Source: Deltaproteobacteria bacterium (lineage in GTDB: Bacteria; Desulfobacterota; Syntrophobacteria; Syntrophobacterales; Syntrophobacteraceae). From it: a stretch of 64,000 bases of DNA. Numbering within the stretch: the first letter of the stretch is position 1; every line of letters begins with the position of its first letter. The DNA lies in assembly GCA_021777755.1 (NCBI GenBank), contig JAJYDE010000010.1, positions 1-64,000 of the forward strand. The letters run 5' to 3'. A program made the position numbers and the translations under genes. The notes below the pieces were generated by a model. It saw only the letters and a list, made by a program, of their open reading frames with translations. It did not search any database and was not told where the DNA came from. Shown in pieces: positions 1 through 64,000 of the stretch.

Positions 1-122
1 GCATGGAAGCAGTAGAGGATCAACTGATGCGCTCACTCGCAACTCTCGAAAAGGACACCGCCAAGGTGGCTAGCATGACGGGATTTCCCCGGATTATTGG
101 AATCAACTTTAACGCAACTTAG
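1..122 (+). CDS. C-terminal tail of an unidentified protein (partial)
   Basis: An open frame runs from the window edge to a TAG at 120-122; the first ATG in view is at 3-5 and would give 39 residues ending in G-I-N-F-N-A-T. It is probably the end of a longer gene that starts outside the window. I do not recognise it, and it may be a chance frame. A short inverted repeat follows (CGGCGG at 132-137 pairing with CCGCCG at 153-158). It could end this transcript or the converging cluster that ends at 306, but it has no T-run. Confidence 0.25.
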   Translation, partial: MEAVEDQLMRSLATLEKDTAKVASMTGFPRIIGINFNAT

Positions 123-305
123 TATGACAGTCGGCGGGATGCATCACGATGTCCGCCGGCTCGCCTATTTATCACCCGATTGCGCTCGCCCCAAACTGGA
201 CCAGAAAAAGTTCTCGCCCCGGCGTTACGGAAGGCGAATTTTTCTCGTCTATGCACACTGACCGCAAGGACCCGATCAACCGGGTGGATCAGTCTGGATT
301 ATTCT

Positions 306-2153
306 CTAATTATTGGGTGAAAATGCAGCTATGTTTTCATTGGTCGTTGAGAGCCTTTTTAGGATATCGGGGCCAAGTCTAAAGTAGAGAAAGCTATGAT
401 TGGTAGACAGCCCCCCGACGTAAGGATAGTCGCCTATGGCGTATTTGTCTTCGAGCTTGCCCAGTCGCTCGTAGAGATGGTTCACGGCGCCGGCGGACAT
501 TCGCAGGTCCGATCTCCATACGGGTTCGGGCGTTTTCATCGGATTTTTTTCGAACGAAATCGAACTAACGCCGTATTTCCGAGGATCTTCGTATAGCCTG
601 GAGCCTGGCAGCACCATGACAAGCCCGATGACATAATAGGAGATGCGATCCACATTTTCTTCAAGAAACCCAACCGTCAACTCGCCGTCGCGCAGGGTTT
701 CTCCCGGGAACCCGAAAATCCCCATGGCCTGCGTGGCGATTCCAGCGTCATAGAAATTTTTCATGACCTGGCGCAGCGTATCGACCTTATAGCCTTTGTC
801 CATTGCGTTCAGGGTCTTTTGGCACCCGCTTTCAAAGCCGATCGCAACGCTGTTTAAGCCTGCCCTGGCCAATTGGCGGCACAATTCGGGCGTAAAAGAT
901 TTCTCGGCGCGCAGATCGGTGTTCCAAAAGAATTTCCTGCCCTTTTGCGCAACGGCTTCGCTAAATCGCTTGAGATATCCCGGGGCAATCGCATCGTTAC
1001 TGAAGTTGAAATGGGCGGCGCCGTATTTATCTGCCAGTTCGCTCAGTTCGCTCACGGCTTTTTCCACCGGGACCGCCTGGTATTTTCTTACGCCGTTATC
1101 GCCGTAGCGGTTTTGGCAAAAAGCGCACCTGCCCCAGTAACATCCTCTGCTGATGCAATAGGGGATAACGGGCTCGGGGCTAAGATAGGCGCCGAGATCA
1201 AGGTCGGAGTAATCGGGAGGAGGAAGCTCGCCGATATCCGGGTACCGCAAGAAGGAAAACCGGTGGATCTTGGCAGGTTTTTCGGACCGGTCGATGTAAA
1301 TCAGGTTGGGTGCGTCTACCAGGCGCCGGTTATGAACGACCCGGTCCAGCAGCTCCGGGAAAGCGTTTTCTCCTTCGCCGCAGATAATGGAATCGGCGCA
1401 GGTGAAAATGTCCGAGAGCTGCGCATCGTTTAGGAGAAGGACCCACTGGGAAAGATAAGCGCCCCCCATGACGAGGTGAATTTCAGGGAAACGCTGCTTT
1501 ATCAGGCTGCCAAGCACCAGCGCCTGCACCGATTGAGAGGCGAAAACCATTGAAATTCCGATAACCTCGGGCTTGATCTCGGCGATATGGGGGAAGAGTA
1601 TATCTTCGTAGTATTCGATAAAGGGGTTTAGCGACCTTAGACGGTGGGTCATGATATTTTCGAAACAGCTAAACTCCCGGACCACAGGGTATTCGGAGGG
1701 GGACACCCAGGTTGGAAAGTGCAGAGCGGAAAGCAGCCGGTAAAAGGCTTCCAGCGCTTCGCAGCTATTTTTATAGCGTCGATAGTCATAAAACGTTTCT
1801 TTATTTTTTAAAACGGCCATTGAGTTTGCGAGCAGATCAATATCCGCTCCCAACCCGACTGAGGAAACAAGCAGCATGAGATGATGGAGCTGCTCTGGAC
1901 TAAGCCCTGGCTTCGCCTTCAATTGTTTCCTTACGACCTCGGCCTGTTGCAGCAATCTTTTCAGCCGGTTCTTTTCGGCAAAAAACCCCAGCGCCTCGAT
2001 CCCCAGGTCTTTTAGGCAAACAGCGTACCCCGCGCGCGCTGCGGCCGCTTTGAGATAAGCAAGCGCCGGGTACGGGCCGGTCAGGTCGCCGGGGGGGGGT
2101 TGCAATAATATGGCTTGAGCTTTTTTTACGCCGAGCGTGACTTCAGTTTGCAT
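306..2153 (-). CDS. Cobalamin-type radical SAM protein, last gene of the pupylation cluster
   Basis: A 615-residue protein. Residues about 185-275 look like the Rossmann-like B12-binding half of class B radical SAM enzymes (VIGISMVF, then VMGGAYLS). The radical SAM barrel follows, with the cluster cysteines as C338-YWGR-C343-AF-C346, a Cx4Cx2C spacing instead of Cx3Cx2C. The SAM-binding part continues with IGFESGCQKTLNAMDKG. The cobalamin-ligand motif DxHxxG is not seen, so B12 binding would be base-off without a protein His, or absent. The start at 2153 overlaps the preceding gene by 11 nt, so it is probably translated with the pupylation genes. Its substrate is unknown. Family assignment is solid; function is not. 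Confidence 0.8.
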   Translation of the reverse strand: MQTEVTLGVKKAQAILLQPPPGDLTGPYPALAYLKAAAARAGYAVCLKDLGIEALGFFAEKNRLKRLLQQAEVVRKQLKAKPGLSPEQLHHLMLLVSSVGLGADIDLLANSMAVLKNKETFYDYRRYKNSCEALEAFYRLLSALHFPTWVSPSEYPVVREFSCFENIMTHRLRSLNPFIEYYEDILFPHIAEIKPEVIGISMVFASQSVQALVLGSLIKQRFPEIHLVMGGAYLSQWVLLLNDAQLSDIFTCADSIICGEGENAFPELLDRVVHNRRLVDAPNLIYIDRSEKPAKIHRFSFLRYPDIGELPPPDYSDLDLGAYLSPEPVIPYCISRGCYWGRCAFCQNRYGDNGVRKYQAVPVEKAVSELSELADKYGAAHFNFSNDAIAPGYLKRFSEAVAQKGRKFFWNTDLRAEKSFTPELCRQLARAGLNSVAIGFESGCQKTLNAMDKGYKVDTLRQVMKNFYDAGIATQAMGIFGFPGETLRDGELTVGFLEENVDRISYYVIGLVMVLPGSRLYEDPRKYGVSSISFEKNPMKTPEPVWRSDLRMSAGAVNHLYERLGKLEDKYAIGDYPYVGGLSTNHSFLYFRLGPDILKRLSTTNENIAAFSPNN

Positions 2154-2856
2154 ATCCCGGTCCGCCGCTTCGCGGGCTGTCCAGCAATGCGGCCAAAGGT
2201 GACCTCATCAACGCTTTCAAATGCACCACGCGATAAGATGGGTTGTTAAACTTTCGATAAATCGCCGAATGGCTAAGCACCGGAATTGCGCCGGCGCTTG
2301 CCGCAAGGCGTCCGATTTCGCGCAGGAATTGCTCGACAAGCCTTTGGGGAAAGCAAAATATCAATCTTCCCGCAGTCAACTCTCCCGACCCGTTAAGTGT
2401 CGTAAACAAGTCGAGGGAGAAAAAAAAATCGGCGATACTTCCCGTTTCAATAGCCGCGGATTCGAGGCAAACCCGCGCCAGAAGATCGGAGCCTGTTTCC
2501 TCGTCGCCCGCAAAGACATCTCGAAAAGGGCGCAGATTTACTCTTAGAACGGACCCATCCGCGGAAACTTTTTCCAACAACGGCTCCGTGAAGGCAATTG
2601 GAGGTCTCAGCAATTCATGGTTGAGACGGAGTTTGAAATCCCGAGGATTATCAATGCTGTGCCCAACTCCGAATGCGGACTGGTGAAGGCATTTATAAAT
2701 GTCGCAGACAGTGTGGGCGACCGGTTCGACCACCGTTGGCCCCTCTGCTGCTTCCGCAAAATGGCGGCCGGGCTCGTGGAGCGAATACTGGAGGTCCAGA
2801 ACTTCTTTAACAGCGTCCTTGCGGCGCTCAGTTTGAGACGGTTCAATCCTGTCCAT
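2143..2856 (-). CDS. Unrecognised protein between pafA and the radical SAM gene
   Basis: 237 residues from the ATG at 2856, chosen because a GGGAGG site lies about 8 nt upstream; an upstream in-frame start at 2901 would overlap pafA more deeply. It overlaps pafA by 14 nt and the radical SAM gene by 11 nt, so it belongs to the same transcript. No signal peptide or membrane segment is evident. The middle is mixed alpha/beta (SLDLFTTLNGSGELTAGRL, RLIFCFPQRLVEQFL). It is not a 20S proteasome subunit: there is no N-terminal catalytic Thr context and no Ntn repeat pattern. It also does not look like the helical proteasome activator Bpa. I do not recognise the family. Its place suggests a role in pupylation or in partnership with the radical SAM enzyme. 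Confidence 0.7.
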   Translation of the reverse strand: MDRIEPSQTERRKDAVKEVLDLQYSLHEPGRHFAEAAEGPTVVEPVAHTVCDIYKCLHQSAFGVGHSIDNPRDFKLRLNHELLRPPIAFTEPLLEKVSADGSVLRVNLRPFRDVFAGDEETGSDLLARVCLESAAIETGSIADFFFSLDLFTTLNGSGELTAGRLIFCFPQRLVEQFLREIGRLAASAGAIPVLSHSAIYRKFNNPSYRVVHLKALMRSPLAALLDSPRSGGPGYAN

Positions 2857-4414
2857 CGCCCCTCCCGCGTCGCGCGGAGCCGCGCGCCGCAAAACGGCCA
2901 ATTTCAGCCATCAACTCTTCGTTGCCGCTCTCGAAGGGGTCCGTCAAATCGACTCTCATGCTGTTTATCAGCCTCTTCTGTCTTTGAAAAGGGTGCCGCG
3001 GACCGGCAGAGGTCTCTTTGGCCACGATTCTGATCGACTCCCAGTTTTTAACGATCACCTCCGCATTTGCTTTGGAGGCTTCCCGGATAATCTTACTCCT
3101 GATGGCGGCCCTGGTGTCTTGGGGCGGATCGTTAAGAGCCAGGCGGATCTTCTCCTCTTCGATTATCCGGTCCACGAGTTGCAGGGAAACGCATCGTCGG
3201 AAAAGACCTGTTGCCGGGTCCAGATCGTGATATTTGAAATCGAGTTGCCTGAGGTGGGGATCGCTCCATTGGCGCCCGGTCTTGTTGCGAGCGCGGCCAA
3301 GAAGCCACAGTTTGATAACCCAGTCGAGCTTTCGACCCAGTTGGCCGGGATCGTCTTCAATCTCGCCGTTTTTGGAAGATATCCTCAGGTTTTTGAGCCC
3401 GATGAGGGTTCGTTCCCACAACTCCAGGGCGCCCTTTTCTTCCGAGAGCGTCGAGCGAGAGGCGAAAAATCGTTGGACCCTTTCCAGGTAGATCGACTGG
3501 ACATCGAGCGCGGTGCGGCCGCCATGTCCGCCCTCCAACTCCTGAACGCTCCAGGGAGAGCGCGAAATGTTTTTAAGAGCTTCCACCGGCTTTGAAAACA
3601 CGGGAATGTTTTCGAACCCCTCCTCCTCCAGCACTCTCAACACAAGGGCCATTGCGCCCACTTTGAGTTCGAGCGCATAGTCGGACATATTGGAATCGCC
3701 CAGAATAACATGGAGCCGGATATTTTCGCCCCGGCGCGGGATTTCTCGCCTCCTCGTGTTAATGATACCCCTGGTTTCTCTTGTTCTGTCGCTAAAAACA
3801 GTGTCGATAAAATCGGCGCGCTGAGAAACCATAAAGGGAAAGGGGTCGTGTTCGAAACCGGCTATTTTACCGGCGCCGGAAAAAATCTGGCGGGTAAGAA
3901 GAAACGGAATTATTTTCTCGATTCGTTCCATGGCCCGGGGAGTTATGAGGTAATTTTCGTGGCTTCCATAAGAATTCCCGTAAGAGTCGAGATTGTTTTT
4001 AAAAGCATGGAGCCTGCCGGGAATATCTTTTTGAGCCATGAGAAGCCTCGCGCCTTCGACCAATTTCTGGACCAGTCTATCGCCCGCCATTTCATGGGCG
4101 ACGAGGTCTTTTACGCTCCGGCACTCGGGAGTTGCGTATTCCGGGTGATCCCGGTCGATGTAAAAACGTCCGCCGTTGCAAAGAAACTCACCGGCCGAAG
4201 GACGCTCCTCCAGGCTGAGCGCCAAGACCAGCAGCGCGGACATTTTCTTAAGATTTTCATGAAACCGGGCGCCCCTCAATCTGCTCGTCTCTTTTCTCGC
4301 ATCCGCCGGGAGCGAGAGGAGTTGATGGAAAAGCCCATACTCGCACTCGGTTCCAAAAATTCGCTCCTCCAAATCATCGACCTCCAGGGCGGCGCCTCCC
4401 CGTGCCGCAAACAA
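2843..4414 (-). CDS. pafA: Pup-protein ligase PafA
   Basis: A glutamine-synthetase-fold carboxylate-amine ligase that joins the C-terminal Glu of Pup to substrate lysines using ATP. The N-terminal motif GTECEYG holds the Mg-binding Glu (E23). The motif RFYIDRDHPEYATPEC holds the catalytic Asp (D87), and FKNNLDSYGNSYGSHENY and SQRADF are the other family signatures. The Dop-specific loop (WDYxxExP...RG) is absent, which separates this copy from the neighbouring Dop. Length, about 520 residues, is slightly above the usual 450-480, partly from a basic C-terminal tail (ARGSARRGRG). The start at 4414 is TTG with a weak ribosome site; another TTG at 4372 is possible. It follows pup by 27 nt. Confidence 0.93.
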   Translation of the reverse strand: MFAARGGAALEVDDLEERIFGTECEYGLFHQLLSLPADARKETSRLRGARFHENLKKMSALLVLALSLEERPSAGEFLCNGGRFYIDRDHPEYATPECRSVKDLVAHEMAGDRLVQKLVEGARLLMAQKDIPGRLHAFKNNLDSYGNSYGSHENYLITPRAMERIEKIIPFLLTRQIFSGAGKIAGFEHDPFPFMVSQRADFIDTVFSDRTRETRGIINTRRREIPRRGENIRLHVILGDSNMSDYALELKVGAMALVLRVLEEEGFENIPVFSKPVEALKNISRSPWSVQELEGGHGGRTALDVQSIYLERVQRFFASRSTLSEEKGALELWERTLIGLKNLRISSKNGEIEDDPGQLGRKLDWVIKLWLLGRARNKTGRQWSDPHLRQLDFKYHDLDPATGLFRRCVSLQLVDRIIEEEKIRLALNDPPQDTRAAIRSKIIREASKANAEVIVKNWESIRIVAKETSAGPRHPFQRQKRLINSMRVDLTDPFESGNEELMAEIGRFAARGSARRGRGDGQD

Positions 4415-4441
4415 CGAAACGTCCGTAGCCCGCCGCGGCCG

Positions 4442-4630
4442 CTACTCTCCTTCGACCTGCTTAAACTCTTCCAGGAACTCTTCTCCGGCCTCCTGGAGCA
4501 CTCCTTCGATGAAATCGTCCAGCTCCTTGAGTTGCTTTTTCTTATCCGCCATTGAGGACAAGGGGGAGGATTCCTCCTCCTCGCCGGTCTTCTTTTTTTT
4601 TCGCTGCTGGAATTGTCGTGTTTCAGCCAT
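4442..4630 (-). CDS. pup: Prokaryotic ubiquitin-like protein Pup
   Basis: 62 residues, highly charged and disordered at the N-terminus (Lys block 11-14, acidic run 17-20). A helix-forming stretch (residues 30-56) follows; it is the part that binds the ARC/Mpa coiled coil. The C-terminus reads EFLEEFKQVEGE. Compared with the mycobacterial DFVRAYVQKGGQ, the aromatic position, spacing and terminal Glu/Gln fit, but the usual Gly-Gly is Glu-Gly (E60-G61-E62). Since the gene encodes a terminal Glu, no deamidation should be needed before ligation. A GGAGG site lies 7-8 nt upstream of the ATG. Its position between dop and pafA confirms the identity. Confidence 0.9.
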   Translation of the reverse strand: MAETRQFQQRKKKKTGEEEESSPLSSMADKKKQLKELDDFIEGVLQEAGEEFLEEFKQVEGE

Positions 4631-4670
4631 CGGGATTTCCTCCGAATCTAGACCGGCCGCTCAGTCGCCA

Positions 4671-6209
4671 TTAATGTAATTTAACGATAATATCCAGGAG
4701 TTCCCTGGAATCCCGCGCCTGCTCGAAGGCCTGTTGAAACCGGTCCCTCACGCCCTTGAGGGGATTTAACAGGGGGACCATCCGCCGTGTATCCCCGTGG
4801 TCGAACCCGACAACTTCCCAATTTACCAGGTAGAGCTCCAAGGGGAATTTCTGGACGCACTTGCCTCTAAACCAAGCCCTGGTGTCGACGGGCGGCTCGC
4901 ATACAAAGGCCTCTATTTCATTGTCGCATAAGATGTTTTCCGCCATTCCCCGGGCCTGGAGGGAGTAGAACAGCCCCTCGCTCCTGTCGATATTGTGATA
5001 TTGAAGATCGAGCACCTTTAGTTGAGAATGGTCCCAGGGAAGTGTTTTCTTGCGCCGGTAGCGGTTGAACAGCCAAAGCTTCAAAACCCAATCCAATCTT
5101 TTGGTCAAATCCGAAGGATCGTCTTCGAGATCGAAATCGGCGGAAAGCTTAAGATTTCCAAGCCCGTTGAGAGTGTCGTCCCAACCCTTTAAAATGTTTT
5201 CCAGCTCCGGGACATGGGGGAAATCACGCTTCAGGCCATATTCGACGGCAAGCTCCAGGAACCTGCGCTGGATACCTAGAGCAGTGGTCTTGCGCCCGTC
5301 TTCGAGTTCGATCTCGGCGTCAAAGCCGGCGGAAACTTGTCTTATGGCCCGAAGAGGGTCCTTCAGACTCAAATCGGCGCGGATGAAGCCGTCTTCCATC
5401 ATCTGGAGAACGATTTGGGTCGTCCCCACCTTCAGGATCGTCGCGAACTCGCTCATATTGGAGTCTCCGACGATAAGGTGCAGTCTGCGGAATCTTTTGG
5501 CGTCCGCGTGATGTTCTTGCCGCGTATTGATGATGGGGCGGTTAAACATCGTATCGAGTCCGAAAAGACAATCCATAAAGTCGGCCCGCTGCGAAATCTG
5601 AAAGGAGGGGCCGGGTTTTCCGGAACCGGCGAATATCTGGCGAGTGACCAGAAAAGGGATGAGAATCCTTCGAGCTTTTCCCGGGTTGTCAACGAAGCAG
5701 TCCTGATGAGCGCGGGCGTCCATTAGATAATTTTCGTGACATCCGTAGCTCCGCCCCTGGTGATCGACGTTGTTTTTAAAAAGCTTTATGTCAGTTTCGG
5801 GCAGAGTCTCTTCAGCCAGCTTCACCGCTTCGGCCAGGATGAGTTCTCCGGCCCTGTCGCAGGCCGCCGCATCCCTTGCGCTCAAACACTCGGGGGTCGA
5901 ATACTCGGGGTGTGCGTGATCGCAGTAAAGTCTTGCTCCGTTGGGAAGGATCGCATTAATTAGCAGATTGTCTTCTTTTCTTGTGATATCCCGACCGGAT
6001 TTTCTGCCAAAGAGCGCCCCCCGGATGTCCTGAAAGGGGGTCTCATGCCCGTAATCCCAAAGCATGCTCATTTCCGGTTCACGCAAACCCGCTTTTCGCG
6101 CGTAGGCGTTTACCAGCAGGCATGAGGCCTGAAAAGGCGAAAGCTCTTCGGCGGGCTTGACGTTTATCGCATATTCCTGCTCGATTCCAACTACTTTGGG
6201 AATGCTCAT
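4671..6209 (-). CDS. dop: Depupylase/deamidase Dop
   Basis: 512 residues from the ATG at 6209, which overlaps the ARC stop codon (ATGA); this start puts VVGIEQEYAI at the N-terminus as in the family. The Mg-binding Glu is E10. The Dop loop WDYGHETPFQDIRG is at residues 51-64, and the nucleophile-type Asp (D97) sits in LYCDHAHPEYSTPEC. FKNNVDHQGRSYGCHENY and SQRADFMD follow. Dop removes Pup from tagged proteins and, where Pup ends in Gln, deamidates it. As the local Pup ends in Glu, its main job here should be depupylation. It lies 40 nt before pup. Confidence 0.93.
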   Translation of the reverse strand: MSIPKVVGIEQEYAINVKPAEELSPFQASCLLVNAYARKAGLREPEMSMLWDYGHETPFQDIRGALFGRKSGRDITRKEDNLLINAILPNGARLYCDHAHPEYSTPECLSARDAAACDRAGELILAEAVKLAEETLPETDIKLFKNNVDHQGRSYGCHENYLMDARAHQDCFVDNPGKARRILIPFLVTRQIFAGSGKPGPSFQISQRADFMDCLFGLDTMFNRPIINTRQEHHADAKRFRRLHLIVGDSNMSEFATILKVGTTQIVLQMMEDGFIRADLSLKDPLRAIRQVSAGFDAEIELEDGRKTTALGIQRRFLELAVEYGLKRDFPHVPELENILKGWDDTLNGLGNLKLSADFDLEDDPSDLTKRLDWVLKLWLFNRYRRKKTLPWDHSQLKVLDLQYHNIDRSEGLFYSLQARGMAENILCDNEIEAFVCEPPVDTRAWFRGKCVQKFPLELYLVNWEVVGFDHGDTRRMVPLLNPLKGVRDRFQQAFEQARDSRELLDIIVKLH

Positions 6210-7999
6210 GTCAGCGCTTCCCCGGGCTCTATTGTCTCTTGGGGCTTGTCCAGGCGGGAATCCGACCCGCGGCCGAGAAGCGGGAAGACCTTCACCACCC
6301 TCTCGCCTCCCTTGCCGATAATACGGAACCATTCGGCTGGATTCGTGTTGCTGGGCAAGTCCTCGTTTTCACCATATTCCTGGTCCAGACCGGCTAGGAG
6401 ATGTTTCAGGCCGAGGCCCTTTTCCCCGTTGTCCACCAAGTCCTTGACAGCTAGAAACTTCGCGCGCCTCACGATGTTTTCGATAATCGCTCCGCTCGCG
6501 AAATCCTTCATGTAAAGGGTTTTCCTGCTTCCCTGCGCGTAGAGGATTTCGAGCAACTCATTTTCAGTTTTCAGGCCGTACATTTTGTCCACCACCCGCT
6601 CGATCATACCTTTTACTGCTTGAGGGGCGCCGCCAAAAGCCCTGATAGCTTCAGGCGCCAGGGGAAGATCGGCGGTGAGGTACTTGGAAAAGATTTCCGC
6701 CGCGGCGGCTTTCCCGGGCCTTGAGATGCGAACCTTCCGGTCGAGTCGTCCCGGCCTCAATATGGCGGGGTCGATGAGGTCTTCGCGATTGGTCGCCCCG
6801 ATAATTACGACATTTTCGAGGAGTTCGAGTCCATCGAGCTCGGCAAGAAACTGAGGCACGATGGTGGCTTCCATGTCCGAGGAAACCCCGGAGCCCCTCA
6901 CGCGAAACAAGGAATCCATCTCGTCAAAAAAGATTATCACGGGGGTCCTGTAGGTGGCCTGGCTCCTGGCCCTGGCGAAAAGGTCCCGAATGGCCTGTTC
7001 GGTTTCTCCGACATACTTGTTGAGAAGTTCGGGTCCTTTAACATTTAGAAAGTAGCTTTCTCCTCTTTCGCCGGTCATCTCCCCGATCCGCCGGGTCAGG
7101 CTGTTGGCCACGGCCTTGGCGATAAGGGTCTTGCCGCAACCGGGCGGTCCGTAGAGGAGAATGCCCTTGGGCGGCGCCAGGCGGAACTCCCTGAAATACT
7201 CCGGGTAGAGATGAGGCAGCTCGACGGCGTCCCTTATGGCCTGGATGGCCTCCGAGAGTCCCCCAACGTCCTCGTAGCCGATATCGGGGACTTTCTCCAG
7301 GACCAGGCTGTCCACGGAGCTTTTAGGAAGAAGGTTGTAGGCAAAAAGGCCGTCCGGGTCGTATTCGATATTGTCGCCCACCAGGATCTTCCTGCCCAGA
7401 AGCGGTTCGGCCCTGTTTACGACCAACGACTCATCGCCGACGGTCCTCATCAACAGTTTTTCATCGCTCAGCAGTTGTTGCACACTGCCAAGACTGCCGC
7501 AAACCAGGTCGAACCCCCTGGCGTCGACGACATGCAAATCGTTATTGAGAAGCAACAACTCGCCTTTTCTGAATTTTTTCTCCGCGTGTTTTCTCGAATC
7601 GAGTATGGCGTGAAATGTCTTTACGGCCGGGTTATCTTCCCGCGGTTCGGGGGCCTCAATCCGGGCTTCATAGAGCCTGCCGTGATGCCTGATAATGGCG
7701 GTTCGCCCATCGCGCCCATAGCCGACGAATACTCCAAAAGGTTGGGCCCTTTCATCTCCTTCGCCCTGTTCGGACATGATTTTTCGCATCTTCTCGCGAG
7801 AAGCGTGAAGCGCCTGCGCCAGAAACAACCGCTTTGCCTCCGTCTCCCGGATCTTCTCCTCAAGGGACTCAGACCCTTCCGGTGTATTTGGAGGACCACC
7901 TTGCGAAGCCTCCCGAATAATTTCCTCCACCACTTCCTTCCGGGATTTAGCGTTTTTGGCGGCAGGGCTGTTCGAATCGCGCTTCCTTTTAGAACTCAT
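6206..7999 (-). CDS. arc: Proteasome-associated ATPase ARC/Mpa lacking the 20S docking tail
   Basis: 597 residues: an N-terminal coiled coil (about 42-78) that would capture Pup, a double OB region (about 85-235), then one AAA+ module with Walker A GPPGCGKT (284-291), Walker B VIIFFDEMD (354-362) and the arginine-finger region (DPAILRPGRLDRK). The conserved NEDLPSNTNPAEW segment near the C-terminus is the mark of ARC/Mpa rather than other AAA unfoldases. Mycobacterial Mpa ends in GQYL, which inserts into the 20S alpha ring; this protein ends in EPGEALT with no Tyr near the end. It is the first gene of the overlapping dop-pup-pafA series and has an AGGGG site 10 nt upstream. Confidence 0.93.
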   Translation of the reverse strand: MSSKRKRDSNSPAAKNAKSRKEVVEEIIREASQGGPPNTPEGSESLEEKIRETEAKRLFLAQALHASREKMRKIMSEQGEGDERAQPFGVFVGYGRDGRTAIIRHHGRLYEARIEAPEPREDNPAVKTFHAILDSRKHAEKKFRKGELLLLNNDLHVVDARGFDLVCGSLGSVQQLLSDEKLLMRTVGDESLVVNRAEPLLGRKILVGDNIEYDPDGLFAYNLLPKSSVDSLVLEKVPDIGYEDVGGLSEAIQAIRDAVELPHLYPEYFREFRLAPPKGILLYGPPGCGKTLIAKAVANSLTRRIGEMTGERGESYFLNVKGPELLNKYVGETEQAIRDLFARARSQATYRTPVIIFFDEMDSLFRVRGSGVSSDMEATIVPQFLAELDGLELLENVVIIGATNREDLIDPAILRPGRLDRKVRISRPGKAAAAEIFSKYLTADLPLAPEAIRAFGGAPQAVKGMIERVVDKMYGLKTENELLEILYAQGSRKTLYMKDFASGAIIENIVRRAKFLAVKDLVDNGEKGLGLKHLLAGLDQEYGENEDLPSNTNPAEWFRIIGKGGERVVKVFPLLGRGSDSRLDKPQETIEPGEALT

Positions 8000-8066
8000 G
8001 GCGGACCCCTAAAAACTCGGGAGTATTGACTGTGAACCCGCAAGGCGTTTTGGTGTTTTTTATCTT

Positions 8067-8399
8067 TCACCGCTTTTTTCTACCCTTTGTTTGATAGCGC
8101 TCCCGAGTCAACAGATCGAATTCCAATCTATGTTCGAGCCAGCTGACAGCTTCCTCGCGGCTCACGTTGCGGAACTGACTGACGAGGTCGATGACCGAAC
8201 CTTTCAAGTCTTCGCATACTCTACAAAAATAGCTGTTGCGCACGGTATCGAAATACAAGGTCATGGTGTCAGCGGCGAAGGGATGCCGCTCCGCTTTGAA
8301 GCATCGCCCCCTGTTGCCCTGGACCTTGATTCCCAGTTCGATGGCAACTTGTGTAACGGAGCTTGCCTCTTCCAATTGCCGAAGGTCTTGTTCGTTCAT
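8067..8399 (-). CDS. Stand-alone CHC2-type zinc-finger protein
   Basis: 110 residues that resemble only the N-terminal zinc-binding domain of DnaG-type primases. The pattern is RCFKAERHPF, then YFCRVCEDLKGSVIDLVSQF, giving the Cys/His and CxxC ligands, followed by the helix that in primases reads GDVIxFV. No TOPRIM catalytic domain follows, and the C-terminus is basic (TKGRKKR). Such stand-alone CHC2 proteins may bind nucleic acid. It lies 67 nt upstream of ARC on the same strand and may be co-transcribed with the pupylation genes. Function is unknown. Confidence 0.7.
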   Translation of the reverse strand: MNEQDLRQLEEASSVTQVAIELGIKVQGNRGRCFKAERHPFAADTMTLYFDTVRNSYFCRVCEDLKGSVIDLVSQFRNVSREEAVSWLEHRLEFDLLTRERYQTKGRKKR

Positions 8400-8508
8400 T
8401 GCTCGTCTCTTTTTCCCAACGCGAGGACGCCAAGGGGATGGCGCTTATGCCGGATCACGAAAGCCCGCGGGATGGGAGATTTTCTTTCGCGTCCGGCATG
8501 TCAAAAAA

Positions 8509-8781
8509 TCATTCGGCGGTTGCAGGATCGATCATGGATTTTATCTCCGAGAGCCTGTTGGCCGGAAACCCGCCTTGCCGGGCATGTTCGAGCACCATCT
8601 CCTTGTCGGGCGCGATGTAGACGCAATAGACCTTATCGTCGGTTACGTAGCTTTGAACCCACTGGATTTCAGGGCCAAGAGCGGCGAGTACTTCGCAAGA
8701 CTTCCGCGAGATGCCTCGAAGCTCTTGCGGAGACAGCTTGCCGGCGCCCGGGATATCACGTTCAATCAAATACTTGGGCAT
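8509..8781 (-). CDS. DUF4242 (SCO4226-like) small protein
   Basis: 90 residues starting MPKYLIERDIPGAG, a typical beginning for DUF4242 proteins, small ferredoxin-like alpha/beta folds related to the nickel-binding Streptomyces protein SCO4226. The middle, VQSYVTDDKVYCVYIAPD, matches the family pattern of strands. It is a stand-alone single-domain protein on the same strand as its neighbours. Metal binding is possible from family knowledge but has not been shown for this subgroup. Confidence 0.75.
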   Translation of the reverse strand: MPKYLIERDIPGAGKLSPQELRGISRKSCEVLAALGPEIQWVQSYVTDDKVYCVYIAPDKEMVLEHARQGGFPANRLSEIKSMIDPATAE

Positions 8782-8886
8782 TGTTTATACTCCTGTTCCC
8801 ATGGTCGGAAGTTTAATGAATTTCTTTCTTGCCCGCTGCGTTTCCGCAACGCGCAATCCGCCCGCGGCGACACGCCGTCGCGCCGC

Positions 8887-9726
8887 CTAATGCAATACGA
8901 AACCCTTCCGTCTCAGTTCTTCAATTTTCAGGCGCACCATCTTCACGTCCGGAGCGGAAGGAGCAAGCGAGACATATTTCACCCAATCCCGGACCGCCAG
9001 TTCATTTACCCCCAAGGTTTCGTAGAGACATCCTCGTGTCCTGTACTCCGGGGCCGCATCGGGATTTAAGGCGATAATCCATTCAACGGTCTGAAGGGCT
9101 TTGACGTTTTCGCCCATATGAATGTAGATTCCCTTGAGATTAGTTATGAGCCGAACGAGTATCGCCCCGGGTCCCGCGGAATCCAGAAGTCCAGGACCGA
9201 ACATTCCGGCCCCGCCATGCTGAACGGCCACCCTTCGGCGGAATTCGTTTTCGTCCAGTACTACTCCCCTGTAAAACGGATCCATGAGACACCTGCCCCC
9301 CGCTCCGTAGACTCCAGCGATAAAATGACCGGGCGCCGCAATCCCTCGCACGTCGAGCCCGGCTCTTCGCCCAACCTCCATGTAGACCAGGCCGAGGGTT
9401 ATGGGAATCCCGGTCTTGCGGTTCAGCACACGATTGAGACAACTGTTATCAGGAGCGTAATAGTCTTTGGTGTTTCCGCTGAACCCTTCCTGTTCGCAAA
9501 GCACGAAGGCCATCATTTCCGCAATACGTCGAAGGTCGGATAAGCCCGAGACTTTTTTCTTCAGGCGGTTCGAAAGCCTCTCAAGTTCGTTCCGGCAAAA
9601 TGCTTCATCCAGCTCCGGATATTCGAGTCGAGATATCAGCAGCCAGGAGCGCACCAAGTCTATCTCGGATTCGGGACGCATTACCGCATCGTCAAATTCT
9701 TTTTGGAGCACCCCGCTCGAAACCAT
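8887..9726 (-). CDS. SirB1-type transglutaminase-fold protein with TPR tail
   Basis: 279 residues of the SirB1/YchA family. The N-terminal core contains YYAPDNSCLNRVLNRKTG and IPITLGLVYMEVGRRAGL. A His-containing strand (GIAAPGHFI) and a conserved Asp segment (DPFYRG) complete the papain-like transglutaminase fold. The usual catalytic Cys position near the SCLNRV segment keeps a Cys (NSCLNRVL). The last 70 residues form a TPR-like pair of helices (ALNPDAAPEYRTRGCLYETLG). A strong GGAGGAG site precedes the ATG. Family function is not settled. It lies 39 nt after the amidohydrolase gene and may share its transcript. Confidence 0.8.
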   Translation of the reverse strand: MVSSGVLQKEFDDAVMRPESEIDLVRSWLLISRLEYPELDEAFCRNELERLSNRLKKKVSGLSDLRRIAEMMAFVLCEQEGFSGNTKDYYAPDNSCLNRVLNRKTGIPITLGLVYMEVGRRAGLDVRGIAAPGHFIAGVYGAGGRCLMDPFYRGVVLDENEFRRRVAVQHGGAGMFGPGLLDSAGPGAILVRLITNLKGIYIHMGENVKALQTVEWIIALNPDAAPEYRTRGCLYETLGVNELAVRDWVKYVSLAPSAPDVKMVRLKIEELRRKGFVLH

Positions 9727-9765
9727 TCTTTTTCTCTCCTCCCCGGATTCCCGCTTCGGACCTTC

Positions 9766-11037
9766 TTATCCAATGGCCAACAAAGAGGACGCATTCAGGC
9801 CAAGCACCTTGCGTTTTTCTTTTTCGGTTAGCATGGTGTTTGCCTTCAAGGCCCCCACCAGGTAGGTCAGGCTAACTCCGGCGGTTTTGGGAAGAGGATA
9901 ATCGGTAGCAAACAGCACCCGGTCGAAGCCGATAGTCCTTCTGATTTCCTTTACCACAATTTCCCGCTCCAGAAGCCAGTCCACCGCGGCAAGATCGGCA
10001 TAGACATTCCTGTATTTTTTTCCCAGTTGGAGGACTTCATGCAACCAAATACCCGGGATATAGGTACTGTATGCTCCGAAATGGGCGAATACGACAGGAA
10101 CGTCCGCGTACTTTTTAAGAAGGGGTTCCCAAAGGCTCGGATGAGCCTCCCGGCTGAGTTCGGGAAGCTCGAAAGGGCCGGGGCCGCACCCGCAGTGGGA
10201 AAGGATAATTGATTGGGTTTTGGCGCAATATTGGAACAGCAGCTCCATATTCGGGTTTTCGGCGGGGTTGAAAAACTGCGAATAAGGCAGCAGTTTGATC
10301 CCCCGAAGTTGCAAGCGTCCTATTTCTTCCAGCTTTTCTTCCACATAGTCTCTGCTCCTGGACAGGTTAACGGAGCCAAAACCTATGAGGATATCGGGAT
10401 AATCGGCGACCCAGTCCGCGACATCTCGGTTAACGACGTGAGTAGTCGAATAAAGGCTCGCTCTGATCTGGTTGACCATTTTTTCAAACGGAATGGTCCT
10501 GGCTCGGGAAGACTTCGAGTAATCCATTTCCAGTTTTGCGCGAATCTCGGGGCGGTCCAGATCGGAGGGGTCCGTGTCGGTGGCCAGAATAACGCCGTGG
10601 GTCAGGCCCGCTTCGCGCATATCCGAAAAGAACTGCAAATCGTGTGCTTTCGGGTGGATGTGAAAATCCACTATCGGGAAAAAGCCGGATTTTGAAGCCA
10701 TCGCCTCCGTGTTGTCGGGAAAACCCTTTGAAGATTCAAGCTCCGAGGGCTTAAAGGCTCCTTTCCCTTTGACGAGCAAGTAATCGCCCTTGGGGCTCGA
10801 ATCGTGCAATGCCCACAGGCCCATCATTATGCGGTGCCTGATACGGAAGTCGGTCGCCCCGAAAAGGTGGGGCTGAAGCATTTCAATAAGCTCCCGCCGG
10901 TCTTCGACGTCGTTTATGCGAAAGAGATCCCTGACCACTTTCCAGCGCACATCCGGCGGATCGTGCGCCAGGGACTCGACGATCCGCTCCTTGCCTGGAA
11001 GCGGAGGAAAACCTATGTAGGACGGGTCTGTTTTCAT
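9766..11037 (-). CDS. Amidohydrolase-family (TIM-barrel) metal-dependent hydrolase
   Basis: 423 residues. An N-terminal helical part of about 115 residues (RWKVVRDLFRINDVEDRREL) precedes an amidohydrolase-2 barrel. The barrel shows the metal-binding HxH (VDFHIHPK), later His segments (ILSHCGCG and VFAHFG) and a terminal Asp (LFATDYP). This subgroup includes decarboxylases and hydrolases acting on carboxylic acids; the substrate cannot be read here. The N-terminal extension is longer than usual and HEAT-like. It lies downstream of the acetate-transporter gene on the same strand but is separated from it by a strong hairpin. Confidence 0.8.
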   Translation of the reverse strand: MKTDPSYIGFPPLPGKERIVESLAHDPPDVRWKVVRDLFRINDVEDRRELIEMLQPHLFGATDFRIRHRIMMGLWALHDSSPKGDYLLVKGKGAFKPSELESSKGFPDNTEAMASKSGFFPIVDFHIHPKAHDLQFFSDMREAGLTHGVILATDTDPSDLDRPEIRAKLEMDYSKSSRARTIPFEKMVNQIRASLYSTTHVVNRDVADWVADYPDILIGFGSVNLSRSRDYVEEKLEEIGRLQLRGIKLLPYSQFFNPAENPNMELLFQYCAKTQSIILSHCGCGPGPFELPELSREAHPSLWEPLLKKYADVPVVFAHFGAYSTYIPGIWLHEVLQLGKKYRNVYADLAAVDWLLEREIVVKEIRRTIGFDRVLFATDYPLPKTAGVSLTYLVGALKANTMLTEKEKRKVLGLNASSLLAIG

Positions 11038-11068
11038 CCGTATCGCCTGTTAATCAGCCGTAAAATCC

Positions 11069-11111
11069 CTCCCGGTTGCGGAATGGTCGAAAACCACCCC
11101 GCAACCGGGAG
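11069..11111 (-). terminator. Strong hairpin between satP-like and amidohydrolase genes
   Basis: A perfect 13-bp inverted repeat (11069-11081 with 11099-11111) and a 17-nt loop. Read on the minus strand it follows the stop of the transporter gene and is followed by a short, broken T stretch (GGATTTTA). It could be a weak intrinsic terminator or an mRNA-stabilising hairpin. Confidence 0.55.
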
Positions 11112-11167
11112 TCGTCGATTTCGCAATTGGAGCCGCCACTGGTGAATTTAACCACTTCAAGGCGCGC

Positions 11168-11758
11168 CTAGCCGGCGATTGGACCCACCGGAAGCACCGA
11201 TCGTCCCCAAAGGGCGCCCAACAGTCCAGCCGCCGAAACGTAAAGAGCCAATAGACCGTCCACAATTCCCACGTAACCCGCGACTACAAGAAGGGACGGG
11301 TAACCCGCCAGGCCGAGGTCGAGCAAGACGAACACGGCAAGCAGGGCTACCAGGGTCAGTATGACGGCCTTGTTTGTGACAAACGCGGCGGCGAGGACAT
11401 ATACGGTAAAAATGGTGTAGGCGATGAGAAAAACCAGAAGAGTATTTGCATCCACCAGGTAAAGCTTCATCGCCACGCCGAGATCCATCAACCCGTAGAT
11501 TGCCCAGAACATGCCGTAAATTCCGAACACAAGTCCCGTGAAAAGTTCGTTTTTCTTGAAACCATTAAGGCAAGCGAAAAAGTGAATCAGAGCGGTAAGC
11601 AGACACATGGGGATGATGATGCTGACCGCGTTGGGGCCGATGAGCCCGGCATTTAGAAAGCTCAAGGTGAAAAGAGCGATGCCGAAGCTCGCCAACCCTA
11701 CCGTGGAAGGATCGGCTACCGCCTGATTTACGACATTTAAAGTATTTTCTTGCGCCAT
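11168..11758 (-). CDS. Acetate/succinate uptake transporter, GPR1/FUN34/YaaH (SatP) family
   Basis: 196 residues from the ATG at 11758, which has a GGAG site 10 nt upstream; upstream in-frame codons look unrelated to the family. It shows six hydrophobic segments. Family marks are the N-terminal NPSTVGL-like stretch (ADPSTVGLASFGIALFTLS), GIYGMFWAIYG and the C-terminal GIVDGLLALYVSAAGLL. These inner-membrane proteins move acetate or succinate with protons. The motif usually starting AxPxPLGL is relaxed to DPSTVGL. It is oriented away from the sulfite-reductase-type genes to the right. Confidence 0.85.
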   Translation of the reverse strand: MAQENTLNVVNQAVADPSTVGLASFGIALFTLSFLNAGLIGPNAVSIIIPMCLLTALIHFFACLNGFKKNELFTGLVFGIYGMFWAIYGLMDLGVAMKLYLVDANTLLVFLIAYTIFTVYVLAAAFVTNKAVILTLVALLAVFVLLDLGLAGYPSLLVVAGYVGIVDGLLALYVSAAGLLGALWGRSVLPVGPIAG

Positions 11759-12506
11759 CTTTATTTTCTCCGTAAAAGCTATTTGTCCAAAGTCCTGCGC
11801 CAATACACCTCCGCAACAATCAAGTTTCTCGATCTGATCCGTTAGACAACCTGCGCCTTTATTCACCCCCTTCTGGCAATTAAGTTTAGACGGACAGGGA
11901 TCCAAGTGAATTCGCGGTTTCCCGCGCATTTTTATGTCCTACCTGATTTTCAGCTTTGATATTCAATTGGACGAGGGCTTTTCAAACAGCATGATCAACT
12001 TGGCAGAGAGATCGAAAACGAAACGGTCTTAGCGCTAAAACAGACAAAAGCATAAGCAAGATAGATACCACCCGGGGCGGCGGCCGGTCGCGATGTGTCT
12101 AAACCGGCTTCCCTTGGGGGTTTGACGAATACGGCGAGTCTGTTTGTTTGGCTATGGGGAAGCGGCGTGATTTTTTCCGGCAGTCTTTTTGCAAAACATT
12201 AGAAATGAGCTAACCCTTTGTCCTAAAACAGGAAATCGTTCCACCCCATCTTTTGGTTGCTTGCCCCGGGCGACCCCACTGTTTGTTTTAATGTTAAACC
12301 TCAATAGCTTAAGCAACCGAAAGCGCTTTTTTCATGAGGCGATTCGCCTCAAAACTCGAAAGGTTTCACCGCGGAGGGGCGAAGCGCACAGAGGCGAGCA
12401 AATCCCACAGCCAGTGGCATACATATTGCGGTGGCAATCGGGCCGACCAAACCACACTCAGCCGCGCGGCGCGGGACGACGCGCCGCCGCCGCAAGGAAA
12501 CTTTTT
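11759..12506. other. Divergent intergenic region, 748 bp
   Basis: This region separates the minus-strand transporter from the plus-strand siroheme proteins. No convincing gene was found. An open frame upstream of and in phase with the sulfite-reductase-type gene extends back to 12189 but looks non-coding (Arg/Pro-rich). A sigma-54-like element lies at 12178-12194, and the transporter ribosome site is at its left edge. Confidence 0.5.
12178..12194 (+). promoter_or_regulatory. Possible sigma-54 promoter upstream of the siroheme-protein genes
   Basis: The element reads CGGCAGTCTTTTTGCAA. It has GG and GC at the required 12-nt offset, an exact TTGCAA at -12 and GGCA at -24; the consensus T before GG is C. 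It lies about 310 nt upstream of the gene, which is far, so the call is tentative. Confidence 0.3.
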
Positions 12507-13178
12507 ATGAAAGTCGACATTCTGGAAAAAGGCGCCATTGTACAACGCGATGGCGAAACGTATGCGATTGCGCCCCACATACCCGGAGGTTTCATCGATG
12601 TGGACCAGTTTCGCAAACTCGTCGATATTGCGGAAAAATACGATGCGGCGGCGATGAAGCTGACCGCGGGCCAGCGAATCGCCATTGTCGGCTTGAGAGA
12701 GGAGGACCTGCCAGCGGTATGGGATGAGTTGGGGATGAGCATAGGTTACGCGATCGGACTTTGCGTGCGGATGGTGAAGTTTTGCCCCGGCACGACCTAT
12801 TGCAGGCACGGCAAGCAGGATGCAATGGGAATCGGCTTGAAGCTCGACAGTCTCTATCACGGGTATCGGCTTCCGGCAAAATTCAAGATCGGAGTGGCCG
12901 GGTGCGAGTATTCCTGCGCAGCTCCGCTCACCAAGGAAATAGGACTTCGAGGCGGTCCCGAAGGATGGACGATTAGCGCCGGGGGCAATGGAGGCGCCAA
13001 ACCGCGGCTGGGCGATATAGTGGGGGAGGCTCTAGGCGACCAGCAGGCCATGGAGCTGGCCAGGCGGATAGTGCTTTTCTTCGAGGAGTGCGGTTGGGCC
13101 AACAAGATGCGTCTCGGACGGGTAATAGACAAAATCGGACTGGATGAATTCAAAAAAGCGATAGGCGGAAGGATTTAG
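12507..13178 (+). CDS. Low-molecular-weight sulfite/nitrite reductase-type siroheme Fe-S protein, copy 1
   Basis: 223 residues from the ATG at 12507. It has one ferredoxin-like nitrite/sulfite reductase half domain (about 8-75) followed by the siroheme/4Fe-4S part, with C93 and C99 (CPGTTYC) and C133 and C137 (GCEYSC). This is the size and layout of the small assimilatory-type sulfite reductases of Desulfovibrio and Methanosarcina (about 220 residues), much smaller than DsrAB or CysI. The stop is immediately followed by the ATG of a second, diverged copy. Substrate (sulfite, nitrite or another) cannot be told from sequence; electrons could come from the rubredoxin just downstream. Confidence 0.85.
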   Translation: MKVDILEKGAIVQRDGETYAIAPHIPGGFIDVDQFRKLVDIAEKYDAAAMKLTAGQRIAIVGLREEDLPAVWDELGMSIGYAIGLCVRMVKFCPGTTYCRHGKQDAMGIGLKLDSLYHGYRLPAKFKIGVAGCEYSCAAPLTKEIGLRGGPEGWTISAGGNGGAKPRLGDIVGEALGDQQAMELARRIVLFFEECGWANKMRLGRVIDKIGLDEFKKAIGGRI

Positions 13179-13862
13179 ATGGGAAAAGACGACATCTTGC
13201 GTAAGGCCGCAATTCTTCAAAGAGATCAGGAAACCTACGCTATTATGGCCGACCTGGGCGGTGGGGTTATGGACACGCCAACCGCCCGTCGCATTGCGGA
13301 CGCAGCCGACAAGTTCGGAGCCAAGAAGCTTAAAATTACAGGAGCACAGCGGCTGGCGTTGCTCGGAGTCAAGGAGCAGGACATAGACGCCGCTTATGAG
13401 GTCATGGGGGTAAAATTTCAACAGTGCAGCCCCCTTTGCACACAGTATATCAAAGTCTGTCCCGGGAACACCTTCTGCCCCAGGGGGCAGAGGGACACAC
13501 TTTCTTTCGCATCCAGGGTCCGGGAGCGCTTCCACCCTTTTCCCAAAATAAGCGCCAAGATAAAGATCGGAATAGCCGGCTGCTACAACTCTTGCGTCGA
13601 ACCGGCCATTAAAGATATCGGGCTGATAGGGCTGCCCAAGGGCTGGACGCTTATGGCCGGAGGGGCGGGAGGAAAAGATCCGATGTTCGCCCAAATTATC
13701 GCAGCAAATTTAGAAGACGATAAGACACTCGAACTGGTCGAGCGCATACTAAAATACTATCGGGCGTCCGCGAGCAGGCATATGAGCAGAAACCACAGGC
13801 TCGGGGTTATTATGCGAGCCGAGGGAAAAGGTCCGCTCATGCGGGCCTGCGGGCTTGAATGA
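13179..13862 (+). CDS. Low-molecular-weight sulfite/nitrite reductase-type siroheme Fe-S protein, copy 2
   Basis: 227 residues, starting at the base after the previous stop with a GGAAGG site inside the upstream gene. It has the same layout as copy 1: a half domain, then C94/C100 (CPGNTFC) and C135/C139 (GCYNSC). All four cluster/siroheme cysteines are kept. It differs clearly from copy 1 over most of its length, and its first half has an extra Cys pair (QQCSPLC). The two may form a heteromer like the alpha/beta pairs of larger reductases, or act separately. The rubredoxin gene follows after 35 nt. Confidence 0.85.
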   Translation: MGKDDILRKAAILQRDQETYAIMADLGGGVMDTPTARRIADAADKFGAKKLKITGAQRLALLGVKEQDIDAAYEVMGVKFQQCSPLCTQYIKVCPGNTFCPRGQRDTLSFASRVRERFHPFPKISAKIKIGIAGCYNSCVEPAIKDIGLIGLPKGWTLMAGGAGGKDPMFAQIIAANLEDDKTLELVERILKYYRASASRHMSRNHRLGVIMRAEGKGPLMRACGLE

Positions 13863-13897
13863 ACAACAATTAGCGAACCGGGTTGACTGGAGGCCAT

Positions 13898-14038
13898 ATG
13901 GAGAAATGGAGCTGCTCTGTCTGCGGTTTTGTCTACGATCCGGGGGAAAACGACGAGGTCGCTTTTGGAAACCTCCCGGACTCCTGGTTTTGTCCGGGCT
14001 GCGGCGTTGGTAAAGAGTTCTTCGAAAAAATGGAGTAA
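13898..14038 (+). CDS. Rubredoxin
   Basis: 46 residues beginning [19 protein letters not shown]. It has the two rubredoxin knuckles, CSVCGF and CPGCGV, around one iron. The loop between them is a little shorter than in typical 52-residue rubredoxins ([14 protein letters not shown]), so it is a short type. An AGG site lies in front of the ATG at 13898. It is a small cytosolic one-electron carrier, and its position suggests it serves the two siroheme proteins upstream. Confidence 0.9.
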
Positions 14039-14056
14039 CTTGCCGGAGGGTCTTTT

Positions 14057-14329
14057 ATGGACGTGGTTAAGGATAAAGCAGTATGCGGGACATGTGAGGA
14101 CTGGTGTGGGAAAAGAGAATCCGTCGATGAAAAGATCGTCAGGCTCAGCCCTTCGGCCCGAGGCGATTGCAAGAGGAACAACAAGCTCAAGAGCCCGCAG
14201 GGAGGCTGCGATCAGTGGCGGGAAATGAAGACAGAGGAAACACCTTGCATAAAAAAGGGTGGTCAGGTACCCGATTCCGAGTGCCTTATGAACTTACGGG
14301 GTTTGTCCCACTCCGTTTCACGGGAATGA
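14057..14329 (+). CDS. Small Cys-rich protein of unknown function
   Basis: 90 residues with seven cysteines, four of them in CGTCEDWCGKRE and GDCKRNN near the start and others in GGCDQW, TPCIKK and DSECLM. The first motif, C-x2-C-x3-C-G-K-R, suggests a metal-binding fold. It has a GGAGG-type site upstream and lies between the rubredoxin and the glycosyltransferase gene; its stop nearly abuts the next start. It may bind iron or zinc. A RiPP precursor role for the downstream radical SAM enzyme is possible but unsupported. Confidence 0.5.
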   Translation: MDVVKDKAVCGTCEDWCGKRESVDEKIVRLSPSARGDCKRNNKLKSPQGGCDQWREMKTEETPCIKKGGQVPDSECLMNLRGLSHSVSRE

Positions 14330-14332
14330 CCG

Positions 14333-15820
14333 ATGAACAGCGACGAAAACGGGGAGGCGGGCGCGCTCCTCTACCGTCTCGCAAAGGGGGTAAAATATCG
14401 TCAGGTGGAAGGCCGTCCCACTCTCGTCCTGGACTATCCCCTGAAAGTTGTGCGCCTCGACCCCGTGTGGAGTTCGCTATTTATATTTAGCGACCTGGCT
14501 TCCCGCGGGACCTTCTACCTTGAAAATTCCATAGACCAGGTCGGTCGTCCGAGTTCGCAAAAGACCGAGCGCTTCCTTAATTTGCTGGTCCGGAAGGGTT
14601 TTCTGGAAAGCTCGGGCACAGAGTCGCTCTTTTCCCCTCCCTTTGTTTCCGTGATCGTTCCCGTGCGCAATCGGGCGGAAATGATCGCAGAATGCCTGCG
14701 CTCCCTCCATGCGCTCGATTATCCCCGTGAAAAAATTGAAATCATCGTCGTCGATGATGCCTCCCAAGACAATACTTCGGCAGTTGTCTCCGAGTTTCAA
14801 GTTAAACTCATCCGCCTTCCCGAGCGCAGACAGGCCGCATGGTGCAGGAACAGCGCCGCCGGGCAAGCTCGGGGCGAGCTTCTGGCCTTCATAGACTCCG
14901 ACTGCCTGGCCGATGCGCTCTGGCTGAAGGATTTGGTGCCGGCCTTCCGGGACCCGGCCGTGGGAGCGGTCGGAGGTGTTGTCGAGGCCTATCGGGGCCA
15001 AGGAGGATTGGACCGCTACGAGACGGTTAAATCCTCGCTGAAGGTCAGTTCCAGGCACAGACGCTCCGGACCCGACGACCGCCTTTTCTATGTCCCTTCC
15101 TGCAATCTTGTCGTTCGAAAAGAGATCTTTTTGCAAGTTGGCGGTTTCAGGGCCGACCTTCACGTGGGAGAAGACGTGGACCTCTGCTGGAGGTTGCAGG
15201 ATCACGGGTTCGAGGTGGAATACAGGCCTTCCGGAAAAATCCATCACAAACACCGAAACCGCTTGTGGCCTTTCTGTTTGAGACGCTTCCAGTACGGGAC
15301 TTCCGAGCCGATGCTCCAAAAGCTCCACCCGGAAAGGAAGAAAACTTTTCCTGTTCCTCCGACGGCCTTTCTCTTCTGGGCAGTGAGCGCCCTGTCGGCG
15401 GCGCTTCGAACCTTTCCCCTGGCCGCAATGGGTCTTGCCATCCTTTTCGGGGAGTCTTTCCAAAGGTTTTGGAAAATGCGCCAAAGCAAAATCCCGTTGG
15501 ATTTAAAAGAGGTCGGCCTTGCGGTTTTTCGAAGCTGCCTGAGCTTCTTTTACCATTGCTGCGCGTTCGTTTCCCGTTACTATCTAATATGGGCCTTCCT
15601 TCTTGCGCCGCTTTTCCCCTCCACATCGTTGCTTCTTTTCTCCATGCACCTTTTGACCGGGACGGTCGAGTACCTGACGCGCCGGCCTCAATTGTCCCCT
15701 TTCGAGTTCGCCCTTTGCTTTACACTGGAACAGATGTCCTACCAGGCCGGCGTCTGGTGGGGATGCATGAGAAACCAAAATTTTTATGCCGTCATGCCAA
15801 AAATAGAAATCCGTTTCTAA
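14333..15820 (+). CDS. mftF: Mycofactocin-type glycosyltransferase (MftF-like)
   Basis: 495 residues. Residues 1-95 form a PqqD-like winged-helix part (TFYLENSIDQVG), followed by a GT2 domain from about 103 (PFVSVIVPVRNRAEMIAEC). The nucleotide/metal site has VVDDASQDNT (139-148) and DSD (188-190), the acceptor-side motif is HVGEDVDLCWR, and the C-terminus has membrane-seeking helices (about 345-470). An N-terminal PqqD-like part fused to GT2 is the layout of MftF, which adds a beta-1,4-glucan chain to premycofactocin. The genes mftA and mftBC elsewhere in the window support this. Without them it could be called only a GT2 enzyme. Confidence 0.75.
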   Translation: MNSDENGEAGALLYRLAKGVKYRQVEGRPTLVLDYPLKVVRLDPVWSSLFIFSDLASRGTFYLENSIDQVGRPSSQKTERFLNLLVRKGFLESSGTESLFSPPFVSVIVPVRNRAEMIAECLRSLHALDYPREKIEIIVVDDASQDNTSAVVSEFQVKLIRLPERRQAAWCRNSAAGQARGELLAFIDSDCLADALWLKDLVPAFRDPAVGAVGGVVEAYRGQGGLDRYETVKSSLKVSSRHRRSGPDDRLFYVPSCNLVVRKEIFLQVGGFRADLHVGEDVDLCWRLQDHGFEVEYRPSGKIHHKHRNRLWPFCLRRFQYGTSEPMLQKLHPERKKTFPVPPTAFLFWAVSALSAALRTFPLAAMGLAILFGESFQRFWKMRQSKIPLDLKEVGLAVFRSCLSFFYHCCAFVSRYYLIWAFLLAPLFPSTSLLLFSMHLLTGTVEYLTRRPQLSPFEFALCFTLEQMSYQAGVWWGCMRNQNFYAVMPKIEIRF

Positions 15821-15833
15821 AAAAGGGAGAAAG

Positions 15834-16973
15834 GTGAGCGATTCTTCGCTCGGCATAGCCGCCCGGCTTTTGGCGAAAGGGTTGCGGTATCGGTTCATGA
15901 AATGGACCGGGAGGCCTGGAAAATTGCAGGCGGCAAGCCTCGAAGTCACCCATCGCTGCATCGCCCGGTGCATAATGTGCAATATCTGGAAGATCCCCGG
16001 AGATGTTCCGGAAATCTCGAATGAACGCTGGCTTTCACTGCTTTCCTCCCCCTGGTTTTCAGATCTTAGGGAGTTGGATGTAACGGGGGGCGAGCCTTTT
16101 TTAAAAAGCGATCTTTTCGATCTCCTCGCGGGCGTGGCGGAACTCAAAAGCGGCAACCTCAAGGCCCTGAGATCGATCGCCGTTACGACCAACGGCCTGC
16201 TGCCCGAAAAGGTGATAGGGGAGACGGAAAAAATCGTCCGGGAGTTGGAAAGGCATGACATAGAGCTTGTGGTAGTTTGTGCGATGGACGCCGTTGGCTT
16301 CACTCACGAGCGGATCAGGAACTTTCCCGACGCCTGGTCCAGGGTCGACGAGACCATCGAGGGACTTGTGGGGTTGCGGCAGAGGCATTCTCTCATAATA
16401 GGGCTCAAGACCACCGTGCTTCCGATAAACGTCGGAGAACTACACGGGGTGGCGGCTTATGCGGAGGCGCGCGGACTTTTTACGATCGTCTCGCCCCGCA
16501 TCATAACGGAGGGGCGCTATCTGAACAGGGATATGGCCGCCAGCCTGGCCTTCAGTCCTGAAGACCTCCGGAAGATGATCGACTTCTACCAGGGTGAGCC
16601 ATTCCACTGGAGTTACCACCGTGAGATGTTGCTCAAATATTTTAAGGGCGGTGTCGCTAAAAAACCCTGCGCCTGCGGCTTCAACTATCTCTTTGTGCGC
16701 AGTAACGGAGACGTTTATCCGTGCCCGCTGCTGGGCGCGTGCGCCGGTAACGTTAATGATGAAAAACTGGAAAACATCTTCCGCTCGGAGACGGCAAAAC
16801 GGATCCTCAAAAAGGCGGGAAGATTTCCGCAATGTCGCACGTGCACGGAACCGGGGCTCGAACGATATGCTCTTCCCTCCGAGGGTTTTTCCTATCTTTT
16901 ACTCCTTCTAAAGACGGGCGGCACCAAGTTCTTCGAGGCCCACCGCCACATGGGGCTAAATAAATACTTCTAG
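15834..16973 (+). CDS. Radical SAM/SPASM-domain protein of unknown substrate
   Basis: 379 residues from a GTG at 15834 with GGGAG 7 nt upstream. The radical SAM cluster motif is CIARCIMC in LEVTHRCIARCIMCNIWK, followed by DVTGGEPF. The C-terminal SPASM/twitch part shows CACGFNYLFVRSNGDVYPCP and CRTC. The layout is that of peptide-modifying or heme-biosynthesis-like enzymes. It starts 13 nt after the MftF-type gene, so it is likely to act with it, perhaps on a mycofactocin derivative. It is clearly distinct from MftC at 40500. Function is not known. Confidence 0.75.
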   Translation: MSDSSLGIAARLLAKGLRYRFMKWTGRPGKLQAASLEVTHRCIARCIMCNIWKIPGDVPEISNERWLSLLSSPWFSDLRELDVTGGEPFLKSDLFDLLAGVAELKSGNLKALRSIAVTTNGLLPEKVIGETEKIVRELERHDIELVVVCAMDAVGFTHERIRNFPDAWSRVDETIEGLVGLRQRHSLIIGLKTTVLPINVGELHGVAAYAEARGLFTIVSPRIITEGRYLNRDMAASLAFSPEDLRKMIDFYQGEPFHWSYHREMLLKYFKGGVAKKPCACGFNYLFVRSNGDVYPCPLLGACAGNVNDEKLENIFRSETAKRILKKAGRFPQCRTCTEPGLERYALPSEGFSYLLLLLKTGGTKFFEAHRHMGLNKYF

Positions 16974-17228
16974 CCGTGCTTCGGCCCATTTGCCTGGCAA
17001 GGCGCCGGCCGCGCGGAAGGGGAAAGAAGAACGGCGTCGCCGGAGAGTATCCCCGCTTCCCGAGAAGCCAAACGTGCTCGGCAACCGAGAAATGTTCCTG
17101 AAAACGGGTGCTGCCCGGAAACTGCAAGCAAGACACAGTTGGCCCGCCATGCCGCTGGCGCCCGACCCGTAAGTGTTCAGGCGCGCCACGATTGACACGG
17201 CACACGGCGCCCGGCCTCTGGATAATAT

Positions 17229-17771
17229 TTAAGAACTGACAGCCACTTTTCCGGCCAATGTTACCAGTTGCCCGACCATTTCCCTGAAATCCATTAAATT
17301 GGCAAGATTTTCACCCTGCCTTTTGCGTTCATCATGGAGTTTTTTTCTTTCCCTCATCCAGATCTCCAAAAGTTCTTGGTATTCGGACCGCTTCAAGAAT
17401 CCCAGCATCCCTTGAGGTTCCTGAGGTTTGGATTCTTCAAATTTTATGAGAAATTTCTCGGAGGAATCAATTTCCAGCTTTGTACGGCTTATCTGCTTAC
17501 TAACCCATATCTGGAGGGTCTGTATTTTTTCAGGGGGAAGACGTTTCATATGATTCTGTCGATCATATGCAAGGTTCAGTTCTCTTAGTCCGCAGGTGAG
17601 AGATTGCAGTTTTGCCAGCATTGCAGCATTATCAGGTGTTGAATCCGTATAATTGTCTGGATTGATTCCCTTCAGAAGTAATTTTGCTCTTAAAGCCTTG
17701 GCAATTTCCGGATTGCCCTTGGATCTCTTCGAAATTAGTATGTCTATAATTTCTTTAGCTTTTCCTGCCAT
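17229..17771 (-). CDS. Helical protein of unknown function next to a FIST gene
   Basis: 180 residues from the ATG at 17771, which has AGGAGA about 7 nt upstream; a start at 17801 would add a poor N-terminus. It is rich in charged helices (KSKRKK-like runs, LEIWMRERKKLHDERKRQ) and has no membrane segment. I do not recognise it. It follows the FIST gene by 79 nt on the same strand, so it may be its partner. Base composition is more A+T-rich than its neighbours. Confidence 0.65.
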   Translation of the reverse strand: MAGKAKEIIDILISKRSKGNPEIAKALRAKLLLKGINPDNYTDSTPDNAAMLAKLQSLTCGLRELNLAYDRQNHMKRLPPEKIQTLQIWVSKQISRTKLEIDSSEKFLIKFEESKPQEPQGMLGFLKRSEYQELLEIWMRERKKLHDERKRQGENLANLMDFREMVGQLVTLAGKVAVSS

Positions 17772-17850
17772 AATAGGTTCTCCTGTATGTATAATGAACA
17801 TGCTAATTCTCTCGCTGGCAGAGAGATATATCTGGCAGTTGTGAAATTAC

Positions 17851-18960
17851 TCACGGTCTTTTCCTTAATATTAGCATCGTTGACGTCTGATTTACGTGTC
17901 CGATATATTGCTCACCATAGGTACTGAAGCCTATAGTAGGAATGTCGGAAAATATTTTTCCGTATGATTCTATTTGGCCCTTATCCTCCAATTCGAGTGT
18001 TCTGAGTATGCAGTGGAAATTGATTATCCCGCAGACATCGCCAAGTTCGAGTATCTTGGCCTCAACAGCTTTCCTGGTGTCGTCTATGATATCCGTTGAC
18101 TCCAGCACTGAAAGCTCCATTCCCTCATTGACCTTGCAGTAGAAAATCATACTGCCGTCCTGTATTTGCTGTGGGCTTCGGACGTAAGGTTCTTGGCCCA
18201 TCATCAATCCCACCGGGCTGTGCATGAAATGGCCGGGGGCTTCCGCGACACTTACGCCCCTCGCTTCCGCGTAGGCTGTGGCGGCCGGTTTGCCGTTGAA
18301 CTCGAGGACCTCTCTTTTGTCTTCGTTGACTTTGGTAGCCTTAAGGACCTTGCCAATCGGATGGAAGCTCTGGGTCTTTATGATGTCGAACCCGGTCTTC
18401 ATTTTCAGTAAGGCCAGCACGGCCGCGCCCCGGTGGGCCTCTCCCTCCGCGAACAGATGCGTCATCTTGAATTGGAGATCGTCTCCGGCTGAACCGCCTA
18501 TGAAAGTGACGTTGGTAAGGTCCCCTATCTTGTCGATCAACCATTCTTCGGCCATGCTGAGACCATCTATGAGCACGATTCCCACGTAGCGATCAAAATC
18601 CATGTCCATAACGGGTTGCTTATAGTAGGCTTCAAACTTCGCCATGGCCTCTTCCACACAGTTTTTGTCGTCCAGCCGCTTTATTGTCACCACCAGGATA
18701 TCGTCGAGCACCCCGGAATCCAAAGCCATGGCCACGATGGACTCTTTGAGCATCAGGCCGCTTACGATCTCGCCGGCCGTAGTGCATCCGAAAACCGAAG
18801 CCTTTGGAAAAGCATCCCGCATTTCACGACTTACCGCGTGTGGATCGAAACGGGATGAAGCAAAGAAAACTACCGCTTTGGGTTCGGTTCCGTTAAAGGC
18901 GGCCTCTATTTCCGCAATGCTATTTTCGACAGTGCTTTTCTGTGAGTAAGCAGTTTTCAT
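17851..18960 (-). CDS. FIST-domain sensory protein
   Basis: 369 residues with the FIST N domain (VVFFASSRFDP, ASVFGCTTAGEI, FIGGSAGDDL) and the FIST C domain (GFDIIKTQSFHPIG, FSTYGEQ). FIST proteins bind small ligands, probably amino acids, and feed signal-transduction partners. A GAGGAGA site precedes the ATG. No kinase or cyclase domain is attached; the downstream helical gene may be the effector. A second FIST protein at 44536 is fused by overlap to a histidine kinase, and this one is shorter and diverged from it. Confidence 0.85.
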   Translation of the reverse strand: MKTAYSQKSTVENSIAEIEAAFNGTEPKAVVFFASSRFDPHAVSREMRDAFPKASVFGCTTAGEIVSGLMLKESIVAMALDSGVLDDILVVTIKRLDDKNCVEEAMAKFEAYYKQPVMDMDFDRYVGIVLIDGLSMAEEWLIDKIGDLTNVTFIGGSAGDDLQFKMTHLFAEGEAHRGAAVLALLKMKTGFDIIKTQSFHPIGKVLKATKVNEDKREVLEFNGKPAATAYAEARGVSVAEAPGHFMHSPVGLMMGQEPYVRSPQQIQDGSMIFYCKVNEGMELSVLESTDIIDDTRKAVEAKILELGDVCGIINFHCILRTLELEDKGQIESYGKIFSDIPTIGFSTYGEQYIGHVNQTSTMLILRKRP

Positions 18961-19980
18961 CTTATGTTCTCCTCGATGTCATTTATGCCAGGTTGCGTTT
19001 AAAATCTTATCGACGTGATGGCGCCAAGCACCACCACTATCGTAGTGGCTTGATTTATCCCCGCCCGATCTTGAACACAACTTTTCGCCAACTGCCGGTT
19101 CGGATCAAAAAACGAAGTTCTGTATCCGGAAAAGCAAGCAGTGTTTCCCCTGGTCCTTGTGAAAACCGGAGGCGGGTGACCGCTCCCCGGTCCACGCTGG
19201 ACCATCCGGAGCTTTATAGACATCGACGGGTGTTGATTTGGCTGCTTCACGAGGAGGATTCCCGGTGAACGGACTTATATTGGCCATGTGTTGTCCATTT
19301 CCCGGGGCTACCCACTTCCCTCCAAACCGCCCTTGAGCAACAAGCCTGCCATCAGACAAGATCCCTTACCCGAGGCCGAATCAGGCCATGGGCCGATGGG
19401 ATTTGTTTAATAAATGAACGGTCTGCAAGTGGCAAAAATACCCATAACCGGCCACGGCCAAGTCCTGCAACCGCAAAGCAGGCCGAAGCGGGGGGGGCGT
19501 CATGTAAAATGGAGGCATAATGTCTCATAACGCCACATGCGGATATTTGCGGCTCCCCGCAATCTCTTCTGCGAGTGCGGCAAGCACGGGAGAAAGCTCA
19601 AAAATGCGTTTGCCTCTCTGAAATGTTGCGGCGGGGCCTTTTGGGACGTTATGCCACACTGAACATAACGCACGTCGCGATCTCCGGCCCCATCGTAGGG
19701 GAGGGCTTGCGCCGCGAGGTTTTGCTGACCACTTCCGCCTCAGTTTCCGCCTCTTTATAAGGATCGGCCCTCGATAGGCGGGGCTGATTCGTTGGCAATC
19801 AACAGGGTGGAGGATGTGGCGCGATTTTTGTAATTTGCACAACCTCGACGACTAATTCCCCTGCTGCTGTGGAATCTGCTGTTCTGAACACGCTCTCCCC
19901 GCTTCTCGATGTGATTCTCATCTATTAGTCAAGCACCAATGTGGCTGTAGAGATAACAATCAACCAATAAGAAGGTAAGG
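18961..19980. other. Degenerate region with no intact gene, about 1 kb
   Basis: Between the FIST gene and the aldehyde dehydrogenase fragment I find no intact gene on either strand. It holds a minus-strand aldehyde dehydrogenase remnant (19105-19359), described separately. The rest (19360-19980) shows only short, low-quality frames and a purine-rich leader ending in AGAAGGTAAGG before the next start at 19981. It looks like decayed DNA. Confidence 0.6.
19105..19359 (-). pseudogene. N-terminal remnant of an aldehyde dehydrogenase (antisense copy)
   Basis: A reading frame of 84 residues whose first half contains GGKWVAPGNGQHMANISP, nearly matching [18 protein letters not shown] of the dehydrogenase fragment at 19981 on the other strand. 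Similarity ends after about 40 residues (KSTPVDV) and the rest is unrelated. No catalytic part is present. It is evidence of duplication, inversion and loss of an aldehyde dehydrogenase locus here. Confidence 0.6.
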
Positions 19981-20679
19981 ATGGGAAAAGTTTACGAGGC
20001 CCCCGGAAAAGCAGGAAGCGTTGTATCGTTAAAACCGCGCTACGAAAATTTTATCGGGGGCAAATGGGTAGCACCGGTTCAAGGGCAGTACATGGCCAAT
20101 ATCAGCCCGGTAAACGGACAACCTTTTTGTGAGGTGCCCAGATCAACCGCGGCGGATGTCGAGCTGGCCCTCGACGCGGCCCATAAAGCCAAAGACGCCT
20201 GGGGCGCCACATCGCTTAACGAGCGGGCGGCCATTCTCAATCGCGTGGCCGAGGCCATTGAGGCCAATCTGGAGATGCTCGCCGTGGCCGAGAGTTGGGA
20301 AAACGGCAAACCGGTGCGCGAAACGCTTGCCGCCGATATCCCCTTGTCGGTCGACCACTTTCGCTATTTTGCCGGAGCTACTCGCTCCCTTGAAGGCACA
20401 TTGACCGAAATCGATAAAGACACCGTGGCCTATCATTTCCATGAGCCCCTTGGCGTGGTCGGGCAGATCATTCCTTTCAACTTCCCTCTGTTGATGGCGG
20501 CCTGGAAGATCGCTCCCGCTCTGGCCGCGGGCAACTGCACCGTAGTGTGGAAGCACACTCAATTGATTCTCGATATTGGAGAAGGAGAGCCGGAGGGTTT
20601 CTCGTTAGCCGCCGGTAAGAACAGCCACTTTATGACCAAGTCTCGCGTATGCTTGTGTCGCCCCGTGGAATCCGCGTGA
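19981..20679 (+). pseudogene. Truncated NAD-dependent aldehyde dehydrogenase
   Basis: 232 residues against about 500 for the family. The N-terminal part is well kept: [15 protein letters not shown], then [14 protein letters not shown] of the NAD-binding domain, up to [12 protein letters not shown]. In intact enzymes this is followed by the PAEQTP segment and later by the catalytic Glu and Cys. Here the frame turns unrelated after residue 191 (about 20553), so no active enzyme can be made. It resembles ExaC-type acetaldehyde dehydrogenases. A full ribosome site precedes the ATG, so the break is recent or the fragment is still translated. Confidence 0.8.
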
Positions 20680-20720
20680 CGACGTTTGAATCAATCATCG
20701 AAATTGCGATCGTTTCAGAA

Positions 20721-20748
20721 AGCGAGGGGCGCCTGCTGGCCCCTCGCT
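20721..20748 (+). promoter_or_regulatory. Perfect hairpin just upstream of mftA
   Basis: A 10-bp perfect stem (AGCGAGGGGC with GCCCCTCGCT) and an 8-nt loop, ending 31 nt before the mftA start. There is no T-run, so it is not a classic terminator. It could set a 5-prime mRNA end or insulate mftA from the decayed gene upstream. Confidence 0.5.
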
Positions 20749-20779
20749 CTCCTCTGCTTCGAGGAAGGAGCGAAAAATC

Positions 20780-20899
20780 ATGGAAACTCAGTGCGGTAGT
20801 GAAATATCGACAGAGAAAGTCGATGTGGAAGGACCTTTCGTCCTTGAGGAAATCGTCATTGAAGAACTGGCCATAGACGGAATCTGCGGGGTGTATTGA
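20780..20899 (+). CDS. mftA: Mycofactocin precursor peptide MftA
   Basis: 39 residues: METQCGSEI..., then FVLEEIVIEELAIDGICGVY to the stop. The C-terminal I-D-G-x-C-G-V-Y is the signature of MftA; MftC decarboxylates the terminal Tyr and links it to the preceding Val, giving the redox cofactor precursor. The FVLEEIVIEEL leader is the part MftB recognises in this family. AGGAG lies 9 nt before the ATG. The maturation genes mftB and mftC are about 20 kb away at 40229 and 40500. Directly downstream are the broken isochorismatase gene and two mycofactocin-type flavoproteins. It is too small for ordinary gene calling. Confidence 0.93.
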   Translation: METQCGSEISTEKVDVEGPFVLEEIVIEELAIDGICGVY

Positions 20900-20955
20900 T
20901 CCTGCGCGCTCTGTTCGAACCTTTAACTTTGCCCGTAGCGAACTGGAGGTATGCC

Positions 20956-21285
20956 GTGGCTAAACCCAATACCTTGCGGAAGTTGGCCGGACTGGAGGAT
21001 AACCCGGCGAGCCTGAGCGAGTCGACTCTGCTGATGATCGATTGCCAGAACACCTACCGCACGGGCGTAATGCAACTGAGCGGGGTGGAAGCCGCTCTCG
21101 ACGAAGCGAGCCGCCTGCTTGCGCCGGCCCGGCAGTTGAGGGCTCCGGTAATCCATATCCAGCACGATTCAGGTCCCGGCTCTCCTTATGACATCCGCGC
21201 AGAGATTGGCGCCATCGCCGACAAGGCGATGCCGGTCAGAGGAATAGAAATCATCCATGTCGAATCAGCTGTTTTCACCTCTTAA
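20956..21285 (+). pseudogene. Truncated isochorismatase-family cysteine hydrolase
   Basis: About 109 residues from a GTG at 20956 with GGAGG 6 nt upstream. The N-terminal half of the fold is intact: LLMIDCQNTYR with the catalytic Asp, then APVIHIQHDSGPGSPYD and GAIADKAMPVRG. In the family this is followed by the catalytic Lys and Cys. Here the frame leaves the family after PVRG and ends in unrelated residues overlapping the next gene, so both are missing (full length is about 180-200). It appears to have been cut by the junction that now brings mftA next to the OYE genes. Confidence 0.75.
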
Positions 21286-23206
21286 ATTGGGCAGGGCGAG
21301 CATAGCGAACCGCTTTTGTTTTCTTGCCCATAGAACGAATTTCCCCACTCCCGGTCTTATGACGGAGAGGCACGTGGCCTATTATCGGCGCAGGGCCGAA
21401 GGGGGGTGCGGACTTATCGTCGTTGGCGAGATCGGCGTCCATCCGCATGACCGCCCCTGGGAGTTCATGATCGACGGCTACGATCGAAAAGTCCTTGAAG
21501 GCTACAAAGAGCTTACCTGCGCCATCCACCGGCGGCCAACGCTCGTTTTCGCCAACTTGAATCATCACGGCTTTCAGAGTAGCGGCGCCATCACACGCCG
21601 TGAGATTTGGGGTCCTTCGGCCTTGTCCGACATAGCCTTCGGGGAGACCTCCAAGGCCATGGAGCCCGAAGACCGGGAAACGGTTATTTGCGCCTTTGCG
21701 GAAGCGGCTTGCCTGGCCAGGGAAGGCGGCTTCGACGGGGTCGAGATCGATATGGGCCCCGAATCCCTTTTGCGGCAGTATCTTTCGCCGCTAAGCAACC
21801 AGCGCTCCGACGAATATGGCGGAAGCCCGGAAAACCGGATGCGTTTTCCGCTCGAAGTTTTGGCCAGGGTCCGGTCGGCGGTAGGGTTAGACTTCACGGT
21901 GGGGCTTCGGCTGTGCGCCGACGAAAAATTCTGGGGGGCCATCACCATCGATGACTCCGAGCAGTTCGCCAGGACTTTCGAAACCTCGGGCGGGGTCGAC
22001 TTCATCGACGTATCCTTGGGGACCTATTACAACCTTCACCTGATCCTCGCCTCGATGCACACGCCGGTCGGCTTCACCGTGGAGTTGGCGGAGCGCATCA
22101 AACAAGCGGTCCATGTTCCCGTTATCGCCAGCTATCAAATCGGCTCTTCGCAGATGGCCCGAAAGGTGGTTGCGGAAGGCCGGGCGGACGTGGTCGGGTA
22201 TGTGCGGCAGTTGGTGTGCGATCCCGATTTTCCAGAAAAAGTTAAAAACGGCCAGGAGGGCTCGGTACGCTATTGCGTAAGGGACAACAAGGGCTGTATC
22301 GGTCGGGTGAACCAGAACAAGGCCATCGAGTGCATTCAAAACCCGGAGGTCGGGCGCGAAGGGCAAGTTCTCACGCGCGGCGCGGCCAAGGCGGCGGTAA
22401 AAAAGAAGGTGATCGTGGTGGGGGGGGGCCCGGCGGGACTCGAAGCGGCTCGCGCGGCCCGTGTCCGCGGGCACGACGTGGCGCTCTTTGAAAGAGAAGC
22501 GGACCTTGGGGGACAGATCAACCTGATCGGCGTTCGTCCGGGTCGGCGAGGCATGGGCGCAATCATCGGCTACCTCCGCAAATCCCTTGAGGCGATCGGG
22601 ACGCCCATTGAGACCCAATTTGAAGTAACCTCCGAGTGGCTCCTCGGGCAAAACCCCGACGCGGTCGTTATCGCCACGGGTTCCAAGCCTGTCGAAAAGC
22701 CTGTCCCTGGCACCTATGGCCCGCCGGTAGTCTTGAGCGTCAGTGACGTACTGGGAGGCTGTTATCCTGTGGGCGAACGGGTGCTTTTCGTCGATGAAAA
22801 CGGGGGCCATCATGCCGCCGCCACGGTGGAATGGCTAGCCGATCAGGGCAAAAAGGTGCTCATGACGACGAGCGATCTTTTTATCGGCATCGAGCTGGCA
22901 CCAATGGGCGAGCTGTACCTGACCAGGCAGCGCCTCCTTCAAAAAGGCGTGTCGTTTATAACCGACGTCGTGGTGGACGAAATCGTCGGGGACCGGGTGA
23001 AGGCGCGGGACATCTATACCAACCAGCCGGTTTCCCTCGGCGACTACGACACCGTGGTGCTCGACATGGGAAACGTCGCCGAAGACAGTCTATACCGCCG
23101 GATAAAGGGCCGAATCAAGGAGGTGTACGCGGTGGGCGACTGCGTCGCGCCAAGAGGAATAGACATGGCCATTTTAGAAGGAAGAAAAGCGGGGGAGCGG
23201 CTTTGA
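21257..23206 (+). CDS. Mycofactocin-system FadH/OYE-family oxidoreductase, copy 1
   Basis: 649 residues: an FMN TIM barrel (about 1-335, LFSPLKLGRASIANRF, then the substrate-side SRQYLSPLSNQRSDEYGG-like segment), an Fe-S knuckle, and FAD/NAD-binding domains (KVIVVGGGPAGLEAARAA). The layout is that of 2,4-dienoyl-CoA reductase, trimethylamine dehydrogenase and the mycofactocin-linked OYE subgroups. The cluster region reads C340-VRD-NKG-C347...C359, so the second Cys of the usual four is Asp343; copy 2 keeps Cys there. The TTGA overlap with copy 2 implies coupled translation. The likely role is to pass electrons between mycofactocin and ETF; this is inference. Confidence 0.85.
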   Translation: MSNQLFSPLKLGRASIANRFCFLAHRTNFPTPGLMTERHVAYYRRRAEGGCGLIVVGEIGVHPHDRPWEFMIDGYDRKVLEGYKELTCAIHRRPTLVFANLNHHGFQSSGAITRREIWGPSALSDIAFGETSKAMEPEDRETVICAFAEAACLAREGGFDGVEIDMGPESLLRQYLSPLSNQRSDEYGGSPENRMRFPLEVLARVRSAVGLDFTVGLRLCADEKFWGAITIDDSEQFARTFETSGGVDFIDVSLGTYYNLHLILASMHTPVGFTVELAERIKQAVHVPVIASYQIGSSQMARKVVAEGRADVVGYVRQLVCDPDFPEKVKNGQEGSVRYCVRDNKGCIGRVNQNKAIECIQNPEVGREGQVLTRGAAKAAVKKKVIVVGGGPAGLEAARAARVRGHDVALFEREADLGGQINLIGVRPGRRGMGAIIGYLRKSLEAIGTPIETQFEVTSEWLLGQNPDAVVIATGSKPVEKPVPGTYGPPVVLSVSDVLGGCYPVGERVLFVDENGGHHAAATVEWLADQGKKVLMTTSDLFIGIELAPMGELYLTRQRLLQKGVSFITDVVVDEIVGDRVKARDIYTNQPVSLGDYDTVVLDMGNVAEDSLYRRIKGRIKEVYAVGDCVAPRGIDMAILEGRKAGERL

Positions 23207-25161
23207 GCGATTTCAATCTTTTGTTCTCTCCTTTAAAAATAGGGACTGTCGTGGTCCCGAATCGAATCCATTTCGCGGCTCACATGACCAATTTCGCTGA
23301 GAGCAATCGAATCAGCGAACGCCACGTCTACTACTACCGGGAAAGGGCCAAGGGAGGGTGCGGGCTTATCACCACCGAGGAGTTGACGGTCCATCCGACC
23401 GATTATGCCTACGCGCGACTGGTCGATGCCTTTACCCCGGAGGTGATTCCGGGCTTTTTGAATCTTACCCGCGCCGTTCACGAATACGATACGAAAATAT
23501 TCGCCCAGTTAAACCACAACGGGATGCAGGGAGATGGTAAACTTTCGCGGCTCCCCGTTTGGGGCCCTTCGCCCGGCCGAGACCCGCTCTTTCGCGAAAC
23601 CGCCAAGGAGATGGAACCCGAAGAAATCGAGGAGTGCGTTCGCTATTTTGCCATGAGCGCCGAATATGCCGTCGAAGGTGGGTTCGACGGAATCGAGCTG
23701 CAACTGGGACACAGTTCGCTCATCCGACAATTTCTCTCGCCCGCGTCCAATTTTAGAAATGACGACTACGGGGGGAGCTTTGAAAAGCGGCTCCTTTTTT
23801 GCCTAAAGGTCTTGAGGGCGGTGCGTAAGGCCGTGGGGGCCGATTTTACCCTGGGGGTAAGACTAAATGCCGACGAAATGCACCCAAGGGGGGGCCTTAC
23901 GCTCGAAGACGCCAAAAAGATCGCGGCGCGCCTGGAACAAACGCGCTGTATCGACTTCATGGACTTGAGCATCGGGACCTTTTACAACCTCTTCCTGGTA
24001 GAAGGGTCGATGCATACGCCGCTTGCCTACACCGCGCCTCTTGCCGCGGGCGTTCGCTCGGCCGTCTCTCTTCCGGTCTTTTGCACCAACCGCATAAACG
24101 ATCCCCACCTGGCGGAAAAAATTCTGTGCGATGGCTGCGCCGACATGATCGGCATGGTGCGCGCGCTTATCTGCGACCCGGAGTTACCCAACAAGGCCAG
24201 GGAGGGCCGTAGCGAGGACATCCGCCACTGCATCGCCTGCAACCAGGGATGCATCGGAAGAATGGGGCTGGGTCTACGACTTGGATGCATCCAAAACCCC
24301 GCCACGGGCGAGGAAAAGCAGCTTGGAACGGACACCCTCGAGCTTTGCGAAAAGCCCAAACGGGTCGTGATCGTGGGGGCTGGCCCGGCGGGACTCGAAG
24401 CGGCTCGCACGGCTGCCCTGCGTAAGCACGAGGTGCTTCTTTTGGAAAAAAGCGGGGAAGTGGGGGGGCAAAATCTCATCGCGGGCAAGGGGGCGGGCAG
24501 GCGGGAGATAACGGGGGTGACCCGGTGGCTCGGCGCGCAGGTCTTAAAGCTCGACATCCAAATCAGGCTGGGCGTTGAGGCGACCCACGAATACGTTTTG
24601 GCCGAAGACCCCGACGCCGTGGTCATTGCGACCGGGTCTTTTCCAAAGGAAAAACCGTTTCCCGGCCAATACGACTCCCCGCAAGTGGTAACTACCCGGC
24701 AGGTCCTGACGGGAGAGGCGCAGACCGGAGACAAGGTCCTGCTCATTGATCTGGACGGACATCACCAGGCCGCGGGGACCGCCGAACTTTTGGCCGAGCG
24801 GGGGAAAACGGTCCACATGATAACCTCGGCCCTCTTTGTGGGCAGCCAACTCGGACCGCTCCAGGACATCTACCTCTCGCGTCAAAGGCTTGCGAAAAAA
24901 GGGGTGACGTTTACGGCCGATATCGCCGTACTGGAAATTCAAGGGGCCATGGTGAAGGGATTGAACGTTTATTCGAACGAATTGATAGATTTTGAAGGCT
25001 ACGATACGCTGGTCCTTGCGGCTGGAAACAGGTCGGACGACGGTCTTTATTTCGCGCTCAAGGGGAAGGTGAAGGAACTCTATCGCATCGGCGATTGCGT
25101 GGCTCCCCGCAAGACCGACATGGCCGTTTTGGAAGGACACAGGGTGGGCAGGCTCTTATGA
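23203..25161 (+). CDS. Mycofactocin-system FadH/OYE-family oxidoreductase, copy 2
   Basis: 652 residues from a TTG at 23203 that overlaps the stop of copy 1; the N-terminus LSDFNLLFSPLKIG then aligns with copy 1. An FMN barrel, a complete Cx2Cx3Cx11C knuckle (C343, C346, C350, C362) and FAD/NAD domains (RVVIVGAGPAGLEAARTA) follow. All four cluster cysteines are present, unlike copy 1. Copies 1 and 2 share only moderate identity, so they are old paralogues and may form a heteromer. etfA starts inside its stop codon. Confidence 0.87.
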   Translation: MSDFNLLFSPLKIGTVVVPNRIHFAAHMTNFAESNRISERHVYYYRERAKGGCGLITTEELTVHPTDYAYARLVDAFTPEVIPGFLNLTRAVHEYDTKIFAQLNHNGMQGDGKLSRLPVWGPSPGRDPLFRETAKEMEPEEIEECVRYFAMSAEYAVEGGFDGIELQLGHSSLIRQFLSPASNFRNDDYGGSFEKRLLFCLKVLRAVRKAVGADFTLGVRLNADEMHPRGGLTLEDAKKIAARLEQTRCIDFMDLSIGTFYNLFLVEGSMHTPLAYTAPLAAGVRSAVSLPVFCTNRINDPHLAEKILCDGCADMIGMVRALICDPELPNKAREGRSEDIRHCIACNQGCIGRMGLGLRLGCIQNPATGEEKQLGTDTLELCEKPKRVVIVGAGPAGLEAARTAALRKHEVLLLEKSGEVGGQNLIAGKGAGRREITGVTRWLGAQVLKLDIQIRLGVEATHEYVLAEDPDAVVIATGSFPKEKPFPGQYDSPQVVTTRQVLTGEAQTGDKVLLIDLDGHHQAAGTAELLAERGKTVHMITSALFVGSQLGPLQDIYLSRQRLAKKGVTFTADIAVLEIQGAMVKGLNVYSNELIDFEGYDTLVLAAGNRSDDGLYFALKGKVKELYRIGDCVAPRKTDMAVLEGHRVGRLL

Positions 25162-26165
25162 TTTCGGATATCGGAACGATTTGGATCCTGGCGCGGCATC
25201 GCGAAGGCGTCTTTGATGAAACGGCCTTCGGGCTGCTTGCGGAGGCGCGCCGTTTGGCGGCGGAGCTTGGAGGCGAGGCTCGGGTGAATGCGGTGGTTGC
25301 GGCCTCGGAATTGGAGCCCCGGAATCTGATCCCGCTGGGGCGCCACGGCGCAGGCGAGATTCTCATCCTGAAAAGCCAAGCCTTCGCGCACTACCATGGG
25401 GAACTGTTTGCCGAGGCGCTGTGCGAACTGCTGGAGAAGGAGCGCCCCCCCTATTTTTTTATGGTCGAAAGCGAGGAGACGGCCGATCTTGCTCCGAGAT
25501 TGGCCGCCCGCCTGAATGCATGTCTTGTGAACAGGATCGTCGATCTAAAAACGAGTGAGACGGGGGAGTTGGTCGTCACGCGCCCGGTATCGAACGGGTA
25601 CTTGTTCGAAAAGGTGCGGTTGGAACCCGGGGCGCGCCCGGTCATTCTGTCCATGGAACCCTCCGTTCTTGCGGCCGACGAACCTGACGAGGCCAAAGAG
25701 GCCGCGATTCGCACCACCTCGTGGCGGTCGCGGGGTGTTCCCCGGACCAGGTTGCTGGAAGTAATCGAGGCCGACCCGGAAAGTCTCGGAGTCGAAGACG
25801 CGGAGATTGTCGTCGCGGGCGGCCGAGGCGCCGGCAAGGGCGAGGCTTTCCTGATTATCCACGAACTGGCGGCATGTCTTGGGGCTGCGGTGGGCGGCAC
25901 GCGTCCGGTCATCGACGCTGGAATCCTGCCTTTCGAGCGCCAGATCGGCCAGACCGGCAAAAGCGTTATCCCGCGTCTCATTGTTAACTGCGGTATTTCC
26001 GGGGCTAACGAATACACGGCCGGGATGGAAAAATCCCACTTGGCGATCGCCGTCAACAAGGACCCGGGCGCCAGGATCTTCCAGTTCGCCGATCTCGGGA
26101 TTGTCGCAGACCTTCGCGAGGTGCTGCCGCTTTTGATCGAACGGCTAAGAGAAATCAAGGAGTAG
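25158..26165 (+). CDS. etfA: Electron transfer flavoprotein alpha subunit
   Basis: 335 residues from the ATG at 25158 inside the stop of the OYE gene. The N-terminal ETF fold is followed by the FAD-binding C-terminal domain: VVAGGRGAGKGEAF, GGTRPVIDAG, GQTGKSVIPRLIVNCGISG and AIAVNKDPGARIFQFADLGIVAD, all standard for EtfA. The heterodimer with EtfB accepts electrons from flavin dehydrogenases. Unusually, etfB is not adjacent but lies 2.8 kb downstream, after a cytochrome and an HdrD-like gene, all on one strand. Confidence 0.92.
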   Translation: MISDIGTIWILARHREGVFDETAFGLLAEARRLAAELGGEARVNAVVAASELEPRNLIPLGRHGAGEILILKSQAFAHYHGELFAEALCELLEKERPPYFFMVESEETADLAPRLAARLNACLVNRIVDLKTSETGELVVTRPVSNGYLFEKVRLEPGARPVILSMEPSVLAADEPDEAKEAAIRTTSWRSRGVPRTRLLEVIEADPESLGVEDAEIVVAGGRGAGKGEAFLIIHELAACLGAAVGGTRPVIDAGILPFERQIGQTGKSVIPRLIVNCGISGANEYTAGMEKSHLAIAVNKDPGARIFQFADLGIVADLREVLPLLIERLREIKE

Positions 26166-26226
26166 AAGCAAAGACATGTTTTCTGCGAGGCGGCTGCATA
26201 TCGAGGATGCTTCCCGAGGGTTCGTG

Positions 26227-26886
26227 ATGCGGAACCTGCCGGTCCTTATCGCCTGTTGCCTGGGCGTTTTGGTGTTTTTAAGCGTTTCCGACTGTTGGGC
26301 TTATAACAACGCGCAGTGCATCCGGTGCCATCGGCAGGGCAGCCGGAAAAGCGATCTTTTTATTCCTGTTGGCGCCTTCAAAGCCTCCGCGCACGGCGGG
26401 ATGGACTGCGTGGATTGCCACACCGAGGTAAAAGATGAGGCCCACATGAGCGCGAAAAGGGCCGCCGCTGTAAATTGCGGGCAATGCCACGAGCAGAAAA
26501 ACCTCCATGGGATGAGGGAAACGGGCCGAAGCGTGGTCCAGTGTTACGAGTGCCACACCAAACACGCCATACTGCCCAAGAGTAATCCCAATTCTTCGAT
26601 CTACCCCGCAAGGCTCAAAAAGACCTGCGCCGGGTGTCATCCGGTGGAAACGGGGAAGACGGGCTACCTGGCGTGGTTATTAACGCTTCAGATAAAATGG
26701 CACAAAAAAGCGGATTTTTCCAAGGCCTACAGCCGGTATGACTGTGTCGGATGCCACCAGGGGCAGGCGGCCCACGGAGAGCTCCGCGCCGTGGACGCCC
26801 AGACCTGCGGCGTGTGCCATCTGCCAAAGAAAGGTCGTGCGCCCCTTTGGATAACTATTCATCCTCGGGCGAGTTTAACGAAATAA
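26227..26886 (+). CDS. Seven-heme periplasmic cytochrome c
   Basis: 219 residues from the ATG at 26227, which begins a clear signal peptide (MRNLPVLIACCLGVLVFLSV); the ATG at 26176 is an alternative. Seven CxxCH sites are visible: CIRCH, CVDCH, CGQCH, CYECH, CAGCH, CVGCH and CGVCH. It is exported and should carry electrons in the periplasm. Its place between etfA and the HdrD-like membrane protein suggests it exchanges electrons with the quinone side of that complex. I do not see a named family; it resembles the small tetra-to-octaheme cytochromes of Desulfobacterota. Confidence 0.85.
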   Translation: MRNLPVLIACCLGVLVFLSVSDCWAYNNAQCIRCHRQGSRKSDLFIPVGAFKASAHGGMDCVDCHTEVKDEAHMSAKRAAAVNCGQCHEQKNLHGMRETGRSVVQCYECHTKHAILPKSNPNSSIYPARLKKTCAGCHPVETGKTGYLAWLLTLQIKWHKKADFSKAYSRYDCVGCHQGQAAHGELRAVDAQTCGVCHLPKKGRAPLWITIHPRASLTK

Positions 26887-27007
26887 CCGCCGATGTTTGA
26901 AACCGCCTTGTTCCATCGAGTATTTCTCGCGGCGATCTTTGTGAGGGGGCTCGGACTTTTCGCCCCGAAATCGTTCGCGCGGCAACCCAAATCGAGGAGA
27001 TAGTCGA

Positions 27008-28900
27008 TTGTTCACCGCTTTTGATCCGTTGCTCATTGCGACAGCCCTTCTCATCATGGTCGTCGGGACCCGGAGGCGATGGTCTTTCTGGCGAAAAGGA
27101 AGAAGCGAGAACCGACCCGGCGACTGGAAGGGCCTTTCGGGCTACCTGCTCTTCCAAAAAAAGATCTTGAAGGGCGGGTGGGGTGGAATCGCCCACATGG
27201 TTCTCTTCTGGGGCGTATTGATCCCCCTGGTCGTGATCGTGCTCGCACAGTTCGCTTTCGTTATGCGCCCTGGCCCGGCCCACGCCCTCGCGTTTATTCT
27301 GGATCTCGCGGGCGCGGCGGCGATGGCCGGCGTTCTCTTTTTCCTTGTCCGGAGGGCGGCGAGGTCTTTCAAGACATCCGGCGTCTCTTCGGAAATGCCG
27401 TGGCCGGCCGCCTTGCTGTTCCTAATTCTCCTTAGCGGGTTCATCGCCCAGGGGACCCGCCTGAACCTTGTTCCAGCGCCTTTTTGGACCGCGCCCGTCG
27501 GATGGCTTTTTTCCAGGGTGTCCCCTTCCTCTCCGCTGGCCCTCCAGCTTGCCATCCGGTTGCATTTTTTCGCGGTGCTGGGCCTTTTCGCCCTGCTTCC
27601 TTTCACCTCGTTGCGCCATGTGCCGGCGGGGGCACTAAATGTCTATTACAGGCGGAAAGGTCCTCGAGGGGTTTTGAGGCCGGTTTCTTTCGAAAAGGGT
27701 CCGCTTGGAGCCAAAAGCACGGCCGATCTTACGTGGAAACAGTTGCTCGAAGCCGAAGCCTGCGTCTCCTGCGGCCGCTGCGAACAAAATTGCCCCGCCT
27801 TTCTTTCGGGTAAGAAGCTTTCCCCCCGCAACCTAATGGGGAAGATTTTCAAACAACTGGAGGCGCCGGAAAGCTCCCTTGCGGGCGAGGCCGTGAGCCT
27901 TGAAGAAATTTGGTCCTGCACGACCTGCATGGCCTGCGTCGCCCATTGTCCTCTCTATATCGAACCGATGGACAAAGTGGTGGACATGCGCAGATACGAG
28001 ATCCTCGGCAAAGGCGCCGCGCCGGTCGAGGCCCGGCCAATGCTCCGCGACCTGGAGCTTTTCGGGGATGTGAACGGAAAGGGGATTTCCCGCAGAACGG
28101 ATTGGGCGCTAAACCTCGGGGTCCCGATTCTTTCCGCCACGAGTGAGCAGCCGCAGGTCCTGTTGTGGATCGGATGTTCGGGAGCGTTCCACCCAAAGTA
28201 CCGGGAAACCGCCCGCAACATGGTGAAAATTCTCAAAAGGGCGGGTGTGTCTTTCGCGATCCTCGGGGGCGAGGAGGGGTGTTGCGGCGATCCGGCCAGG
28301 AGACTGGGGGAGGAATCTCTTTTTCTCGATCTTGCCCGAAAGAACATCCTGCGCTGGCAGCGTCATTGTTTTAAAAAAATCGTGGCGCTCTGTCCCCATT
28401 GCTTCAACACGCTAAAAAACGAATACCCGGTAGTGGCCGAAAAGATGGGGACGGAGGCCAGGACCGAAATAGAAGTTGTTCATGCTTCGGAATTTTTGCT
28501 TAACATCATCGAGGGGAAACAAATCACGTTGAAATATCCCGTAAAGGGACAAGCGGCCATTCACGACCCCTGCTACCTGGGGCGGGCAAACGGGATCTAC
28601 GCCCCTCTCAGAAAAATCGTCAAGGCGATCCCGGGCCTTTCGCTGCGCGAGTTGGAGCGAAGCGGTGAAAAGGGGTTTTGCTGCGGGGGGGGCGGAGGCG
28701 GAATGTGGCTTCACGAAACAAAGGGGGTCCACATCAATGGTCTAAGGGCCGCCGAGATCGCGGGCAGCGGAGTCGGGCTCGTTTCGACCGCATGCCCCTA
28801 TTGCCTGACCATGCTTGAAGACGGCCTCAATGCGCTCGAATTGGAACGGCCGATCAAGGTCGAAGACATCATCGATATCGTATCCGGCTCTTTGGGGTAG
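27008..28900 (+). CDS. HdrD-like membrane Fe-S oxidoreductase (ETF-to-membrane link)
   Basis: 630 residues from a TTG with a GGAG site. The N-terminal 220 residues hold about five membrane helices. Two 4Fe-4S sites follow (CVSCGRCEQNCP and CTTCMACVAHCP), then two CCG-type cysteine-rich domains (EGCCGDPARR and GFCCGGGGGG) as in heterodisulfide reductase subunit D. Such proteins encoded with etfBA in syntrophs and sulfate reducers link ETF to the membrane menaquinone pool. Here the gene sits between the cytochrome and etfB, which fits that role. Confidence 0.88.
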   Translation: MFTAFDPLLIATALLIMVVGTRRRWSFWRKGRSENRPGDWKGLSGYLLFQKKILKGGWGGIAHMVLFWGVLIPLVVIVLAQFAFVMRPGPAHALAFILDLAGAAAMAGVLFFLVRRAARSFKTSGVSSEMPWPAALLFLILLSGFIAQGTRLNLVPAPFWTAPVGWLFSRVSPSSPLALQLAIRLHFFAVLGLFALLPFTSLRHVPAGALNVYYRRKGPRGVLRPVSFEKGPLGAKSTADLTWKQLLEAEACVSCGRCEQNCPAFLSGKKLSPRNLMGKIFKQLEAPESSLAGEAVSLEEIWSCTTCMACVAHCPLYIEPMDKVVDMRRYEILGKGAAPVEARPMLRDLELFGDVNGKGISRRTDWALNLGVPILSATSEQPQVLLWIGCSGAFHPKYRETARNMVKILKRAGVSFAILGGEEGCCGDPARRLGEESLFLDLARKNILRWQRHCFKKIVALCPHCFNTLKNEYPVVAEKMGTEARTEIEVVHASEFLLNIIEGKQITLKYPVKGQAAIHDPCYLGRANGIYAPLRKIVKAIPGLSLRELERSGEKGFCCGGGGGGMWLHETKGVHINGLRAAEIAGSGVGLVSTACPYCLTMLEDGLNALELERPIKVEDIIDIVSGSLG

Positions 28901-28929
28901 CGGACCGATCGGCCAGGGGCGAGGTGTAA

Positions 28930-29778
28930 ATGAGAATTATTGTGTGTGTGAAACAGATTTGCCAGGTGTACGCCAGGAGCGGGATGGACCCGAGGTCTTG
29001 GTTCGTTGCGCCCGAGGATAAAGTCTACCGCGTCAATCCCTTCGATGAAGCCGCCCTCCAGTTGGCGGCCAAGGTCAAAGGCGCTTTGGCCCGAACGGAA
29101 ATCAGACTGCTGACTTTGGGCCCGCTTATAGCCGAGGCCGAATTGCGACGAGGCGTGGCCATGGCGGGAGCTGATGAACTTATCCAACTTGTGTCGCAAA
29201 CGGCCCCGGATCCTTGGGCCAAATCGCTCATCTTGGCCCGCGCAGTCAAAATGATTGGCGCGGACCTTGTTTTATGCGGCAAAGAAGCCTTGGATACCAG
29301 GCATGGTCAGGTGGGCGCCTTTTTGGCCCGCCACCTCGAAGTCCCTTTTGTCTCGTCGATTAAAAACCTCGAAATTTCCCCGGACGGCGCGACCGCGAAG
29401 GTGGAAAGGTCGGCGAGAAAAGGCGTTGGAGAGATTTGGGAGTCTCCTGTGCCTGCCGTCTTCAGTGTGGACATCGGGCGGGACGCTCTCCCCTACCCCT
29501 CCAATGAAGCAAAAAAGCGCGCCGAGGCTTTGCCGCTGCGCATACGGAGCTTTTCCGACGAGCCCGTCCCCCTGACTACACACCTGGGAATAGAGCCGCC
29601 ACGCCCCAGGCCGATAAAAATCCCGGCGCCCGATAGCTCTCTTCCCGCCTTCGAAAGGGTTGGGCAACTCTTTCTGGGAAGCCGCATCGAAAAGAAGGGG
29701 CTGATTTTGAGCGGGACCCCGGAGTCGCAGGTGGAGGGGATCGTTTCTTTTTTGAGAGACCATTCCCTTTTGAAATAA
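28930..29778 (+). CDS. etfB: Electron transfer flavoprotein beta subunit
   Basis: 282 residues beginning MRIIVCVKQICQVY, then VNPFDEAALQLA, LCGKEALDTRHGQVGAFLARHL and the AMP/adenine-side segment of EtfB. It is slightly longer than the usual 250-260 because of a C-terminal extension. A GAGG site precedes the ATG. It pairs with the EtfA encoded at 25158 and completes the oye1-oye2-etfA-cytochrome-hdrD-etfB block. Confidence 0.92.
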   Translation: MRIIVCVKQICQVYARSGMDPRSWFVAPEDKVYRVNPFDEAALQLAAKVKGALARTEIRLLTLGPLIAEAELRRGVAMAGADELIQLVSQTAPDPWAKSLILARAVKMIGADLVLCGKEALDTRHGQVGAFLARHLEVPFVSSIKNLEISPDGATAKVERSARKGVGEIWESPVPAVFSVDIGRDALPYPSNEAKKRAEALPLRIRSFSDEPVPLTTHLGIEPPRPRPIKIPAPDSSLPAFERVGQLFLGSRIEKKGLILSGTPESQVEGIVSFLRDHSLLK

Positions 29779-29846
29779 CGACAGTATAACGAACGAATCC
29801 TTGCTCCACGTCGGTTTTGTGCTTAAACGCAAAGCTTTCGAGCGCC

Positions 29847-29875
29847 TTGATAGGCTCGATCGTTCGTGATATAAT
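29847..29875 (+). promoter_or_regulatory. Sigma-70 promoter upstream of a small gene and adh
   Basis: TTGATA at 29847-29852 and a perfect TATAAT at 29870-29875 with 17 nt between. Transcription would start near 29882, just in front of the gene at 29897, and may continue into the alcohol dehydrogenase and two-component genes. Confidence 0.7.
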
Positions 29876-29896
29876 TTTCCCCGGGAAAGTGATGCC

Positions 29897-30202
29897 GTGC
29901 GTCTTCTCGTCGAAGAGTTTTGTAATTGCTGCGAATCCTTTTTTGCCGTGCCCGGACTTTCCCCTGAATTGACGTATAGAATTGACAAACTGAAGGACAC
30001 TGTCGCCCCCTTGGAGGGTAAAGTTTATCTTAAGACTTTAAAGGGGCGGGAAACCCTTCTGAAATGCATTGAAAAGCTCAACTTTATCAAGGATCGTCCG
30101 ACCGGTGACGTTGACGCGCTTTTTCGCCTTCTTACTGATCTTGAAATAGCTTGTGATGATCTCCTCGTTCATACCTACGAATTTCGAATCAAGGCCGGGT
30201 GA
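29897..30202 (+). CDS. Small protein of unknown function upstream of adh
   Basis: 101 residues from a GTG at 29897. It is helical, with a CNCCESFF motif near the N-terminus (Cys 9, 11 and 12) and ETLLKCIEKLNFIKDRP, DVDALFRLLTDLEIACDDLL further on. No family is recognised. The strong sigma-70 promoter just upstream supports it being expressed, with a very short leader. It lies 163 nt before the alcohol dehydrogenase start. Confidence 0.6.
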   Translation: MRLLVEEFCNCCESFFAVPGLSPELTYRIDKLKDTVAPLEGKVYLKTLKGRETLLKCIEKLNFIKDRPTGDVDALFRLLTDLEIACDDLLVHTYEFRIKAG

Positions 30203-30364
30203 AATTAATTGTAGTATAGTTATGAGTGGTTGGCTGGAATAGGCTTTTCGAGACTTCAAAAGTCCAGCGCCGCCAAGGCAACCTTAAGACTTATCGATTC
30301 CCGGTTTTTCCCTGAAGAAAGTAACCGGAGGATTTGTATAATTCAGCAAGGAGCAGCGCCCGCA

Positions 30365-31522
30365 ATGGATGTGTACGACTCTTTACAGAAGTTCGAAGTC
30401 CCTGAAATAATTCATGGAATAGGCGCTTTGAGCATCGTCGGAAAATCCGCCAAGCGCCTTGGCGGAGAGCGCGTTCTTCTTGTTACGGACCCCGGGTTGG
30501 TCAAGACTGGCTGGGTTGATGAAACGATCGAACACCTGAGAGCCGAGGGTCTGAAATATGTTGTCTACGACAACGTGTCTACAAACCCCAAAGACTTTCA
30601 AATCGAGGAAGGCGCGCAGGTCTACGAGAAAAAGCAGTGCGATGTCATTGTCGCGGTGGGAGGGGGCAGCCCCGTCGATGCGGCCAAGGGGATCGCAATT
30701 CTGGCCTCAAACCGAGGCGCCATTCAAGATTATGAGGGATGCAACCTGGTTACCCAACCCGTGCCTCCGATGGTCTGCGTTCCGACAACGGCCGGCGCCG
30801 GCGCCGATGTCACCCAGTTTGCGGTAGTCACCAATTCCGCAAAACGCATGAAAATGGTGATCATCAGCCGTGCGATTATGCCCGAGATCGCCCTCATAGA
30901 TCCGCGTCTGCTGATGACCGAATCTCCGGAACTGGTCGCAGCCACCGGGATGGACACCCTGGCTCATGCGATAGAAGCCTACGTGTCTTCACTTTCATGG
31001 CCTCTTACCGACCCTCATGCGCTCCACGCCGTCGAACTGGTCAGCCAACACCTGGTCAACGCGGCGCGCTCCAAGGACATGAAGTCGCTTGAGGGAATGT
31101 CCTTGGCCTGCCTGGAAGCCGGCATCGCCTTTTCCAACGCCATCCTGGGCGCGGTGCACGCCCTCGCTCATCCCCTCGGCGGCTTCTATGACATTCATCA
31201 TGGGCTGGTCAACGCCGTTTTGCTGCCCGTTGTTGTCAAACGCAATATGGACCACTCCCTGGACAAGTATGCCCGAATCGCCAAAGCCATGGGCGCCGAC
31301 ACAGCGGGAATGACTGCCCGGGCGGCCGCTAAATGCGCGCTGGACCAGATCCGCAAGCTTATCGATGACCTCGGACTTCCCTCCAGGCTGTCCCAATTCG
31401 ATGTAAACCTCGAGGATATCGCCCGGTTGGCCGAATTCGCCGAAGCCGACATCTGCATGCAAACGAACCCGTACCGCTATCCCAGAGATGAGATAGAAAC
31501 ACTTTATCGCGAGGCTTGGTAA
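30365..31522 (+). CDS. Iron-containing (group III) alcohol dehydrogenase
   Basis: 385 residues from the ATG at 30365, with AAGGAG upstream; longer starts add unrelated residues. The nucleotide site is GGGSPVDAAKG (99-109). The iron ligands are D197 and H201 (GMDTLAHAIEA), H265 (GAVHALAHPLGG) and H279 (DIHHG). This family oxidises simple alcohols. In many mycofactocin genomes its members keep NAD bound and need an external carrier, which would be mycofactocin here. It is followed after 9 nt by a sensor kinase gene. Confidence 0.88.
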   Translation: MDVYDSLQKFEVPEIIHGIGALSIVGKSAKRLGGERVLLVTDPGLVKTGWVDETIEHLRAEGLKYVVYDNVSTNPKDFQIEEGAQVYEKKQCDVIVAVGGGSPVDAAKGIAILASNRGAIQDYEGCNLVTQPVPPMVCVPTTAGAGADVTQFAVVTNSAKRMKMVIISRAIMPEIALIDPRLLMTESPELVAATGMDTLAHAIEAYVSSLSWPLTDPHALHAVELVSQHLVNAARSKDMKSLEGMSLACLEAGIAFSNAILGAVHALAHPLGGFYDIHHGLVNAVLLPVVVKRNMDHSLDKYARIAKAMGADTAGMTARAAAKCALDQIRKLIDDLGLPSRLSQFDVNLEDIARLAEFAEADICMQTNPYRYPRDEIETLYREAW

Positions 31523-31531
31523 GCGATTTCA

Positions 31532-32725
31532 ATGAATAATGAAAAATCTGGATCTTTTGATTTCAAGGGGCTGGGTTATTCCAAAGTGGGCCACTTCAAA
31601 CAGGTGCGCTCAAAAATCAGAGAGCTCGAGGAGCTTGGCACCGAACTCGCCCAGCGGCACAATGAACTCGAAGCCATTATAAATAATATGACCGACGGAC
31701 TTACCATTCTTGACAGGGAGCTTAACATCGTTTTTGTCAATAAGGTTCAACAGACGATGTTTCTTGGGCGCCCATTGGTCGGATCGAAGTGCTATGAGGC
31801 GTTTTACGGCAAGAAGGAAGCCTGTCCCAAGTGTTCCGCACTCCTGACCATGAGCACGGGGGAAACCGCGCGGGGTGAGATTGAAGTGCGCAAAGGCCAA
31901 TATTCCGGACGTTGTATCGAGTGGACTATTTCGCCTGTAAAAGGTCCATCCGGCAGCGTGGACCGACTCCTTTTACTGATGCGGGACATCACGGATCGCA
32001 AAGAGTACGAGTTCAACCTGATGCGAGCCGACAGAATGGCCGCCATAGGACTGCTGGCGGCGGGGATCGCCCATGAAATCAACAATCCCCTCACCTCGAT
32101 AGCCGGTTTTTCGGAGGGACTTCTCAAACGTTTGAAAAAGAATTCAGAATTATGTGACAGCAAGCTCTCGGCATATTTTCAAGATTATCTGCAGATTATC
32201 AACAATGAAGCGTATCGTTGCAGAGATATCATTCGAAACCTTATACGGTTCAGTCACAAGTCTACTTGCGACCACGAGATACTTGATGTAAACCAGGTAA
32301 TAAATGATACGGTTTCTCTCATTCGACAGCATGCCAAAGATAATGGCATCAGCATGGTGAATAGCGCTGGAAAGAAACCGGCCCCGATTACAGGCAATGA
32401 ATCCGAACTCAAGCACATGTTTTTGAATCTGCTAAGCAATGCTCTTGAAGGCGCGGAAGAAGGCGGGATTGTATCCATATTCACTCAAAACATCGACAAT
32501 GTGGTGCAGGTCGTAATCTCCAATGAGAAAGGCAACTGCGCTTCGAGACCATGCGAGGAAGTCCCTCCGTCGCGCGGCTCCGCCAATCCGGGGGTGGGGG
32601 GAACGCCTCTAAGCCTGTCTATCTGCTATAGCATAATGCAACACCATAAAGGCGACATCCAGGTTAACGGCGCGGGTGGAAGAGAACCGGCTTACGTTTT
32701 GCGCTTTCCTGTCGCTCTACCATGA
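31532..32725 (+). CDS. PAS-domain sensor histidine kinase
   Basis: 397 residues: an N-terminal coiled coil (35-50), a PAS domain (about 50-165, IINNMTDGLTILDRELN with CYEAFYGKKEACPKC), HisKA with the phosphorylated His in GIAHEINNPLTSIAGF, and a HATPase domain (LFLNLLSNALEGAEEGGI). No membrane helices are seen, so it is cytoplasmic. The CPKC-type cysteines in the PAS could hold a metal or sense redox. It pairs with the NtrC-type regulator 59 nt downstream and follows the dehydrogenase gene closely, so it may sense the alcohol or redox state. Confidence 0.85.
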   Translation: MNNEKSGSFDFKGLGYSKVGHFKQVRSKIRELEELGTELAQRHNELEAIINNMTDGLTILDRELNIVFVNKVQQTMFLGRPLVGSKCYEAFYGKKEACPKCSALLTMSTGETARGEIEVRKGQYSGRCIEWTISPVKGPSGSVDRLLLLMRDITDRKEYEFNLMRADRMAAIGLLAAGIAHEINNPLTSIAGFSEGLLKRLKKNSELCDSKLSAYFQDYLQIINNEAYRCRDIIRNLIRFSHKSTCDHEILDVNQVINDTVSLIRQHAKDNGISMVNSAGKKPAPITGNESELKHMFLNLLSNALEGAEEGGIVSIFTQNIDNVVQVVISNEKGNCASRPCEEVPPSRGSANPGVGGTPLSLSICYSIMQHHKGDIQVNGAGGREPAYVLRFPVALP

Positions 32726-32784
32726 CATAGGGGAATTAAGTAATCGACCTGCCCTTTGCAATAGGTTGTGAGAGGAGTTTAGCG

Positions 32785-34119
32785 ATGAGTCGTGGAATGA
32801 TCCTGGCCATAGACGACGAACACAATATCAGGCATCTGCTAGAGAGTGAATTCACCCTCGAAGGCTATGAGGTCAAAACCGCCAAGGACGGCCAGGAAGG
32901 CCTCCAACTGTTGGATAAGCATGCTTTTGACGTTGTGCTCCTCGACATAAAGCTGCCGCGGATGAACGGTATCGAGGTGCTTAAGCGACTCAAAAAGAAA
33001 TCCCCTTCCACCGAGGTGCTCATGATCACAGGCTACGGGGATATAAAAACGGCCGTCGAGTCTTTAAAACTTGGCGCCCGCGAATACATTACCAAGCCCT
33101 TCAGCCTTGATGAACTCCTGGGGCTCGTAGAGCGGGTCATTACCGGTTCCGCAAACGGCAATGAGGTCTTAGTTCAACCGGAGCGAGTTAAATACGGGGA
33201 CAAGCGGTCTGATTTCCTGCGATGCCCGAGCAGAGCGATGGGCGCGATTTATGATCTGATCGACAGGGCCGCCCCCACGGAAAACACTATTCTGATCCAG
33301 GGCGAAACCGGGGTGGGCAAGGATGTGCTTGCCTACCAGATCCACTGCAACAGTCTTCGAAAAAACGGTCCGTTCATAACGGTCGACTGTGGCCTTCTAA
33401 ACAAAGACCTGGCGGAAAGCGAGTTGTACGGCCACAGTAAAGGGGCTTTTTCCGGCGCCTCGGAACGGAAGACCGGGCTGGTCGAGCAAAGTCACGGGGG
33501 TTCGCTCTTCCTGGATGAAATCGGAAATATCGAGTTGGAACTACAGAAAAAATTCCTGCGATTCCTTGAAACGAAAAAATTCCGCCGTGTTGGAGAGACC
33601 AAGGAAATCGAGGTAGATACGCGACTGATTCTGGCGACGAACCTGGATCTGAGCGATGCAGTCCAGCGAGGCGTTCTGCGCCAGGATCTTTTCTACCGCA
33701 TGGGAGTAGTTGAACTCACCATTCCACCCTTACGCAACCGCATCGAAGACATCGAGCGTCTTGTGGGCCTTTTTTTAAAGGACGCCAGGGGACCCCAGGC
33801 CACCATTCATCCGGAAACGCTGCAAGTGCTTGGCGAATACGGTTGGCCCGGAAATATTAGAGAATTGAAGTCAGTTATAAACAAGGCCTTAATCTTTGCG
33901 GGTTCCGGGGCTATCATGGCCGAACACCTCCCGTCCAATATTCTGGCAAACAGGAAAACCCTGCCTCGTAAGCCTCAAACCCTGGAAGAAGTGGAAAAGC
34001 AACATATCCTGGCGGTCCTGGACACCGCTGGCGGCAATCAGAGCAAAGCCTCGGAGATTTTGGGCATAAACCGCAAGACGCTCTATAAAAAAATCCACAA
34101 GCACAAACTCTTTCCCTAA
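32785..34119 (+). CDS. NtrC-family sigma-54 response regulator
   Basis: 444 residues: a receiver domain (phospho-Asp in VVLLDIKLPRMNG, T/S site MITGYG, Lys in ITKPF), a AAA+ domain with Walker A GETGVGKD, the sigma-54 contact loop as GAFSGA (usual GAFTGA, conservative change), Walker B GGSLFLDEIG, and a C-terminal Fis-type HTH (NQSKASEILGINRKTLYKKI). It should activate a sigma-54 promoter in answer to the kinase upstream. I found no good sigma-54 site immediately before the dehydrogenase. Confidence 0.9.
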   Translation: MSRGMILAIDDEHNIRHLLESEFTLEGYEVKTAKDGQEGLQLLDKHAFDVVLLDIKLPRMNGIEVLKRLKKKSPSTEVLMITGYGDIKTAVESLKLGAREYITKPFSLDELLGLVERVITGSANGNEVLVQPERVKYGDKRSDFLRCPSRAMGAIYDLIDRAAPTENTILIQGETGVGKDVLAYQIHCNSLRKNGPFITVDCGLLNKDLAESELYGHSKGAFSGASERKTGLVEQSHGGSLFLDEIGNIELELQKKFLRFLETKKFRRVGETKEIEVDTRLILATNLDLSDAVQRGVLRQDLFYRMGVVELTIPPLRNRIEDIERLVGLFLKDARGPQATIHPETLQVLGEYGWPGNIRELKSVINKALIFAGSGAIMAEHLPSNILANRKTLPRKPQTLEEVEKQHILAVLDTAGGNQSKASEILGINRKTLYKKIHKHKLFP

Positions 34120-34712
34120 ATTGCACTCTCACGATTTGAAAAAAATCGTTGCGGCAGAAAGCCCCTTTCGACCCCAAAAACTCATGTATCAGATATTTAC
34201 TTTACTTTTCAGTGGGTTGTGCTGTGCGCGCACCCGCGCCAGAGGTAGTATCTGCGCAGCTTTTCTTCCCGACTGTGCCCGGGTCGGCTCGAATGGTCCC
34301 ATATTCGCCCGGCGCTCCGACTCAACAATTTCCTATCTCATTGATATTAAAGTTTAAAAATACCCAAGTCCTGGATTTTGCCATTCGCTGGAAATAGGAG
34401 GCACAGACCTTGCTCTTACTGGCGCTATCCTCGGGGGACGCTTCTCCCATGTGAAGGGTGGTGTTTGAGGCAGGTTGCAACCGCTCAATGTTCCTAATCC
34501 AAGCTCATCAACTCATTGGATTTCTCTGTTCCAGGCAGCCCTCCATCCAAAGAACTTATTGCGAAAGGGGGGTGATACGATCCGATAGGGTTCCAAAGTT
34601 TCGCGTAAAACCGGAGGAACTCGATGCACAGACTTGAGGTCGTGGCTGCGCGCTTTTGCCGGGCCACCTTACGTAAATTCTCGGGTTGTCTACCTTTCAC
34701 AGGAGAAATCGA
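34120..34712. other. Intergenic region without a recognisable gene, 593 bp
   Basis: Between the regulator and the DUF362 gene. Short frames exist but none has a plausible product. A ribosome site (ACAGGAGAAATCGA) lies at its right end. No clear promoter or terminator was identified. It probably contains the promoter of the long downstream block. Confidence 0.5.
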
Positions 34713-36068
34713 ATGGCTAAGACGTCAAAGGTCTGGTTCGCGGGCGCTAACGCCACGAACTGGACAGAGAGCACGATTTGCAAGGCCAAAGATCTTTTCT
34801 ATCTGGCGGGCCTGGATAAATGCATAGAAAAAGACGACAGCGTCGCCATCAAGATTCACCAGGGCGAATGGAACCGCACTCATTGCCTGCGGCCCGAGTT
34901 CGTCGCGGCCATAGTGGAGGAAGTAAAGGCATGCGGCGGAAGGCCGTTTGTAACCGACACCACCACTTTGACCTATCATCTCTACAATAACCGCTGTACG
35001 GGTCAGTTGGCCATGGAGGGGGCCAACCGCCACGGTCACAATCCCGCAAGCCTCCAGGCCCCCTTTGTGATTTCCGACGGGTTTTCGGGCGAAGACGACT
35101 TGCGCGTGGAGCTGCCCGAAGGAAATATCCTCAAAGAGACCTACATAGCGCGTGGTTTGTACGAAGCCGACGCGTGCATAAACCTGGCGCACGCCAAGGG
35201 CCATCCTATCACCGCCTTTGGCGGGTGCATTAAAAACTTCGGCATCGGGGGCCAGTCAAAGCGGGGCAAGTATCAAACCCACCTGGCCTTTTGGGGAGAT
35301 CCCGAAGACGCCATTGGATATCCCAAGGTTAACAAGGAAGCCTGCCGGGGCACGGAGTGTCCTTATTCAAAAATGTGTGAGGACAGTTGTCCCGAGGAAG
35401 CTATCAACGTTACGCCCGAAGGGGTCGTACTCGACCACTCCAAGTGCGCTTTGTGCTACTCGTGCCAGGTGACCTGCATGTTCACCGGGATGGAAGGCAT
35501 CGGTTTCCGCGACGAGTACTTCCCCTTGGCCCAGATCGCGATGTCCGACGCCGCCTATGGCTGCATAAAGACATTTAAACCCGGCAAGATCGGTTACATG
35601 GCCTATGCGGTTGATGTCTGTCCGGAATGCGACTGTTTCCCCTGGGGCGGGTTGCCGGTGGTGCCCGATGTGGGCGTATTTGCCTCCAAGGACCCGGTGG
35701 CGATCGATAGCGCTGTTTGCGACATGATCGATAAAGCTCCCGCGACGCCCACTTCCCGTGCTGAAGAACTTGGTCTCAAGCCCGGGGAAGATAAGTTCAA
35801 GGCAGTCAATGCCTTTACTCCGCGAATCCAGCTCAAGGCCGGCGAGAAGATCGGGATGGGCACCACCCATTATGAACTGATCACCTACGAACCGGAACTC
35901 AATCCGGAGAATATATCCAAGTGGCAGACTCGCAAGGTCCCGATGACTGTCAAGCCCATGCGTCAGATATTTAAGAACCATCATCTGGCCCATGAGTTCC
36001 TGCCGTTTAAAAGAGAAGAGTTGCCCAACTGGTTGGTGGATTGGAAAAAATTCGATCCGACGGCTTAA
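34713..36068 (+). CDS. DUF362-family Fe-S protein, copy 1
   Basis: 451 residues from the ATG at 34713 (MAKTSKVWFAGAN), with AGGAG about 9 nt upstream. The DUF362 fold has an inserted ferredoxin-like region with cysteines in CRGTECPYSKMCEDSCPEEA and SKCALCYSCQVTC, about enough for two 4Fe-4S clusters. Other family parts are VAIKIHQGEWN, FVTDTTTLTYHLYNN and CINLAHAKGHPITAFGG. DUF362 proteins are widespread in anaerobes and have no settled function. This copy leads the block that runs on to mftBC and larEBC. Confidence 0.8.
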   Translation: MAKTSKVWFAGANATNWTESTICKAKDLFYLAGLDKCIEKDDSVAIKIHQGEWNRTHCLRPEFVAAIVEEVKACGGRPFVTDTTTLTYHLYNNRCTGQLAMEGANRHGHNPASLQAPFVISDGFSGEDDLRVELPEGNILKETYIARGLYEADACINLAHAKGHPITAFGGCIKNFGIGGQSKRGKYQTHLAFWGDPEDAIGYPKVNKEACRGTECPYSKMCEDSCPEEAINVTPEGVVLDHSKCALCYSCQVTCMFTGMEGIGFRDEYFPLAQIAMSDAAYGCIKTFKPGKIGYMAYAVDVCPECDCFPWGGLPVVPDVGVFASKDPVAIDSAVCDMIDKAPATPTSRAEELGLKPGEDKFKAVNAFTPRIQLKAGEKIGMGTTHYELITYEPELNPENISKWQTRKVPMTVKPMRQIFKNHHLAHEFLPFKREELPNWLVDWKKFDPTA

Positions 36069-36118
36069 GAGTCCACTCATCTTGAGAAAACCGCCGTCAT
36101 AATTTGCAGACGATTGAA

Positions 36119-36147
36119 GGGGCGGTCCCCTCCGGGGGCGCCGCCCC
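36119..36147 (+). terminator. GC-rich hairpin between two DUF362 genes
   Basis: GGGGCGG at 36119-36125 pairs with CCGCCCC at 36141-36147 around an inner CCCC/GGGG stem. No T-run follows, so it may be a processing or attenuation hairpin rather than a full terminator. Confidence 0.4.
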
Positions 36148-36198
36148 GTCAGGGCGATTAATCGGGTTAATCAGCGGACCAAGCAATGGGAAAACCCT

Positions 36199-37311
36199 AT
36201 GAGCAGAGTTTACTGGATAAAAGGACGAAGCAAGGACTTTCGAAAGAGCATCACGTCCAGGGTGGCGACCATTTTAGGCCTGGATGAGATGGCCGAGGTC
36301 GTGGTCCCCAACCGAAGCCTCGCCATAAAGGTCAATGTCAGCGAGTTGGGCTACGGGTACAGCCTGGCGCCTGTCGTCGTCAACTCTTTTTTCGAACAGA
36401 CCAGGGATAGAGGAGCTTCCTCGCTTGTGACCGACAGCGGCAGCCTCTTTAAGGGGCCCAGGTTCAGTGGCCAGGATTGGACCGATACCGCCATCATGCA
36501 AGGCCATGGAATAGGCGATGCGCTTGACAACCAGATGATGATGGCTGGCGGCTTCACCCACGAGGAAGGCAGATTTTGCATCTCGGAGGGCGAACACCTG
36601 GGGGGGGTCGAGCTCGGAAGTTTGATACTCGATGTCACCAATCTGATAGTTGTTTCTCATGTCACGGCTCATCCCCTGGCAGGGTTGGCCGGTGCGGTCC
36701 ACAACCTGGGCACGGGGTTGCTGACGCGCTCCGGAAAAGCACGCGTTCATTCCTGCCTGGAACTCCAATTCGACGCAAATAGATGTGAAGGCGCCAAAGT
36801 CTGCCTGGCCTACTGCCCGACCGGCGCCCTTTCCGAGGCGGGGAGCAAAGTCTCTTTCGATCCGCGCATGTGCAACGGGTGCCTGGGTTGCTTTATGACA
36901 TGTCCGGGCGGCGCAATGAGCATAAGACCAGGGACAATCCCCGTCTTCCAGGAAAGTGTCGCCGAAGCCGCCGTGGTGGTGGCCAAAAACCTGCGCGGTA
37001 AAGCCTTTTACGTCAATTTTCTCAATTCGATCACTCCTCAGAGCGATGACTATCCGTTCTCGGATATTCCATTCATCCCGGACCTTGGCGTTCTGGCTTC
37101 CGACGACCCCGTCGCCCTCGACTGGGTGACTTATCAGATGATCGTTCGAAGTCCGGGCATCCCCGGTTCGATCGCCGAAGATTTAAAAGTCCTTGAAAAA
37201 GGCGCCGACAAGCTCGAAGCGATCACCGGAACAACCCCGGCTCACATGCTCGAATACGGGGAGAAAATGATGCTTGGCAGAAAAGATTGTGAATTCCTCA
37301 TCAGCGGATGA
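36199..37311 (+). CDS. DUF362-family Fe-S protein, copy 2
   Basis: 370 residues, shorter than copy 1. The ferredoxin part has CEGAKVCLAYCP and CNGCLGCFMTCPGG (two 4Fe-4S clusters). Family parts are LAIKVNVSELGYGY, LVTDSGSLFKGP, VVSHVTAHPLAGLAGAVHNLG and PDLGVLASDDPVALDWV. The two copies are clearly related but diverged. Its tail overlaps an upstream in-frame extension of the Mrp-type ATPase gene that follows. Confidence 0.8.
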   Translation: MSRVYWIKGRSKDFRKSITSRVATILGLDEMAEVVVPNRSLAIKVNVSELGYGYSLAPVVVNSFFEQTRDRGASSLVTDSGSLFKGPRFSGQDWTDTAIMQGHGIGDALDNQMMMAGGFTHEEGRFCISEGEHLGGVELGSLILDVTNLIVVSHVTAHPLAGLAGAVHNLGTGLLTRSGKARVHSCLELQFDANRCEGAKVCLAYCPTGALSEAGSKVSFDPRMCNGCLGCFMTCPGGAMSIRPGTIPVFQESVAEAAVVVAKNLRGKAFYVNFLNSITPQSDDYPFSDIPFIPDLGVLASDDPVALDWVTYQMIVRSPGIPGSIAEDLKVLEKGADKLEAITGTTPAHMLEYGEKMMLGRKDCEFLISG

Positions 37312-37336
37312 GCCAACCATGGCGCCAGGAGACAAA

Positions 37337-38233
37337 ATGGAACACGCCGAGATGGACAGGCAAAAAATGCACAGAATGCACGGGTCGATCAGCGACGCCA
37401 TGACCCATGTCAACTATAAAATCGCCATTATCAGCGGCAAAGGCGGGGTCGGCAAGACCAGCGTCGTGGTCAACCTGGCGGCGGCGATGAAAAAAATCGG
37501 GATGGAGGTGGGCATCTTCGACGCCGACGTTCACGGCCCAAGCGTGCCTAAAATGGTCGGCATCAAGACTGAAATGAGAGATATGCTTCATGGAAGCCAC
37601 GGAATCGATCCGGTCACTACTCCACATGGCTTGAAAGTCATGTCCGTGGCCCTGATCTGGCCAACCGACATGACGCCCATAATGTGGCGCGGGCAGTATA
37701 AGGCGCGCGTGATAAGGCAATTTTTGTGCAGCATAAAATGGCATGAACTCGATTTTCTTTTTGTGGACCTGCCTCCGGGTACCGGAGATGAGCCCATAAC
37801 CATAATGAAGTCGATCGAGGGCCTGGACGGCATGGTGGTCGTAACGACCCCGCAGGAAATATCCGCGATGGTCTGCAGCAGGGCGATCAATGCGGCCAAG
37901 GAGCTGAACGCGCCCATTCTTGGCCTTATCGAAAATATGAGTTCCTATCGCTGCCCGGATTGCGGCAGGGAAGAGTTTCTTTTTGGCAAGGGCAAAGGCG
38001 AAAAGTTGGCGAAGACCTTCAAAATCCCTTTCCTGGGTGGAATTCCGGTGGATGGGCAGTGTTCGGACGCGGCCGACGATGGCATTCCCATTGTCTACAA
38101 GTATCCGGATTCTCTTAGCGCCCGCGCGATAGTCAAAATTGCCGGCGAAATTCTTGAGCGGCTCCCGCCAAGGGAAAAAGTAGTCGTCAAACACCGCGAA
38201 TGGCATGAGGGAAGGGACCATCATAAACAGTAG
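37337..38233 (+). CDS. Mrp/NBP35-type P-loop Fe-S carrier ATPase
   Basis: 298 residues from the ATG at 37337, preferred to earlier in-frame starts (37274, 37319) because AGGAG lies 5 nt in front. Deviant Walker A SGKGGVGKTSVVVNLA, FDADVHGPSVPKMVG, LFVDLPPGTGDEP and NMSSYRCPDCG with the CxxC that holds a bridging cluster. These proteins assemble and deliver 4Fe-4S clusters. Position next to two Fe-S DUF362 proteins and before Fe-S radical SAM MftC suggests it loads clusters for this block. Confidence 0.88.
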   Translation: MEHAEMDRQKMHRMHGSISDAMTHVNYKIAIISGKGGVGKTSVVVNLAAAMKKIGMEVGIFDADVHGPSVPKMVGIKTEMRDMLHGSHGIDPVTTPHGLKVMSVALIWPTDMTPIMWRGQYKARVIRQFLCSIKWHELDFLFVDLPPGTGDEPITIMKSIEGLDGMVVVTTPQEISAMVCSRAINAAKELNAPILGLIENMSSYRCPDCGREEFLFGKGKGEKLAKTFKIPFLGGIPVDGQCSDAADDGIPIVYKYPDSLSARAIVKIAGEILERLPPREKVVVKHREWHEGRDHHKQ

Positions 38234-38264
38234 AACGACCTGAATAGAAAATGAGGAGAAATGA

Positions 38265-38624
38265 ATGAGTGAAAATGCGATGCCAAATGTGGCGGGCAAG
38301 GGTCCAAGTCTTATCAGGGAAATGCTGGCGACCTTCAAGGACATGGACGCAAGCTTGAATGGACTCTCGAGCGCTGCGGCGGAAAAGATCAAGTCGCTAT
38401 GTTCGGAGCAAGGTCAGCAGATAGAGCCGCTGGTGACAAAGGCCTACATGAAAACGGTAAAAGCGGGGGAAACCGCCTGGCAGTGCAGCCGGATGGCGCT
38501 GGAGTTGAAAGACTTTGCTTCCTCGGGCGACGAGGCCGCGGCCCTTGAGACAGTTGAAAAGCTCGGCGCCGAACTGGGAGATCTCATACATAAGACGAAA
38601 AACTTTGTCGTTAGAATGACTTGA
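38265..38624 (+). CDS. Small helical protein of unknown function
   Basis: 119 residues, almost entirely alpha-helical (LIREMLATFKDMDASLNGLS, ETVEKLGAELGDLIHKTKNF), two cysteines, no membrane segment. GAGGAG precedes the ATG by 7 nt. It is the first of three small genes placed between the Mrp-type ATPase and the SDR, all tightly spaced on one strand. No family recognised. Confidence 0.65.
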   Translation: MSENAMPNVAGKGPSLIREMLATFKDMDASLNGLSSAAAEKIKSLCSEQGQQIEPLVTKAYMKTVKAGETAWQCSRMALELKDFASSGDEAAALETVEKLGAELGDLIHKTKNFVVRMT

Positions 38625-38636
38625 AAGAGGCGGCCG

Positions 38637-38930
38637 ATGAAATCCGAGGAACTGAGCGAAGACCTTCTGGCGATCATGAGAATAGTCAAGGAGAAAGGCG
38701 GCACGGATTGCTCCGGTACGTGCCACCACCGCAAACCGGGTGAATTTCATTGTCACGTTCTTTCTCAAATGCTCAAAATTTCCTCGTCCGGGGTAAAAGA
38801 GAGGCTGCGCAACCTTGTGAACATGGGCTTGATGGAGCGGTTAAGAATCGAGGCCGCCACTTCCCTGGTGAGATACGTTATTTCCCCCGAAGGGGAGAAG
38901 ATATTGTCGGCAAGGGACAAGCCAAGGTGA
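38637..38930 (+). CDS. Winged-helix protein with Cys/His-rich N-terminal site
   Basis: 97 residues. The C-terminal two thirds read as a winged helix (HVLSQMLKISSSGVKERLRN then LMERLRIEAATSLVRYVISPEG). In front lies DCSGTCHHRKPGEFHCH, three Cys and four His in 17 residues, a good candidate metal site. It could be a metal-responsive DNA-binding regulator, or a small RRE-like partner. The gene starts 12 nt after the preceding stop. Next to nickel-cofactor genes, a nickel-sensing role is worth asking but is only inference. Confidence 0.65.
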   Translation: MKSEELSEDLLAIMRIVKEKGGTDCSGTCHHRKPGEFHCHVLSQMLKISSSGVKERLRNLVNMGLMERLRIEAATSLVRYVISPEGEKILSARDKPR

Positions 38931-38939
38931 GGGATTCTG

Positions 38940-39272
38940 ATGCGTCACACAATGCACGAACCAGTTGTCGATCTGGTCGAAAAGACGATCGTTCTTATGG
39001 ATGCCTTCCTGCGCGACCGCATGGATCTCGCCGGGTACGCGGCCGGACTCAAAGAGTTGAAGGTGGACTCCGTAATGGAAAGATACGGGAACGACTTTAA
39101 AAGCGATGTATCGCTTGTCTACTACCTGGACGCTCTCATGATGCTGTCGTCTTTGCAGCATGAACTGGATTTCCAGGTGGCAGAATACGGCGCCAGCGTG
39201 GCGAGCGAGGATATCAAAATGTTGCGGGAACTCTTGCATAAATTCGGGTGCGTTCCCGCCGAGCGTTGTTGA
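38940..39272 (+). CDS. Small helical protein of unknown function
   Basis: 110 residues, helical, starting MRHTMHEPVVDLVEKTIVLM. It shows no cofactor motif or membrane segment and has one Cys near each end of the last helix (KFGCVPAERC). It starts 9 nt after the winged-helix gene and ends 36 nt before the SDR start. Not recognised. Confidence 0.6.
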   Translation: MRHTMHEPVVDLVEKTIVLMDAFLRDRMDLAGYAAGLKELKVDSVMERYGNDFKSDVSLVYYLDALMMLSSLQHELDFQVAEYGASVASEDIKMLRELLHKFGCVPAERC

Positions 39273-39308
39273 ATGGATTGAGTGAGCGGGAAAGGAGGAT
39301 CGATAATT

Positions 39309-40118
39309 ATGAAACTGGAAGGCAAAGTGGCAATCGTGACAGGCGGCGCGCGCGGCAACGGCATGGCCGCCGCCAGAGCTTTGGCAAGCGAAGGCGCCGA
39401 CATCGCGATCGCCGACATATGCGGAAATATCGAAACCGCCCCCTACCAGCTTTCCACCAGGCAGACGATGGATAGCGCGGTGCAAGAGCTCAAGGAAATG
39501 GGTCGAAAAGCCCTGGGCATCGAGTGCGACGTTCGCAAAGCCTCGGATGTCGAAGCAATGGTAAAGCAGGTCCTGGAAACCTTCGGCAGGGTCGATATAC
39601 TGGTTAACAACGCCGGCATAGCAGGTCTTGAAGCCTTGGTGGACATGTCTGAGGAAGCCTGGGACGATATGCTCGACACCCACCTTAAGGGCGCCTTTCT
39701 GTGCTGCAAGCATGTCGTGCCCCATATGATCGAACAAAACAGCGGCAAAGTGGTAAATATCTCTTCGGTCGGCGGGTTGCGCGGTTTTGGCATGGGCTCG
39801 CACTATTGCGCCGCGAAACACGGCGTTTTGGGCCTCACAAAATCCCTTGCGATGGAAACCGCCGAGCACAATATCAATGTGAACGCGGTTTGTCCCGGCA
39901 CTGTATGGACCGACATGATGGCGGGACTGGCCGAGCATTTCGGCATGGAAACCGCTGACGCCAAGGAAAATTTTCTCGCCGGCCACCTGTTCAAAGACAG
40001 GGAGATATGTCCCGAGGACATCGGCAAGGCCGTGCTGTGGTTGAGCACCGATGACTCCAAGTGCATCACCGGCGGACAAATTGCCGTGGATTGTGGCTGG
40101 ACCGCGCGCGCTCCCTGA
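39309..40118 (+). CDS. Mycofactocin-coupled short-chain dehydrogenase
   Basis: 269 residues from the ATG at 39309 (GGAGG upstream). NAD site TGGARGNG (11-18), NNAG (100-103), catalytic S152, Y166 and K170 in YCAAK. After the second strand there is an insertion, about residues 38-56 (ICGNIETAPYQLSTRQTMD), that covers bound NAD. This insertion, with the AP-Y-x-L-x-T pattern, is the mark of mycofactocin-dependent SDRs, which hold their nicotinamide and pass electrons to mycofactocin. mftB follows after 110 nt. Confidence 0.9.
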   Translation: MKLEGKVAIVTGGARGNGMAAARALASEGADIAIADICGNIETAPYQLSTRQTMDSAVQELKEMGRKALGIECDVRKASDVEAMVKQVLETFGRVDILVNNAGIAGLEALVDMSEEAWDDMLDTHLKGAFLCCKHVVPHMIEQNSGKVVNISSVGGLRGFGMGSHYCAAKHGVLGLTKSLAMETAEHNINVNAVCPGTVWTDMMAGLAEHFGMETADAKENFLAGHLFKDREICPEDIGKAVLWLSTDDSKCITGGQIAVDCGWTARAP

Positions 40119-40137
40119 GCGCTCGGGCGCCGGCCCA

Positions 40138-40166
40138 CCCCCGGTCCCTCACGAAGAGACCGGGGG
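40138..40166 (+). promoter_or_regulatory. Hairpin between the SDR and mftB
   Basis: CCCCCGGTC (40138-40146) and GACCGGGGG (40158-40166) form a 9-bp perfect stem with an 11-nt loop. No T-run follows; AAAAGGAG is next. It may tune the level of mftBC relative to the dehydrogenase. Confidence 0.5.
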
Positions 40167-40228
40167 CACAAAAGGAGCAAATCAACGCAAAACCGCCCTC
40201 TGCCCGTTGGGCATGGAGTCTTGAAGAT

Positions 40229-40519
40229 ATGCATAATTATGCCGGGTCCCGCTCCTTCCGCCTTGCCGAAGGAATTCAGTTGAGGCGGGAAAAGTTCGGA
40301 CTGCTCTTCTACAATTACAGGGGGCCGAGGATATACTTTGTTCCCTCCGGTAATCTCATCGGAGACAATTTCTTCGACGGCCGAAAAACAATAGAGCAAC
40401 TGGTCGCCGATATCAGGCGTGAACACGATCTTCCGGGCAAAGAGCTAAGACTCCGTCTGGAGAGCCTTGTCCGGCTTCTGGAGTATAAAGGTTTGATCAA
40501 TGGGCAACCGCTATGTTGA
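40229..40519 (+). CDS. mftB: Mycofactocin peptide chaperone MftB
   Basis: 96 residues of the PqqD-like RRE fold, starting near MHNYAGSRSFRLAEGIQLRR. The family core REKFGLLFYNYRGPRIYFVPSG is clear. MftB binds the MftA leader and presents it to MftC. An open frame extends upstream, but the ATG at 40229 with GGAG about 9 nt away is the first standard start fitting the family length. It overlaps mftC by 20 nt. Confidence 0.92.
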   Translation: MHNYAGSRSFRLAEGIQLRREKFGLLFYNYRGPRIYFVPSGNLIGDNFFDGRKTIEQLVADIRREHDLPGKELRLRLESLVRLLEYKGLINGQPLC

Positions 40520-41534
40520 AATGGGCCTCTCGGCCCCGGTTAACGTAACCTGGGAGATGACATTTGCCTGCAACCTGAACTGCGTTCACTGCCTGTCGGA
40601 TTCCGGGAAGAAAAGGGCCGGGGAGCTAACGACTCGGGAGTGCGTCAGGGTTATCGATGATCTATCCTCAAGCAGGGTGTTTCAACTAAATATCGGTGGA
40701 GGAGAGCCCTTCACGCGTCCCGATTTCTTGGATCTCATGGAATATGCGCATCAAAAGGAGATCGTGACGTGTATCAGCACCAACGCGACTTTGATAGACG
40801 AAGAAGCGGCCAGGCGCCTCGATCACCGGCTGGTGTACCTCCAGGTGAGCCTGGATGGGGCGACTGCGGAGTCCAACGACGCCATACGCGGGAAGGGGAG
40901 TTATAACAAAGCCTTAAAAGCCTTGGAGCTTTTGAGGAAAAGAAACATGGCGGTGAGCATCAATACGGTGCTTACCAGGTTCAACTTTGTCGAGCTCGAT
41001 CAATTGACCCGACTGGCGGCTTCCCTGGGCGCCAAATCCCGTGTTTCAAGATTGCGCCCCTCGGGTCGCGGCAAAGACTCGTGGTCGAGGCTAAATGTGT
41101 CCAAAGAGGAGATGGTCGAGTTTTCCGACTGGTTAAACCGAAATCTCGATGTTTCCACCGGAGATTCCTTTTTTTCCGTCACCACGGAAGAGCGCCGGGC
41201 GCTGGGCCTTAACATGTGCGGGGCCTGCAAGCTCACCTGCTGCGTTTCACCGCTGGGGGAGGTCTTTCCTTGCGCATTCCTGCAGGAACCCGAATTCCGG
41301 GCCGGCAAAGTCCCCGACGACTCGCTCGGAGCTTTGTGGGACCAGTCCTCCGTATTTCAATCCTTCCGCCTTCTGGAGATCAAATCCTGCGGGAGTTGCC
41401 CCCGTTTCGATCTGTGTCACGGGGGATGCCCGGCTGTTGCTTACCACACGCAAAGAAGGCTGGGGACGCCCGATCCGGGTTGCCTGGCCAGTTGTGTGAG
41501 CGTCAAGTCGGACTGGACGAACGCCGATGTCTAA
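40500..41534 (+). CDS. mftC: Mycofactocin radical SAM maturase MftC
   Basis: 344 residues. Radical SAM cysteines C24, C28 and C31 (CNLNCVHC), NIGGGEPF, and a SPASM domain with auxiliary clusters (MCGACKLTCCVSPLGEVFPC, CGSCPRFDLCHGGCP). MftC decarboxylates the MftA C-terminal Tyr and then forms the Val-Tyr carbon bond. The gene overlaps mftB at its start and larE by 8 nt at its end, so the mycofactocin and nickel-pincer genes are translationally coupled. MftE, which cuts out the modified pair, was not found in the window. Confidence 0.93.
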   Translation: MGNRYVEMGLSAPVNVTWEMTFACNLNCVHCLSDSGKKRAGELTTRECVRVIDDLSSSRVFQLNIGGGEPFTRPDFLDLMEYAHQKEIVTCISTNATLIDEEAARRLDHRLVYLQVSLDGATAESNDAIRGKGSYNKALKALELLRKRNMAVSINTVLTRFNFVELDQLTRLAASLGAKSRVSRLRPSGRGKDSWSRLNVSKEEMVEFSDWLNRNLDVSTGDSFFSVTTEERRALGLNMCGACKLTCCVSPLGEVFPCAFLQEPEFRAGKVPDDSLGALWDQSSVFQSFRLLEIKSCGSCPRFDLCHGGCPAVAYHTQRRLGTPDPGCLASCVSVKSDWTNADV

Positions 41535-42396
41535 AGATTTGCAAACCGAGGGCCCCCTGGACCAGGCCGCATCGAGTACGACCTGCGAGATCGATCACAA
41601 ATTCTTCCGGCTGAAAGAGAGCCTGGCGGCCATGGAAAGCCTGGTCGTGGCTTTTTCGGGGGGAGTCGACAGCACATTTCTCCTAAGGGTCGCCAAGGAG
41701 GCGCTGGGAGACAAGCTATTGGCGGTGAGCGCCGAATCTGAGACTTCCTCTCGCCGCGAGATCGAAGATTCCCGAAGGCTTGCGCAGGAGCTTGGCGTAA
41801 GGCGCCTTGTCATTAAATCCGAAGATCTCAAATCCTCCGAGTTTGTCAAAAACTCTCCGGACAGGTGTTATATCTGCAAGAAAAACCGTTTTTCGGCGAT
41901 TCTAAGTTTGGCGCGCAGCAAGGGTTTCAAATGGGTGGCCGATGGCTCCAACCTTGACGATGAATCCGATTACCGGCCTGGCATGAAAGCGGTCGTCGAA
42001 CTGGGAGTGAGGAGCCCGCTGATGGAGGCGGGCTTGTCGAAGGCGCAGATAAGGATTCTATCCAAAAGCCGCGGCCTTTCCACCTGGGATAAGCCCGCAT
42101 ACGCCTGCCTTGCCACCCGCATTCCTTATGGAAGCCCGATCTCGGCCGAAAAGCTGGCTCAGGTGGATGCGGCCGAAGAGATGCTGCGCGCAATACTTGG
42201 CTGCGCTCAGGTAAGAGTGAGACACTTCGGCGATGCCGCGCGCATAGAGGCACCGGTGGAAAACCTGGCAAAAATTCTTGAAAACAACACTCGCCTCCAA
42301 ATTGTCGAATTTTTCAAGGGCCTCGGGTTCAGGTTCGTGACGCTCGACCTGGAAGGATACAGGATGGGCAGTCTCAACCACGCTCAAAAGAAATAA
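41527..42396 (+). CDS. larE: Nickel-pincer cofactor sulfur transferase LarE
   Basis: 289 residues. PP-loop SGGVDS (44-49), CYIC (114-117), and the sacrificial-type Cys in PAYACLATRIPYG (C194). LarE adenylates the carboxylates of the pyridinium dicarboxylate mononucleotide and donates sulfur, in Lactobacillus from its own Cys. The ATG lies inside the end of mftC. It has a 15-25 residue N-terminal extension with low similarity. Confidence 0.92.
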   Translation: MSKDLQTEGPLDQAASSTTCEIDHKFFRLKESLAAMESLVVAFSGGVDSTFLLRVAKEALGDKLLAVSAESETSSRREIEDSRRLAQELGVRRLVIKSEDLKSSEFVKNSPDRCYICKKNRFSAILSLARSKGFKWVADGSNLDDESDYRPGMKAVVELGVRSPLMEAGLSKAQIRILSKSRGLSTWDKPAYACLATRIPYGSPISAEKLAQVDAAEEMLRAILGCAQVRVRHFGDAARIEAPVENLAKILENNTRLQIVEFFKGLGFRFVTLDLEGYRMGSLNHAQKK

Positions 42397-42461
42397 CCGG
42401 CCATGCTGAAGCATGAACCGGACTCAACAGATGACGCGCATGAAGCGCAAAAGGAGTGGGA

Positions 42462-43298
42462 ATGGACCAAAAGCATCTCAAAGCTCTGCTGGAGATGGTT
42501 CAAAACGGTCGGATGGATCTGGACGCGGCGATGCTACAGTTGAAAACACTTCCGTTCGAGGACCTGGGCTATGCAAGAATCGATAACCACAGGTGCGTGC
42601 GCACCGGCGTTCCGGAAGTGATATTTTGTCAGGGAAAGACCATAGCCCAAATCCAGGGCATTGTGGGCCGGATCTCGCAAAACCATGCAAATATTCTCGC
42701 CACCCGGGCCGGACGCGAAGTCTACGAGGCCGTTCGCGAGGTGGCGCAGTGTCAATACTTCGAGATGGCCGGAATCGTTGTGATCCGACCTGAACCGGTC
42801 GAGAAGGTGGGAGATATCGCCGTGGTGAGCGCGGGCACCTCCGACATGCCGGTCGCCGAGGAAGCCGCCGTAACAGCCGAGACGCTGGGCAACCGGGTAA
42901 ATCGGATCTACGATGTGGGGGTCGCGGGAATTCACCGTCTTCTGCATGTTCGTGAAGAGCTGTTTAAAGCCAAGGTGGCCGTGGTCGTGGCAGGGATGGA
43001 AGGCGCCCTGGCGAGCGTAGTGGGAGGACTGGTTTCCTGTCCTGTCATCGGAGTGCCTACCAGCGTCGGTTACGGCGCAAGCTTCGGGGGCGTGACGGCC
43101 CTGCTGAGCATGCTTAACAGTTGCGCTTCGGGAGTGTCGGTGGTCAATATCGACAATGGCTTCGGCGCCGGGTACCAGGCCGGGCTCATAAATCGAATGG
43201 CTTCCAGGAGCGAGGAGGCCCCCCGGACTCTTGGAGCGCCCGGCGAGCGCTCACAGGTTTCAATGGCGGCGCGGATTCGCCCCGTTTGCGTTCAATAG
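42462..43298 (+). CDS. larB: Nickel-pincer cofactor biosynthesis protein LarB
   Basis: 278 residues from the ATG at 42462, with AGGAG 5 nt upstream. The C-terminal part is a PurE-like Rossmann core (VVSAGTSDMPVAEEAAVTAE, AVVVAGMEGALASVVGGL, GVPTSVGYGASFGG). LarB carboxylates nicotinic acid adenine dinucleotide and hydrolyses it, giving the first pincer intermediate. The C-terminal 35 residues after GFGAGYQAG are longer than usual. It sits between larE and larC. Confidence 0.93.
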   Translation: MDQKHLKALLEMVQNGRMDLDAAMLQLKTLPFEDLGYARIDNHRCVRTGVPEVIFCQGKTIAQIQGIVGRISQNHANILATRAGREVYEAVREVAQCQYFEMAGIVVIRPEPVEKVGDIAVVSAGTSDMPVAEEAAVTAETLGNRVNRIYDVGVAGIHRLLHVREELFKAKVAVVVAGMEGALASVVGGLVSCPVIGVPTSVGYGASFGGVTALLSMLNSCASGVSVVNIDNGFGAGYQAGLINRMASRSEEAPRTLGAPGERSQVSMAARIRPVCVQ

Positions 43299-43308
43299 GA
43301 GGATTTAA

Positions 43309-44496
43309 ATGAAAATCGCTTACTTCGACTGTTTCGCGGGCGCCAGCGGGGACATGATACTGGGAGCTCTTATGGACGCGGGGTTGAGTGTCGAACGACT
43401 CAGGGAGGAACTGGCCAAATTGAGCCTGTCTCACTATGAAATCGGCGTGGAAAGAGTGGTCAAAAAAGGCATTGGCGGAAGCCGGGCTATTGTGGCCATC
43501 GATGAGCGCCATCATCACCACCATCATCGGCATCTGGGAGATATTGAAGAGATCATAGGAACGAGCGGCCTGGATGACGGGGTTAAGCAAAAAAGTCTGC
43601 AAGTCTTCAGACGACTGGCTGAAGCGGAAGCCAAGGTCCACCGGACTAGCGTCGATCGCATCCATTTCCACGAGGTCGGCGCCATGGACGCCATTATCGA
43701 CGTGGTGGGCGGCGTGGCCGGAATAGCGGCCCTGGGGATCGAGAGGGTCTACTGTTCGCCGTTTCATGTCGGGTCCGGGACCGTGGAGTGCGCCCACGGG
43801 ATATTGCCCGTACCGGCGCCGGCTACCGCAGAGTTGATCAAGGGCAAACCCTTCTATTCGACGGGCGTTTCGGGGGAACTGCTCACCCCGACCGGCGCGG
43901 CTGTTCTTACCACCATCTGTACGGGCTTCGGGCCCGCGCCCGCGATGACCATGGAACAAATCGGCTATGGGGCCGGGACCTCCGAACCCGATATCCCCAA
44001 TCTGCTCCGTATCCTTATAGGCGAGGCCGCAGACGAACTGCTTGACTACGAAAAAGAACAGATTGCGGTCCTTGAAACAAACATAGACGATATGAATCCC
44101 CAGATGTATGATTATTTGATAGGCAAAGTACTGGAGATGGGAGCGTTGGACGTTTTCCTGAGTCCGGTTCAAATGAAAAAAAACCGTCCGGGCACACTGG
44201 TCACTGTGACTTGTCAGCCTCATCTTGTGGAACGTTTCGCCGACTTTTTGCTGCGCGAAACCACTACGATCGGGCTCAGATGGAGAGTGGAAAACAGGCT
44301 CAAGGTGCGAAGGGCGATCCTCGAAGTCCAGACGCAATACGGAACGGTAAAATGCAAGGTGGCCGAAGTAAAAAGCGGCGTTATCAACATTTCCCCCGAA
44401 TATGAAGATTGCAAGCGGGTGACACTCGAAAAGAAGGTTTCCCTGAAGGACGTGATGGAAGCAGCCAAAGCAGCGGCTTTGGCGTTTGGAAGCTGA
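43309..44496 (+). CDS. larC: Nickel insertase LarC
   Basis: 395 residues, a single intact frame; in Lactobacillus plantarum LarC is made by frameshifting across two frames. N-terminal FDCFAGASGDMILGAL; a His tract (RHHHHHHRH) for metal; FHEVGAMDAIIDVVGG; CTP-dependent metal insertion region TNIDDMNPQMYDYL; and QTQYGTVKCKV near the end. It inserts nickel into the pincer by cyclometallation. A strong AGGAGG site precedes the ATG, 10 nt after larB. Confidence 0.94.
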   Translation: MKIAYFDCFAGASGDMILGALMDAGLSVERLREELAKLSLSHYEIGVERVVKKGIGGSRAIVAIDERHHHHHHRHLGDIEEIIGTSGLDDGVKQKSLQVFRRLAEAEAKVHRTSVDRIHFHEVGAMDAIIDVVGGVAGIAALGIERVYCSPFHVGSGTVECAHGILPVPAPATAELIKGKPFYSTGVSGELLTPTGAAVLTTICTGFGPAPAMTMEQIGYGAGTSEPDIPNLLRILIGEAADELLDYEKEQIAVLETNIDDMNPQMYDYLIGKVLEMGALDVFLSPVQMKKNRPGTLVTVTCQPHLVERFADFLLRETTTIGLRWRVENRLKVRRAILEVQTQYGTVKCKVAEVKSGVINISPEYEDCKRVTLEKKVSLKDVMEAAKAAALAFGS

Positions 44497-44535
44497 TTTC
44501 ATATCGGCTGAGTTCGTGTCGGGAGTGACAGTTCT

Positions 44536-45702
44536 ATGTTCAACGCCGGGACGGTTGCGGCAAAAGAGCGTTTCACCTTTGAATTGGGCCGGCGCATGGG
44601 GGAGAGCCTCATTGAAAGACTGGGACAAAAGCCCGGTGCGGCCTGGCTTTTTTCCTCTCCCGGCAGAGGAATCAAGGAACTCCTGAAAGGCGTCGCCGAT
44701 ACGGTCGGTACTAATGTAATCGTCGGGTGCACAACCGACGGTGAGATCTCCAGTTCCGGCTTTAGCGACGGCTCGGCCGTGCTGGGTGGAATCGCCACCG
44801 ACAGGATCGATTTCCATATCGCCGCGGTAAACGCTCTTGGACGGGACAGCGAGGCGGCGGGGAAAAAACTCGCAGCCGCTCTGCCTGGTTCGCTCAGGTA
44901 TGTCCAGATCTTTTCCGACGGGCTCACCGGCAACGGTTGTGCCATTTTGCGCGGGGCCATGTCGCAATTGGGGGAGGATATTCCTATTTGCGGGGGTGCC
45001 GCGGCCGACGGCGACAGGTTTGAGCGAACATTGCAATTTTACGGCTCTCAGATCTTATCGGACTCGGTCGTGGCCATCGGCTTTTCCGGAGACTTCGATA
45101 TTGGCACGGGCGTACAAAGCGGATGGTCTCCCATTGGCATCGCAAAGTCGGTTACTCGTTCCGCGGGACACGTCGTCTACGAACTCGACGGCCAGCCTGC
45201 CCTGGAGGTCTATAAACGCTTTTTCGGAAAGCACGTGGAAAAATTGCCGATGGTCGGCATCGAGTATCCCCTGGGGCTGATCAGCTGCTCCGATCTTCTC
45301 GACGACCCCGATTACAACATCTTGCTGCGCGCTTCGGTTTCAATGAATCAAGACGAGGGCTCTATCACGTTTGCGGGGGAAATTCCCGAGGGGACCATCG
45401 TTCGGCTCACCTGCGGAGACCCCAAGTGCACCCTGGAGGCTAGCGAACGGGCGGCGAGAATGGCCCTGCGCGACCTCGGCGGTAGCACTCCGGCTATAGC
45501 CTTTGTTTTTTCCTGCATGGCTCGAAAAACTGTCCTGGGAAGGCGCGCGCACGAAGAGATCGAAATAATTCGGCGCGCGGCCGGCCTTGATACGCCGCTT
45601 CTCGGGTTTTACAGCTACGGAGAGTTCTGTCCCGCCAAGCGCGGCGGGCCAACTCTTCTTCATAATGAAACGGCCACCATCTCCGTTCTGGGATTTCGAT
45701 GA
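44536..45702 (+). CDS. FIST-domain sensory protein paired with a kinase
   Basis: 388 residues with FIST N (VIVGCTTDGEISSSGF, ICGGAAADGDRF) and FIST C (FDIGTGVQSGWSPIG, LLGFYSYGEFCP) domains. It probably binds a small ligand. The stop overlaps the start of the hybrid kinase by 4 nt, so the two form a sensor pair. It begins 39 nt after larC on the same strand and may report on the substrate or redox state for this block. Confidence 0.88.
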   Translation: MFNAGTVAAKERFTFELGRRMGESLIERLGQKPGAAWLFSSPGRGIKELLKGVADTVGTNVIVGCTTDGEISSSGFSDGSAVLGGIATDRIDFHIAAVNALGRDSEAAGKKLAAALPGSLRYVQIFSDGLTGNGCAILRGAMSQLGEDIPICGGAAADGDRFERTLQFYGSQILSDSVVAIGFSGDFDIGTGVQSGWSPIGIAKSVTRSAGHVVYELDGQPALEVYKRFFGKHVEKLPMVGIEYPLGLISCSDLLDDPDYNILLRASVSMNQDEGSITFAGEIPEGTIVRLTCGDPKCTLEASERAARMALRDLGGSTPAIAFVFSCMARKTVLGRRAHEEIEIIRRAAGLDTPLLGFYSYGEFCPAKRGGPTLLHNETATISVLGFR

Positions 45703-48092
45703 TGCTAAGAATAAAACCAGGTTCGCGCAGAAGGATTGCCGATTTCGAAGAAATACAGAAGGCCTCGGAGCGAAAGATCGATATATTGACCAATCTGCTC
45801 AAGGAGGCCAGCGCTGAGTTCGAACACTCCCTTGAAAAAATCACCGTCTCCGAGGCCAACTTTAGAACCATCTTCGAAAACGCCCCTGAAGCCATCATCG
45901 TTTTACATAAATTCACCCGGCTGATCCTCGATTGCAACCCTTTTACCCTCGACTGGCTAGGCTATGCGCGCGACGAACTCCTCGGCATGCGCTACGACGA
46001 CATACTGGAGCCGGGCGGCCCCGAGGTCGAGAAGACCATCCAGACAATCCGTCGCCACGGGATGGTCAAGGTCCTGGATCGCGGTTTTCTTAAAAAAGAC
46101 GGGAGCATCGGGGATGCCGAAGTCACCGGCGCCATGATCGCCTATCGAGGCGAGAGTTGCCTGGTCATTCTTGCGCGCGACGTAACCGAACGTAAAAGGG
46201 CACAGGACGCATTGCTTCAGAGCGAGCAGCGCTTTCGCGATATCGCCACCCACCTTCCCGATTGGATATGGGAAATCAATCAGGATTGGCAGTACACCTA
46301 TAGCAGTGTGGGCGCTGAAAAAGTGCTGGGCTACCGCGCCGATGAGCTGATCGGAAAACCCATCTGGGAAAAAATGCCGCGAGAAGACAAGGCGGCCATT
46401 ATGAAGGTACTTGAAAAAGTACGGCGCCGTCCTTTCGCCTTCAAACTCTACGAGAGCAAAAGGCGACATCGCGATAACCACACTGTCCATCTTGAATCCA
46501 GCGGGGTCCCCTTGTTTGACGACGCCGGCAAACTGATCGGCTACCGGGGGATCCATCGCGATGTTACCGAGCGCAAGAGGCTCGAAGAGTTTTCCCGTTA
46601 CAAAGAGCTGTTTGAAAGCGTCAGCGACCCGGTTTTCATTTACGACCTCAAGGGTAGGTTCCTTGAGGTAAACGACGTCGCGGTGGAGCGTTTGGGCTAT
46701 CCCAGGGAAGCTATCCTGAAGATGAGGGTCAAATCTCTTTTCGGCAAAACGGACCGGTACAAACTGTTCCAGTCGAGGGAAAAAATAGAGGTCGGCGAGA
46801 GCATTCAACTGGAACTGGAGATGTTGACCAGGGATGGCGGGCGGATTCCTTTCGAATTTCATGCAAGGACCATAATCTACAAGGGACAGTCGGCGGTGCT
46901 CAGCGTCGGGCGCGATCTGAGCGTTCGCAAGCAACTGGAACAGGCACTGGTCGTAACCGAACGGCTCTCCGCCGTTGGAGAGATGGCGAGCGGAGTCGCC
47001 CATAATTTCAACAACCTGCTGCAGATGATTTTGGGCGCGGCCGATGCGGCGGCGGCCAAACTGGCCTCGGGCAGGATAATGGATGCGATGGAAGCGGTTG
47101 GAAAGATCCAGGAGGCTTCCCAGCGGGCTACGGAAGTGGTGAGGCGGATAAAGGATTTTACCCGTTTTAGCGAAAACGACCCGGTGAGCAAGGAGGCGCC
47201 TTTCGATTTGGGCTCTCTTCTGATGGAAGCCGTACAATTGCTGCAGCCTCTTTGGAAGGACCTCCCCGACTCCAGAAAGTACGAAGTAAACCTTCAGTTG
47301 GACGCCAAATGTTATGTTATGGGCAAACCTTCCGAGATCTATGAAGTTGTCGTCAATTTCATTAAAAACGCTCTCGAAGCGATGCCCGCGGGAGGGACCC
47401 TGACCATTTCGCTAAGTATCGTGGACGATCAGATCTTGCTCAAAATCTCCGACACGGGACACGGCATCTCGGAGGAGAATTTGCAACGGATTTTCGAGCC
47501 GTTCTTTACGACCAAGGGCCTGAAAAGCAGTGGGCTTGGCCTTTCATCGAGCTACGGAATAATTAAACGCCATCGGGGGAAAATACTGGTCGAGAGTCCG
47601 GTCGGCGGCGGCGCCGCTTTTACTCTGATCCTTCCGCGCGCCGAGGAGCCCTCTGTCGAAGAAGCCGCCCCGGTTGAAAGGGCTGAAAAGAGCAAAATCA
47701 GGTTCATGATGGTCGATGATGAAGTAAATATACTAAAAGCGATGGAAATGTTTTTCGAGGAAAGCGAAGTCGAACTCGTCACGTGCCGAACGGCGGCCGA
47801 AGGCCTCGAAGAGTTCAGAAAAAATCATTTCGACGCGATCCTGTGCGATCTGGGCATGGATAATGTCAACGGATGGGAATTCGGAAAACAAATCAAGAGC
47901 TGCTCTTTTGAAAAAGGGCTTCCCAAGACTCCGTTTTTACTCTACACGGGCTGGGACAAAGAGTTCGATAACGCCAGGCTCGATGAGAGCGGAGTAGATC
48001 GCGTCATCATAAAACCCATCCCCTGCGATATACTCCTGCAAATTCTCCAAGAGGTGACCAGCAAAGTGGAAAGTCAAAAGTGGAGAGTATAG
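45699..48092 (+). CDS. Multi-PAS hybrid histidine kinase with C-terminal receiver
   Basis: 797 residues: a short coiled coil (15-50), three PAS domains (starting near 52, 172 and 300), HisKA with GVAHNFNNLLQMIL, HATPase (VVNFIKNALEAMPAGG, GLGLSSSYGIIKRHRG), then a receiver (RFMMVDDEVNI, phospho-Asp in ILCDLGMDNVNGW, Lys in IIKPIP). No membrane helix is seen. The FIST protein encoded just upstream is the likely input. No dedicated output regulator is encoded next to it. Confidence 0.87.
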   Translation: MMLRIKPGSRRRIADFEEIQKASERKIDILTNLLKEASAEFEHSLEKITVSEANFRTIFENAPEAIIVLHKFTRLILDCNPFTLDWLGYARDELLGMRYDDILEPGGPEVEKTIQTIRRHGMVKVLDRGFLKKDGSIGDAEVTGAMIAYRGESCLVILARDVTERKRAQDALLQSEQRFRDIATHLPDWIWEINQDWQYTYSSVGAEKVLGYRADELIGKPIWEKMPREDKAAIMKVLEKVRRRPFAFKLYESKRRHRDNHTVHLESSGVPLFDDAGKLIGYRGIHRDVTERKRLEEFSRYKELFESVSDPVFIYDLKGRFLEVNDVAVERLGYPREAILKMRVKSLFGKTDRYKLFQSREKIEVGESIQLELEMLTRDGGRIPFEFHARTIIYKGQSAVLSVGRDLSVRKQLEQALVVTERLSAVGEMASGVAHNFNNLLQMILGAADAAAAKLASGRIMDAMEAVGKIQEASQRATEVVRRIKDFTRFSENDPVSKEAPFDLGSLLMEAVQLLQPLWKDLPDSRKYEVNLQLDAKCYVMGKPSEIYEVVVNFIKNALEAMPAGGTLTISLSIVDDQILLKISDTGHGISEENLQRIFEPFFTTKGLKSSGLGLSSSYGIIKRHRGKILVESPVGGGAAFTLILPRAEEPSVEEAAPVERAEKSKIRFMMVDDEVNILKAMEMFFEESEVELVTCRTAAEGLEEFRKNHFDAILCDLGMDNVNGWEFGKQIKSCSFEKGLPKTPFLLYTGWDKEFDNARLDESGVDRVIIKPIPCDILLQILQEVTSKVESQKWRV

Positions 48093-48097
48093 AGGTG

Positions 48098-48430
48098 TTA
48101 GCAATCTATTAATCTCGCGTCCTGAAGTCGGCATTTTACCCAGGTGTGGCTGCGTGTTCCTCCATCCCGGCGGTACCAGGCATAAAAATGCTTGGCATTC
48201 CATCCCTCATGTCTCTTCTTATACTGCTCAACAAGCGCAAATACTTCATCGACGGGCGCTTTGCGGGAAGCCCCGTTTAGCCGCTTGTCGATCAATCCTT
48301 CAAGCCCGGACTCCTCATACCGGTCAACTAAACGACGAAAGGTTCGCTCACACACACCGAGCACCCGCGCCGCTTCCTCCTGCGACAGGCTCCTTTTCTA
48401 CCAGCCGCCGTAAACCTGCTCGAAACGCAT
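48098..48430 (-). pseudogene. Broken transposase, ISNCY-type N-terminal HTH
   Basis: The frame starts MRFEQVYGGW and is stopped by TAG, then continues as KRSLSQEEAARVLGVCERTF, VDRYEESGLEGLIDKR, EGWNAKHFYAWYRRDGG and HTWVKCRLQ. This is the N-terminal HTH part of an ISNCY-like transposase. The catalytic part is missing, cut off at about residue 110. No terminal repeats were found. It sits directly after the hybrid kinase. Confidence 0.75.
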
Positions 48431-48560
48431 TTTCCGCACCTCCCGCAGCAGCTCCGTCCGTCTCACTGGCCCCCTCCTTCGGAGGCCCATCCAAACCGGA
48501 CAATTCACGTGCTACGAGTGGGGACATTTTATTTGCTCCTTACACCTTTACCGATTGTGC

Positions 48561-48589
48561 TTGACAGTTCCTGGAGCTATCCGGATAAT
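48561..48589 (+). promoter_or_regulatory. Sigma-70 promoter of the tetR-exporter operon
   Basis: A perfect TTGACA at 48561-48566, a 17-nt spacer and GATAAT at 48584-48589. Transcription would start near 48596, inside the operator described next. Confidence 0.8.
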
Positions 48590-48594
48590 GGCCG

Positions 48595-48609
48595 ATGACC
48601 GTCGGTCAT
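48595..48609 (+). promoter_or_regulatory. Palindromic operator overlapping the start of transcription
   Basis: ATGACCG-T-CGGTCAT, a perfect 7+1+7 palindrome placed at the predicted +1. Binding here would block RNA polymerase. The adjacent TetR-family regulator is the obvious ligand, so the operon is probably self-repressed. Confidence 0.65.
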
Positions 48610-48630
48610 TTAATGAACATTGGTGGGCAA

Positions 48631-49317
48631 ATGAGCCAGACTCAGAAAAGAACCGCCCTGCGCAAGGGCAGGGAACAGGCCCAAAGAAAAGGAGACATCC
48701 TCCGGTCGGCCCGGGAGGTGTTTTTCAAAAAGGGGTTCCTTTCGACCACGATGGATGAGATCGCCAGGGGATGCGATCTGGCCAAGGGAACCATCTATCT
48801 CTACTTCAAGAGCAAGGAAGAACTCTACATCTCTTTGATGGTCGAGGGGCTGGGGCTTCTAAGGGACGATCTGAACACGATCGGGGTTCTCGATCTTCAA
48901 GCCGATCAACTCCTGGGGGAAATCCTGGGGGTCTATTTCGCCTTCTACCAAAAAAACCCCCAGTATTTCAGAATCATGTTTCTTAGCAGTCAGCCCGATG
49001 TGCGGGAGCGGGTTCGAGACGAGTTGATGCAAGAGTGTCTGGGCCGCGCCGTGGAATGCATGCAGGTCTTGAACGAGATTATCGAAAAGGGCACCCGAAG
49101 CGGCATTTTCAGAAAAGTCGATTCGTGGAGCTGCGCCATCATTGTCTGGACGACGATAAACGGGATCATCACGCAGTACGAGCAGGATCCTTTCTACCGC
49201 TGCGAGATCCTGAAGGTGAACCTGGAGGAGATGCTGCGGGCGGCCTTGGAGCTGGCCCTGGGAGGACTGCTCATAAATAACCCTTCAGAACAAGGAAAGG
49301 CAAAGTCGGCATCATGA
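48631..49317 (+). CDS. TetR-family repressor (CecR-like by context)
   Basis: 228 residues from the ATG at 48631 (GGTGGG 5 nt upstream). In-frame ATGs at 48595 and 48613 are less likely: the first lies in the operator before the likely transcript start. HTH: ILRSAREVFFKKGFLSTTMDEIA, then GTIYLYFKSKEELY. The ligand-binding part is longer and less conserved. The gene order regulator, HlyD-like, double ATPase, two permeases equals that of E. coli cecR-ybhGFSR. The HlyD-type gene overlaps its end by 4 nt. Confidence 0.87.
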   Translation: MSQTQKRTALRKGREQAQRKGDILRSAREVFFKKGFLSTTMDEIARGCDLAKGTIYLYFKSKEELYISLMVEGLGLLRDDLNTIGVLDLQADQLLGEILGVYFAFYQKNPQYFRIMFLSSQPDVRERVRDELMQECLGRAVECMQVLNEIIEKGTRSGIFRKVDSWSCAIIVWTTINGIITQYEQDPFYRCEILKVNLEEMLRAALELALGGLLINNPSEQGKAKSAS

Positions 49318-50435
49318 TTGGTTCGATACTTCGGAACAAGCCTCGTCTGATTTACCCGGTTTTAGCCCTCCTGGTCCTCGCCTGCTCCTATTTTTTCTAT
49401 GCGGGCGTTGTTCGCCGTGCCCCCCTGCCCGAAGGGCTGATCGAAGCCAACGGGCGTATCGAAGGAGACCATGTAACGGTAGCGAGCAAGTTTGCCGGGC
49501 GCGTCCAGCGGCTTTTGGTGCGTGAGGGAGACTTCGTTCGCTCGGGCCAAAGGCTCATTATTCTCGACGATACGCAGACGCGAACCAAGGTGGCCCAGGC
49601 AAGGCAGGCCTATCTTGCCTTGAAAGACAAGGTGCGGGCCTCGCAATTGGCCCTGGAGCTTTTGCGCAAGGAGGTTCCGCTGGCCATTGCGGCGGCCGGA
49701 GCGCAGAGCGCCCGGGCCAGGGCGGTCGCAGCCAAGGCGGACGCGGTCCAACTCCAGACCCGCAGGGACGCCGGGCGCATGGCGCGGCTTTATTCCCGGG
49801 GAGCGGTATCGCGCCAGATGAGCGAGCGAAGCAAACTGGCTTTCAAGGAGGCTGGCGATGAGTCGTCACAATCCCACTCCGCTCTTACCCGGGCGCAAAA
49901 ACAACTGGAGCAGGCCCGGCTTGGCCGGGACCGTATCAAAGTAAGCGAAGGCGAGCTAAGTGCGCTCCGGGCGCAGCTAAAGCAGGCAGCCGCCCGCCTG
50001 GCTGAAGCCAAAAGCGTTCTGGCCGATTTCGTCATCAAGGCTCCGGCCGGCGGCGTGGTGGTCACCCGGATCGCCAACCTGGGTGAAATGGCCGCCCCCG
50101 GCGCTCCGCTTCTGGACCTGGTCGACCTCGATCGTCTCTACCTCAAAGTCTTCATTCCCGAAGTGTTGATTGGCAAGGTGCGAACCGGGCTTCCGGCGCG
50201 TATTTATACCGACGCCTTCCCCCATCGGCCCGTTTCGGCCACCGTGTCCATCGTATCCTCGGAGGCCGAATTCACCCCCAAGGAAGTTCAGACCGTAAAC
50301 GAGAGGACCAGCCTGGTTTTTGGCGTCAAGCTCCATCTCGACTCCAATCCCGATCACTTCATAACGCCGGGCATGCCCTGCGACGCGGTCATACGGTGGA
50401 AGCAAAACGTCGCCTGGGAAGCCCCGAGATGGTAG
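49314..50435 (+). CDS. HlyD-type periplasmic adaptor (YbhG-like)
   Basis: 373 residues. One N-terminal membrane anchor (about 10-30), lipoyl half motif (EANGRIEGDHVTVASKFAGR), a long coiled-coil hairpin (about 85-230), the second lipoyl half (VIKAPAGGVVVTRIANLGE) and a beta barrel (VFIPEVLIGKVRTGLPARIY). It would bridge the ABC-2 permeases to an outer-membrane channel. It starts inside tetR and ends inside the ATPase gene. Confidence 0.9.
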   Translation: MIGSILRNKPRLIYPVLALLVLACSYFFYAGVVRRAPLPEGLIEANGRIEGDHVTVASKFAGRVQRLLVREGDFVRSGQRLIILDDTQTRTKVAQARQAYLALKDKVRASQLALELLRKEVPLAIAAAGAQSARARAVAAKADAVQLQTRRDAGRMARLYSRGAVSRQMSERSKLAFKEAGDESSQSHSALTRAQKQLEQARLGRDRIKVSEGELSALRAQLKQAAARLAEAKSVLADFVIKAPAGGVVVTRIANLGEMAAPGAPLLDLVDLDRLYLKVFIPEVLIGKVRTGLPARIYTDAFPHRPVSATVSIVSSEAEFTPKEVQTVNERTSLVFGVKLHLDSNPDHFITPGMPCDAVIRWKQNVAWEAPRW

Positions 50436-52408
50436 CCGAAGGTTTGGGACCTCAACCGGCTGTAAGGTTGCGGGCCTTTACGAAGAACTACGGCCGGCTG
50501 CGGGCGGTGTGCGGAGTCGACCTCGATGTGGACCGCGAGGAGATTTTCGGACTTATCGGGCCCGATGGGGCGGGCAAGAGCAGCCTCATGAAGGCTGTTG
50601 CGGGCGTGATGAGCTTTGAGGGCGGTTCGCTCGAGGTCTTCGGGACGCGCATCGATTCGGAAAAGTCGGCTGAAAGCGTTAAGGAGCGGCTGGGTTTCAT
50701 GCCCCAGGGGCTGGGGCAAAACCTCTATCCGGACCTTTCGGTGGACGAAAACATCGATTTTTTTTCCCGCTCCCGGCTGGTCCCGGCAAAAGAAGCCGCG
50801 GAGCGTAAAAAGGGGCTGCTGGAGATGACCCGGCTCACCCCTTTTCGCGCGCGCCCCATGAAGAATCTTTCCGGGGGCATGAAGCAGAAGCTGGGGCTGG
50901 TTTGCACCCTGATCCACGAGCCGGGGCTGGTGATTTTGGACGAACCCACAACGGGCCTTGATCCCGTTTCCCGCCGGGATTTCTGGACAACCCTTTCGGT
51001 GCTTTTGCGCGAGAAAAAAATCACCGCCCTCGTATCCACGGCCTATATGGATGAAGCCTCCCGCTTCCACAGGCTTTCGCTTTTCTACGGCGGGCGCGCC
51101 GTGGCGCAGGGAAGCCCCGATGAGATCATGGCCGCAGTCCCGGGGGCTCTTGTGGTGTGCAAGACCGAGCGCCAGTCGGAAACGCTTGCGGGGCTGAAAA
51201 AAAGCTTTAGCGACGTGCAGGTTCGCGGCTCCTGGCTGCGGGTCTTCGTAAAGGGCGCGGATGAACAGGAGGCGGTCGGAAGAGTCGGGCAGGTGGTAGG
51301 GGAGGGTGTCGCCGAACTGCGCTCCGCGCCGGCCGAACTCGAAGATATTTTCATCGCCCTTTTGCGGGAAAAAGGACTTGTCGTGGAAAGCAGCCGTGGT
51401 GTTAGCGACATGACCGACAGCGCGATGCCTGCTCGCATCGAAGAGGAGGGCCGGGGCGGCGCCGACATCGAAGCCCGAAACCTTGTCCGGGACTTCGGTG
51501 GTTTTCGGGCCGTGGACGGGGTGAGCTTTCGGGTCGAAAGGGGAGAGATTTTCGGTCTTCTGGGGGCCAACGGCGCGGGGAAGAGCACCGCCATAAAGAT
51601 GCTCGTCGGACTCCTTCCGCCCACGGCGGGAACGGGCTACGTCGCGGGCCGCTCCATGCTCCAGGCCCCCCGGGCCATACGGGAGCGCATCGGCTACATG
51701 TCCCAGGTGTTTTCTCTCTACACGGACCTCACGGTTGTCGAAAACATAAGGCTTTACGCCGGCATCTACGGGCTGGACCGCGGGCGCTCGCGCCAAAGAA
51801 CCGACTGGATACTGGAGATGACCGAACTGGCCGGCCATGAGGACCAGCGGACAGAGTCGCTTCCCATGGGGGTGCGCCAGCGCCTGGCCCTGGGTTGCGC
51901 CCTGGTGCACGGTCCACGCATTCTTTTCCTCGACGAACCCACCTCGGGGGTCGATCCCATAGGAAGGCGCAGGTTCTGGGACATCTTGTTCCGGCTCTCA
52001 CGCAATGAATTGGTGACCATTCTGATCACCACCCACTACATGGGTGAGGCCGAACACTGCGATCACCTGGCCCTGATGCATGGCGGAAAAATCGTGGCCG
52101 ACGCCTCTCCGGGCGAAATGAAGCGCAGGCTGGCAAATGAGACGGGCGGGCTCCTGGAGGTCAAAACCGACAGGGCGGCGGAGGCTATGGAGGCCCTGCG
52201 GGAGGCAGGCTTCCAGGGAGTCTCCATCCACGGCAGGCAAATTCATCTGCTGGCGCCGGACCGTGAAGCCGCCGAACACAGGATCCGGAAAGTCCTGGCG
52301 GAAAAAAACATCGCCTTGATTGCCGTTTCGCAACAGCCGGTAACAATGGAAGACGTTTTTGTCCATCATGTGATGGCCATGGAGGCAAACGGGGGAAAAA
52401 GTCGATGA
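50429..52408 (+). CDS. Duplicated ABC exporter ATPase (YbhF-like)
   Basis: 659 residues from the ATG at 50429, which overlaps the stop of the adaptor gene. Two nucleotide-binding domains in one chain: Walker A GPDGAGKSS and GANGAGKST; signatures LSGGMKQK and LPMGVRQR; Walker B LVILDEPTTG and ILFLDEPTSG. The second signature departs from LSGGQ, as is usual in this subfamily. It powers the two ABC-2 permeases encoded next. Confidence 0.92.
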   Translation: MVAEGLGPQPAVRLRAFTKNYGRLRAVCGVDLDVDREEIFGLIGPDGAGKSSLMKAVAGVMSFEGGSLEVFGTRIDSEKSAESVKERLGFMPQGLGQNLYPDLSVDENIDFFSRSRLVPAKEAAERKKGLLEMTRLTPFRARPMKNLSGGMKQKLGLVCTLIHEPGLVILDEPTTGLDPVSRRDFWTTLSVLLREKKITALVSTAYMDEASRFHRLSLFYGGRAVAQGSPDEIMAAVPGALVVCKTERQSETLAGLKKSFSDVQVRGSWLRVFVKGADEQEAVGRVGQVVGEGVAELRSAPAELEDIFIALLREKGLVVESSRGVSDMTDSAMPARIEEEGRGGADIEARNLVRDFGGFRAVDGVSFRVERGEIFGLLGANGAGKSTAIKMLVGLLPPTAGTGYVAGRSMLQAPRAIRERIGYMSQVFSLYTDLTVVENIRLYAGIYGLDRGRSRQRTDWILEMTELAGHEDQRTESLPMGVRQRLALGCALVHGPRILFLDEPTSGVDPIGRRRFWDILFRLSRNELVTILITTHYMGEAEHCDHLALMHGGKIVADASPGEMKRRLANETGGLLEVKTDRAAEAMEALREAGFQGVSIHGRQIHLLAPDREAAEHRIRKVLAEKNIALIAVSQQPVTMEDVFVHHVMAMEANGGKSR

Positions 52409-53559
52409 ATTTCAAACGCATTTTGGCCGTGACGTCCAGGGAGGCGCGCGGGATGGTGCGGGATAAACTCTTTTTCGCAATGGCCTTCATCGTACCCGCC
52501 CTTCTCATGTTGACCTTCGGCTACGGTCTATCGCTCGATGTCATGCACTCGCCCCTTGCCGCCCTCGACTACGACCGAACGTCCATGAGCCGGGACTATC
52601 TCCATCGGTTCATGGATTCGCCGGCTTTCAGCTTCAGGGGTTATCTCAAATCCGAGCGGCAAATCTATCCGCTTCTCGCGAGCGGCACGGTCAGGGCGGT
52701 GCTGATCATCCCCGAACATTTTCAGCAAAACCTGCTGGCCGGAAGGCCCGCGGCCGTGCAGACCCTGATCGACGGAACATTTCCGTTTCGGGCCCAAACC
52801 GTCAAGGGCTACGTTGCGGCCATAAACAATTCGTTCAACCTGCGCGAGCTGTCCCTCTACCTCTGCCGCACCCGCGCAATGAGCCGGCGGCGGGCGCTCG
52901 CCGGCCTTGAGCCGATAAAGGCTCAAGTACGCTGCCTCTACAACCGCAATCTCAGAAGCGACTGGTCCATCGCGCCTCGACTCATGATGATGGTCATGAT
53001 GATTTGCCCGCCGTTTCTAACGGCCATGGGCGTGGTACGCGAAAAGGAAACCGGTGCCATATACAATATCTACTCCTCAACCATCACGCGCGGAGAATAT
53101 CTTCTGGGAAAACTCACGCCATATGTTGTCGTCTCCATCTTCAACGCCGTCGTCCTGTGGCTCATCGCAACCGAGGTATTCGGTGCGCCCTTCCGCGGAG
53201 GGCGCCTTTTCTTTTTCGCCTCTTCGGTTCTCTACGTGATCTGCACCACCGGTATGGGGCTGATCGTCTCGGTGCTGGTAGGCACTCAGGTGGCCGCGTC
53301 CCTTGTCACCTTCATAGTCACGGTGGTTCCCACCGTCTTTTATTCGGGAATGTTCGTTCCGATCAGCTCTCTTAGCCCGAGCGGCAGGGTTGTGGCGCGG
53401 CTCCTGCCCGCCATGTATTTTACCAATATCGTTTCCGGATGTTTTCTAAAGGGGGTGGGGTTCAAAGTCTTGTGGAGCGATGCGGCCGTCCTGGCGATCT
53501 ATGCCGCGGCGCTTTTTATGCTCGGCTATTCCCGATTCCACAAAAGGCCCGCGTCATGA
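52405..53559 (+). CDS. ABC-2 type permease (YbhS-like)
   Basis: 384 residues, with a first membrane segment at about 25-45, a large extracytoplasmic part (about 45-180) and five helices in the second half (FLTAMGVVREKETGAIYNIY, LVSVLVGTQVAASLVTFI). The ATG overlaps the ATPase stop by 4 nt. It works with the next permease as a heterodimer. Confidence 0.9.
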   Translation: MNFKRILAVTSREARGMVRDKLFFAMAFIVPALLMLTFGYGLSLDVMHSPLAALDYDRTSMSRDYLHRFMDSPAFSFRGYLKSERQIYPLLASGTVRAVLIIPEHFQQNLLAGRPAAVQTLIDGTFPFRAQTVKGYVAAINNSFNLRELSLYLCRTRAMSRRRALAGLEPIKAQVRCLYNRNLRSDWSIAPRLMMMVMMICPPFLTAMGVVREKETGAIYNIYSSTITRGEYLLGKLTPYVVVSIFNAVVLWLIATEVFGAPFRGGRLFFFASSVLYVICTTGMGLIVSVLVGTQVAASLVTFIVTVVPTVFYSGMFVPISSLSPSGRVVARLLPAMYFTNIVSGCFLKGVGFKVLWSDAAVLAIYAAALFMLGYSRFHKRPAS

Positions 53560-54704
53560 CAGCACTTCTGGTATGGCTGCGGCGGCTGCGGGTAATGACC
53601 GTAAAGGAGCTTCTCCAGTTTTCCCGCGACGGAGCGCTCATACTTTTCATGGTCTACGCCTTTACCTTCGATATCTACCTGGCGGGTTCCGGGGTGCATT
53701 TCGAACTGAAGTCGGCCGCGACCGTGATCCATGACAGCGACCGGAGCAGCGCCTCACGGGAACTCATAGACCAATTTCGTCCGCCCTCTTTCCGAATCGA
53801 GGGGACGATTGAAAGAGGCGCGGAAGGCACTCGCCTGCTCGATGAGGGCAAGGCCATGGTGGTGCTCGATATTCCTCCCCGCTTCCAGGAGTCCTTGCTG
53901 AGCGGCGCCCCCACCGACCTCCAGATCCGGGTGGACGCCTCCAACTCGGTCCTGGGGCTTTTCGCGGCGAATTTTTGCAGTCGGATTGCCGAGTCGTTCG
54001 GCTTCCAAGCCGGGTTGAAACGTTTGGGAGTGGCCCCCGACCGGGTAAAGTACCTTCCCCGTGTGCGAAACGCTTACCGCGTCTGGTTTAATCCGAACCA
54101 GAACGACACATGGTTCATGTCCATCGCCGAACTGCTCAATATCATCACCCTGTTTGCCATCCTGCTGCCGGCTTGCGCCATGGTGAGGGAAAAAGAGCGC
54201 GGAACGGTCGAGCAACTCCTGGTAACCCCCCTTACCTCCTTTCAGATCATGTTTCCGAAGGTCCTGGCCATGGCGGCGGTCATCCTGGCGGGAACCACCA
54301 TGAGTCTTTTCGGCGTTTTGAGGTATTGCTTCCACGTGCCCTTCCGGGGAAGCATTCTCTTGTTTTACGCCGTAACTCTGCTCTATGTGTTCACCACCGC
54401 CGGGCTGGGGCTGGTTATTTCCACCCTCGCCCGCAATCTCGGCCAGGCCGGCATGATGGCCATCATCACTTACGGTCCCATGATTTTCCTCTCCGGAGCA
54501 TGGTCCCCGCCGGAAGCGATGCCCCGATTCATCCGGACGATGATGCTGCTCTCCCCGCTCCATTACTACATAGACGCAAGCTACGGGGTGTTGCTCAAAG
54601 GCGCGGGAATCAATCTGCTATGGAGATCGATCCTGGGCATGGGAGCCCTTGGCGGAACGCTTTTCACCCTGGGCGTGTGGCGCATGCGCAGGCAGTTCGA
54701 GTAA
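53556..54704 (+). CDS. ABC-2 type permease (YbhR-like)
   Basis: 382 residues from the ATG at 53556, inside the stop of the previous gene; in-frame codons further upstream lie in that gene. It has the same layout: an N-terminal helix, an external domain, and five C-terminal helices (CAMVREKERGTVEQLLVTPL, LGLVISTLARNLGQAGMMAI). It closes the regulator-exporter operon. The substrate is unknown; the E. coli relatives act in drug and cation export. Confidence 0.9.
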   Translation: MTALLVWLRRLRVMTVKELLQFSRDGALILFMVYAFTFDIYLAGSGVHFELKSAATVIHDSDRSSASRELIDQFRPPSFRIEGTIERGAEGTRLLDEGKAMVVLDIPPRFQESLLSGAPTDLQIRVDASNSVLGLFAANFCSRIAESFGFQAGLKRLGVAPDRVKYLPRVRNAYRVWFNPNQNDTWFMSIAELLNIITLFAILLPACAMVREKERGTVEQLLVTPLTSFQIMFPKVLAMAAVILAGTTMSLFGVLRYCFHVPFRGSILLFYAVTLLYVFTTAGLGLVISTLARNLGQAGMMAIITYGPMIFLSGAWSPPEAMPRFIRTMMLLSPLHYYIDASYGVLLKGAGINLLWRSILGMGALGGTLFTLGVWRMRRQFE

Positions 54705-54773
54705 AGGAGCTCGTGGAGATATCAAAGCCGCATTTCCACCATCCCCGGGGCGGGCGCCTGCCCTGAAGCGCCC

Positions 54774-55865
54774 TCAGTTGCCGAATCCACCGACCCTTTC
54801 CGAGACCTTCTCGTCAATGGTTTCTATCAGCTTTACGAGAAGCTTGACCGTATTGAGATAGTCGGAAATATCGAGTATGGTGTTGTGTGTGTGAATGTAG
54901 CGCGAAGGCACGGCGATTACCACCGTGGGGACTCCCGAACCGTGCAGGTGGATGGGCGCCGCGTCTGTTCCGCCCTTTCTTCTTACGGTCAACTGGTAGG
55001 GGATGGAGTTTTTTTCCGCGGTCTCGACCACAAACCGTACGAATTCGCGGTTTAGAATGGCCGATTGGTCCATAAGTCTAATCTGGGGGCCGCGGCCTAT
55101 TGCCGCTTGCCGCTCCTGCTTGCCTACCCCTGGCAGATCGTCTGCCGGAGCGCCTTCAACAACAATGGCCAGATCGGGTGAGGCCGAAAAGGCCGCGGCC
55201 CGCGCCCCCCGCGTTCCGACTTCCTCCTGGACGGTTCCCGCGAAAACGGCCGTGTTGGGATGCGACACCTTCTCCATCTCAAGGGCCGCCTGGATCACGG
55301 CTGAAAATCCCGCTCTATCGTCGAAGGCCTTGGAAAGCAGAAGATCGGGGTTGGCCATCCTGGTAAAGGAGCTGTCGGGAACGATCGCATCGCCCAGACC
55401 GATTCCGAAGGTCCGCACCTCGGCGGCATCCCTTGCGCCCACGTCGATGAACATCTCCTCGATGCTCATCACCTTTTCACGCTCGTTTTCGGAGAGGAAA
55501 TGGGGCGGCTTTGCGCCGACAACGCCCGGAATTTCGACCCCTTCAACCGTGCGGATGCGCACCCGCTTGGCAAGAAGCGTATGGGCCCACCAGCCCCCGA
55601 GGGCGACAAACCTGAGAAGACCCTCCTCCGTTATCGCCTGCACCGCCAGCCCGACTTCGTCCATGTGCGCCGGGATGAGGATTCTCGGGTGGTCCGAGTC
55701 TCCCCTCTTTTCGCAAAAGATGTTTCCCGCCCGGTCGGTTCTTACCCCTTCTCCCAGTTCCTTTCGAAAAATCCGCCTGACTTCGCTTTCCTGCCCCGGC
55801 GCTCCGTGCGCCTGGCTGCATTTTTTCAACAGCTCGATTCCCTTTTGCCTGATCGAATCGTCCAT
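54774..55865 (-). CDS. M42-family aminopeptidase
   Basis: 363 residues. Metal and catalytic motifs are in order: PAHMDEVGL (first His/Asp), KAFDDRAGFSAV, GTVQEEVGTRGA (Glu pair), VVEGAPADD and a late His (YIHTHNTILD). This matches M42 glutamyl/leucyl aminopeptidases, which form dodecameric tetrahedral shells that trim peptides. It faces away from the Nramp gene to its right and converges with the exporter operon to its left. Confidence 0.9.
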   Translation of the reverse strand: MDDSIRQKGIELLKKCSQAHGAPGQESEVRRIFRKELGEGVRTDRAGNIFCEKRGDSDHPRILIPAHMDEVGLAVQAITEEGLLRFVALGGWWAHTLLAKRVRIRTVEGVEIPGVVGAKPPHFLSENEREKVMSIEEMFIDVGARDAAEVRTFGIGLGDAIVPDSSFTRMANPDLLLSKAFDDRAGFSAVIQAALEMEKVSHPNTAVFAGTVQEEVGTRGARAAAFSASPDLAIVVEGAPADDLPGVGKQERQAAIGRGPQIRLMDQSAILNREFVRFVVETAEKNSIPYQLTVRRKGGTDAAPIHLHGSGVPTVVIAVPSRYIHTHNTILDISDYLNTVKLLVKLIETIDEKVSERVGGFGN

Positions 55866-55986
55866 TTCTTGGCCTCCAACTGATTATATTGTTTTTCCAG
55901 CTTTTGACTCGGACACCGATTTTAAAGATAATGGCACGGGAAGGCCAATAAATATCCAAACCTGAAGTGAACGGGTGAAGATTGTA

Positions 55987-57294
55987 ATGGAAGATATCCA
56001 TATGGCGAGACGGGAAAAGCAAGAGGGGCATGCAACGGTGGACAGCGCCCTGGAGATCCTCGGCAAAAGCGGGGGCGGTAAAGGGCTCGCTCGTTTGCTC
56101 CCCTTCATGGGGCCGGCCTTCATCGCAAGCGTGGCTTACATCGACCCCGGCAATTTCGCCACCAATATCCAGGGGGGCGCCCAGTTCGGCTACACTCTTC
56201 TCTGGGTCATCGTCGCAAGCAATCTCATGGCCATGCTGGTGCAGATTCTTTCGGCCAAACTGGGCATAGCCACCGGGCAAAACCTCGCCGAACTGTGCCG
56301 CGACCATTTTCCGCGCCCGGTCGTTCTTACGATGTGGGCGGTGATGGAAATCGTTGCCATTGCCACCGATCTGGCCGAGTTCATCGGGGCGGCGGTGGGC
56401 TTCACGCTTCTTTTGGGCATTCCCCTGTGGGTCTCGGGCATCCTCAGCGCTCTTGCCACCTTCCTGATCCTGGGACTTGAAAGATACGGTTTCCGCCCGC
56501 TCGAAGCCGTGATAACCGCTCTGGTGGGCATCGTGTCGCTAAGCTACCTGGTGGAGACCCTGCTGGATAAACCCGCCTGGTCGGTTTTGCTCTACCATGC
56601 GGTCGTGCCTCAATTTTCCGGAACCCAAAGCATACTTCTGGCCACCGGAATCGTCGGGGCCACAATCATGCCCCATGCCATCTATCTGCATTCGGCACTG
56701 ACCCAGGGCCGTATCGTGGTAAAGGAACCCGGCCTGCAAAAGCGGCTGTTTCACTTTGAAATAATCGATGTGCTCGTCGCCATGGGAATTGCAAGCGTGA
56801 TCAATATGGCGATGCTGATCATGGCCGCCTCGACCTTCTTTAAGCACGGCCTGACCGGGGTGGGGACTCTCCAGACCGCCTACCACACCCTGCAGCCGCT
56901 TCTCGGCAGGGCCTCCGGCGTTATTTTCGCCGTCTCGCTTCTGGCCTCCGGACTGTCTTCAAGCGCGGTCGGCACAATGGCCGGCCAGATCGTCATGCAG
57001 GGGTTTTTGCGGCGAAAGATCAAGGTCTGGATACGCCGCCTCGTCACCATAGCCCCCTCCATGGCCGTTATCCTGATCGGTTTGGACCCCACCCGGACCC
57101 TGGTGCTAAGCCAGGTTGTCCTCAGCTTCGGGCTCCCTTTCGCCTTGGTTCCCCTGATCGTGTTCACAAGGCGCAAAAGTGTTATGGGTACACTGGTCAA
57201 CACCCCCTTTGTAACGGCCCTTGCCTGCATGGTGGCGGCCCTGATCCTGACTTTGAACATCTACCTGGTCTACCAGGTATTCGCCGCGGGGTAA
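55987..57294 (+). CDS. Nramp-family divalent metal transporter
   Basis: 435 residues from the ATG at 55987 (a GTG at 55975 and an ATG at 56002 are possible). About 11 membrane helices. The first carries the metal-site motif IDPGNFATN; the sixth carries ATIMPHAIYLHSAL. Both keep the DPGN and MPH cores that coordinate Mn, Fe or similar ions. The usual substrate is Mn(II) or Fe(II); nickel is not excluded. It is joined to a universal stress gene by a 1-nt overlap. Confidence 0.92.
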   Translation: MEDIHMARREKQEGHATVDSALEILGKSGGGKGLARLLPFMGPAFIASVAYIDPGNFATNIQGGAQFGYTLLWVIVASNLMAMLVQILSAKLGIATGQNLAELCRDHFPRPVVLTMWAVMEIVAIATDLAEFIGAAVGFTLLLGIPLWVSGILSALATFLILGLERYGFRPLEAVITALVGIVSLSYLVETLLDKPAWSVLLYHAVVPQFSGTQSILLATGIVGATIMPHAIYLHSALTQGRIVVKEPGLQKRLFHFEIIDVLVAMGIASVINMAMLIMAASTFFKHGLTGVGTLQTAYHTLQPLLGRASGVIFAVSLLASGLSSSAVGTMAGQIVMQGFLRRKIKVWIRRLVTIAPSMAVILIGLDPTRTLVLSQVVLSFGLPFALVPLIVFTRRKSVMGTLVNTPFVTALACMVAALILTLNIYLVYQVFAAG

Positions 57295-58211
57295 TGAACA
57301 TGTTCAAGCATCTCCTGGTCCCTCTGGATGGTTCCAAACTTGCCGAAGCCCCCCTGGTGGCGGCCCTGGCCCTTGCCCGCGACCTCGGAGCCGAGGTGAC
57401 CCTTTTTCACGCCGTCGAAAAGTCCGCTCCCCGGGAAATCCACGGTGAACGCCATCTCACCGGGGTGGGGGAGGCCCGGGGGTACCTCGAGGAGCTGAGC
57501 GCGCGGATTTTTCCCCCCGAAATGAAGGTTCATATTCATGTTCACGGCGATGAGGTGAAAAATGTGCCCCAAAGCATCGCCGAACATGCCGGCGATTTGG
57601 ACGCGGATCTGATCGTGATGTGTACCCACGGGCGGGGAGGGCTTCGCGGACTCATGTTTGGCAGAATCGCCCAGCAGGTAAGCGGGCTCGCCACGGCGCC
57701 GGTCCTTCTGGTTCACCCTTCCGGGCCGAAGGCCCCGAGCGGATTTTCATGCAAAAGGATGGTCGTTCCCCTGGACGGCCATCCCGACCACGAAGAGGGG
57801 CTAAAAATCGCCGCCGCTCTTGCCCGGCCCTGCGGAGGCAAGCTCCATCTCATCATGGCCGTTCACACCCTCTCGGCCCTTTCCGGGGAATCCGCGGCCA
57901 CCGCGAAAATGCTCCCCCGGACCACCCATGCCCTGCTGGACCTCGCACACCGGGAGGCCGAAAACTATCTCGGCGCCCGCATCGAGTCCCTGCGGGCCGA
58001 AGGGGTGTCGGCCACCTCCCGCGTGGGGCGCGGCAACCCGGTCTCGGTCATTATGGATTTCCTGGAAAAAGAAGCGGCCGATCTCATCGTTTTGGCCACC
58101 CACGGCAAGACCGGCATGGATGCCTTCTGGTCGGGGAGCACAACCCCCAACCTGACCAGCCGGGCCAGAGTTCCGCTTCTGCTCGTTCCCGCGCGGGGGA
58201 AAAAACGGTAG
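57294..58211 (+). CDS. Tandem universal stress protein
   Basis: 305 residues made of two Usp folds (about 3-140 and 155-303). Each has an N-terminal LLVPLDGSKLAE or MVVPLDGHPD strand and an ATP-binding-type tail (HGRGGLRGLMFGRIAQQV and HGKTGMDAFWSGS). Fusion by overlap to the Nramp gene suggests a regulatory role for metal uptake. A heptamer repeat begins at its stop codon. Confidence 0.9.
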   Translation: MNMFKHLLVPLDGSKLAEAPLVAALALARDLGAEVTLFHAVEKSAPREIHGERHLTGVGEARGYLEELSARIFPPEMKVHIHVHGDEVKNVPQSIAEHAGDLDADLIVMCTHGRGGLRGLMFGRIAQQVSGLATAPVLLVHPSGPKAPSGFSCKRMVVPLDGHPDHEEGLKIAAALARPCGGKLHLIMAVHTLSALSGESAATAKMLPRTTHALLDLAHREAENYLGARIESLRAEGVSATSRVGRGNPVSVIMDFLEKEAADLIVLATHGKTGMDAFWSGSTTPNLTSRARVPLLLVPARGKKR

Positions 58212-58314
58212 CGGGGAGCGGGGAGCGGGGGGAGCGAGTAGCGAGTAGCGGGTAGCGAGTAGCGAGTAGCGAGTAGCGAGTAGCGGGGAGCGGGTGGCGA
58301 GTAGCGGGTGGCGG
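58209..58314 (+). repeat. Tandem heptamer repeat array
   Basis: About fourteen 7-bp units, mostly GAGTAGC with GGGTAGC, GGGGAGC and GGGTGGC variants, run on after the universal stress gene. The unit length is not a multiple of three and no frame reads through as a credible protein. The array is followed by a stretch with GC-rich direct copies and no gene up to 58505. Confidence 0.8.
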
Positions 58315-58504
58315 GGGTTCCCCGCCACTGGCAGTGTCCATCTGGAAACCGCGGGATTCGGAAGGCGCCAAGAACTCGCCCCCCCTTGACCAAGGTGGGA
58401 TTTAGTCAAAAAATCGGGTGCATGCTTCCGCACCCCGCCCCCCTTTGCAAGGGGGGAAACCCATACCCGGTCTCCGGCATAAACGGGTTCCCGGATGGAC
58501 ACTG

Positions 58505-60085
58505 CTACCCGCTCTTGCGCTCCTCGCTTTTGAGCCTCCGATTTTCTTTAATCAGGGTGTCGAGGCCGAATTTTTTCACCCGATAGTTCATCTGCCGGAA
58601 TGTCAGGCCCAACTCGTCGGCCGCCTTCCTGCGGATCCACCTGTTGCGCTCGAGCGCGGCGGCAACTTCGTTGAGTTCGATTTTGTCCAGGCGCGACCAG
58701 GCGGAGACGGTTTCCATTGCTTCCGAAGCCGGCCCCGGGGGCTGTTCGTTGCGCAATACCGCATCGAGTTCGCGCACCTCGATTTCGGGGCCTTCGGCCA
58801 TGATCGCAAGCCTTATCACCGTGTTTTTCATCTCGGCGATGTTTCCCGGCCAGTCGTGCTTGCAGAGCCTCTTTAGCACCAGGGGAGCAAACCGCGCCTT
58901 TTTCCCCTGTTTTCTGCATTCATCGGCCAGAAAGTGCTCGACCAAAAAGGGGATGTCTTCCTTTCTCTCCCGTATGGGGGGCACGTGAATCCGCAGGGTG
59001 CCGAGCCGGCCAAGGAGGTCTTTTCTGAAAGCGCTTGTGCGGGCGAAAAGCTGCGGGCCCGATACCGACAGAAGCCTCACATCCGCCTCTTTGGGGCCGA
59101 AGCCCCCGGTTTGCAGTCCGTCCAGAAGATCGAGCAGCTTGGCCTGGTGAGTCGCGGAGAGCTCTCCCACTTCATCGAGCAGCAGCGCCCCCCCGGCCGC
59201 CCTCTCGAAGGCTCCCGGTCGGCGGCCCGGCTGAAGATGGCCGTGAAGTTCTTCCAGGCCGTTTCTCAAAAAACCGCTCTCACCGCTGAACAACTCCTGC
59301 TCCAGCAGCTCTTCGGGCAAAGAGCAGTGCACCCTTACAAAGGGGAAATGGCTCCTGCCGCTCAGTTCGTGGATGATCCGCGCTATCGAACTCTTTCCGG
59401 TCCCCGGCTCGCCGAAGATGTGAACGGGGGCGTTTGCGGGCGCCGCCTTGCGAATCGATGCCTCAAGCCTTCGGGCCGCCTCGCTTTTCCCCAGGCACAC
59501 CACCCCCAGACCCTCCTCGGCGATTTTTGCCCTGAGCGCCCGGTTCTCTTTTACCAGCGCCTCTTCACGCCTCCTCACCTGCGACTGAAGACCCAGCAGC
59601 CGGCCGATCAAAACCGCCAACATCGAAAGCAACTGCACGTCCTCGAACATCCCCACCCGGTGATCGAAAAAGCCCTCGGCCAGGATCGCCCCCACCACCT
59701 CGTCGCCCGAAAAGATCGGAGCGCCGAAAAGAGATACCTGCTCCCTTCTAAGGGAATGAAGGGCTTTGCGGTCCAAAAAGAGAGGTCCCGGCCCCTCGAA
59801 GAGCACCACAAAAGCCTGCGGGATGCGCAACACCAGGTCGAAGCCCGTTTTATAAAAACTGCGGACCCTTTGCTCCATGTCGCTCGCCGCGCCGTTAATC
59901 GACTGGGTGAAAAAGAAACGCACCTCCGCATCATCTTTTACAACCACGGCCGCCCCGCAACAGGGAATCGTCCGGGCAAGCCCCCCCATCAGCCCCTCTA
60001 TGCTCTGCTCGAGGTGGAGTGCCCGGTCGATGATCCCGTGGATCGCCGAAAATATGCCGAGTTTGACCTCACACGGACTGTCCAT
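58505..60085 (-). CDS. AAA+ GAF-domain regulator with Fis HTH and degenerate GAFTGA loop
   Basis: 526 residues: an N-terminal GAF-like sensor (about 15-170), a linker coiled coil, AAA+ with Walker A GEPGTGKS and Walker B GGALLLDEVGEL, and a Fis-type HTH (KAADELGLTFRQMNYRVKKF). Where sigma-54 activators carry GAFTGA, this protein reads ELFSGESGFLRNGLEEL, so the loop that touches sigma-54 is not recognisable. The arginine-finger side (RLGTLRIHVPPIRER) is normal. It is divergent from an APC permease whose leader has a good sigma-54 promoter. Confidence 0.85.
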   Translation of the reverse strand: MDSPCEVKLGIFSAIHGIIDRALHLEQSIEGLMGGLARTIPCCGAAVVVKDDAEVRFFFTQSINGAASDMEQRVRSFYKTGFDLVLRIPQAFVVLFEGPGPLFLDRKALHSLRREQVSLFGAPIFSGDEVVGAILAEGFFDHRVGMFEDVQLLSMLAVLIGRLLGLQSQVRRREEALVKENRALRAKIAEEGLGVVCLGKSEAARRLEASIRKAAPANAPVHIFGEPGTGKSSIARIIHELSGRSHFPFVRVHCSLPEELLEQELFSGESGFLRNGLEELHGHLQPGRRPGAFERAAGGALLLDEVGELSATHQAKLLDLLDGLQTGGFGPKEADVRLLSVSGPQLFARTSAFRKDLLGRLGTLRIHVPPIRERKEDIPFLVEHFLADECRKQGKKARFAPLVLKRLCKHDWPGNIAEMKNTVIRLAIMAEGPEIEVRELDAVLRNEQPPGPASEAMETVSAWSRLDKIELNEVAAALERNRWIRRKAADELGLTFRQMNYRVKKFGLDTLIKENRRLKSEERKSG

Positions 60086-60551
60086 CCATTTTCACCCTCT
60101 GTTTTCTCAAAAAAAATTCGAAACGGCTCCGGTTCCCCGGTCCGGGCCCTTTGTTTTCCAGTTCCGTGCCAATCGGGAAAGGGGCTGTTTCTAAAGGGGG
60201 GAAAGGCGAAGTCCGAGTATTTTGCGGCACCAAATCGGGCCAATTTCGTTCTTTTTGCCGTCCGTGGCACGTTTTTGGGCAGTTTGCGGCTGTTCGCCTT
60301 TTCGGCCAAAGGTCACAATTTGGTTTCTTCGTTCAATGTCGATACGCTTTTGTTCCAAAAATTCCGTTATTTTTTGCCTGTTTTTCCTCCAGATCAAGCA
60401 ACGGGGCCGATTAAAGCACTTTGGCAAACAAATTGCTCTTCTCTTCCCGCGGCATGCGCAGCCACCGCTGAATTTCATCATCACCGGCGTTCAATTACCC
60501 GGGCGCCGGATCGTCGGGCTTTTTTTCCTATTGATATGGGGAGTGTGACCA
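60086..60551. other. Divergent regulatory region, 466 bp
   Basis: It lies between the AAA+ regulator (minus) and the APC permease (plus). No gene was seen. It contains a sigma-54 promoter at 60422-60437 for the permease. A second, poorer TGGCACG-type element lies near 60266. No clear repeated activator site was identified. Confidence 0.6.
60422..60437 (+). promoter_or_regulatory. Sigma-54 promoter of the APC permease gene
   Basis: TGGCAAACAAATTGCT: TGGCA at -24 and TTGCT at -12 with the exact GG-GC offset of 12. Transcription would start near 60447, about 105 nt before the permease start. Confidence 0.7.
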
Positions 60552-62078
60552 ATGGCACAGCAGGCAGAATTCAAAAAAACGTTGGGGCTCACCGGCGTCA
60601 CGGTAAACGCGATGGCGCTGATCGCCCCCGGCGCATTCTTGTGGTTGACCTTTCAGGTGCAGGCCGCACAGGTGGATCTGGCCGGAAAGACGACCGCCAT
60701 GGACATGTGGGCCGGTTTGTTTTTCGCCCTGGTCTTGTCGTTTCTTACCGCGATCTCCTATGCCAAGCTGGCCGAGCTCTATCCGAACGCGGGCACGGGC
60801 AGCTCCTATTATTTTACCGAGCAGGCGATGTTAAACGAAGACAAGCTTTCGGCCTTCGCCAGGCTGTCGAAGTTCATCGTGGGCTGGACCTCGCACCTCT
60901 ACTACTGGGTCTACCCCGGGGTCATGGTGGCGATGATGGCGACCCTTGTCGCCTACATCTTCCAGCAGTTCGGAGTAAATCTCGCCCTGGGCTGGCAGAT
61001 AGCCTTCGCGATCCTGTTTTCTTTCGCGGTCGCATACATAGCCTATCGGGGAATCACCGGCTCGACGGTGGTGAGCATCGTGATCAACGTGCTTCAGATC
61101 ATCACTTTGGTCGTCGTTACGATCCTGGCACTCCTTTACAGGTTTAAAAACCCGGAGCATGTGACTTTCGTCCACCGCTCGTTTTCCTCGATCGTGGCGC
61201 CGCACAGTTTTGCAAACGTCATGTTCCAGGCAACGGTCGCCATCCTGGTGCTGGTGGGCTTCGAGACCGCGACCGCGCTTACCGCGGAAGCCAAGTCGCC
61301 CAAGCACGTAAGCCGCGGGGTCATTCTCTCGCTGATCATTCAGGGCGTCGTGTGCTATCTTTTCGAGTACTTCGGCTCCTGCGCCTGGCTGAATACCTCC
61401 TATGCGGTAAAAGACGCCAAGGGCCACCTGGTGCACGGCCTCGACGCGGCCGCGGCCTCAAGCGCCCCCATAGGCGATATGGTGCAAAATATCGGCAACG
61501 CCCTTTTCAACCACATGGGCTTCGTGCTGATGATCCTGGTTGCAATTTCGGTGGCCATCGCCGTTGTGGGCACAACCCTTGCCTGCATGAACACGGGCGT
61601 GCGCGTTACCTACGCAATGTCCAAGGACAAGGAGGTCCCGAGCTTTCTGGGATTTTTGAATCCCAAATACTCCACCCCCCATGGAGGAGTGGTGGCCATG
61701 GCGATCGCCTCGGCCGCAATCGGCGCCTTCGGGGTTGTTTCGGTCGTAAACCTGACCGCCATAACCCTGTGGTCCAATGTGGGCACATTCATTCTCTACG
61801 GCATGACCAACCTGATTGCGCTCGTGGCGTTTTTCCGGCACCCGCGGAGAAATGCTCTCACCCATATCGTGGTCCCCGTGCTGGGCGTCCTGGCCAATGT
61901 CGCCATGTTGATCGCGGTGATGTATCTGGGCATCCTCGGCGGCGGGGACACCAAAACGGCGGCCCTTTGGTCCCTCATTGCCACCGCCGTCTGGTTTGGC
62001 CTGGGGTTTGTCTATCTTCTGGTGCAAAGCGCCAGGACCCAGCGAAAGATCGTTGGCCGGCAGGTCCACGGCAGCTAG
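60552..62078 (+). CDS. APC-superfamily amino acid/polyamine permease
   Basis: 508 residues with about 12 membrane helices. The N-terminus has the family pattern LTGVTVNAMALIAPGAFLW; TM6 has the LVGFETATALTAEAK motif, usual in APC members (GFE). A hydrophilic insertion (TSYAVKDAKGHLVHGLDAAA) lies between helices in the middle. The substrate is unknown. It is under a sigma-54-type promoter and divergent from a GAF regulator, so it is likely induced by its substrate. Confidence 0.9.
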   Translation: MAQQAEFKKTLGLTGVTVNAMALIAPGAFLWLTFQVQAAQVDLAGKTTAMDMWAGLFFALVLSFLTAISYAKLAELYPNAGTGSSYYFTEQAMLNEDKLSAFARLSKFIVGWTSHLYYWVYPGVMVAMMATLVAYIFQQFGVNLALGWQIAFAILFSFAVAYIAYRGITGSTVVSIVINVLQIITLVVVTILALLYRFKNPEHVTFVHRSFSSIVAPHSFANVMFQATVAILVLVGFETATALTAEAKSPKHVSRGVILSLIIQGVVCYLFEYFGSCAWLNTSYAVKDAKGHLVHGLDAAAASSAPIGDMVQNIGNALFNHMGFVLMILVAISVAIAVVGTTLACMNTGVRVTYAMSKDKEVPSFLGFLNPKYSTPHGGVVAMAIASAAIGAFGVVSVVNLTAITLWSNVGTFILYGMTNLIALVAFFRHPRRNALTHIVVPVLGVLANVAMLIAVMYLGILGGGDTKTAALWSLIATAVWFGLGFVYLLVQSARTQRKIVGRQVHGS

Positions 62079-62127
62079 AAACCGGTGAGGCTCCGGGAAG
62101 TGATCTGCCATTGGCTTAATATGAGTC

Positions 62128-62156
62128 GGGGAGTGAACCCGCCGGGTTCACTCCCC
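62128..62156 (+). terminator. Long hairpin between permease and PP2C genes
   Basis: GGGGAGTGAACCCG (62128-62141) and its complement (62143-62156) form a near-continuous 14-bp palindrome. It lies 50 nt after the permease stop. No T-run follows. It may act as a terminator or as a two-way boundary. Confidence 0.55.
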
Positions 62157-62170
62157 CGGGGGATCTGGTA

Positions 62171-62923
62171 ATGGAAGCCTTGAAGGTGTGCGGCCTATCC
62201 GATAAAGGAATGGTCCGCCAAAACAACGAGGACTATTTTGGCTGGTATTTGCCCGGGGACTCCGGCCTTGGCCGGTGGGGCAGCCTCTTTGCGGTCTCGG
62301 ACGGTGTTGGCGGCTCGGCCGCCGGGGAGATCGCAAGCGCCGAGGCGGTCAATGTATTGCTGCAGGAATACTATTTCGGCGATTTTGCGGAAAAGATTCC
62401 CGATCGGCTGAAGAGCGCCTTCCAGAAGACGTCCCTGCACATCTATGATTTGTCGATGAGCCACGATTCGGCGCGCAACATGAAATGCACACTCTCGACT
62501 CTTCTATTGAAACAAAACCGTTTTTTCGTTACTCATGCGGGGGATTCGAAAATCATGTTGCTGCGTGATAACGATTTGATCCAGCTCACAAAGGATCACA
62601 ACCTGGTCGGCAAGCTCATGCGCCTCGGGCTGATCAGCGCGGAGGAGGCCAGAACGCACCCGAACAAAAATGTCCTGCTGAAAGCGGTGGGCGACGGCCC
62701 GTTGCTGCTGCCCGACTTTTATTCCGGACTGAGCCGGCCGGGGGATCTGTTCTGCATGATTACCGACGGAATACTCGAACATGCCACCCGGGAGGAGTTG
62801 AGGTCGTTTTTGATCGAGCGCGGCTCCTCGGAGGAGGCCCTGGGCGAACTGGTCGCGGAACTCAACAGGCGTGGCGGCCACGACAACATGACCATTTTGA
62901 CCGTTTTGGTCAACAGCGTTTAG
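62171..62923 (+). CDS. PP2C-type serine/threonine protein phosphatase
   Basis: 250 residues with all PP2C motifs in order: GMVRQNNEDYFG, FAVSDGVGGSAAGEIAS, THAGDSKIMLLRDNDL, LTKDHNLV, MITDGILEH and GGHDNMTILTV. The Asp residues bind two Mn or Mg ions. No membrane segment or extra domain was seen. It lies 23 nt in front of a PII gene, so the two may be co-expressed. Confidence 0.92.
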   Translation: MEALKVCGLSDKGMVRQNNEDYFGWYLPGDSGLGRWGSLFAVSDGVGGSAAGEIASAEAVNVLLQEYYFGDFAEKIPDRLKSAFQKTSLHIYDLSMSHDSARNMKCTLSTLLLKQNRFFVTHAGDSKIMLLRDNDLIQLTKDHNLVGKLMRLGLISAEEARTHPNKNVLLKAVGDGPLLLPDFYSGLSRPGDLFCMITDGILEHATREELRSFLIERGSSEEALGELVAELNRRGGHDNMTILTVLVNSV

Positions 62924-62946
62924 CGGAGTCCAACAGGCGGTGAAAA

Positions 62947-63285
62947 ATGACAAAAATTGAATGCATTCTGCGTCCGGCAAAAATTTTGGATGTTCGAAAC
63001 GTCCTTGGCAACCTTGGAGTAAAAGGGATGACCGTAACCGAGGTGATCGGCTGCGGTTTGCAAAAAGGTCACACCCGCGACGACTGGAACACGGAATTCA
63101 ATATCAACCTGCTTCCGAAAACCAAAATAGAGATGGTTGTCTCCGACGACATGGTCGATGGAGTCATCCGGGCGATAATTGAAATTTCTCGAACCGGCGA
63201 AATCGGAGACGGCAAAATCTTCACCTATCCTATCGGAAACGCCGTGCGAATCCGAACGGGGGAAACCGGGGAAAGCGCCATTTAG
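62947..63285 (+). CDS. PII signalling protein without the uridylylated Tyr
   Basis: 112 residues of the GlnB/GlnK family. MTVTEVIGCGLQKGH starts the T-loop and TGEIGDGKIFTYP is the B-loop/nucleotide site; the C-loop RIRTGETGESAI is normal. In E. coli GlnB the T-loop has Y46 and Y51; here the positions are D46 and F51 (RDDWNTEF). It should bind ATP/ADP and 2-oxoglutarate but cannot be uridylylated at Tyr51. PP2C next to it raises the idea of phospho-control. Confidence 0.9.
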   Translation: MTKIECILRPAKILDVRNVLGNLGVKGMTVTEVIGCGLQKGHTRDDWNTEFNINLLPKTKIEMVVSDDMVDGVIRAIIEISRTGEIGDGKIFTYPIGNAVRIRTGETGESAI

Positions 63286-63361
63286 TACATTGTCAATGGT
63301 TAGGCGTTGTTGGATAGTGCCTTTTCAACTTTTCACGCGCCCCGGGTTTTGGCGAGCTTGA

Positions 63362-63553
63362 GACAATGGAGCGCTGTCCGTCGATCAGGTCAGCCCCGCC
63401 GCAGGCGCCCGGAGGATAAGGGAGCTCCAGGCGGTATATCCCGAGGCGTTCGAGGTTTTGAAGCCGATCACCATCGCCGGGCAGCCCTCCGATGACGCCA
63501 AAGAGTACCAAATCAAGGCTGTGAAGTCGGCCATTGAGGAATCGACAAGATAA
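63362..63553 (+). pseudogene. C-terminal remnant of an unidentified protein
   Basis: A 63-residue frame beginning directly after an in-frame TGA, with no usable start, reading DNGALSVDQVSPAAGARRIR, then LKPITIAGQPSDDAKEYQI and KAVKSAIEEST. It looks like coding sequence whose first part is lost. The family is not recognised. The rest of the 63286-63596 interval contains nothing else that I can support. Confidence 0.35.
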
Positions 63554-63596
63554 AAGAGCAACCGCCCCGAGGGACAGGCGATCAGTTTTCCGCGCC

Positions 63597-63947
63597 TTAC
63601 TTTGTCTGCTCTTTCAAGACGATCTTGACTGAAACGATTTCGCGTCCCGTGGCCGCCTTGCGGTAAAGAGGTTCCTGGCGAAGCGATCCGGTCTTGCACG
63701 AATCGACGCAGACCCCGCAGTAAACGCATGCGAAAGGGTCCCATTGCCAGGTGGCGTTCTTTTTATCCACCACGATGCACTGAGACGGGCATTTTACCGC
63801 GCAAACACCGCACAGCGTACAGACGGAACCCTCATTTTTCAACTCTCCCCGCACCTCGGCGAAAGGTTCCCGTGTCATGGGGGGATAGCGCCTTGTGGCG
63901 CGTTTTGAGAAAAAGTTTCGCAGTATCGCCGGCATCATCGGAAACAT
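63597..63947 (-). CDS. 2x[4Fe-4S] ferredoxin, EchF/HycF-like
   Basis: 116 residues. The N-terminal 25 residues (MFPMMPAILRNFFSKRATRRYP) resemble the start of EchF/HycF/NuoI-type subunits. Two clusters: CTLCGVCAVKCPSQC and CVYCGVCVDSC. It may be a subunit of an energy-converting hydrogenase, MBH or a complex I relative whose other genes lie to the right of the window. With only this gene visible, the exact complex cannot be told. The last 50 bases of the window are upstream of this start and show no feature. Confidence 0.75.
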   Translation of the reverse strand: MFPMMPAILRNFFSKRATRRYPPMTREPFAEVRGELKNEGSVCTLCGVCAVKCPSQCIVVDKKNATWQWDPFACVYCGVCVDSCKTGSLRQEPLYRKAATGREIVSVKIVLKEQTK

Positions 63948-64000
63948 TGCCGCATCCCCCGAAAAAGAGCCTTGCTCGGCGCCCGGGCCCTTTTCATCTT

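Follow-up and report, generated by a model that had tools for sequence, protein, structure and literature searches.

To which mycofactocin system does a precursor gene belong when it lies far from the genes whose products would mature it? Mycofactocin is a redox cofactor known experimentally from aerobic actinobacteria. In its biosynthesis, MftB presents the precursor peptide MftA, MftC decarboxylates and cyclises Val-Tyr, and MftF glycosylates (PMC11778925, PMC7491314). MftA is a known family whose genes are often missed in annotation, and a missed gene in H37Rv has been listed (PMC3023750). The DNA analysed here, which we call the window, comes from one Desulfobacterota MAG (4.2 Mb, 103 contigs, 95.8% complete, 2.8% contamination), where it makes up the first 64 kb of contig C38. 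It carries an mftA and an mftBC pair as two separate loci on the same contig.

The mftA open reading frame (20780-20899, plus strand) runs from ATG to TGA and encodes 39 amino acids, METQCGSEISTEKVDVEGPFVLEEIVIEELAIDGICGVY, with IDGICGVY at the C terminus. Chance is excluded as an explanation because two MftA models each score the product above their curated cut-off, NF040489 variant_MftA (45.5 bits, cut-off 30, E 6.8e-12) and TIGR03969 (42 bits, cut-off 25, E 5.9e-11). These matches bear out the sequence-only reading, which had proposed a hidden 39-residue mycofactocin precursor gene in exactly this frame. The product is a short peptide that ends in the Gly-Val-Tyr core that is modified in this family, and MftB, MftC and MftF each score above their curated cut-offs in the same genome. 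A Shine-Dalgarno sequence, GAAGGAG, lies 9 bases 5' of the ATG; reading frame, start, Shine-Dalgarno and 16-residue core are all intact. The leader is only moderately conserved among the MftA peptides compared. Adjacency to mftB and mftC, an organisational feature outside the family model, is absent: the distance is 19.3 kb, close to the 20 kb first estimated. A second mftA beside mftBC or elsewhere would have spoken against this assignment. None was found in the assembly, where the profile search returned a single MftA and an independent DNA pattern (DGxCGxY-stop) matched only at 20780; the missing 4% of the MAG could contain another mft cluster.

Table 1. Features of the mycofactocin region, in window coordinates
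Feature	Position	Strand	Remarks
mftF glycosyltransferase	14333..15820	+	380 bits, cut-off 280
rSAM2, unnamed radical SAM/SPASM protein	15834..16973	+	directly 3' of mftF
Second short ExaC-like fragment	19201..19329	-	56% over 43 aa
Remnant: ExaC aldehyde dehydrogenase aa 1-190 fused to last 36 aa of DUF779	19981..20679	+
GC-rich hairpin, 10 bp stem	20721..20748	+	z -2.75; directly 5' of mftA Shine-Dalgarno
mftA, mycofactocin precursor	20780..20899	+	type II, core IDGICGVY; profile and DNA pattern
Remnant: isochorismatase family, N-terminal part	20956..21285	+	PF00857 positions 2-52 of 175
OYEa, mycofactocin FadH/OYE family 2-like	21257..23206	+	744.6 bits, below equivalog cut-off 793
OYEb, mycofactocin system FadH/OYE oxidoreductase 2	23215..25161 (start approximate)	+	TIGR03997 875.7 bits, cut-off 793
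EtfA, electron transfer flavoprotein alpha	25095..26165	+
Multihaem c-type cytochrome	26176..26886	+
HdrD-like Fe-S protein, CCG domains and NarI-like membrane part	27008..28900	+	candidate ETF:quinone oxidoreductase
EtfB, electron transfer flavoprotein beta	28930..29778	+
ErcA-like Fe-dependent alcohol dehydrogenase	30230..31522	+
DUF362a	34713..36068	+	conserved type I cassette gene
DUF362b	36199..37311	+	4Fe-4S domain
MrpORP-type Fe-S carrier	37274..38233	+	type I cassette
SDR3, mycofactocin-coupled SDR subfamily 3	39282..40118	+	NF040490 503.7 bits, cut-off 385
Empty site; type I mftA sits here in relatives	40119..40228	+
mftB (type I)	40229..40519	+	single copy in genome
mftC radical SAM/SPASM maturase (type I)	40500..41534	+	single copy in genome
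larE, larB, larC, nickel-pincer nucleotide synthesis	41527..44496	+	type I cassette

The surroundings of mftA were first described as decayed, with a truncated aldehyde dehydrogenase gene on one side and a truncated isochorismatase gene on the other. Both truncations are real, since the domain matches are partial, but the description fails for the genes downstream, which from 21257 to 29778 are intact and on one strand with mftA at their head. On the upstream side, the exaC-DUF779 pair is intact in a congener (G010:C14, 83-84% identity) and about 1.2 kb between the two ends is missing in the window, so the aldehyde dehydrogenase remnant reads as a deletion chimera left by an internal deletion. 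The hairpin between this remnant and mftA has no T-run and was not called by the terminator scan; it may be a terminator of the remnant gene or a leader structure. Promoter and terminator scans of 20500-21400 found nothing. Gene remnants thus form a small patch around mftA, which itself heads an operon that looks functional. The assignment of the neighbouring flavoproteins to the mycofactocin type also stood, as the second OYE exceeds the TIGR03997 cut-off.

The maturase genes belong to a different cassette. The window MftC retains CNLNCVHC and the SPASM cysteines, and MftB, MftC, MftF, both OYE proteins, ETF and SDR3 are all full length. The gene immediately before mftB is SDR3, not mftA: the SDR3 stop codon runs straight into the mftB leader, and compared with two congeners, G007 and G008, an mftA (mftA1) is cleanly missing. 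Profile and DNA pattern searches of the genome found no second mftC and no second, type II mftBC.

To place both loci, we scanned 84,980 species genomes with the window MftC and annotated the relatives' loci with the window's own proteins. The scan gave 27 loci, 20 of them of Desulfobacterota type (67-78% identical), which fall into a recurrent type I order: (ErcA-HK-RR)-DUF362a-DUF362b-Mrp-SDR3-mftA-mftB-mftC-(mftF)-LarE-LarB-LarC. Of the Desulfobacterota-type mftC loci, 19 extend beyond the 5' end of mftB, and in every one of them mftA stands immediately 5' of mftB. A type II order, mftA-mftB-mftC-OYEa-OYEb-EtfA-cyt-HdrD-EtfB-SDR-mftF-rSAM2, is found in G101:C142/C147 and G136:C170, and related OYE/ETF clusters occur in G080, G076, Pelotomaculum (L054) and Dehalococcoidia (L051). 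Type II MftC is 53-57% identical to the window MftC. The MftC tree places the window sequence in the type I clade (support 96/98), together with those of G007 and G008, and type II MftC falls outside. The precursors divide along similar lines. VDGICGIY (Ile-Tyr) ends 19 of 21 type I-linked MftA peptides, the exceptions being G007 and L049, which end in GVY; IDGICGVY (Val-Tyr) ends every OYE-linked and unlinked MftA peptide compared. The window peptide is of the Val-Tyr class, and mftA with the six genes downstream of it matches the type II order, its own mftBC missing.

Within the family, mftC is present in 3 of 26 genomes (the window genome, G007 and G008), and by DNA pattern mftA is absent from 8 of 10 congeners. 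G007 is the informative congener. Its contig C266 carries mftA2-OYEa-OYEb-EtfA-cyt-HdrD-EtfB without mftBC beside a complete SDR3-mftA1-mftBC-LarEBC cassette, and so shows an intermediate state of reciprocal loss. Over a 24-base core pattern, the window mftA has 2 mismatches to G007 mftA2 and 5 to G007 mftA1, and it shares its TGA stop with mftA2. On these grounds, the precursor that survives is the type II copy, still in its original position, and the maturase that survives is type I. Extra precursor genes occur elsewhere among the relatives: G007 has four mftA for two mftC (L058, L060, L061), one of the four without any mft gene nearby, and G101 has three for two (L063, L064), one of them beside a zinc alcohol dehydrogenase. 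Precursor copies thus seem to travel with client enzymes.

We consider it likely that the window genome holds a functional mftA from a type II cassette that has no mftBC of its own, complemented by the mftBC of a type I cassette that has no mftA. An anaerobic ancestor apparently held two mycofactocin gene sets, of which one now contributes the precursor and the other the maturation enzymes; these loss states are read from one MAG. From gene content and known mycofactocin biochemistry, we infer that maturation most likely occurs in trans, with the type I MftBC acting on the type II precursor. MftC in this genus is probably tolerant of a Val-Tyr precursor, because the type I mftA1 of G007 already reads GVY. 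The precursor would be expressed as the first product of the OYE/ETF operon, and type I MftB would bind its leader. Decarboxylation of the tyrosine and Val-Tyr cross-linking by type I MftC would follow, after which MftF would add sugars. The cofactor could be reduced by nicotinoprotein dehydrogenases (SDR3, Fe-ADH) and pass the electrons to the OYE/ETF/HdrD-cytochrome chain, from which they would reach the quinone pool; judging by gene content, these OYE-ETF-HdrD-cytochrome genes are likely the electron outlet.

MftD and MftE equivalogs gave no match over cut-off in the window genome or in six relatives, some of which have the full mftABC cassette. Leader removal and the MftD reaction must then fall to proteins other than these equivalogs. 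rSAM2 is a candidate for the missing mycofactocin-modification enzyme where MftD and MftE are absent. It also lies 3' of mftF in G007:C186, G136:C170 and the Dehalococcoidia locus L051, and within about 20 kb of mftF in G080.

Could the precursor instead be the leftover of a dying type II cassette in a genome that no longer makes mycofactocin, with mftBC and mftF on their way out? The truncated ExaC/DUF779 and isochorismatase genes on both sides of mftA are what such decay would leave, mftA1 and the type II mftBC are already gone, and the MftD/MftE equivalogs are absent. We nevertheless regard this as unlikely: the latter absence is shared by relatives with complete mftABC, mftA itself is intact from its Shine-Dalgarno through its core, and the maturation, OYE, ETF and SDR3 proteins remain full length.

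The two other readings concern how the loci came to be apart. If mftA were the ordinary type I precursor gene of the SDR3-mftBC cassette, moved 19 kb by a rearrangement, it would account neatly for a genome with a sole mftA and a cassette lacking exactly one, and the variant model NF040489 does give the peptide a slightly higher score than TIGR03969. This is nonetheless very unlikely, given that G007 has one mftA before OYEa and another before mftB, and that the window core is nearer to that pre-OYEa copy in its DNA, its stop codon and its IDGICGVY signature. The lowest probability goes to an assembly artefact, in which the MAG dropped mftA1, a second mftBC or both. An assembly of 103 contigs with the completeness and contamination given above, and with a 1.2 kb deletion chimera nearby, invites the suspicion. 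Against it, one contig carries both loci, and across the missing mftA1 the sequence is continuous between an intact SDR3 and an intact mftB, which makes an artefact improbable; moreover, G007 independently lacks mftBC in its OYE cassette. Reciprocal loss between two cassettes remains our preferred account.

In the type I cassette of most of about 20 Desulfobacterota, mftABC is joined to larE, larB and larC and to a DUF362 protein, and DUF362 and LarA belong to the same Pfam clan, CL0471 (PMC11770544). In DUF362a, an H-x9-K-x15-H motif (H164/K174/H190) is invariant in 12 of 12 homologues and has the spacing of LarA H174/K184/H200 (PMC7583248); E52-x-x-R55 resembles LarA D72-x-x-R75. These residue patterns suggest a mycofactocin-coupled nickel-pincer activity for DUF362a. 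When PDB chains were searched with DUF362a by sequence and by profile, the only matches were of ferredoxin type, with none to LarA, and its AlphaFold model is poor (pLDDT 43). The DUF362a paralogue DUF362b (27% identity) carries 4Fe-4S domains, has lost the triad lysine and is possibly a non-catalytic partner. Elsewhere in the window, genes for PafA-like, Dop-like and Mpa/ARC proteasome ATPase proteins (2843-7999) form a Pup-proteasome locus in a desulfobacterial genome. FIST-domain (NosP-like) sensor genes at 17851-18960 and 44536-45702 flank the mycofactocin region, the latter preceding a hybrid histidine kinase gene.

In mycobacteria, MftG is the route of mycofactocin electrons to respiration, and its absence from about a quarter of mftC genomes has been left as an open question (PMC11778925). 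An mftA heading an OYE-ETF-HdrD-cytochrome operon gives a concrete anaerobic outlet to test. Tentatively, Desulfobacterota may hold two chemically distinct mycofactocin systems, an Ile-Tyr system with LarEBC, DUF362 and SDR and a Val-Tyr system with an OYE-ETF-HdrD outlet, possibly fused here by reciprocal loss so that one maturase serves the other's precursor and the OYE-ETF-HdrD operon replaces MftG; this broader picture is doubtful as yet. The reciprocal loss is in itself a natural test of whether a Val-Tyr precursor is a substrate for the MftBC of an Ile-Tyr system. A precursor gene can move along with client enzymes and leave the maturase behind, and genome mining that expects mftABC together would consequently call such genomes precursor-less.

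In the open-licence literature, we found no paper that links mycofactocin to Lar genes or that describes Ile-Tyr precursors or a split mftA, nor did we find there the reciprocal-loss arrangement or the Ile-Tyr/Val-Tyr division between two cassettes. The consecutive numbering of the NCBI models NF040489 and NF040490 suggests that the variant precursor and its SDR are known to curators. Compared with the actinobacterial mftABCDEF(G) cluster (Haft 2011, PMC3023750; PMC11778925), the window genome shares an MftA with C-terminal Gly-Val-Tyr, MftB, MftC, MftF and nicotinoprotein partners. It differs in that mftA lies 19 kb from mftBC, in having no MftD or MftE equivalog, and in its Fe-ADH, SDR3, OYE and ETF partners, as opposed to an mftG neighbourhood. 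The cut-offs of both NF040489 variant_MftA and the NF040490 SDR are passed here, and in relatives the two genes are an adjacent pair, whereas the SDR/mftBC cassette of the window lacks its own mftA, and the surviving precursor is Val-Tyr in place of the Ile-Tyr usual for this cassette type. The closest parallels to the OYE operon are the Pelotomaculum and Dehalococcoidia clusters, which have OYE_2-like proteins, EtfA, EtfB and mftF, with rSAM2 in the latter. Those clusters carry mftC inside, unlike the OYE cassette of the window, for which mftBC is supplied by the other cassette.
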